Positions 1 to 26,113 of a stretch of DNA of 26,113 nucleotides are shown in pieces (position 1 is the first letter of the stretch; each line of letters opens with the position of its first letter). The stretch spans positions 1 to 26,113 of the IMG/VR virus record IMGVR_UViG_3300009165_000032; one strand, written 5' to 3'. The stretch comes from a virus. Below the pieces are notes generated by a model. That model searched no databases and was not told the DNA's origin. It saw only the letters and a program-made list of their open reading frames with translations. A program made the translations under genes and the position numbers.

Positions 1-155
1 ACCTTATTGGTTCTCGGGTACTTCTTAAACTGTGGTGATGATGTGAACTCTTTCAGTTCATCTTTACTGCCCACAATACTGTACACATGAAATACTTTAC
101 CTTTTCCTGGTCCTTCTTTCACTTGCACATAATTTGATTCATAAATTGCTTTCAT
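1..155 (-). CDS. Hypothetical phage protein, N-terminal 51 residues only
   Basis: The reading frame opens at an ATG at 155 and runs leftward off the window edge, so only the N-terminus (MKAIYESNYVQVKEGPGKG...) is present. No stop is seen in 51 codons. The fragment is hydrophilic and charged, with no signal peptide or membrane segment, and I do not recognise a domain. The start is supported by an A-rich leader and by the CTAACCCTTAAC element 44 nt upstream at 199-210, the same arrangement as the other leftward genes. Likely an early-region protein of unknown function. The frame is convincing because the codon use is ordinary and a recurrent upstream element precedes it. Confidence 0.7.
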   Translation of the reverse strand, partial: MKAIYESNYVQVKEGPGKGKVFHVYSIVGSKDELKEFTSSPQFKKYPRTNK

Positions 156-198
156 AGCTGTAGTTGTTTATTGGTTTATAAAATTGTTATCAAAATAA

Positions 199-221
199 GT
201 TAAGGGTTAGAAAAAAGAGGG
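199..221 (-). promoter_or_regulatory. Leftward CTAACCCTTAAC element, copy 1
   Basis: On the minus strand this reads CCCTCTTTTTT followed directly by CTAACCCTTAAC. It lies 44 nt upstream of the ATG at 155. It is one of five copies in 1.4 kb, each ahead of a leftward unit. It does not resemble the Bacteroidota TTTG/TANNTTTG promoter, so a phage-specific promoter or conserved leader element is inferred. Confidence 0.6.
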
Positions 222-224
222 TTT

Positions 225-441
225 TTAAAAAAACTTGGAAGGCAGTACTCCTTTATACAGTATGCATCTTGTATAAAGTCCTTACCTATTAAAAACCAAG
301 TTTTTATTTTGCTGGATGACTAATCCTTGTTTGGGTCTTATACACCAAAGTCATAAGGTGATGCCCTATAGTTGGGTTACATCATATGTATTACATATAT
401 AGTATCATCATTAGTTCAGATACAATTGTAATACAAATTCA
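225..441 (-). ncRNA. Candidate small structured RNA, leftward unit without an ORF
   Basis: This stretch follows a CTAACCCT element (442-453) like the neighbouring genes do, but no frame gives more than a few codons from an ATG; the best I found is 16 codons. It ends in a perfect 10-bp stem, with 296-305 pairing to 229-238. On the minus strand that stem finishes as CCAAGTTTTTTT, which looks like a terminator. Inside it is a second perfect 9-bp hairpin (251-259 with 270-278, 10-nt loop). Further short complementarities sit at 360-390. I infer a noncoding RNA of roughly 200 nt. A very small peptide gene or a long untranslated spacer are the alternatives. Confidence 0.4.
229..305 (-). terminator. 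Large nested stem-loop ending in a U-run, minus strand
   Basis: Outer arms AAAAACTTGG and CCAAGTTTTT (10 bp perfect) enclose an inner CTTTATACA/TGTATAAAG hairpin (9 bp). Read leftward, the outer arm continues into seven T residues (227-233). It separates the candidate RNA from the next leftward element at 199-221. The 57-nt loop is long for a simple terminator, so it may also be a functional RNA fold. Confidence 0.45.
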
Positions 442-464
442 GTAAAGGGTTAGAAGAAAGAGGG
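442..464 (-). promoter_or_regulatory. Leftward CTAACCCTTTAC element, copy 2
   Basis: On the minus strand this reads CCCTCTTTCTT then CTAACCCTTTAC, one base different from copies 1, 3 and 4. It continues as TGAAT like copies 4 and 5. It sits just after the terminator of the 144-residue gene and ahead of the ORF-less unit at 225-441. Confidence 0.6.
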
Positions 465-475
465 AATACTAAAAA

Positions 476-496
476 CAAAAAAGGCCGAAGCCTTTT
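476..496 (-). terminator. Intrinsic terminator with UUCG loop, minus strand
   Basis: Read leftward, AAAAGGC-TTCG-GCCTTTT forms a 7-bp stem with a UUCG tetraloop and runs into six T residues. It overlaps the stop codon (495-497) of the leftward 144-residue gene, which fixes its direction. Confidence 0.8.
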
Positions 497-929
497 ATGG
501 TTGCATTTGTCCTACTTTGGATGCACAATTTTCCCAACTACTTAATTGGGTCCATGATCTTGCAGTTTCTGTTTCATTTGGAAATGTTAAAGTAATATAC
601 TTACCATTTCTACTGACCACATGCTCTTCATAGTTCTCTACTGTGATACTGTCTTCATCAGCATCTTTGTTTACATATATCTGTTTCTTCTTTACAGTAT
701 TATATGTATAGGTTACATCTTTAGTCCATTTGTTGTACATTAGAAATGTACATAGTTTGTTATCTAGTACAGACTGCTCACTGATAGTAGGCTCTGTATA
801 GACGCCTAATATTATCTCTGCAGCAACATCTGTATTCGGTGTATTACCTAGTATCTCTATTATTGCAGGAACTTGTTCTGCATTGAACTTAGTACTCAAT
901 GCAATTTCTAATACTGTTTTCATATACAT
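495..929 (-). CDS. Hypothetical early-region protein, 144 aa
   Basis: The frame gives a soluble, acidic protein with no membrane segment and no domain I recognise. The N-terminal half (residues 1-45) looks helical. The C-terminal half has alternating polar and aromatic residues suggestive of beta-strands (TYTYNT, KYITLTFP). The ATG at 929 is used here; an in-frame ATG two codons later (923) is an equal possibility. A CTAACCCTTAAC element lies 36 nt upstream of the ATG and a UUCG hairpin terminator coincides with the stop, so this is an isolated single-gene transcription unit. Position and orientation suggest an early gene. Function unknown. Confidence 0.75.
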   Translation of the reverse strand: MYMKTVLEIALSTKFNAEQVPAIIEILGNTPNTDVAAEIILGVYTEPTISEQSVLDNKLCTFLMYNKWTKDVTYTYNTVKKKQIYVNKDADEDSITVENYEEHVVSRNGKYITLTFPNETETARSWTQLSSWENCASKVGQMQP

Positions 930-964
930 ATATATTTAATTGGTTTATAATTATTTTGAGTTTA

Positions 965-987
965 GTTAAGGGTTAGAAAGAAGAGGG
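965..987 (-). promoter_or_regulatory. Leftward CTAACCCTTAAC element, copy 3
   Basis: On the minus strand this reads CCCTCTTCTTT then CTAACCCTTAAC, identical to copy 1 over the 12-nt core. It stands 36 nt upstream of the ATG at 929. Its leader shares TATAAACCAAT with the leader after copy 1. Confidence 0.6.
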
Positions 988-1002
988 AATAGGAAAACTA
1001 AA

Positions 1003-1018
1003 CAGAGCTATTGCTCTG
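1003..1018 (-). terminator. Short hairpin at gene end, minus strand
   Basis: CAGAGC-4 nt-GCTCTG forms a 6-bp hairpin overlapping the stop codon of the 54-residue leftward gene. On the minus strand it is followed by TTTAGTTTT. The U-tract is interrupted, so termination may be partial. Confidence 0.5.
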
Positions 1019-1172
1019 CTTGTTTCTCTATCTTTTCTCTTAATGCAGCTAGTGCATCAAATGCACCAATATCATAAGGATCTGGTATAACATCTGCCTC
1101 TAGGTCTTTACCTATTCTCTCATAGATAGCATCAATAGATTCCTGTATCATCTTTAGTATTCTATTATCCAT
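1008..1172 (-). CDS. Hypothetical small protein, 54 aa
   Basis: A short frame from the ATG at 1172 encodes an acidic, largely helical peptide (MDNRILKMIQESIDAIYERI at the N-terminus, AALREKIEKQAEQ at the C-terminus). No domain is recognised. It is accepted as a gene because it sits between a CTAACCCTTAAC element 25 nt upstream and a hairpin at its stop codon, exactly like its neighbours, and because its codon use is ordinary. Function unknown; the position suggests a small early regulator or host-directed protein. Confidence 0.65.
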   Translation of the reverse strand: MDNRILKMIQESIDAIYERIGKDLEADVIPDPYDIGAFDALAALREKIEKQAEQ

Positions 1173-1196
1173 AACTGTAAGTTTTATTTGTATTCA

Positions 1197-1208
1197 GTTA
1201 AGGGTTAG
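1197..1208 (-). promoter_or_regulatory. Leftward CTAACCCTTAAC element, copy 4
   Basis: The 12-nt core is identical to copies 1 and 3 and continues as TGAATACAAAT. It lies 25 nt upstream of the ATG at 1172. The pyrimidine stretch seen 5' of copies 1-3 is replaced by TTTTCT. Confidence 0.55.
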
Positions 1209-1248
1209 AGAAAACTATACTGTAATAATCTACAGGAATCACTCACTG

Positions 1249-1283
1249 AAAAAAAAAGTATATGGCTATATGCCATATACTTT
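1249..1283 (-). terminator. Strong intrinsic terminator, minus strand
   Basis: AAAGTATATGGC and GCCATATACTTT form a perfect 12-bp stem around a 5-nt loop. Read leftward the stem runs into a long T tract (complement of the A-run before 1258). The stop codon of the 78-residue gene (1266-1268) lies in the stem-loop, so stop and terminator are merged. Confidence 0.85.
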
Positions 1284-1502
1284 GCCAATGGCCCACTCAG
1301 TGCGGCCATTGTATACCTTTGTGAAGAGGTCAACAGTGTAAACGTTGCCCTCTTGCAAGCCTATTTTTGCACAATAGGCCTTGCCAAAGGTATGCCAGGT
1401 TTTGTTGATTATATCAAAACCGGCATAACACCAATCAAACTTGCTTTTGCAAAGTTTTATTTGTGTTGTCTTGAAATCTGGAACGGTAGTGGAAGTTTTC
1501 AT
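1266..1502 (-). CDS. Hypothetical protein, 78 aa, compositionally distinct
   Basis: The frame from the ATG at 1502 encodes a small basic protein with an aromatic-rich core (FDWCYAGFD, KTWHTFGKAYCAK, VYNGRTEWAIGKVYG). The alternating pattern in the C-terminal half suggests a small beta-barrel, but I recognise no family. It is followed by the best terminator of the leftward region and preceded by a CTAACCCTGAAC element 26 nt upstream. Its DNA is visibly richer in G+C than the other genes of the window, which hints at a different origin or recent acquisition. Function unknown. Confidence 0.7.
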   Translation of the reverse strand: MKTSTTVPDFKTTQIKLCKSKFDWCYAGFDIINKTWHTFGKAYCAKIGLQEGNVYTVDLFTKVYNGRTEWAIGKVYGI

Positions 1503-1527
1503 AGTCTAAATATTTAATTTAGATTCA

Positions 1528-1539
1528 GTTCAGGGTTAG
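1528..1539 (-). promoter_or_regulatory. Leftward CTAACCCTGAAC element, copy 5
   Basis: One base differs from the core of copies 1, 3 and 4. It continues as TGAATCTAAAT, matching the extension of copy 4 (TGAATACAAAT). It lies 26 nt upstream of the ATG at 1502 and is the rightmost leftward element, at the edge of the divergent region. Confidence 0.55.
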
Positions 1540-1779
1540 CCAGACAGACACACTACAACACTTTTTCTCCGAAGGAAAAAAGTTTGGTGTGGTTGGCTGA
1601 AATGAAGTGCCCTGCCAGCAAAGATAGGGGGTACCCCTAGCTGCAGCTTGGGCCGGGGTGCTTTCATTGGGGCTCCATCTCCATCTCTTATATACGGTGG
1701 TAGTAAGGCCGGGGGGTAGTAACCTTGGTTAAGTGTACCCGGAGTCTGAGGTAGGGGAGAAAATTATTATAAAAAATTT
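1540..1779. other. GC-rich divergent noncoding island: structured RNA or origin candidate
   Basis: No ORF is supportable here. The stretch at about 1590-1765 is far richer in G+C than the rest of the window. It contains a hairpin (1561-1582), the palindromes GGGGTACCCC (1628-1637) and AGCTGCAGCT (1639-1648), and a repeated GGCCGGGG (1651-1658 and about 1708-1715). There is a long-range complementarity between about 1600-1612 and 1656-1668. It is followed by the AT-rich AAAAAATTTTTT at 1771-1782. Such an island between divergent transcription blocks could be a replication origin or a structured RNA. The sequence alone does not decide. Confidence 0.5.
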
Positions 1780-1809
1780 TTTGTATATCCGGAAATAGTG
1801 CTACATTTG
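1780..1809 (+). promoter_or_regulatory. Bacteroidota-type promoter (TTTG-N18-TACATTTG)
   Basis: TTTG at 1780-1783 and TACATTTG at 1802-1809 are separated by 18 nt, matching the -33 TTTG and -7 TANNTTTG elements used by the Bacteroidota primary sigma factor. Transcription would start near 1816, just ahead of the terminator-like hairpin at 1855-1883. Confidence 0.6.
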
Positions 1810-1854
1810 TTGTGCTACTTTTTATATATTCTCCAATAATTATTTATTGAAACT

Positions 1855-1883
1855 AACCCTAGTTAAAACCTAGGGTTTTTTTT
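1855..1883 (+). terminator. Intrinsic terminator or attenuator, plus strand
   Basis: AACCCTAG and CTAGGGTT form a perfect 8-bp stem with a 7-nt loop, followed by eight T residues (1876-1883). It lies between the promoter at 1780-1809 and the element at 1916-1921, so it either ends a short RNA or attenuates entry into the rightward genes. Confidence 0.75.
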
Positions 1884-1910
1884 ATGGAGTTTAGTTATGG
1901 TTACAAAAAT

Positions 1911-1923
1911 ATTTTTATATTTG
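1911..1923 (+). promoter_or_regulatory. Rightward promoter element TATATTTG
   Basis: TATATTTG at 1916-1923 matches the Bacteroidota -7 box, but no TTTG is seen at the -33 position. The TATATT core ends 22 nt before the ATG at 1943 and directly follows a terminator. The same arrangement recurs ahead of other rightward blocks. Confidence 0.5.
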
Positions 1924-1942
1924 TTGTACCAACAAACTGTAT

Positions 1943-2149
1943 ATGAAAAGTATTATTAATGAGTCTAAGACTATTTTGTCTATTGTCTCTAAATCAGATG
2001 GAGAAATAGAGATTCAGATGGCACAAGTATCTGAGGAATCCAAACCAACTTTGATAGGTATACTGGAACAGTTAAAGTTTCAATTGTTGTCACAGGATGA
2101 AGAACCTGTACTTCCTATATTATTAACTGATAAAAGATTTCTAGCATAA
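1943..2149 (+). CDS. Hypothetical small protein, 68 aa
   Basis: First gene of the rightward cassette. It encodes a mixed alpha/beta peptide with a strand-like N-terminus (KTILSIVSKSDGEIEIQMA) and a helix (KPTLIGILEQLKFQLL), ending in DKRFLA. No family is recognised and there is no membrane segment. The next gene begins inside its stop codon (TAATG at 2147-2151), so the two are translationally coupled. The start is favoured by the TATATTTG element 22 nt upstream. Function unknown. Confidence 0.65.
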   Translation: MKSIINESKTILSIVSKSDGEIEIQMAQVSEESKPTLIGILEQLKFQLLSQDEEPVLPILLTDKRFLA

Positions 2150-2415
2150 TGGTAAAGAGATATGTAAAAAAACCTATTGAGGTTTACGCAGTTAAATGGA
2201 ATGGAGATAATAGATCTGAGATCTTTGAGTTTGTTGGTGACTATGCTAGCTTTGTTGTGTCTAAAGATTCAGCAAATGTGCAATTGGTTATAGATACTTT
2301 GGAAGGGCCTATGAGATCTAGTGTAGGAGATTATGTTATTAAAGGAATTAAAGGTGAGTTCTATGCATGTAAACCGGATGTGTTCATGTTGACTTATGAT
2401 AGTGTAATAAAATAA
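2149..2415 (+). CDS. Conserved phage protein with GDYVIKGIKGEFYACKPDVF motif
   Basis: The 88-residue product belongs to a small protein family common in phages of Gram-positive and Gram-negative bacteria. It is recognisable by an N-terminal KRYVKKPIEVYAVKWNGDN segment (residues 3-21) and the C-terminal GDYVIKGIKGEFYACKPDVF segment (residues 60-79) that ends in a TYD tail. Length and motif order fit the family, for which I know no established biochemical role. It overlaps the upstream stop by one base and sits in a cassette of small accessory genes just before the fibre region. The family assignment is by eye and fairly secure; the function is not known. Confidence 0.8.
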   Translation: MVKRYVKKPIEVYAVKWNGDNRSEIFEFVGDYASFVVSKDSANVQLVIDTLEGPMRSSVGDYVIKGIKGEFYACKPDVFMLTYDSVIK

Positions 2416-2424
2416 ATTAAATAT

Positions 2425-2697
2425 ATGGAAACAGAAACTAAAGGAATGGAAATGGAACTGAATGAAACTAAGATAAAGTCATTTGGTGAGATATTAGCAG
2501 AGACTGAGTTCAGTAATGCTAATGATGATACAGTAAGTAAAGTAAGGAGAATGATTGCTGAGATTGCTAACATACTTAAGGATGATTATAATACAGCTTA
2601 TAAATCTCCAGTAAAGAGTTTGTTATTTGATCATGCAATAGGAGAATTAGTTGGTGCTCAAACAGCAGTAGAAAAAGTAATTAATTTTAATAAATAA
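2425..2697 (+). CDS. Small two-helix protein; distant Acb2-like candidate
   Basis: The 90-residue product has an acidic N-terminal tail and two predicted helices. One is around residues 38-54 (SKVRRMIAEIANILKDDY). The second, at about 61-87, reads SPVKSLLFDHAIGELVGAQT followed by AVEKVINF. This layout, with a helix, a short linker and then an amphipathic helix with regularly spaced small residues, recalls small phage proteins of the DUF7681/Acb2 type that sequester cyclic nucleotides in anti-CBASS defence. That link is by pattern only and is weak. It could equally be an unrelated helical protein. It lies between the KPDVF-motif gene and the GroES-like gene, with 5-nt spacing to the latter. 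Confidence 0.65.
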   Translation: METETKGMEMELNETKIKSFGEILAETEFSNANDDTVSKVRRMIAEIANILKDDYNTAYKSPVKSLLFDHAIGELVGAQTAVEKVINFNK

Positions 2698-2702
2698 ATA
2701 TC

Positions 2703-2981
2703 ATGGAAAAATTATTTGGAAAAAGGGTGTTGATAAACATACCAGAAATGAAAGAATCAACTATTCAGTTGAATGATTCTGACAAAGAATTACTACAGAA
2801 AGAAGCTATTAAGAAATGGTCTCAGTTAGAAGTATTTGCTGTTGGTGATGAAGTAGAGAAAGTACAAGTTGGTGACAAGGTATATGTACAAGGTTACGGA
2901 TTAGAAGGTGCAGAGAAAGTTGAAATTGATGGCGCAATGAAATTGATGGTAAAAGAATTTGATATTGCTTTTAAATATTAA
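2703..2981 (+). CDS. GroES-like co-chaperonin
   Basis: The 92-residue length matches Cpn10/GroES (about 95). Residues 6-15 (GKRVLINIPE) fit the first strand. Residues 17-40 occupy the position of the mobile loop that binds GroEL. Residues 42-62 (LEVFAVGDEVEKVQVGDKVYV) match the GEVVAVGxG...VKVGDxVLF core. Residues 73-90 (VEIDGAMKLMVKEFDIAF) match the terminal VKIDGEEYLILKESDILAV strand pair. The mobile-loop region is divergent and lacks the usual GGIVL sequence. By analogy with T4 gp31, the likely role is to cap host GroEL and enable folding of a phage protein such as the capsid subunit. No phage GroEL is present in the window. Confidence 0.8.
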   Translation: MEKLFGKRVLINIPEMKESTIQLNDSDKELLQKEAIKKWSQLEVFAVGDEVEKVQVGDKVYVQGYGLEGAEKVEIDGAMKLMVKEFDIAFKY

Positions 2982-2986
2982 TAACT

Positions 2987-3319
2987 ATGTCACCGCAGGA
3001 AGAATATATATATGAGACTATGGGAAGTGCAACAAGAGAATGGCATGAGGAAGAACTTAGATATCAATCTCCTCTTAAAGTAGAAGCTGAAGAGTTGTTT
3101 TGTAAGAAGCATAGTGCTGTTAGACCTGCTCATTATGGTGGGAAAGATAATATATATGAAGTCTTTAATGTATTAGAAGCTTGGGAATTAGATAAAGATT
3201 TCTATCTAGGTAATGTTATTAAGTATGTAGCTAGAGCTGGAAAGAAAAATAAATCTAAAGAAAAGGAGGATTTACAAAAAGCTTTAGTATATTTGCAAAG
3301 AAGAATTGATTCTTTATAG
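2987..3319 (+). CDS. DUF3310 family phage protein
   Basis: Residues 46-107 carry the DUF3310 signature: RPAHYGGKDNIYEVFNVLEA, then a short linker, FYLGNVIKYVARAGKK, a basic linker, and EDLQKALVYLQRRI. The family is widespread in phages, often annotated as nucleotide kinase-like, but its biochemical role is not established. Residues 1-45 are an added acidic, helical extension (EEYIYETMGSATREWHEEE). It is the last gene of the five-gene cassette; a strong hairpin terminator begins 28 nt after its stop. The family call is confident. Confidence 0.88.
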   Translation: MSPQEEYIYETMGSATREWHEEELRYQSPLKVEAEELFCKKHSAVRPAHYGGKDNIYEVFNVLEAWELDKDFYLGNVIKYVARAGKKNKSKEKEDLQKALVYLQRRIDSL

Positions 3320-3346
3320 TCTGCGTGTTTTAAATGGTTAATTGGG

Positions 3347-3380
3347 AATCCCTGGAACTTTTGTTCTGGGGATTTTTTTT
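3347..3380 (+). terminator. Intrinsic terminator after DUF3310 gene
   Basis: AATCCCTGGAAC and GTTCTGGGGATT form a 12-bp stem with two G-U pairs and a TTTT loop, followed by a T-run to 3380. It ends the 1943-3319 cassette. Confidence 0.9.
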
Positions 3381-3390
3381 ATTCATGAAA

Positions 3391-3411
3391 TTTTTGTATA
3401 TTATAGTATAT
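3391..3411 (+). promoter_or_regulatory. Rightward promoter element for fibre block
   Basis: TTTTTGTATATT at 3391-3402 is followed by ATAGTATA. The TATATT core ends 27 nt before the ATG at 3429. The sequence and the exact spacing are repeated at 24332-24350 before the scaffold gene, and it directly follows a terminator. Confidence 0.6.
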
Positions 3412-3428
3412 AAAAACTACATATTAAA

Positions 3429-3974
3429 ATGGATATACTTAATTTTATTTCTTGGCTTAAAAATGGTAAAAGGTTTGTAACCTCAGTAGATCCTACTAAA
3501 GCTTTATTACCTGTAGGACAAAAAGATGGCAGAAGAGATGATGACTATCTTGCTGGTGCAATGACATTAACTAATGCAGTACAATCAGGTAATGTTGGTA
3601 ATACTAAACATTATGAGTTAGATATTACAGCTACTCCTGTTGTAACAGTAGATACTCCTCGTGGTATTATTGATATCCTTGGTATGGGCTCATCTGTTCC
3701 TTTAACTCCTGATCCAGCTTATGCTAATTCAGTATCTTTTATTATTAATAATCCAGATCTAGATCTTACCGTAGGTAATAAAGATAACATATATGTACAA
3801 TACTCTGTATATTACAGCAATACTATAACTGATAATGCTATTCCATATTTAATTGCGACAGGAGTTTCAGCTGGATTAGGGTTTAATCTTTATAATGCTA
3901 ATCCTACATTAGCTGGTGCTAATAACTGGAATGGTGAGTTGTATGTATACTATGAATTATACACAATTAATTAA
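3429..3974 (+). CDS. Fibre-associated protein with shared N-terminal adaptor, 181 aa
   Basis: Residues 1-48 (MDILNFISWLKNGKRFVTS, LLPVGQKDGRRDDDYLAGAM) are the adaptor also found at the start of the proteins at 4911 and 12192. I infer that it docks these proteins to a common virion site. The remaining 130 residues are Asn/Thr/Tyr-rich with strongly alternating hydrophobicity (SVSFIINNPDLDLTVG, IYVQYSVYYSN, GELYVYYELYTIN) and look like a single beta-sandwich domain. It is the first gene of the fibre block. The short length suggests a small appendage, decoration or fibre-tip subunit and not a full fibre. No enzyme motif is seen. Confidence 0.75.
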   Translation: MDILNFISWLKNGKRFVTSVDPTKALLPVGQKDGRRDDDYLAGAMTLTNAVQSGNVGNTKHYELDITATPVVTVDTPRGIIDILGMGSSVPLTPDPAYANSVSFIINNPDLDLTVGNKDNIYVQYSVYYSNTITDNAIPYLIATGVSAGLGFNLYNANPTLAGANNWNGELYVYYELYTIN

Positions 3975-3993
3975 TAAATAAATAAAAAATAAC

Positions 3994-4890
3994 ATGGCAT
4001 TTAAAGGACAATTTACATATGGTATACCAGTAACAGCAATCAACATAGTTGATGTACTACCTGATAATGCAGTTATACCAGCTTCAGTAGTAGATAGTAA
4101 AAAAGGTAATGTATTAGGTATCACTGTTGGAGATTTTAAATCTTCTATAGTACCTTCATTTAATAACTGTAATATACCTTATGGTACAGATGCTTTATTT
4201 AGCATTACTACGGGTACTAATAATGTTGCTATTGGTTGTGAAAGCATGTATTATACAAATGCTGGAAGTAACAATACAGCAGTAGGAATGCAAGCTTTAT
4301 TTACTAATAGAAGTTCTAATAACACTGCAATTGGAGCAACTGCATTATATAACAATTATAATGGTACTTCTAATAGTGCTGTTGGATTAAATGCATTACG
4401 ATTTAATACTAATGGTTATAACAATGTTGCTGTAGGCGCAAATTCATTACGAGATAATACAACTGGTAATTTAAATACTGGATTAGGTCAAGATGCTTTA
4501 CAGTATCAAACTACAGGAGAATTCAATGTAGGTATTGGTGTAAATTCTGGTGTAAAGTTAACAACTGGTAGTTATAATATTGGAATTGGTTATAGAAGTT
4601 TTGAAGGAAGTACTGATTTAACTGGACAAAATAATATTGCAGTTGGTGGGAATTCTGGAGAAAATGCTGGTGTAGCAACTTTTAGTATTGCAATTGGTGC
4701 TACTACAAAAATTAATGGTTATTCAAACTCTTTAATTTTAGGACACGGTGCTACTGCTACAGCTAGTAATCAATTTGTAGTAGGCAGTTCTAGTTATAAT
4801 GCAGGATCTGTAACTACAGAAGTTAACAGTTCTACTCAAGTATGGAATGTTATAATTAATGGTGTAGCAAGAAAAATATTACTAGCATAA
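3994..4890 (+). CDS. Fibre protein with 17-residue NTAVG-type repeats, 298 aa
   Basis: From about residue 62 the protein is built of about ten tandem repeats of roughly 17 residues with the pattern N-(T/V)-A-(I/V)-G-xx-(A/S)-L-xxNTTG (for example NTAVGMQALFTNRSSN, NVAVGANSLRDNTTGNL). This resembles the YadA/Hep_Hag head repeats that form left-handed beta-rolls in trimeric adhesins. The C-terminus, residues 250-298 (TATASNQFVVG, then WNVIINGVARKILLA), is shared with the next gene. The N-terminus (MAFKGQFTYGIPVTAINIV) is not the MDIL adaptor but ends in a similar VGDFKSSIVPSF linker. Likely a trimeric tail fibre; tandem paralogue of 4911-5969. Confidence 0.8.
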   Translation: MAFKGQFTYGIPVTAINIVDVLPDNAVIPASVVDSKKGNVLGITVGDFKSSIVPSFNNCNIPYGTDALFSITTGTNNVAIGCESMYYTNAGSNNTAVGMQALFTNRSSNNTAIGATALYNNYNGTSNSAVGLNALRFNTNGYNNVAVGANSLRDNTTGNLNTGLGQDALQYQTTGEFNVGIGVNSGVKLTTGSYNIGIGYRSFEGSTDLTGQNNIAVGGNSGENAGVATFSIAIGATTKINGYSNSLILGHGATATASNQFVVGSSSYNAGSVTTEVNSSTQVWNVIINGVARKILLA

Positions 4891-4910
4891 ACTAAAAAAC
4901 AAAAAACAAA

Positions 4911-5969
4911 ATGGATATCTTAAATTTTATTTCATGGATTAAAGGAAGCAGAGTTGTAACAACTGTTGATGCTTCTAGAACACTATTACCTGTAGGACTT
5001 AAAGATCCTAAAAGAGATGATGGTTATTTGGCTGGTGCTATATCAGTAGCTGATTTTGCAAGTGCTATTGTTCCAACATTTACAAATTGTAATATTGCAT
5101 TTGGTGAAAATGCATTAAGTAATATATCTTCAGGCACTGGAACTTCAAATATTGCTATAGGATGTAATTCTATGGCAAATACAACTAGTAATCCATTTGC
5201 AAATATTGCAATAGGTGAAGATACATTAAAAAATACAGCTAACCTTTATAATATTGCTATAGGTTATGGATCACAGAAGAATAATGTTAATGGGCAAGCT
5301 TGCATTGGTATTGGTATTGATACATTAAAAGAAACTGAAAATGGACCAAATATAGCTATTGGAAACTATGCTTTACAAAGAAATACAATTGGATTTAGAA
5401 ATGTTGCAGTTGGATCTGAGTCATTAACATTTAATACTACAGGTGAATTTAATACAGCATTTGGTGTTCAATCATTAAGACAAAATACAACAGGAAACGC
5501 AAATACAGCTATTGGTGATAGTTCATTAAACTTTAATGATGGTGGAGTTTTTAATGTTGCTGTAGGTTATGAGTCTTTATATTCTAATACTAGTGGGCAG
5601 TTTAATACTGCTACAGGTTATAATTCTTTGCGCGGTAACACTACTGGGTTTTTTAATACTGCTGTAGGTAATTTTGCCTTGTATAACAATACAATTTCTA
5701 CTAGAAATACAGCAGTTGGTGGATATTCTTTAGATGATAACACTACTGGAATAGGAAACTCTGCATTAGGTTATGAAACGGAGTCTGGAAACTTTAGTAA
5801 TTCTGTTATACTTGGAAGAAGTGCAACAGCTACAGCATCAAATCAATTTGTTGTAGGTTCTACAACTTACAATGCTGGTGCAATTGCTACTGAAGCATTA
5901 ACTCTTACAACATCTTGGAAAGTAAAAATCAATGGTGTTGATTATAAAATTCCATTACAACTAGCTTAA
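4911..5969 (+). CDS. Fibre protein: adaptor plus 17-residue repeat beta-roll, 352 aa
   Basis: Residues 1-50 form the shared adaptor (MDILNFISWIKGSRVVTTVD, LLPVGLKDPKRDDGYLAGA). Residues 61-300 hold about thirteen 17-residue repeats such as NTAIGDSSLNFNDGGVF and NTATGYNSLRGNTTGFF. Residues 296-352 form a C-terminal cap (TATASNQFVVGSTTYNAGA, WKVKINGVDYKIPLQLA) matching that of the preceding gene. The organisation suggests a trimeric, elongated tail fibre with a beta-roll shaft. The two neighbouring repeat fibres probably arose by tandem duplication followed by loss or gain of repeats and exchange of the N-terminus. Start chosen at the conserved adaptor Met, after an A-rich leader. Confidence 0.85.
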   Translation: MDILNFISWIKGSRVVTTVDASRTLLPVGLKDPKRDDGYLAGAISVADFASAIVPTFTNCNIAFGENALSNISSGTGTSNIAIGCNSMANTTSNPFANIAIGEDTLKNTANLYNIAIGYGSQKNNVNGQACIGIGIDTLKETENGPNIAIGNYALQRNTIGFRNVAVGSESLTFNTTGEFNTAFGVQSLRQNTTGNANTAIGDSSLNFNDGGVFNVAVGYESLYSNTSGQFNTATGYNSLRGNTTGFFNTAVGNFALYNNTISTRNTAVGGYSLDDNTTGIGNSALGYETESGNFSNSVILGRSATATASNQFVVGSTTYNAGAIATEALTLTTSWKVKINGVDYKIPLQLA

Positions 5970-6001
5970 TAAATATATTAACTTTATAAAAACTAAAAAC
6001 A

Positions 6002-6244
6002 ATGAGTACTCCAGAAATTAAAGAACCTGCTATTACAGCAGAACAAGCAGCAAAATCAGTATCTGCCGCTTATGATAGTGTTAACCTTATAGTTGAATTA
6101 AAAGCTAAAGAAAGTTTAACAGAAGAAGAAGTAGACAGACTAGAAAGAAACAAAAAACATATTGAGATTATGTTAGGTAAAGAATGGTTTGCTAAAGCTT
6201 TAACTGCAAAACAAAAAGCTGAATTAGTAGCTATCAATGCATAA
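6002..6244 (+). CDS. Small helical protein after fibre gene, 80 aa
   Basis: An acidic N-terminal tail (STPEIKEPAITAEQAAKSVS) is followed by two or three amphipathic helices, including LIVELKAKESLTEEEVDRLE and a Lys-rich segment ending KAELVAINA. There is no signal peptide or membrane segment. It lies 32 nt downstream of a fibre gene behind an A-rich leader. Small helical proteins in this position are often fibre chaperones or minor virion components, but no family is recognised and no function is claimed. Confidence 0.7.
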   Translation: MSTPEIKEPAITAEQAAKSVSAAYDSVNLIVELKAKESLTEEEVDRLERNKKHIEIMLGKEWFAKALTAKQKAELVAINA

Positions 6245-6263
6245 TTTGTATTTATAAATTTTA

Positions 6264-6271
6264 TATATTTA
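6264..6271 (+). promoter_or_regulatory. Possible rightward promoter element TATATTTA
   Basis: TATATTTA resembles the -7 box TANNTTTG except in the last base. Its TATATT core ends 29 nt before the ATG at 6298, within the spacing seen for the other rightward elements. TTTG at 6245-6248 is only 15 nt upstream, so the match is partial. Confidence 0.35.
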
Positions 6272-6297
6272 CAGTGTAAATTTAAAAAATTTAAAAC

Positions 6298-6459
6298 ATG
6301 AAAACAGAAGATGCAATCAAAGTAATTGAACAAGCTTTAAATGTAGCTACTAAAGAAGGTGTTTATAGTTTGGCTGATGCTAATCAAATACTAGCAGCAC
6401 TACAAGCTTTACATTCTTTGGTACAAGAAAGTAATCCTACTATAATATCTGCTGAGTAG
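6298..6459 (+). CDS. Hypothetical small helical protein, 53 aa
   Basis: This short frame starts at the ATG at 6298 and ends at a TAG at 6457-6459. It encodes MKTEDAIKVIEQALNVATKE followed by a second helix (DANQILAALQALHSLVQES). It is soluble and entirely helical in appearance. It is accepted because codon use fits the neighbours, a terminator follows within 25 nt and an AT-rich leader precedes it. Small helical proteins of this kind are common in Bacteroidota phages, but I know no function. It may form its own short transcript with the TATATTTA element at 6264. Confidence 0.65.
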   Translation: MKTEDAIKVIEQALNVATKEGVYSLADANQILAALQALHSLVQESNPTIISAE

Positions 6460-6481
6460 TAGTATTAAAGATGTTGCAAAT

Positions 6482-6507
6482 ACCCTGGAAATCTTCCGGG
6501 GTTTTTT
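6482..6507 (+). terminator. Intrinsic terminator within fibre block
   Basis: ACCCTGGAA and TTCCGGGGT form a 9-bp stem (one G-U pair) with a 3-nt loop, followed by a T-run to 6507. It separates the repeat-fibre genes from the next block beginning at 6566. Confidence 0.9.
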
Positions 6508-6520
6508 GTTTATATGAAGT

Positions 6521-6543
6521 TTTTTTACTATATTACTATATAA
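6521..6543 (+). promoter_or_regulatory. Rightward promoter element before 6566 gene
   Basis: A T-run followed by ACTATATTACTATATAA. The TATATT core (6529-6534) ends 32 nt before the ATG at 6566 and lies just after the terminator at 6482-6507, as at the other rightward block starts. Confidence 0.5.
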
Positions 6544-6565
6544 TCTATATTAAAATAATTATATT

Positions 6566-6925
6566 ATGTCAATAGGAAATTTAAAAGATAGTGGTAATCA
6601 GGGTAATAACTATCCTTGGCAATTTAAAGTATTGTTAGGTTTAGATAAAATATTCTCTGCTTTGAGTGGAAGTACTACATCATATCTAGCACCTCAAGAA
6701 AGAACTCCTGTTATAAGTAGAGTATCAACTTCAGGAACAGTTCCTAGTGGTGTATATAGTATATCATTTGCTAATGTTGGTTCAGCTAATGGAACAGTTG
6801 GAGGTGCTACTTTTAAACCAGGAGAAACAATCAACTTTGATGCAGGTGTATTGAACAATACATTAAGTACATCATTTAGTTATGATGCAACTGGTACTGA
6901 CTTTTTAATAATATATATACAATAA
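6566..6925 (+). CDS. Conserved Bacteroidota-phage structural protein, 119 aa
   Basis: The N-terminus MSIGNLKDSGNQGNNYPWQF is a motif I associate with a family of small proteins in tail regions of Bacteroidota phages. A helix (KVLLGLDKIFSALSG) follows, then a C-terminal beta domain (residues 48-119) with the pattern PSGVYSISFANVGSANGTVG, GETINFDAG, TDFLIIYIQ. That domain looks like a small jelly-roll or immunoglobulin-like module. Its stop codon overlaps the ATG of the 417-residue protein (TAATG), which suggests coupled production of two interacting virion proteins. The exact role is unknown; baseplate or fibre attachment is plausible. Confidence 0.75.
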   Translation: MSIGNLKDSGNQGNNYPWQFKVLLGLDKIFSALSGSTTSYLAPQERTPVISRVSTSGTVPSGVYSISFANVGSANGTVGGATFKPGETINFDAGVLNNTLSTSFSYDATGTDFLIIYIQ

Positions 6926-8178
6926 TGAGTACAATTATAGGAATCTCAGGAGGAATAACGGATCTTATAGCAGAGTATCCGATGTCTGTTGATGCTTTTG
7001 GCAGAGATAGAGTTAGTATTCCTTATACTATTGGTGACTATAAACATATATATGGATTAAATATAAATTTTCTAGATAAGATAAGTAATGGTGGTGCAGT
7101 ATCTTTTTTACCAGATCAATCCAGTGCTTTATTATCTACAACATCAAATCCATTAAGTAGTGCAATTCATCAAACAAAAATTTATCATAATTATGTACCT
7201 GGTAAAAGCCAATTAATATTTTCAACAATCTGCTTTAAATCAGCAGTTGTTAATGTAACAAAAAGAACTGGTTATTTTGATGATAATGACGGTATCTTTT
7301 TTGAGCAAGTTGGAGATGGTACACTATCATTTAATTTAAGAACTAACACAAGTGGGTCTCCTATTGGTACTAGAGTAGTTCAATCTAATTGGAATGTAGA
7401 TAAGTGTAATGGAACAGGACCTTCAGGTTATAACCTTGATATAACTAAAACTCAATTTTTCTTTATTGATTTTACATGGTTAGGATTAGGAAAAGTAAGA
7501 TGTGGATTTTTAGTTAACGGTACATACATTATTGCTCATGAGTTTAGAACATCAAATACTATTGATGTACCCTACATGGCTAATCCAAATTTACCTGTAA
7601 GATGTGAAATATTTAACACAGGAGCAACAACAGGTGGTTCTTTTAATCAGATTTGTTCTACTGTTATTAGTGAAGGCGGAGATGCTGATGCTGGTCAAGA
7701 TTGGTCAACAGTAAATGAAACACTAAGAACAGTTGCTGCAGGTGCAACTATTCCTTTGATTGCAATCAGATTATCAAATACCTTTCAAACATATCCAAAT
7801 AGATTAGTTGTAAAATTACAAGAATTTAGTTTATATTCATTAAAAGAACCTTTAGTATATAAAGTAATTAAACTTCCAAATCAATCTTATTTAACAGGAT
7901 CAACATGGAATCCTGTTGATGCAAGATCTGGTGTTAGTGTAAATATTACAGCAACTGCATATACTGATGGTTTAGTATTTGCTACAGGTTATGTATCTGC
8001 TGCTGTTGGTAATAGAGGTAGTGTAAATTCTGATCCTAGTGCATCAGATGCAAGACAAAATTATATTGTTCAAAATTATGATTCTAGTGATTCAGAAATT
8101 TATATCATTGCTGTAACTAATCTTGGAACAACAAGTACTACAGCAGGAGCATCAATGCAATGGAGAGAAATATATTAA
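6925..8178 (+). CDS. Conserved phage structural protein with beta-sandwich core, 417 aa
   Basis: Residues 113-245 match a distinctive virion protein family seen in many aquatic phages. Its hallmarks are KRTGYFDDNDGIFFEQVGDG (113-132), a Leu-Arg-Thr strand, QSNWNVDKCNGTGPSGYNLD (153-172), TQFFFIDFTWLGLGKVRCGF (176-195), an AHEFRTSN segment, and NLPVRCEIFNTG followed by ICSTVISEGG. These strands suggest a laminin-G or concanavalin-like jelly roll. The C-terminal 130 residues form a second beta-rich domain. It is translationally coupled to the small structural protein before it and followed at 10 nt by another small gene. A fibre, spike or baseplate role is inferred; no catalytic motif is recognised. 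Confidence 0.85.
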   Translation: MSTIIGISGGITDLIAEYPMSVDAFGRDRVSIPYTIGDYKHIYGLNINFLDKISNGGAVSFLPDQSSALLSTTSNPLSSAIHQTKIYHNYVPGKSQLIFSTICFKSAVVNVTKRTGYFDDNDGIFFEQVGDGTLSFNLRTNTSGSPIGTRVVQSNWNVDKCNGTGPSGYNLDITKTQFFFIDFTWLGLGKVRCGFLVNGTYIIAHEFRTSNTIDVPYMANPNLPVRCEIFNTGATTGGSFNQICSTVISEGGDADAGQDWSTVNETLRTVAAGATIPLIAIRLSNTFQTYPNRLVVKLQEFSLYSLKEPLVYKVIKLPNQSYLTGSTWNPVDARSGVSVNITATAYTDGLVFATGYVSAAVGNRGSVNSDPSASDARQNYIVQNYDSSDSEIYIIAVTNLGTTSTTAGASMQWREIY

Positions 8179-8188
8179 TAATTAAACT

Positions 8189-8410
8189 ATGAGCACAAGA
8201 ATTTCAATTGCGGGGTCTATTTCAAAAGAGAAAAGACATGATGGTACCCAGCTTCCAATTGATTACCTAGGTCTAGCAAACTTTGGCACTCCTGATTCTT
8301 CGCCATTTTGGACATGTACTCAATTGGTAATAAATCAAGATGGTACAATACTTAGTAGTAAAACTGCTACAGGAGCTTGGGATCAGAGATATACTTTAAT
8401 TTATGTATAA
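8189..8410 (+). CDS. Small beta-rich protein in fibre block, 73 aa
   Basis: The short product (MSTRISIAGSISKEKRHDG at the N-terminus, WDQRYTLIYV at the end) is rich in Thr, Ser and aromatic residues. It looks like a small all-beta domain (FWTCTQLVINQDGTILSSK). It starts 10 nt after the 417-residue protein and its final TLIYV strand recalls the ending of the 119-residue neighbour (DFLIIYIQ). A minor virion or fibre-tip component is likely from context. No family recognised. Confidence 0.7.
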   Translation: MSTRISIAGSISKEKRHDGTQLPIDYLGLANFGTPDSSPFWTCTQLVINQDGTILSSKTATGAWDQRYTLIYV

Positions 8411-8429
8411 CAATTAAAACTTAAATAAA

Positions 8430-8612
8430 ATGATAGATTATAAATATGCTTTTGTTTGTAATGAGATAACTAATAATTTATATGCATTAGTAATGTCTTG
8501 CTGGTATATAGATGAAGAAGGTAATAGAGTAGATGTTAAGTCTGAAACAAAATTAAATTTAACCTTACAAGAATGTTTTGACCTAGCTCAAGCATTTGTA
8601 ATACCTGAATAA
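8430..8612 (+). CDS. Hypothetical small protein, 60 aa
   Basis: A short acidic protein (MIDYKYAFVCNEITNNLYAL, then SCWYIDEEGNRVDVKSETKL and a terminal helix ECFDLAQAFVIP). The pattern suggests two or three strands followed by a helix. There is no membrane segment. The next gene starts 2 nt after its stop, so it belongs to the same transcript as the large adhesin at 8615. Function unknown; it could be a chaperone or accessory to that adhesin. Confidence 0.65.
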   Translation: MIDYKYAFVCNEITNNLYALVMSCWYIDEEGNRVDVKSETKLNLTLQECFDLAQAFVIPE

Positions 8613-8614
8613 TT

Positions 8615-10441
8615 ATGGCAACAAGATTTGCAGTTTCACCAACAGCTTGGAATACTCCTTCTACTTGGGATAATGGTGCAGTACCTTTGGCAGGAGATAC
8701 AGTTTACCCTAATGGATATACAGTTACTATTGATACTGATATAAGTGTTGCTTCATTGAATAATAATATTAGTGCTGTTTACTTGCCTAATATGGCTATT
8801 CCTCCTATGACAAGTAATACTCAGCCTGATGGAGTAGCAAATGCAAATGCTGGAAACTCGGCAAATGCTTGGGTAGCATTTGACCAAAATTCTGCTACTG
8901 CTTGGGCAAGTTTAACTGTTAATAGTGGTTGGGTTAGTTATCAATTTCCAACACAAAAAATTATCAAAAGTTATAGGTGGGTATCTAATGTAAATTCATA
9001 TCCTGACAATTATACATTTCAAGGAAGTAACGATGGAACTACTTGGATAACTTTAGATACAGTTACAGGAAGTGGAGCAAGTTTTTTATTAAGAAATATA
9101 CCTTCAAATACAACTCCTTATTTTTATTATAGATTAAATTGCACAAAGGTAGGTATTATCAGTAATTATTTAAATATAAATAGTTTTGAAATGACAGAAT
9201 CTTCTTCTACGTCTTACGGATCAGTAGCAGGAGGTTCATTCACAGTGCCTTCAACATTAGTAGGAACAAGGAATATTGAATTTTCTGGAGATGGTATTAA
9301 ACTTTTATCATCCACTACTTGTATTAATATTGCTTCATTATCAGGAAATACTGTTAATTTTAAAACAATCAATGGAGGTTCTTTTTTTAAAGGTAATTGG
9401 CTTTCTGCCACAAGTACAAATGGTAGAGGAGTTTTTATTACTGGAAATTGTGCAGTTGTTTTTAATGGAGATATTGTAGGAAGCACATTAGGTTTTTATA
9501 ATGATGGGGCAAGTGGAAATATATATATAAATGCAGCCGCCACAGTAACAATAAACGGAAATGTAATTGCCGCAACAACAACCTCATTATCTTATCCAAA
9601 TTATTTAATACAATCTGCTGTAACAACATCAAACAATGCAATATTAAATATTAATGGGAATATTGTTTCTGGATTACAAATTACTACTTATGCGTTATAC
9701 TTAAATGGAATTAACACAGTTAATCTTATAGGTAATATAACAGCAACACAAGGTTATGCAATAAGTGCCACTACTATTTTGTATTTAAACATAACGGGGG
9801 CTGTATCATATACTAATGCAAGTAGTATTACTCCTATTGTTGTTACTGCGGCTTCTATTATAAATATAACAGGTGCGGTTACTGCTCCTCCTAATGCTAC
9901 TGCAATAAATTGTCAAACAGGTGCGGTAACAATAAATGTACCAACAGGAATAGTAACAGCAGGTACAAACGCAGTAGGAATATCAGCACCAAATTCAACT
10001 TTAGTAACAGTAGGTAATAGTCCGTTAATAAATACTAATGGCTTAATGGCTGTTTATGCGCCAAAAATAAGATTTTATACAGGAGCACAAGTAGAGTGGA
10101 CATATCAAACATCTACTGGTGGAGTTAAAATATTAAGAAATGCAACTGGTTCTTTTGGTTTACCTTCTTTTGTTGATGTTAAAATTGGGCAAACATATGG
10201 ACCTAATGATGAGCTTATAGGAGCATGTGTTATTCCACCTGCAAGTGCTGTAGGAGTTGGAATACCTGTATCAGCTATTACTCCTGTGGATACTGCAGTT
10301 CCTATAATTGTAGGTACTTTACAATTAACAGGAGAAGATTTACTTAATGCTATTGCAGTAAGCCCTAATCTAGTAGCAGAAAGATTAAGAAATGTTTCTA
10401 CAGTACAAACTACAGGAGATCAAGTTACAGCTTTAAGTTAA
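8615..10441 (+). CDS. Large adhesin/fibre: G8-like, F5/8C-like and beta-helix domains, 608 aa
   Basis: Residues 1-50 have the pattern of a G8-like entry strand set (WNTPSTWDNGAVPLAGDTV, NGYTVTIDTDI). Residues 58-195 resemble a discoidin/F5-8 type C or CBM32 sugar-binding sandwich (MTSNTQPDGVANANAG, AWVAFD, WVSYQFPTQKIIKSYRWVS, YTFQGSNDGTTWITLDTVTG, YYRLN). Residues 200-480 are repetitive strands with INGNI/NITGAV steps typical of a parallel beta-helix. The C-terminus (EDLLNAIAVSPN, NVSTVQTTGDQVTALS) is shared with the next gene. Likely a receptor-binding appendage recognising surface polysaccharide. No catalytic residues are assigned. Paralogue of 10460-12169. Confidence 0.82.
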   Translation: MATRFAVSPTAWNTPSTWDNGAVPLAGDTVYPNGYTVTIDTDISVASLNNNISAVYLPNMAIPPMTSNTQPDGVANANAGNSANAWVAFDQNSATAWASLTVNSGWVSYQFPTQKIIKSYRWVSNVNSYPDNYTFQGSNDGTTWITLDTVTGSGASFLLRNIPSNTTPYFYYRLNCTKVGIISNYLNINSFEMTESSSTSYGSVAGGSFTVPSTLVGTRNIEFSGDGIKLLSSTTCINIASLSGNTVNFKTINGGSFFKGNWLSATSTNGRGVFITGNCAVVFNGDIVGSTLGFYNDGASGNIYINAAATVTINGNVIAATTTSLSYPNYLIQSAVTTSNNAILNINGNIVSGLQITTYALYLNGINTVNLIGNITATQGYAISATTILYLNITGAVSYTNASSITPIVVTAASIINITGAVTAPPNATAINCQTGAVTINVPTGIVTAGTNAVGISAPNSTLVTVGNSPLINTNGLMAVYAPKIRFYTGAQVEWTYQTSTGGVKILRNATGSFGLPSFVDVKIGQTYGPNDELIGACVIPPASAVGVGIPVSAITPVDTAVPIIVGTLQLTGEDLLNAIAVSPNLVAERLRNVSTVQTTGDQVTALS

Positions 10442-10459
10442 TTATAAAAGATATAAAAT

Positions 10460-12169
10460 ATGGCAAATGTTTTTGCAATAGCAAACGGCAACTGGAGTTC
10501 TAACTCTACATGGGATACTAATTTACCTCCTACAAGTGCTGATACTGTATTTACTAATGGTTATACAGTTACAATAGATACAGAGGTTGATGTAAATCAA
10601 TTAAGAAATGGCAGTAATAATGGTCAGCTTCCAAATATGATTGTTCCAGTAATGACAAGTAATACTACGCCAAGTGGTGTTGCAAGTGCTTCTGCTAATA
10701 ATACTACTGCATTTAATGCTTTTAATGGTATAGGGTGGTATCCTGCTACAAGTATTTTTACTTTACAATATAATTTTCCAAGTCCTGTTATAATTAAAAA
10801 ATATAGAGTAGTATCTACATATAATAACGCACCTAAAACTTGGACATTTCAAGGATATAATACAACTACAAGCACTTGGGATAATTTAGATACAGTAACT
10901 ACAAGTGTTAATGCAACTATTTGTTATATAAGTTCAATTTTAGCAAATCCAACTGCTTATTCATCTTATAGATTAAATGTAACAGCAATTTGGTTTAACC
11001 CTGTTGTTATATATAATTTTGATATGACGCAAAGCAGTGCAGTTACAAACGGTTCTGGAGCAGCTCCTACTACATTAATACAAACAGGAGGTACATATTC
11101 TGTAACAACTTTACCTGCAACTCCTTCCACAAGAACAATAACAGTTAGAGATACAACAACTGGAATACAAAATACAGGTGGTAATGTGAATGTACTTCAA
11201 ATATCAGCAACATCAGGTATTTTAAACATTAATCACGCTACTTTAGGTAACTTAGTAGGAGGTGGAGGTTTAGTAATAAATCAATATAATATATATGCAC
11301 TTCCAACTGCTACTTGTACTATAAATATAAATGGAAATTTACAGGGAGATACTGCAAATACAGGAGGTTCATCAAGAAATAATGCTGCTTTTGGAATTGC
11401 GGGGGCAATAACTGCTAATGTTACAGGAATTTTAAGAGCTGGTTATCAGTATAATGATACTGGTGCTGCTTTTGGTTCTTCTGCTATTAATGTACTTGGA
11501 TCTGCTGGTAATGCTATTGTTAATGTTACAGGTAATCTTTTTGGACAAGCTACTCCTTATGGTAGTCCTGGGAGTGATGTTATTTATTTAATAGGTAATA
11601 ATGCTACTTTAAATATAACAGGTAATATTACTGCCAATCTTTTTTATGGCATAAGAACTTGGACTACTTACACAGGTAATATAAATGTAATAACAGGTAC
11701 AGTACAAGCTTCCTCTCAAGCAATGGGAATATTTAATCAAGGAAGTGGCACAGTAACATTACTTTCTCCTGTTATTAATACTAATAATACTGTAGGAGTT
11801 ATGTCTCAAAGAATAAAATTCTATCCTACAGGAATATCTCAATGGAGATTTCAAGACCAAACAGGAGCTAATTTAACTATATATAGCGGTACTGGTGCTG
11901 GTGTTGGTTATCCTGCAGTAGATACTGTAAGATATGGATCTCCTACTTATGGTCCTACTAACACTGAATACAATGGAACAATGAGAATTCCTGCAGTAAC
12001 TAATGTTAATAAAGGAGTAGAATATGGTTATGGCTTAGTAGGTACTGCGGTATTAACTGCTGAAGATTTCTTAAATGCTATAAGTACTTCTACAAATCCT
12101 ATGGCTATTAGATTAAAAAATGTTTCAACAGTAAATACAACAGGTGGTCAGCTAGCAGCTTTTTCATAA
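10460..12169 (+). CDS. Paralogous adhesin/fibre: G8-like, F5/8C-like and beta-helix domains, 569 aa
   Basis: Same layout as the preceding gene. It has a G8-like N-terminus (GNWSSNSTWDTNLPPTSADT, NGYTVTIDTEV), an F5/8C-like domain at about residues 58-190 (MTSNTTPSGVASASANN, TLQYNFPSPVIIKKYRVVS, WTFQGYNT), a long repetitive beta-helix (NINGNLQGD, VTGILRAG, NVTGNLFGQ, NITGNITAN), and the shared terminal module (EDFLNAISTSTN, NVSTVNTTGGQLAAFS). The termini are well conserved between the two proteins and the central helix differs, as expected for fibres that diversify receptor contacts. The two probably arose by tandem duplication. It starts 18 nt after the upstream stop behind an A-rich leader. 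Confidence 0.82.
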   Translation: MANVFAIANGNWSSNSTWDTNLPPTSADTVFTNGYTVTIDTEVDVNQLRNGSNNGQLPNMIVPVMTSNTTPSGVASASANNTTAFNAFNGIGWYPATSIFTLQYNFPSPVIIKKYRVVSTYNNAPKTWTFQGYNTTTSTWDNLDTVTTSVNATICYISSILANPTAYSSYRLNVTAIWFNPVVIYNFDMTQSSAVTNGSGAAPTTLIQTGGTYSVTTLPATPSTRTITVRDTTTGIQNTGGNVNVLQISATSGILNINHATLGNLVGGGGLVINQYNIYALPTATCTININGNLQGDTANTGGSSRNNAAFGIAGAITANVTGILRAGYQYNDTGAAFGSSAINVLGSAGNAIVNVTGNLFGQATPYGSPGSDVIYLIGNNATLNITGNITANLFYGIRTWTTYTGNINVITGTVQASSQAMGIFNQGSGTVTLLSPVINTNNTVGVMSQRIKFYPTGISQWRFQDQTGANLTIYSGTGAGVGYPAVDTVRYGSPTYGPTNTEYNGTMRIPAVTNVNKGVEYGYGLVGTAVLTAEDFLNAISTSTNPMAIRLKNVSTVNTTGGQLAAFS

Positions 12170-12191
12170 AAAATAAAAAATAATAAAAGTT

Positions 12192-14636
12192 ATGGATATC
12201 CTTAATTATATAAGTTGGGTAAAAGAAAATAAATTGGTTACTACAATTAGTGATCTAGATACAACTTTAATTCCATTAGGATTAAAAGATTCAAGAAGAG
12301 ATGATAACTATTTATCAGTTGGTATATCCATTGCATCTTTAGCTGCTATAATTGGTGGTGGTACTGGTACAGGTACTGTAACTAGTGTAGGTGCAACAGC
12401 AGGTACAGGAATAAGTATTGCTGGTACAAATCCTATAACTACAAGTGGAAGTTTTACAATTACTAATACTGCTCCAGACCAAATAGTTACTTTAACTAGT
12501 GGAACAGGTATATCAACAACTGGTGCATATCCTAATTTCACTATAACTAATACTCAACCTTCAAGTGGAGGTACAGTAACAAGTGTTGGATTAACTATGC
12601 CAAGTGCATTTAATGTTGCTAACTCACCAATAACTGGTAGTGCAACATTTAATGTTACTGCAGCTGGTGTACCTTCTCAATATGTAAGAGGAGATGGTGT
12701 TTTAGCTTCATTTCCTGATATATCTGGAGGTGGCGGTGGACAAGTATACTATTTAAATGGAAGTGTTTCACAAGGAACAATAGGAGGTAATATTTTTGAA
12801 CAATTAAGTACAGCTGCAATTACTACTCCTCCTGGTGTTGATTTTACATCAGGTACTATAGATAATGTTGCTTTTGCTAATTTTATTACTGATGTAGGAA
12901 AACCTACACAAGAAGTTATACCTTCAGGTGTTTGGATATTTCAATGTTACTTTACTTCAACAAGTAATACAACTGAAGTTTATGCAACTGTTGAGGTTTA
13001 TGACGGAAGTACATTTACTGTTATATCTACATCTTTAAATGAAATTATAACTGATGGTTCAAATCTACATTTATATACATTTACTTGTGCTGTACCAGAA
13101 TATAATCCTTTAATTCCTGTAGATAGAATAGCAATAAGATTTTATCCAACTAATCTTGGTGGAAACACTATTACATTACATACTGAAGATTCACATTTAG
13201 GCAGTATACAAACTACCTTTACTACAGGTGTAGCTTCTATAGATGGATTAACAGCAGCTGCACAGTATTTATCAGTAGGTACTACTGGTACAGATTTTAA
13301 TATTGGAACAAGTGGAGTAGATACACATGTATTCAATTTACCAACGGCAAGTGGTACAGTGAGAGGAGCTTTAAGTAGTAGTAATTGGACTACCTTTAAT
13401 AATAAGCAAAATGCATTAATTGGTGCAGGATTGGTATTCTCTGCAGGAGGAATAATATCTTATGATTCAACTATATATACTCCTGAAAGTAGAACTCTTA
13501 CAATTAATGGACTTACTTTAAATTTGTCTGGAAATAGAACGTGGAGTGTAGGCACTGTAACTTCAGTATCTGCATTAACATTAGGTACAACTGGAACAGA
13601 TTTATCTTCTACAATTGCAACTGGTACAACTACACCTGTAATTACTTTAAATGTACCTACTGCTTCTGCATTAAATAGAGGTGCTTTAAGCTCAACAGAC
13701 TGGAGTACATTCAATGGTAAAATAGGCGGTAGCGGAACTCTAAGTTATGTACCAAGATTCACTGGTACAACAACAATAGGCAATGGTGTTATTCAAGACA
13801 ATGGCACTAATGTAGGTGTAAATGTTGCTCCAAATACTCCTTACAAGTTTAGAGTTAATACTTCTACCGCTGCTCAATATGCTATTTATGGTGAAGGATT
13901 AGGTCAAGGATTTAGCGGTGTAGCAGGTATAACAAATGGCGTTGGAGTTTTCCAAAATGTTGGTGTTTATGGTAGTTCAACTGGAAGTACAACTTTAAAT
14001 GTTGGTGTTCAAGGAGAAATTGATAATGCTTTATCTGTTAATATAGGAGGTCAATTCAGTGCAGCAAGCGGTAGTGCAAATTACTCATTACAACTTCAAG
14101 ATGGTACTGAAACAGTTGGTAGATTTTTAAAGTGTATTACTTCTGATGGTAAGGCAAATTGGTCTGTGTTACCTACTAACGGTATTGGATTTTCACCAAT
14201 GCCTATTTCAGTATGCGATACCGCTCCAACTGCTGCTACTACTCAATATTATTATCAAACAATAAGTGAAGTTACAGGAACTATCTCCAAAGTAAAATTA
14301 TGGGGTTTTTCTGGAACGGATTTAGTTCTATTTGGAATTTACAGAGGAGTTTTGGGTGGTTCAATGACTTTAATAGGTCAAGGATCTGCGACTTGCAGTC
14401 TTGGCGCAAATGAAATTACACTTGTAGCAGAAGTAGGACAAAATTTAAATTTAACAGTTGGAGAAAATCTTGTTGTAGGTTACTATGCTGACGGAACGAG
14501 TTGGAGAACAATATATGATGTAGGGATTTCGGATGCTGCATTTGGAATAATTAATACAGCAAATATATTAACTATGCCTTCAACACCAACTGGTACTGCT
14601 ACTGCTATTCGCTTCGCTTGTACTTTATATTCATAA
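12192..14636 (+). CDS. Large tail fibre with shared adaptor and GTVTSV repeats, 814 aa
   Basis: Residues 1-50 form the shared adaptor (MDILNYISWVKENKLVTTI, LIPLGLKDSRRDDNYLSVG). Then come GTVTSVGATAGTGISIAGT and TITNTAPDQIVTLTSGTGI repeats, a pattern frequent in Bacteroidota phage fibres. A second GTVTSV copy lies at about 130 and a third at about 450. A Gly-rich hinge (SGGGGGQVYYLNG) precedes a beta-sandwich of about 160 residues. Later segments include the paired ALSSSNWTTFNNKQ and ALSSTDWSTFNGKI and a YVPRFTGTTTIGNGVIQDNG motif. The last 145 residues form a separate jelly-roll-like head, probably receptor-binding. No intramolecular chaperone or S74 peptidase motif is visible. It is the last gene of the fibre block. 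Confidence 0.85.
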   Translation: MDILNYISWVKENKLVTTISDLDTTLIPLGLKDSRRDDNYLSVGISIASLAAIIGGGTGTGTVTSVGATAGTGISIAGTNPITTSGSFTITNTAPDQIVTLTSGTGISTTGAYPNFTITNTQPSSGGTVTSVGLTMPSAFNVANSPITGSATFNVTAAGVPSQYVRGDGVLASFPDISGGGGGQVYYLNGSVSQGTIGGNIFEQLSTAAITTPPGVDFTSGTIDNVAFANFITDVGKPTQEVIPSGVWIFQCYFTSTSNTTEVYATVEVYDGSTFTVISTSLNEIITDGSNLHLYTFTCAVPEYNPLIPVDRIAIRFYPTNLGGNTITLHTEDSHLGSIQTTFTTGVASIDGLTAAAQYLSVGTTGTDFNIGTSGVDTHVFNLPTASGTVRGALSSSNWTTFNNKQNALIGAGLVFSAGGIISYDSTIYTPESRTLTINGLTLNLSGNRTWSVGTVTSVSALTLGTTGTDLSSTIATGTTTPVITLNVPTASALNRGALSSTDWSTFNGKIGGSGTLSYVPRFTGTTTIGNGVIQDNGTNVGVNVAPNTPYKFRVNTSTAAQYAIYGEGLGQGFSGVAGITNGVGVFQNVGVYGSSTGSTTLNVGVQGEIDNALSVNIGGQFSAASGSANYSLQLQDGTETVGRFLKCITSDGKANWSVLPTNGIGFSPMPISVCDTAPTAATTQYYYQTISEVTGTISKVKLWGFSGTDLVLFGIYRGVLGGSMTLIGQGSATCSLGANEITLVAEVGQNLNLTVGENLVVGYYADGTSWRTIYDVGISDAAFGIINTANILTMPSTPTGTATAIRFACTLYS

Positions 14637-14730
14637 AATGGATAATGTAGCCATAGAAATAAGAGAACAGTTTGAATTATAATACAAGTTAATAATATTA
14701 GTTTACAGTTAATTTTGATTATATAAAAAA

Positions 14731-14750
14731 TTTTATTATATTATATTATA
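14731..14750 (+). promoter_or_regulatory. Rightward promoter element before lysis module
   Basis: TTTTATTATATTATATTATA contains two overlapping TATATT cores (14737-14742, 14742-14747), 44-49 nt before the ATG at 14791. That is longer than the usual 22-32 nt. The rest of 14637-14790 is AT-rich, including a short TA repeat (14779-14790). No clear terminator is seen. Confidence 0.4.
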
Positions 14751-14790
14751 CTCATTTTTGTAAAGTAATTAATATTAATATATATATATA

Positions 14791-15066
14791 ATGGATTTTA
14801 GTCAAATAACATTAGTTGCAATATCAGCTGCAATTACAATTATAGGATACTTTTTAAAACTTGTGCATTCTGATGTAAGAAGAGCTACGGAAGATATGGG
14901 AAAGTTAAAAGGTAAGATAGAACTTGTTGATCAAGAAAACAGATTAAAATACCAAGGTATTCAAGAAATCACTCAGCATGAATTAAAAAACATGGCTCAA
15001 AAAATTGGTGATTTGTCTGACACAGTTCATGAGTTAGTAAAATATCAAATAAACCAAAGACATTAA
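14791..15066 (+). CDS. Membrane-anchored coiled-coil protein, holin-like, 91 aa
   Basis: One transmembrane segment spans about residues 5-24 (ITLVAISAAITIIGYFLKLV). A long charged helix with heptad character occupies residues 28-88 (ATEDMGKLKGKIELVDQENR, ENRLKYQ, ELKNMAQKIGDLSDTVHELV). The topology fits a small phage membrane protein of the lysis module, either a one-span holin or a membrane-anchored accessory. The following gene encodes a two-span membrane protein and the next one the lysin. Spacing to the next ATG is 4 nt. Specific family uncertain. Confidence 0.75.
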   Translation: MDFSQITLVAISAAITIIGYFLKLVHSDVRRATEDMGKLKGKIELVDQENRLKYQGIQEITQHELKNMAQKIGDLSDTVHELVKYQINQRH

Positions 15067-15070
15067 TACT

Positions 15071-15307
15071 ATGAATATAAAACAAAGATTCTTAGCACCT
15101 ACTCCAAAGTTTTGGAAAAAGATGCAAAAACTTGGTATTGCTTTAGGAGCAATTGGAGGAACTTTATTAACTTTACCTGTTTCATTACCTGCAGGAATAG
15201 TTACATTAGCTGGTTATTTAACAGCAATTGGAGCTACAGTTGCAGCAGTAAGTCAAGTAACAGTTGAACCTCAAGTTAATAAAGAAGAAGTAAATGAGCA
15301 AAAATAA
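15071..15307 (+). CDS. Two-span holin-like membrane protein, 78 aa
   Basis: A basic N-terminus (MNIKQRFLAPTPKFWKKMQK) is followed by two hydrophobic segments at about residues 21-39 (LGIALGAIGGTLLTLPV) and 42-62 (AGIVTLAGYLTAIGATVAAV), then a charged tail (QVNKEEVNEQK). The APTPKFWKKMQKLG start and the two Ala/Gly-rich spans are typical of small holin-like proteins in Bacteroidota phages. The end of the gene overlaps the lysin start by 14 nt, the usual coupling of holin and endolysin. It likely forms the membrane lesion that times lysis. Confidence 0.8.
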   Translation: MNIKQRFLAPTPKFWKKMQKLGIALGAIGGTLLTLPVSLPAGIVTLAGYLTAIGATVAAVSQVTVEPQVNKEEVNEQK

Positions 15308-15890
15308 TGTTAGAATCTATACTGATTCTCAAATATTAGATAGAATACAAAAACTTAGTACATTCAAAGCTCTTCCTAAAGAATACTATATAGTAGGTAT
15401 AAGAAGTACTGAAGATGATACAGATAAGTTTGATGATAAGTTTTACATCTTTAGAGATAAAGAGTTTGTAACAATGACAACAGGAACTACCAATCCTGGT
15501 AAACCTGTTTTAACTGGTGGATTTCTTAAGTATAATAAGAATGGTGCAGCTGTAGTTAAATCTGATTCTTGGTATTATGATGTATGGTCATATGGAAAAC
15601 ATATGAGTAAAATGCCAGCCTTATTACAAACAGGTCCTATAACTGTATATAGAGATGGTGATCAAGATGGTAAAACAGAAGAACAAGGTAAATTAGAAAC
15701 TGGATACTTTGGTATTAATTTTCATGCTGCTACTTATGATGAATCCTTTAAAGGATTACAAGAAAACATTGGTGGATGGTCTGCAGGTTGTCAAGTAGTT
15801 AATGATAAGAAAAAGCATTTAGAAATCATAGCTCTAATAAAAGCACAGAAAAAAATCAGTTATGTTTTATTAAAAGAATTTGATGTATGA
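15294..15890 (+). CDS. Endolysin, L,D-transpeptidase-like fold, 198 aa
   Basis: Residues 138-168 contain GYFGINFHAATYDE and, after a short loop, NIGGWSAGCQVVN. This gives a His (144) and a Ser-x-Gly-Cys (163-166) pair as in the YkuD-type L,D-transpeptidase catalytic motif H-x(n)-S-x-G-C. Phage proteins with this WSAGCQV signature are found at endolysin positions. The N-terminal half carries strands such as YYIVGIRSTED and KFYIFRDKEFV, and a DGDQDGK loop at 121-127 that might bind a metal. Placed directly after the holin-like gene with a 14-nt overlap, it is probably the cell-wall hydrolase. The exact bond cleaved is not known. No signal peptide is seen. Confidence 0.78.
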   Translation: MSKNNVRIYTDSQILDRIQKLSTFKALPKEYYIVGIRSTEDDTDKFDDKFYIFRDKEFVTMTTGTTNPGKPVLTGGFLKYNKNGAAVVKSDSWYYDVWSYGKHMSKMPALLQTGPITVYRDGDQDGKTEEQGKLETGYFGINFHAATYDESFKGLQENIGGWSAGCQVVNDKKKHLEIIALIKAQKKISYVLLKEFDV

Positions 15891-16045
15891 AATTTAGAAA
15901 CAATTGGGAATCTCCAAAAAAACAATGGGACAAGGTGTTGATAAAACTAAAACTTGCAAACCTAGAGTTTTTTGCTATAGAGATTGATGTAACAAGAAAC
16001 TTTTATTTACTTACTATACTTAACTTTACTGTAAAGAATAGATAA
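15887..16045 (+). CDS. Small lysis-module protein coupled to endolysin, 52 aa
   Basis: The ATG overlaps the endolysin stop (ATGA at 15887-15890), indicating translational coupling. The product is basic at the N-terminus (MKFRNNWESPKKQWDKVLIK). It continues with a hydrophobic region (ANLEFFAIEI) and a second one (NFYLLTILNFTVKNR) that could be a weak amphipathic or membrane-associated segment. It is too short for a clear family assignment. The position at the end of the lysis operon, 18 nt before a strong terminator, suggests an accessory lysis role. Confidence 0.6.
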   Translation: MKFRNNWESPKKQWDKVLIKLKLANLEFFAIEIDVTRNFYLLTILNFTVKNR

Positions 16046-16063
16046 TAATATAAAGATTAATTG

Positions 16064-16094
16064 AGTCCAGGTACCATAAGTATCTGGATTTTTT
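16064..16094 (+). terminator. Intrinsic terminator after lysis module
   Basis: AGTCCAGGTAC and GTATCTGGATT form an 11-bp stem (two G-U pairs) with a 5-nt loop, followed by a T-run to 16094. It lies within an open stretch in frame with the next gene and rules out starting that gene upstream of 16157. Confidence 0.88.
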
Positions 16095-16118
16095 GTTTTA
16101 CACATTATAGATTTAAAC

Positions 16119-16134
16119 TTTTATTGTATATTTG
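16119..16134 (+). promoter_or_regulatory. Rightward promoter element for packaging operon
   Basis: TATATTTG at 16127-16134 matches the Bacteroidota -7 box. Its TATATT core ends 25 nt before the ATG at 16157. No TTTG is present at the expected -33 position. It follows the terminator at 16064-16094. Confidence 0.5.
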
Positions 16135-16156
16135 TTTAAACTTAAAATGTATAAAA

Positions 16157-16432
16157 ATGAAAAATCAAACTACAGAAGAGCAATTGAGTCCAGAAGAACT
16201 ACTTGCTAGAAAAGAAGAAATGAAACAATTCTATGATGAATCTGTTCCATATTTAGAATCACAATTAAAGTATGAGCATTTACTTACAGAGATTGAGAAT
16301 GCTAGATTTAAAAGAGCAACTCTACAATATCAATGGGCTAGTATGATGCAAAATTCAACTCCAGAAGAAGGTGCTGAAAATGAATCATCAGATAATGAAT
16401 CTCCTAAAGAAAGAAAATTAAAAAAATCATAA
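16157..16432 (+). CDS. Charged helical protein at head of packaging operon, 91 aa
   Basis: The start is set at MKNQTTEEQLSPEELLARKE because the open frame upstream runs through a terminator and a promoter element. The product is almost entirely helical and charged. It has a central segment ESQLKYEHLLTEIENARFKR that could form a coiled coil, and a disordered acidic-to-basic tail (PEEGAENESSDNESPKERKL). It lies 3 nt ahead of the MALVNQVQ protein. Comparable small charged proteins occur near the head genes of crAss-like phages, but the function is unknown. Confidence 0.72.
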   Translation: MKNQTTEEQLSPEELLARKEEMKQFYDESVPYLESQLKYEHLLTEIENARFKRATLQYQWASMMQNSTPEEGAENESSDNESPKERKLKKS

Positions 16433-16435
16433 GAC

Positions 16436-16816
16436 ATGGCTTTAGTAAATCAAGTACAGAAGCGTGTTAAGATGCCCAAATGGGATGTAGTAAAATTTCA
16501 AATATTAACTCATTGCTATATTAATCACATAGCAATGAGTGAATCTGATTTAAACTGTCTTACTTTACTTAGTTTTAATGAACCACTTGAGTTAACTGAT
16601 TTTTGTTATGATGCATCTGCTGAAGAAGGATGGATTTTTAAATCTCCACAGACTGTTAGAAACTGTATTAATAAAGCAGAAAAAAACAACTTAGTAATTA
16701 AGGATACAGCTAATAAGAAATTGATTATGCTAAATCCAGATTTAAAAATTCAAATTAAAGGAACTGTATTATTAGACTATAAATTTTTAGGCCATGATAC
16801 CGAAGAAAGCAAATGA
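16436..16816 (+). CDS. crAss-like conserved protein, possible winged helix, 126 aa
   Basis: The N-terminus MALVNQVQKRVKMPKWDVVK and the segment FKSPQTVRNCINKAEKNNL (residues 68-86) are features I associate with a conserved protein of crAss-like phages located upstream of the packaging genes. The helix-turn-helix-like stretch followed by strands (LVIKDTANKKLIMLNPDLKI) is compatible with a winged-helix DNA-binding domain. The SESDLNCLTLLSF segment (residues 35-47) precedes it. The role could be DNA binding in packaging or transcription, which is inference from fold pattern only. The end overlaps the next gene by 23 nt. Confidence 0.75.
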   Translation: MALVNQVQKRVKMPKWDVVKFQILTHCYINHIAMSESDLNCLTLLSFNEPLELTDFCYDASAEEGWIFKSPQTVRNCINKAEKNNLVIKDTANKKLIMLNPDLKIQIKGTVLLDYKFLGHDTEESK

Positions 16817-17165
16817 GTTATATAAGTCAGTTGCTGAAGATCTAAACATAGAAGAATCTTTAGTAGAAGATCTAGTAGACTTCATGTATAAAAACTTAAG
16901 AAAAAATTTAAGTAACTTAACTCATCCAAGAATTAATCTTGATGGTTTAGGTCAGTTTGTTGTTAAAACAAAAGCAGTAAATAAATCAATAGAAAGAATT
17001 ACTACTAACTTATTAAATCATGATACTTATACTTTTAGTGCCTACTTTAATAAGAAGACTCTAGAAAGTAAATTAGCTAGCTTGATTAAATTAGAGGCAG
17101 AAATAACACAGCAAAAATTAAAAAAGGATCAATTTAAAAAGAAAAAAGATGAAACCAAATCTTAA
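16794..17165 (+). CDS. IHF/HU-like DNA-binding protein
   Basis: Residues 1-85 follow the HU/IHF plan: an N-terminal helical pair (ANELYKSVAEDLNIEESLVE, then DFMYKNLRKNLSN) followed by strands with the signature INLDGLGQFVVK (residues 47-58, compare the I.I.GFGtF motif). The long flexible DNA-binding arm is not obvious and is replaced by a helical segment (NKSIERITTNLLNH). A Lys-rich coiled-coil tail (KLKKDQFKKKKDETK) extends the protein to 123 residues versus about 90-100 for host IHF. IHF-like subunits are a recognised feature of crAss-like genomes. Likely role: DNA bending or virion DNA organisation and packaging. Confidence 0.78.
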   Translation: MIPKKANELYKSVAEDLNIEESLVEDLVDFMYKNLRKNLSNLTHPRINLDGLGQFVVKTKAVNKSIERITTNLLNHDTYTFSAYFNKKTLESKLASLIKLEAEITQQKLKKDQFKKKKDETKS

Positions 17166-17451
17166 AGAAATCTGGAAAAATAGAAAACAAATAATAGAAG
17201 GTATAAAGAATTCTGTTATGAGAGATGCATTTGTAGAACAGATTGCTGCTGAAAGATCAGAGATCTGTAATGTATGTGTAAGAAAAGATGATGAAGGTGG
17301 CTCATGTGTAATGCCCGGAACTCAACCTTGTTGTAATCTATGTGGTTGTTCTTTATCTTTTAAACTTAGATCATTGTCATCTGATTGTCCAGATCTAAGA
17401 TGGAAAGCAATTGTATCAGAAGAAGTAGAAGATAAACTTAATGAACTATGA
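17149..17451 (+). CDS. Cys-rich putative zinc-binding protein, 100 aa
   Basis: Eight cysteines (residues 40, 43, 53, 61, 62, 65, 67, 80) are concentrated in 41 residues, in the arrangement CNVC-x9-C-x7-CCNLCGC-x12-C. This strongly suggests a zinc-ribbon-like or double zinc-binding module. The N-terminus (KEIWKNRKQIIEGIKNSVMR) is a basic helix. The start overlaps the IHF-like gene by 17 nt and the end overlaps the next ATG by 4 nt (ATGA), so it is firmly in the operon. DNA or protein binding during packaging is plausible. The family resembles a conserved crAss-like small protein, but I cannot name it. Confidence 0.75.
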   Translation: MKPNLKEIWKNRKQIIEGIKNSVMRDAFVEQIAAERSEICNVCVRKDDEGGSCVMPGTQPCCNLCGCSLSFKLRSLSSDCPDLRWKAIVSEEVEDKLNEL

Positions 17452-17738
17452 AAAATCAAACATGGACATCAAATGTAACAGAAGAAGTTGATCTATCAAT
17501 AACATTTAATGGTGGTCAAACTAGTATCATGAATAGTTTAACAGAATTAAGTGAAACACATGCTACAAATTCTGAAAGAATTGAAATGCTGGAAAGTGAA
17601 AACCTATTATTAAAATTAAGACTTCTTAAATTAGAAGCTGTATTTAATAATAAGGAAGTTGAAAATTTAAAGTGTATGTTGAGATCAGTTGATCCAGCAT
17701 CAGTACAACTTGCTAAACATATTATTAAAAATGCATAA
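17448..17738 (+). CDS. Coiled-coil protein, 96 aa
   Basis: After a Thr/Ser-rich N-terminal strand region (WTSNVTEEVDLSITFNGGQ), residues 28-66 form an extended helix with leucines at heptad spacing (SLTELSETHATNSERIEMLE, ENLLLKLRLLKLEAV). This is typical of a parallel coiled coil. A shorter C-terminal helix (SVQLAKHIIKN) follows. It is coupled to the preceding gene by ATGA overlap and ends 2 nt before the nuclease. Coiled-coil length and position suggest an oligomeric packaging or head accessory. No specific family. Confidence 0.7.
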   Translation: MKNQTWTSNVTEEVDLSITFNGGQTSIMNSLTELSETHATNSERIEMLESENLLLKLRLLKLEAVFNNKEVENLKCMLRSVDPASVQLAKHIIKNA

Positions 17739-17740
17739 TC

Positions 17741-18577
17741 ATGAGCATAATATTTAATGCTGCAGATCATAGTTACAAAAGTTTAAGTTCTGAAGATAAT
17801 ATCAATTGGATTAGTGTTACTACTTTAATCTCTCATTTTAAAAAACCATTTGATGCTAAAAAAGTAGCAGAGAAGGTAACTAAAAATAAAAGATCAAAGT
17901 GGTTTGGTCTTGATCCAAAAGTTATCCAAGAAATTTGGGATAATGAATCTAACAGAGCTCTAACACTTGGTACCTATTATCATAATCAAAGAGAAGCAGA
18001 TTTATGTTCATTAGCCTCTATTGAAAGAGAAGGTATTACAGTTCCTGTGTTTCCACCATCTGGTGAAACAAATGGAGTAAGAGTAGCACCAAATCAAAAA
18101 CTAGAAGCAGGTGTGTATCCTGAGCATATGGTGTTTCTTAAATCAGCAGGCATATGTGGTCAATCAGATTTAGTAGAAGTAGTAAATGGTAAAGTAAATA
18201 TAATTGACTACAAGACAAACAAAGAGATTAAGAAAGAATCTTATGTAGATTGGGAAGGGGTATCTGATAAATTAACAGAACCTCTTTCTAATCTAGATGA
18301 TTGTAATTTTAATCACTATGCTTTACAACTTAGTATTTATATGTATATTATACTAAAGCATAATCCTAAATTAAAACCAGGAAAGATGTTTATCCATCAT
18401 GTATCATTTGATATAGAAGGAGAAGATTCATATGGTTATCCAATAGTAAAAAGAAATAGTAATAATGAACCAATTGTGAAAGAAGTTATTCCAATTGCAA
18501 TTCCTTATTTAGTAGATGAAGTATTATCAATATTACATTATATTCAAGATCATGAAATCACAAAGAAAAGAAAATAG
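17741..18577 (+). CDS. PD-(D/E)XK nuclease, RecB/Cas4-like
   Basis: The 278-residue product shows the core of a PD-(D/E)XK nuclease: GTYYHNQ with His 81 (residues 77-83), an acidic strand position near Glu 128 (YPEHMVF), GQSDLVEV with Asp 143 (140-147), and IIDYKTNKE with Asp 156 and Lys 158 (154-162). This is the RecB-like motif order H...E...D...DxK. The N-terminal part (YKSLSSEDNINWISVTTLIS) resembles the entry to Cas4/RecB-type exonuclease domains. No iron-sulfur Cys cluster of the Cas4 type is present. Such a nuclease is conserved near the packaging genes of crAss-like phages. A role in DNA processing for recombination or packaging is inferred. Confidence 0.85.
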   Translation: MSIIFNAADHSYKSLSSEDNINWISVTTLISHFKKPFDAKKVAEKVTKNKRSKWFGLDPKVIQEIWDNESNRALTLGTYYHNQREADLCSLASIEREGITVPVFPPSGETNGVRVAPNQKLEAGVYPEHMVFLKSAGICGQSDLVEVVNGKVNIIDYKTNKEIKKESYVDWEGVSDKLTEPLSNLDDCNFNHYALQLSIYMYIILKHNPKLKPGKMFIHHVSFDIEGEDSYGYPIVKRNSNNEPIVKEVIPIAIPYLVDEVLSILHYIQDHEITKKRK

Positions 18578-18815
18578 CAACTACATAGAGATTGAACTTA
18601 TATTAGAAAATGCTATGTTAAAAGACTTAGGTATTACTGATGAGTTTACTGGTAAAATGATATTATGTTTGGATAGTATTGAAGGAGTAAGAAATGTGTA
18701 CAATGAAGATATGGAATTAGTTGATGATGAGGTGTTATTATATTTGAAGAGCGGGGACATCTTTACAACAAAAGGTACATATGATTATTACAAAAAACTT
18801 TTAAATGTATGTTAG
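18552..18815 (+). CDS. Hypothetical small acidic protein, 87 aa
   Basis: The ATG at 18552 (MKSQRKENSNYIEIELILEN) is preferred over an ATG 36 nt upstream because it reduces overlap with the nuclease to 26 nt and gives a normal hydrophilic N-terminus. The product has an EIELILENAMLKDLGITDEF start and a strand-rich second half (EGVRNVYNEDMELVDDEVLL, KSGDIFTTKGTYDYYKKL). It could be a small SH3-like or beta domain. The next gene starts 7 nt before its end. Function unknown. Confidence 0.68.
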   Translation: MKSQRKENSNYIEIELILENAMLKDLGITDEFTGKMILCLDSIEGVRNVYNEDMELVDDEVLLYLKSGDIFTTKGTYDYYKKLLNVC

Positions 18816-19324
18816 TAAAACTATTTGATGTACATAATGGAACAGTAGTACCTACTGAACACTGTTATACATTATCTTCTCTAAAGGATTTAATGGATGA
18901 CTATCCAGATGATTACATAAAAATATATCAGTATTTGTTTTATATGACATGTCCTAATCCTGATATGAATCCTTTCTTTCATACACCTGATGTAGAAAAG
19001 GAACTTCTTATAATGACAGAGATTAAAGGAGAATTCTCTACAGAAGATGATAAGATCTTTACTGCTCTTGCCTTCTGTAAAAAAATGTATGAGACACCTA
19101 CATCTAGAGCATACAGAGGTATTGCATCTATGTTAGATAGATTAGGTAGATATATGGAAACAACTCCTATCTCACATGGTAGAGATGGTAATATTTCAGC
19201 TCTGGTAAATGCAGCTAAGAATTATGAAGCTATCAGGACTTCATTCAAAGGTGCATACAAAGATCTACAGGATGAACAACAAAGTAAAGTTAGAGGTGGA
19301 CAAGGTTTAGCATATGACAGTTAA
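18809..19324 (+). CDS. Conserved crAss-like protein upstream of TerL; candidate small terminase
   Basis: The 171-residue product has segments I associate with a crAss-like protein always next to TerL: MLVKLFDVHNGTVVPTEHCY, the YQYLFYMTCPNPDMNPFF stretch, YETPTSRAYRGIASMLDRL, and HGRDGNISALVNAAKNYEAI with a KVRGGQGLAYDS tail. It is mainly helical. A conserved helical protein 2 nt before TerL is in the usual place for a small terminase subunit, but no canonical helix-turn-helix is evident, so that role is a positional inference. It may instead be a dedicated packaging or head-assembly factor. Confidence 0.75.
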   Translation: MLVKLFDVHNGTVVPTEHCYTLSSLKDLMDDYPDDYIKIYQYLFYMTCPNPDMNPFFHTPDVEKELLIMTEIKGEFSTEDDKIFTALAFCKKMYETPTSRAYRGIASMLDRLGRYMETTPISHGRDGNISALVNAAKNYEAIRTSFKGAYKDLQDEQQSKVRGGQGLAYDS

Positions 19325-19326
19325 TT

Positions 19327-21534
19327 ATGAGTGAAATTTATCAAGATATACCCACATGGGATAATGGAGTTATTACTACAACTAGTTTTAACTCAAGAGA
19401 AGAATTCTCAGATTTTGTATTTTCTATATTTAAAATACCAGGACAATATAACTTTAATGCTACATCTTCAGAACTATTTACACAAGAATCTAGAAGTTTT
19501 AGAAAAAATAAAGTTTATTGTCTTGCTCCATTTAAATCTAAAGACTTTATAACTTACTGGGATGATAAAAAAATCAAATGCAGAAAAGGTTTTTTAATTA
19601 AAGATAAAGGTGACAGCTGGTTTATGACCCGTGAGTATTATATGTGGTTAAACTTCTTACCTATATTTAATAAGGAAATACAGCAGTTTGGTTTTGCAGA
19701 TATAAGAGATGCACAGTATCATATGACTCTATATGAACTATTAGCTGAGTTAAATTATAAACATGTTGCTATTCTTAAGAAAAGGCAGATTGCTTCTTCT
19801 TATTATCACATGGCCAAGTTATTAAATCAGCAATGGTTTGAAGAAGGGGTTACTCTTAAAATTGGTGCAAGTCTTAAGGATTATATTAATGAAAAAGGTT
19901 CTTGGAAATTTTTACAAGAATATGCTGCATTTTTAAATGAACATACTGCATGGTATAGACCGATGTCACCAGATAAAGTAATGATGTGGCAACAAAAGAT
20001 TGAGGTAAGAAAAGGGGATAGAAAAAATGAAGTTGGTCTTAAAGGAACTATACAAGGTATGTCTTTTGAGAAAGATCCAACAAATGGTGTCGGTGGACCA
20101 GTAAAATACTTCTTTCATGAAGAAGCTGGTATAGCTCCAAAGATGAATCAAACATATGAGTACATGAGACCAGCAATGAGATCTGGTTTAATTACTACAG
20201 GTATGTTTATAGCTGCAGGTTCTGTGGGTGATTTATCTCAATGTGAACCTTTAAGAAAAATGATTATATATCCAACTGAAAATGATATATATGCAGTAGA
20301 GACTGATTTAATAGATGGTAAAGGTACAGTAGGTATATCAGGTTTATTTATTCCTGAGCAATGGTCTATGCCACCTTATATAGATGAATTTGGAAATTCT
20401 AAAGTAACAGAAGGTTTGATTGCTTTAGATAATCAATTTGAGAAATGGAAAAAAGAATTAGATCCACAGACATACCAGTTAAGGATATCTCAGCATCCAA
20501 GAAATATTGAGGAAGCTTTTGCAAATAGAACAGTATCTGTATTTCCTACTCATCTTATAGCAGCACAACAAAGAAGAATAGAAGATAAAGAATATGCTTA
20601 TGAATTTTTAGATATATTTCCAGATCCTAATGGTAAGGTAAGAGTTGAACATAGTAATAGAAGACCAATCAATGAATTTCCAGTAACTAAAAATACTGAA
20701 GATAAGACAGGTGTATTAGTTGTTTGGGAAAGACCTATAGCTGATCCTACATTTGGTCAGTACTATGCTTCTATTGACCCTGTATCTGAAGGTAAGACTA
20801 CTACATCTGAATCATTGTGTTCTATATATATCATGAAGGCACCTGTTGAAGTAACAAAAGTTACTGGTGTAGAGACAGAAACTTATATAGAACAAGATAA
20901 GATTGTAGCTGCTTGGTGCGGTAGATATGATGATATAAACAAAACTCACCAAAAACTAGAATTAATAATTGAATGGTATAATGCCTGGACACTTATTGAG
21001 AATAACATCTCTTTATTTATTCAGTATATGATATCCAGAAAAAAACAAAGATTCTTAGTACCAAAAAGTCAAATCATGTTCTTAAAAGATATTGGTGCTA
21101 ATGCTTCAGTATATCAAGAATATGGTTGGAAGAATACTGGTACTTTATTTAAAGCTCATTTACTTAGTTACTGTATTGAATACACTAAAGAAGAATTAGA
21201 TGTTGAAACTAAAACAGATGGTACAATAGTAAGAACTAAATATGGTATTGAACGTATACCAGATATAATGCTACTTAAAGAAATGTCTGCATACTCTGAT
21301 GGAGTCAATGTGGATAGATTAGTTTCATTTTGTGCATTGGTTGCTTTTATGAGAATTCAGCAAGCAAACAGAGGTTATAGTAAGAGAGTAGTCATGGATG
21401 ATATGGCTAAAAACTTGCAAAAGTCAGAAAATTTGTTTAAATTAAATAACAGTCCTTTCCGTCATATGGGAGGAATAGGTAAACTATTGAATGGTCAAGG
21501 GTTTAAAAAATCCGCATTTAAAAATATTAAATAA
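19327..21534 (+). CDS. Terminase large subunit (TerL)
   Basis: This 735-residue protein has the two-domain TerL layout. In the ATPase domain, the P-loop position is occupied by the divergent LKKRQIASSYYHMAK (residues 150-164) and Walker B by VKYFFHEEAG (259-268) with the acidic pair Glu 265/Glu 266. In the RNase H-like nuclease domain, an Asp lies in YYASIDPVSEGKT (Asp 484), an acidic residue near 558 (IENN) and an Asp in NVDRLVSFCALVAF (Asp 663). The N-terminal 100 residues contain a Trp/Tyr-rich segment. It motors DNA into the procapsid through the portal encoded next (2 nt gap). The non-consensus P-loop is typical of the divergent crAss-like terminases as I know them. Confidence 0.92.
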   Translation: MSEIYQDIPTWDNGVITTTSFNSREEFSDFVFSIFKIPGQYNFNATSSELFTQESRSFRKNKVYCLAPFKSKDFITYWDDKKIKCRKGFLIKDKGDSWFMTREYYMWLNFLPIFNKEIQQFGFADIRDAQYHMTLYELLAELNYKHVAILKKRQIASSYYHMAKLLNQQWFEEGVTLKIGASLKDYINEKGSWKFLQEYAAFLNEHTAWYRPMSPDKVMMWQQKIEVRKGDRKNEVGLKGTIQGMSFEKDPTNGVGGPVKYFFHEEAGIAPKMNQTYEYMRPAMRSGLITTGMFIAAGSVGDLSQCEPLRKMIIYPTENDIYAVETDLIDGKGTVGISGLFIPEQWSMPPYIDEFGNSKVTEGLIALDNQFEKWKKELDPQTYQLRISQHPRNIEEAFANRTVSVFPTHLIAAQQRRIEDKEYAYEFLDIFPDPNGKVRVEHSNRRPINEFPVTKNTEDKTGVLVVWERPIADPTFGQYYASIDPVSEGKTTTSESLCSIYIMKAPVEVTKVTGVETETYIEQDKIVAAWCGRYDDINKTHQKLELIIEWYNAWTLIENNISLFIQYMISRKKQRFLVPKSQIMFLKDIGANASVYQEYGWKNTGTLFKAHLLSYCIEYTKEELDVETKTDGTIVRTKYGIERIPDIMLLKEMSAYSDGVNVDRLVSFCALVAFMRIQQANRGYSKRVVMDDMAKNLQKSENLFKLNNSPFRHMGGIGKLLNGQGFKKSAFKNIK

Positions 21535-21536
21535 CT

Positions 21537-24272
21537 ATGCAAGTATTTAACGCACTACAATTAAAAAAAGGAGCAAAGACTACACAAAATAGGATGGGTA
21601 GTATTACTCAACCTTTACAATTTCTTTCTAAAAAAGATAAAGATGAAGAGTGGGCTGCATGGAATTTAGATTGGTTGGAGTGGAATGGTCTTAAACAGAT
21701 AAGAAGAAATGCCCGCAAGTTGATGAAGAATTATAAACTTGCAAAAGGTATTATAGATAAGACAGATTATATTGTAGAAGAAAACAATGAGATGAGAGAC
21801 ATAGTAGATGTACTCACCAGAGAAGATGCTTCAGCTTTAGAACTTAAGTTTTATCCTATTATCCCCAATGTAATTAATGTACTTGTAGCAGAATTTGCTA
21901 AGAGATCAACTAAACTTACTTACCGTGCCATTGATGAGTTCTCATATAATGAGATGATGGAGCAAAAAAGAAAGATGGTTGAAGATACTCTTATGGCAGA
22001 TGCTCAGATGAAAATCCAAGCAGCATTATTAGAACAAGGTTTAGATCCTAATTCTCCAGAAGCACAAGAACAATTAAATCCTGAAAAACTTAAAGCTTTG
22101 CCAGAAATAGAAATGTTCTTTAAAAAAGATTACAGATCTATGATAGAACAATGGGCTGATCATCAACATAAAGTAGATGTTGAAAGATTCAGAATGGATG
22201 AGCTTGAAGAAAGAGCATTCAGAGATATGCTTATTACAGATAGAGAGTTCTGGCATATGAAAATGATGGAAGATGATTATGAAGTAGAACTTTGGAATCC
22301 TCCTGTTACTTTCTACCATAAGTCTCCTGATGCAAGATATATATCACAAGGTAACTGGGTAGGTAAAGTAGATATGCTTACAGTTGCTGATGTAATAGAT
22401 AGATATGGTTTTATGCTTACTGAAGAACAACATGAATCTTTAGAAGCTGTTTACCCTATCAGATCTGCTGGTTATACTATAGGTGGTCAAAATGATGGTA
22501 CATTCTATGATGCTACCAAGTCTCATGAATGGAATACTAACATGCCTTCATTAGCATACAGACAATATACATCTATGATGGCTGGTTCTGTATATGATGG
22601 TGGAGATATTATTAATCAAATCCTATCTGAGGGTGAAGATTATTATGATCAAGGTACTGCATACTTGTTACGTTGTACTACATGCTATTGGAAATCTCAA
22701 AGAAAAGTAGGACACTTAACTAAAATATTAGAATCTGGTGAAGTTATAAATGAAATTATAACTGAGGATTATAAGATAACAGATAAACCTTTGTATGATA
22801 CTAGGTTATTTAAAAACAAAAACAAAGAGAATCTTTTATTTGGAGAACATATTGATTGGATCTGGATCAATGAAGTATGGGGTGGAGTTAAAATAGGTCC
22901 TAATATTCCATCTTTCTGGGGTATGAATAATCCAGGAGGTTTTTCACCTATCTATATTGGTGTAGATAGAAATCATATTAAACCACTTAAGTTTCAGTTT
23001 AAAGGAGATAACAGTCTTTATGGTTGTAAACTTCCTGTAGAAGGTGCAGTATTTTCTGATAGAAATACTAAGTCAACTGCATTACTAGATTTGATGAAAC
23101 CGTATCAGATAGGATACAATATAGTTAACAATCAAATAGCTGATATTCTTGTTGATGAACTTGGAACCGTAATAATGTTGGATCAGAACTCCTTACCAAG
23201 ACACTCTTTAGGAGAAGATTGGGGTAAAGGGAATTATGCTAAAGCATATGTTGCTATGAAAAATTTCCAAATGCTTCCACTAGATACATCTATTTCTAAT
23301 ACAGAAAATGCATTAAACTTTAATCATTTTCAGAAACTAGATCTTTCTCAAACAGAAAGATTAATGTCAAGGATACAATTAGCAACTCACTTTAAACAAC
23401 AAGCTTATGAGGTAATTGGAATCAATCCTCAAAGAATGGGACAACAGTTATCACAAACTACAGCAACTGGTGTAGAGCAAGCAATGAGTGCTTCATATGC
23501 ACAAACAGAAACTTTCTTTATACAACATTGTGATTACTTAATGCCAAGAGTACACCAGATGCGTACAGACTTAGCTCAGTATTATAATTCAAATAGACCA
23601 TCTGCCAGACTTACTTACCTTACATCAGCAGATGAGAAGGTAAACTTTGAAGTAAATGGAACAGAATTACTAATGAGAGATCTAAACATATTCTGTACAA
23701 CCACAGCAAACCATAGAGCTATCCTAGAGCAATTAAAACAAATGGCTCTTAATAACAATACTACAGGAGCATCTATATTTGACTTAGGTAAAATAGTTAA
23801 ATCTGACACTGTATCAGAACTTACTTCTGTACTTAAAGATTCTGAACAAAAACAACAAGCTCAGAAACAACAAGAAATGCAACAACAACAACAAATGCAA
23901 CAAGAGCAAATACAATCTCAAGAAAAACAAAAACAAATGGAGATTGATGCTAATGAGGCAAGAGATGAGAAGAATAGACAAAGAGATATTTTGGTTGCTG
24001 AAATCAGAGCTGCAGGTTATGGAGCTATGAGTGATGTAAACAAAAATGAAATGTCTGACTACAATGATGCAATGAAAGAAATCAGAGCAACTGAACAATA
24101 CCAAGAACAAACAAGTTTGCAAAGAGAAAAGGAAGTAAATAGAATGAATCTAGATACTCAAAAGAACCAAATTGAGAGAGAAAAAATACAATCACAGAGA
24201 GAGATTGCAAACAAACAACTACAAATTGCACAAGAAAACAAAAATAAATATGATAAAAATGCAGGAAAATAA
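21537..24272 (+). CDS. Portal protein, large crAss-like type
   Basis: A 911-residue protein directly after TerL. It has the stretch LELKFYPIIPNVINVLVAEF (about residues 101-120) and an extended central body with Trp-rich segments (FWGMNNPGGFSPIYIGVD). A helical region (LATHFKQQAYEVIGINPQRM, then GQQLSQTTATGVEQAMSASY) matches the clip/wing-to-stem part of crAss-like portals. From about residue 765 onwards the protein becomes Gln/Lys/Glu-rich and coiled-coil in character (KQQAQKQQEMQQQQQMQQEQ at the start). Portals of most phages are 400-700 residues; crAss-like ones are unusually long, as here. It forms the dodecameric channel for DNA at the head vertex. Confidence 0.88.
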   Translation: MQVFNALQLKKGAKTTQNRMGSITQPLQFLSKKDKDEEWAAWNLDWLEWNGLKQIRRNARKLMKNYKLAKGIIDKTDYIVEENNEMRDIVDVLTREDASALELKFYPIIPNVINVLVAEFAKRSTKLTYRAIDEFSYNEMMEQKRKMVEDTLMADAQMKIQAALLEQGLDPNSPEAQEQLNPEKLKALPEIEMFFKKDYRSMIEQWADHQHKVDVERFRMDELEERAFRDMLITDREFWHMKMMEDDYEVELWNPPVTFYHKSPDARYISQGNWVGKVDMLTVADVIDRYGFMLTEEQHESLEAVYPIRSAGYTIGGQNDGTFYDATKSHEWNTNMPSLAYRQYTSMMAGSVYDGGDIINQILSEGEDYYDQGTAYLLRCTTCYWKSQRKVGHLTKILESGEVINEIITEDYKITDKPLYDTRLFKNKNKENLLFGEHIDWIWINEVWGGVKIGPNIPSFWGMNNPGGFSPIYIGVDRNHIKPLKFQFKGDNSLYGCKLPVEGAVFSDRNTKSTALLDLMKPYQIGYNIVNNQIADILVDELGTVIMLDQNSLPRHSLGEDWGKGNYAKAYVAMKNFQMLPLDTSISNTENALNFNHFQKLDLSQTERLMSRIQLATHFKQQAYEVIGINPQRMGQQLSQTTATGVEQAMSASYAQTETFFIQHCDYLMPRVHQMRTDLAQYYNSNRPSARLTYLTSADEKVNFEVNGTELLMRDLNIFCTTTANHRAILEQLKQMALNNNTTGASIFDLGKIVKSDTVSELTSVLKDSEQKQQAQKQQEMQQQQQMQQEQIQSQEKQKQMEIDANEARDEKNRQRDILVAEIRAAGYGAMSDVNKNEMSDYNDAMKEIRATEQYQEQTSLQREKEVNRMNLDTQKNQIEREKIQSQREIANKQLQIAQENKNKYDKNAGK

Positions 24273-24315
24273 ATCTAGTTAGCTATATAATGACCAAAAA
24301 GTTTTCCTGTATTTT
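24256..24315 (+). terminator. Long-loop hairpin after portal gene
   Basis: A 14-bp stem (24256-24269 with 24302-24315, one G-U pair) flanks a 32-nt loop and overlaps the portal stop codon. The T-tract is split, so termination could be weak. It precedes the promoter element for the scaffold/capsid unit. Confidence 0.5.
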
Positions 24316-24331
24316 AAATTTATCAAGTTTA

Positions 24332-24350
24332 TTTTGTATATTAAAAGTAT
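24332..24350 (+). promoter_or_regulatory. Rightward promoter element for scaffold/capsid unit
   Basis: TTTTGTATATTAAAAGTAT parallels 3392-3410 almost base for base. The TATATT core (24337-24342) ends 27 nt before the ATG at 24369, identical spacing to the 3391 element. Likely drives the capsid genes, which need the highest expression. Confidence 0.6.
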
Positions 24351-24368
24351 AATTAAAAACCAACAACA

Positions 24369-25634
24369 ATGAATGAACCAGCACAGAATCTAAATGAAGA
24401 GGTACTAGACTCTACTACGGTAGGTCAAGTAGATGTAAACATTGATGAATTATTTGGTAATCCAGGTGCAGCTAATATAATGTTACCTGAGGATGAAAAA
24501 CCAAAAACTATGTTTTCAAAAGAAAATATAGACACTACGTTCCTTGATAATACAGTAAGCACAGCTTCAGAAAGAAAAGAAGCAGCAGAGAAAAAAGCAG
24601 AAGTAGAAGATACTATTGCTGAACTTGATGGATTAATTTCTCAACAAGAAGATCCTACAACTAAAGGAAGACCTAAGGTAGATAAATCTGGTCTCTTTGA
24701 ATTGGCAGAGAAAATGATTGAAGAAGGTAGTCTTATTCCTTTTGATGATGATAAATCTTTAGAGGATTATACTGCAAAAGATTTTAGAGAATTATTTGAA
24801 GCTAACTTTCAAGAAAGAGAAAATAAAGTTAAGCAAGATGTTCCAAGAGAGTTTTTTGAATCTCTTCCTGAAGAATTACAAATTGCAGCTAAATATGTAG
24901 CAGATGGCGGAACAGATCTTAAAGGGTTATTCAGAACTCTAGCATATGTAGAAGAAATGATACAACTTGATCCAAGTAATGAAAGAGATCAAGAAGAAAT
25001 TGCAAGACAATATTTACATGCTACAAACTTTGGATCAGCAGAAGAAATTGAAGCTGAGATAGTAGATTGGGCTGACATGAACAAATTAGAACAAAAAGCT
25101 AAACAGTTCAAACCAAAATTAGATAGAATGCAAGAAGAAATTGTTGCAAGACAATTAGCTGAGCAAGAACATAAAAAAGAACAACAATCAAAGCAAGCAA
25201 AAGCATACACTGATAATGTATATAATACACTTGCTACAGGAGAAATAGGAGGAGTTAAACTAGATAAGAAAATCCAAGGTATGTTATATACAGGATTAGT
25301 ACAACCTAATTACTCATCTATCTCTGGTAAATCTACAAACCTACTAGGACATCTGTTAGAGAAGTATCAGTTTGTAGAACCAAGACATGATTTAATTGCA
25401 GAAGCCTTATGGTTACTTGCAGATGCGGATGGATACAAAGCACGTGTAAGAGAACAAGGAAATAAACAAGCTGTAGAAAAAACAGTTAGGCAATTAAAAA
25501 CTGAAGAGTCTAGAAAGCTTACAGGTTCTTCTAATAATGGAGAAACTGATGAAGAAAGAAAACCTCTTTCTAACAATAGATCACAACAAAAAACAATATC
25601 AAGACCGAACAATATGTTCAAGAGAACTTTTTAA
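24369..25634 (+). CDS. Scaffold-like head protein upstream of capsid, 421 aa
   Basis: Between portal and capsid lies an acidic, mostly helical protein of 421 residues. It begins with a disordered segment (MNEPAQNLNEEVLDSTTVGQ), has a coiled-coil stretch at about residues 62-80 (ASERKEAAEKKAEVEDTIAE) and long charged helices in the middle (KLDRMQEEIVARQLAEQEHK). It ends in a Lys/Arg/Asn-rich disordered tail with SRPNNMFKRTF at the very end. Such composition and position are characteristic of capsid scaffolding proteins, which assemble with the capsid and often carry a basic C-terminal capsid-binding helix or tail. No protease motif is seen. The role is inferred from position and composition. 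Confidence 0.72.
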   Translation: MNEPAQNLNEEVLDSTTVGQVDVNIDELFGNPGAANIMLPEDEKPKTMFSKENIDTTFLDNTVSTASERKEAAEKKAEVEDTIAELDGLISQQEDPTTKGRPKVDKSGLFELAEKMIEEGSLIPFDDDKSLEDYTAKDFRELFEANFQERENKVKQDVPREFFESLPEELQIAAKYVADGGTDLKGLFRTLAYVEEMIQLDPSNERDQEEIARQYLHATNFGSAEEIEAEIVDWADMNKLEQKAKQFKPKLDRMQEEIVARQLAEQEHKKEQQSKQAKAYTDNVYNTLATGEIGGVKLDKKIQGMLYTGLVQPNYSSISGKSTNLLGHLLEKYQFVEPRHDLIAEALWLLADADGYKARVREQGNKQAVEKTVRQLKTEESRKLTGSSNNGETDEERKPLSNNRSQQKTISRPNNMFKRTF

Positions 25635-25663
25635 TTTAGTAACAAACAAAAACAAACAATAAA

Positions 25664-26113
25664 ATGGCAACTCCAATTTTAAACAATGGTATCTTTCTAC
25701 GGGATACAGCCTACGCGGCAAGTTCACATGTAGACTCTTATCACTTGGTTAACATGTTAAAAGATGCACAACCTATGGACTTAGGTCCAGTAGATCTTTG
25801 GGCTATGGCTCAAAAGGTTGAAATGCCTCTTTATCAAATGTCTAGCTTTGGTGGTAAAAATGTAATTATGGTTGATAATGCTCGTGGAGAGTACAGATGG
25901 CAAACTCCGGTTTCCATTGACCTACCTTATATCCTTGAGGACATTGAACCAGACAATAACTTTAAAGGTATTGAAGGAACAACATTCCGCATCAAATTAA
26001 GCAGACGTGAGTTTGGTCATGGTGATATCATCACTTATGATAAATATAATGGTGTTGAGATGTACATTACTGCAGAAGATATTCTTCCTATAGGTGATGG
26101 TTTTATCTATACT
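25664..26113 (+). CDS. Major capsid protein, N-terminal 150 residues
   Basis: The frame starts at the ATG at 25664 behind an A-rich leader and is open to the window edge. The visible part includes MATPILNNGIFLRDTAYAAS, LGPVDLWAMAQKVEMPLY, KNVIMVDNARGEYRWQTPVS, and DNNFKGIEGTTFRIKLSRRE. Its location immediately after the scaffold-like gene and the character of the N-terminus fit the crAss-like HK97-fold capsid protein. The segment RGEYRWQTPVSIDLPYILED could form the N-arm and E-loop start. C-terminal domains are outside the window, so the assignment rests on context plus recognition of the N-terminus. DNA here is visibly richer in optimal codons (for example cgt, ctt, ggt), as expected for a highly expressed gene. 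Confidence 0.82.
   Translation, partial: MATPILNNGIFLRDTAYAASSHVDSYHLVNMLKDAQPMDLGPVDLWAMAQKVEMPLYQMSSFGGKNVIMVDNARGEYRWQTPVSIDLPYILEDIEPDNNFKGIEGTTFRIKLSRREFGHGDIITYDKYNGVEMYITAEDILPIGDGFIYT

Follow-up and report, generated by a model that had tools for sequence, protein, structure and literature searches.

Candidate early promoters in a crAss-like phage and their co-variation with the phage RNA polymerase

Introduction

Which RNA polymerase reads the early genes of a phage whose transcription units each open with the same short motif? The question is raised by a 26,113-nucleotide stretch of viral DNA (IMG/VR record IMGVR_UViG_3300009165_000032, positions 1 to 26,113), referred to here in its entirety as the window. 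Promoters of Bacteroidetes hosts consist of a TTTG element at -33 and a TANNTTTG element at -7, spaced 17–20 nt apart. The original prediction held that the repeated motif does not resemble this host type and is a phage-specific early promoter, perhaps that of the virion polymerase of crAss-like phages. According to a Crassvirales review, early genes of phage phi14:2 are transcribed by such a virion polymerase (PMC10136315).

The window phage and its host-type promoter sites

The terminase large subunit, TerL (19,327–21,534, plus strand; phrog_6681), and the portal protein (21,537–24,272, plus strand; phrog_6547) are encoded toward the right end of the window. Both are 22–23% identical to their counterparts in phi14:2, whose record is filed under Crassvirales, and among the 40 of 134 matches listed for TerL, identities were 23–26% over 81–90%. 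By homology of these two proteins, the phage can be assigned to Crassvirales. A distant blastn search of window positions 1–8,000 against phages returned 12 short matches and no close phage.

Two host-type TTTG-TANNTTTG sites occur in the window, at 1,780–1,809 and 2,224–2,254, both on the plus strand. The former faces the rightward (late) genes. Evidence from these sites is weak, since two were found against 1.16 expected by chance. With a looser TTG pattern there were six sites in the window, none at the motif copies, and three for the reversed control. One loose site points leftward at 1,932–1,904, 365 nt before motif copy 5, although such sites are near chance level. No TTTG-N17–20-TANNTTTG site in the window overlaps a copy of the motif. 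Its predicted unlikeness to the host promoter thus holds, and a host promoter at the copies was rejected, as the required -33/-7 pair is absent there.

Copies of the motif

A search for CTAACCCTTAAC allowing at most one mismatch yielded five matches in the window, all on the minus strand and all within 199–1,539, as had been predicted. Three are exact, namely copy 1 (199–210), copy 3 (965–976) and copy 4 (1,197–1,208), while copy 2 (442–453; CTAACCCTTTAC) and copy 5 (1,528–1,539; CTAACCCTGAAC) each differ by one base. The TGAAT extension described after copies 2, 4 and 5 and the CCCTCTTYYTT tract described before copies 1–3 are likewise present. Four copies were said to lie 25–44 nt before an ATG. 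Four do so, with gaps, measured from the core to the ATG of the first downstream ORF with 30 or more codons, of 43 nt (copy 1), 35 nt (copy 3), 24 nt (copy 4) and 25 nt (copy 5), the shortest falling just outside the range given. Copy 5 starts the first leftward unit. For copy 2, the 110 nt searched downstream hold no ORF of 30 codons or more.

At the same threshold of one mismatch, neither the opposite strand of the window nor a reversed control pattern gave any match. When two mismatches were allowed, the window contained eight matches, compared with a mean of 2.26 and a maximum of seven in 100 shuffles. K-mer counting alone in the last 1.9 kb is less decisive: five copies equal the maximum of 12 shuffles and do not exceed it, so that the weight of the argument rests on strand, placement and recurrence in relatives. 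A chance origin of the motif was rejected on the shuffle comparison in the window together with the clustering seen in two relatives, G017 and G009.

Early transcription units

Each of copies 1–4 comes after a terminator-like hairpin of the preceding unit. Copy 5 is followed by an ORF of 78 aa (1,266–1,502), whose unit is closed by a hairpin with a T run (1,255–1,283); copy 4 by an ORF of 54 aa (1,008–1,172) and a hairpin at 1,000–1,021; and copy 3 by an ORF of 144 aa (495–929) and a hairpin at 479–496. All of these features are on the minus strand, and none of the three ORFs has a PHROG match. The ORF behind copy 1 (3–155, minus strand) is truncated by the left end of the window and is 142 aa long in the near-identical locus L088. 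Used as a search probe, this 142-aa protein matches only three near-identical records, and in other type-A phages (those carrying the motif of the window) the corresponding unit is headed by look-alike ORFs of 136–148 aa.

The unit behind copy 2 (222–441, minus strand; ~210 nt) is gene-less, a feature overlooked in the original prediction. Its first part folds no better than shuffles to speak of (z -0.25), and the long stem that closes it (~305–229) folds weakly better (z -1.77). The claim that every unit with a visible boundary ends in a hairpin therefore stands for the hairpins at 1,283–1,255, 1,021–1,000 and 496–479, and weakly for this stem. The 3′ element of the gene-less unit recurs in loci L162 and L212. 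A comparison of gene-less units with Rfam gave no family at the gathering score, and three weak matches far below it.

The motif in related phages

Relatives keep the anatomy of these units, some with the motif of the window (type A) and others with a different motif. Genome-wide scatter, which the original prediction named as evidence against a promoter, was not seen. For instance, all three matches in the 103,767-bp record of G017 (type A) are on the same strand and fall in a stretch of 840 bp, and 11 of 12 matches of the type-B motif in G009 (117,768 bp) lie within 2.7 kb. Because tail-fibre repeats dominated an initial score for clustering, scoring was limited to the early region. Among at least 107 loci, at least 21 have two or more type-A matches on one strand and at least 12 have type-B clusters. 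Two of the at least 21 (L176 and L206) were rejected as GC-rich DNA with tandem look-alike repeats that do not belong to this system, and three more (L171, L179 and L211) were left out of further analysis.

Nine motif types were read in 16 genomes, the types and seeds being chosen by the analyst after viewing the sequences. Six of the nine end in WACT. Of 153 motif sites, 109 have a terminator-like structure in the 75 nt upstream, as against 37 of 648 control positions. Homologous early genes are found behind different motifs in 12 pairs representing about seven gene groups.

The motif is not found everywhere. The early regions of G061 and G071 have no clear motif, and whole-record scans, from which ten shorter polymerase records were excluded, detected no motif cluster in G047, G050 and G067 (polymerases nearest type A) or in G030–G035, G043 and G051 (polymerases nearest type B). 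For two of these, G047 and G050, the gap between the record ends seems to contain the early region. In phi14:2, the only phage with a studied polymerase in the literature consulted, no comparable repeated motif stands out by the same search, and a diverged motif is possible. This result counts against a motif universal to Crassvirales; even closely related phages have lineage-specific motifs.

Co-variation with the phage polymerase

Homologues of the phi14:2 polymerase gp66 with the DFDxD motif are encoded by relatives G009, G011, G017 and G025, while the window record itself has no polymerase gene. Co-variation was assessed in 16 genomes: G009, G017 and G025, plus 13 of 17 fetched early regions (18 stretches). 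The other four were excluded: TerL is split in two in G046, the G047 stretch lacks the early region, and G061 and G071 have no clear motif. For two further stretches, from G066 and G032, analysis was limited to one pattern search of G066.

Motif similarity follows polymerase identity (Mantel rho 0.69, p 0.0002, the floor of 4,000 permutations) and not that of TerL (rho 0.04, p 0.34), and the polymerase association is unchanged given TerL (rho 0.69, p 0.0002). Six gene families downstream of the final promoter copy, at a distance of ~2–10 kb, gave rho values of -0.03 to 0.17 (p 0.13 to 0.54), compared with 0.57–0.71 for the polymerase on the same genomes. By counting, the motif beats shuffles in only 10 of the 16 genomes, thinly so in G025 (8 against 7), and does not in G017, G073, G048, G056, G075 and G070. 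Restricted to those ten, the polymerase gives rho 0.76 (p 0.0014) and TerL 0.26 (p 0.09). A test of whether pairs share the same motif type separates the two less sharply: the AUC is 0.96 for the polymerase, while TerL is also associated (AUC 0.78, p 0.002; difference p 0.084) and one neighbouring gene family reaches 0.82.

Individual pairs illustrate the pattern. For example, G025 and G039 are 96% identical in TerL and 53% in polymerase, with motifs B and D, respectively, and G062 and G063 are 93% and 36% identical, with motifs E and F. Conversely, type A is common to phages whose TerL proteins are only 82–83% identical. Outside the test set, the motifs of G041, G046, G049 and G074 are of the type found in the nearest polymerase clade or are variants of that type. 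Only for G042 was a type (D) expected from the polymerase before the early region was read, and this was half borne out, the 3′ half of the motif being D-like and the 5′ half different. In the polymerase tree, the two type-B genomes are not sisters, and type E groups with G009 (96/97). The polymerase-associated protein is only 21% identical between G009 and G025 despite their shared motif type, which in this one comparison indicates that its gene does not track the motif. A PDB sequence search with a 2,238-aa neighbour protein of G009, which is not the polymerase, found nothing.

The motif is most likely a docking site for the polymerase, since in related phages it tends to change when the polymerase changes. 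We consider it very probable, from these comparisons, that the copies are early promoters for a two-barrel virion RNA polymerase encoded by the phage itself and are matched to the resident enzyme. Both parts of the original prediction are supported by the confinement of the motif to the early region and by its tracking of the polymerase rather than of TerL or the six families. The polymerase, a gp66 homologue that virions of this clade presumably carry, would enter with the DNA and read the five promoters of the window. It would start RNA at the motif, probably a few bases past the WACT end common to six of the motif types. Each short early unit would be transcribed from a start of its own through a single gene or small RNA to a separate terminator, with the late genes on the opposite strand left to the host polymerase.

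Alternative explanations

An operator or activator site, at which a phage regulator acts on host RNA polymerase and beside which the true promoter lies, is an unlikely reading. The CCCTCTT tract that precedes many type-A copies could be its second element, yet the window copies are free of overlap with any host-type TTTG-TANNTTTG pair, the distance to the ATG is just 16–20 nt at some type-B sites, and it is the polymerase core that motif similarity tracks. That motif and polymerase co-vary merely as one recombining block, without mutual contact, is less likely again. In a circular or permuted genome, the replication arm would connect the early cluster with the polymerase block, and early genes and promoters may move together. 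Linkage is weakened, however, by the six families on that arm, which do not co-vary with the motif, and by the homologous genes behind different motifs, although this leaves room for a double exchange.

Host promoters of an unusual sigma class, tracking the host, are very improbable. These are metagenomic phages, so host identity cannot be held constant, and the loose site upstream of copy 5 is on the same strand; against this, phages with TerL 93–96% identical differ in motif, type A spans TerL identities of 82–83%, and early transcription in phi14:2 is described as rifampicin-resistant in PMC10136315. The least credible reading, to which we give next to no weight, is that the copies are replication iterons or a translation signal. 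In L088, the gene-less copy does adjoin ~1.1 kb without long ORFs that is partly very AT-rich, but each unit has a single copy, which is on the coding strand and mostly follows a terminator-like structure. A translation signal was rejected because copies also precede gene-less units.

Comparison with known systems

In the T7 group, a phage polymerase is paired with many copies of one cognate promoter, and specificity differs between relatives. The system described here would be alike in both respects, but its polymerase, unrelated to the single-subunit T7 enzyme, would be delivered with the virion, and its candidate promoters occupy the early region. Phage N4 has early hairpin promoters (a short stem and a 3-nt loop) for a co-injected virion polymerase. 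It would share with the present case early promoters for a co-injected enzyme, but its polymerase is of another family, and the motif here is by eye not an inverted repeat, its core not being self-complementary.

Phage phi14:2 is similar in that the motif-carrying relatives have a homologous DFDxD polymerase and early genes that diverge from the late genes, and differs in its lack of a comparable repeated motif by the same search. A further parallel is P23-45, whose tail-fused virion RNA polymerase is associated with a conserved motif upstream of pre-early starts, present in relatives with the polymerase and absent in those without, as given in PMC10770324. In contrast to the present system, that source describes a single phage with two polymerases of its own and two motifs, an unusual termination motif, and measured start sites and ChIP, where ours is known from sequence comparison (PMC10770324).

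Implications

The literature searched, which did not extend to the key phi14:2 paper, did not give the sequence of any promoter of a crAss-like virion polymerase, and the main text of the Crassvirales review does not use the word "promoter" (PMC10136315). Lineage-specific candidate promoters with matching polymerases make recognition by the two-barrel enzyme directly testable in vitro. They would also allow early genes to be marked in uncultured crAss-like genomes, and matched sets could yield orthogonal polymerase/promoter pairs.

In this clade, the polymerase gene would be both exchanged and fast-diverging, with the early promoter set matching whichever polymerase is resident. More tentatively, and with somewhat less than even confidence, we suggest that the virion polymerase is swapped between close relatives with concerted rewriting of the whole early promoter set, homologous genes being kept. 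The promoters to be rewritten per swap number from a few to about fifteen. If swaps of this kind occur, an injected polymerase would not read the early genes of a co-infecting relative, and incompatible polymerase/promoter pairs would act as a barrier between lineages at the very first stage of infection.

Motif copies in the window

The window is a single phage record of 26,113 bp, and its terminase and portal genes are related to counterparts in phi14:2, a phage filed under Crassvirales. Leftward units fill the first 1.54 kb, and rightward genes run from 1943 to the end. A search of the window located all five copies of CTAACCCTTAAC where the original prediction had placed them (199-210, 442-453, 965-976, 1197-1208 and 1528-1539, all on the minus strand; copies 1-5), and no others at ≤1 mismatch. 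The hairpin predicted between units was also seen, since copies 1-4 each come after a terminator-like hairpin or stem that ends the preceding unit. Four copies do stand close before an open reading frame (ORF), at 24-43 nt rather than the 25-44 nt first given.

Copy 2 heads a gene-less unit of about 210 nt (222-441, minus strand), for which an Rfam search returned no family. Counterparts occur in relatives at L088:6216-6395, L162 and L212. The 3' element of this unit, AATAGGTAAGGAC...GTACTGCCTTCC, is found in the window, L162 and L212 units and is absent from the near-identical L088, so it looks exchangeable.

Two further features were noted by eye. A GC-rich block resembling CCCCGGCC...GGTACCCCC lies in the divergent region that separates early from late genes (1600-1750); it recurs across motif types, at about 95.8 kb in G009 and in the early regions of G014, G046, G048 and G073. 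The rightward ORFs at 3994-4890 and 4911-5969 carry short N-T-A rich repeats and appear tail-fibre-like.

Relatives sharing the motif

Among the matches listed, pattern scans with the motif returned the near-identical records L088 and L089 and more distant phages. In these relatives (type A, the window's motif type) the motif is confined to one strand, with one copy per unit. It is clustered rather than scattered, as had been anticipated: in G017, a record of 103,767 bp, 3/3 matches fall inside 840 bp. The type-A pattern has 11 matches in 50 other records of the group (4.29 Mb), and six of these proved to belong to type-A variant units in G073, G049 and G074.

A sixth copy in L088 is followed a few bases on by a hairpin and T run, and then by about 1.1 kb without long ORFs. 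The 1.1 kb are partly very AT-rich; the arrangement as a whole lies at L088:6940-8086, with a like case from L097:8071 onward. Similar last units occur, among the matches listed, in L097, L157, L177, L182, L189, L196, L205, L216 and L221. This arrangement in L088 and L097 may represent an RNA-primed origin or an attenuator-bearing leader.

Other motifs in related phages

The terminase of G009 is 83% identical to that of the window and the layout is equal, with AACATCTTWTTACTTA (type B) as the motif instead; 11 of its 12 matches in this 117,768-bp record lie inside 2.7 kb. A de novo search and reading of early regions yielded further motifs: CAACTTYTATTG in G055 and G077; TATACAGCTTNTTACT in G039 and G057 (type D), with a variant in G056; TACTTCTTTCTACT in G062 (type E); AATCTTTAGTAAG in G063 (type F); CCAACTCATAACT in G075; ACCATTTTATAACT in G036 and G045; GACCTCTCTGAATT in G070; and AACCC variants in G073, G048 and G046. 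Six of the nine motif types share a WACT ending. By counting, the motif exceeded 12 shuffles in 10 of 16 genomes; in the other six it did not, and the assignment is based on resemblance and placement.

Across 17 early regions, including the window, a terminator-like structure lies ≤75 nt upstream at 109 of 153 sites versus 37 of 648 control positions, although some of the 153 may be chance matches because 2-4 mismatches to the seed were permitted. In the same regions minus the window, 106 sites have an ORF of 30 codons or more starting within 60 nt downstream (median spacer 24).

Last units show features of their own. GGTCA direct repeats directly follow the last motif copy in the gene-less units of G055, G056 and G077, and a single GGTCA does so in G063 and G075. 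Where type-B phages have their last unit, the motif's own 3' half pairs, by eye, with a downstream stretch (TTTCTACT...AGTAGAAA), and the paired arms differ in step between phages (in oriented sequences, L126, 11568; L133, 7991; L139, 5026).

Co-variation with the phage RNA polymerase

Homologues of phi14:2 gp66, the phage RNA polymerase, are encoded by G009 (E 2e-15) and G011 (E 8e-14), and G017 and G025 encode homologues of the G009 enzyme; all four contain DFDxD. Motif similarity was compared with protein identity in 16 genomes. It tracks the polymerase core (rho 0.69, p 0.0002) and not the terminase large subunit, TerL (rho 0.04, p 0.34). With TerL controlled for, the polymerase value stays at 0.69 (p 0.0002); with the polymerase controlled for, TerL gives 0.10 (p 0.21). 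Identity in the polymerase shows no correlation with identity in TerL (rho -0.05). Nor is the motif tracked by six gene families situated some 2-10 kb downstream from the final promoter copy (rho -0.03 to 0.17), against 0.57-0.71 for the polymerase on those families' genomes (8-14 each).

The relation persists in the 10 counting-detected genomes (polymerase 0.76, p 0.0014; TerL 0.26, p 0.09), in 13 genomes with near duplicates removed (0.66, p 0.0004; TerL -0.01), and in a set of seven that keeps one or two genomes of each type (0.77, p 0.009; TerL 0.15, p 0.26). Same-type pairs (9/120) are recognized by the polymerase with an AUC of 0.96 (p 0.0005) and by TerL with 0.78 (p 0.002), the difference having p 0.084; the six neighbouring families give 0.37 to 0.82. 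When the nearest relative is chosen by polymerase, its motif type matches in 9 of 12 genomes; chosen by TerL, it matches in 4 of 12. In the polymerase tree the three type-A sequences fall into a single clade (100/100); in the TerL tree G073 and G048 join types E and F (98/97), with G017 separate at an open fork.

Individual pairs are telling. G025 (type B) and G039 (D) share 96% identity in TerL and 53% in polymerase, and in five of six neighbouring families G025 is nearest to G039 or G057, both type D (71-92%). G062 (E) and G063 (F) share 93% and 36%, respectively. G048 (A) and G062 (E) have polymerases 42% identical, TerL 85% and three neighbouring families 91-96%; in a fourth family G048 is nearest to G017 instead.

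Homologous early genes stand behind different motifs in 12 pairs (about seven groups); in one such pair, proteins with 97% identity across 58 aa follow type G in one phage and type H in the other. A small structured RNA of about 100 nt (z -4.5 in G009, L103:17701-17816; no Rfam match for this copy) follows a type-B motif in G009 and L136 and a type-E motif in L400-L403, L405 and L407; its setting in L404 and L406 is a different one. It was also seen in the early regions of G062 and L133.

Outside the test, four genomes were picked up through motif matches or reading before their polymerases were placed: G041 (nearest D, 60-61%; five copies of TACAACTTWTTACT at ≤1 mismatch), G049 and G074 (nearest A, 58-59%; five and four copies of CTAGCCCTTAAC variants, respectively) and G046 (nearest A, about 62%; ATCAACCC variants). 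For G042, with a polymerase 71% identical to D, type D was expected, in an unrecorded expectation, before the early region was read. Nine copies of AACTGTGTNNTACTA at ≤1 mismatch were found there, with a D-like 3' half and a changed 5' half; the prediction was half borne out. The records scanned contained no type-A cluster for G047, G050 and G067 (polymerases nearest A) and no type-B cluster for G030, G031, G032, G033, G034, G035, G043 and G051 (nearest B). Gene order at the record ends suggests that the early region of G047 and G050 falls in the gap between those ends, and the part of G034 that was read held no motif cluster.

Promoter interpretation

Host-type sites are no commoner in the window than by chance; a looser pattern gives 6, versus 3 for its reversed control. 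One host-type site at 1780-1809 faces the late genes, and a looser one at 1932-1904 points leftward. On the late strand of G017 (52098-), G009 (54305-) and G025 (8558-), an alike stretch, TTG(C/T)GGGG...TTTT...TANNTTTG, is a candidate host-type late promoter. Early transcription of phi14:2 is rifampicin-resistant and carried out by the virion polymerase, with late genes probably left to the host enzyme, according to the review PMC10136315. No comparable repeated motif was found in phi14:2, so the promoter reading is not claimed for all Crassvirales.

Phage polymerase promoters as such are a known kind. The nearest reasoning is that for P23-45, whose motif is present where its polymerase is present (PMC10770324). 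Yutin et al. describe crAss-like polymerases as fast-evolving and report DNA polymerase switching, and the word "promoter" does not appear in their main text (PMC7886860); the promoters treated in PMC8375218 are the host's invertible ones. Candidate crAss-like polymerase promoters are new as far as we have found, an earlier promoter mapping in phi14:2 being possible. As far as we have seen, the promoter-gene-terminator cassettes, gene-less ones included, and the co-variation of the motif with an exchanged polymerase are also new.

We infer the motif's promoter role, the RNA start point and, in this clade, the enzyme's virion origin. On the simplest account, the motif would be a promoter that the phage polymerase recognizes.
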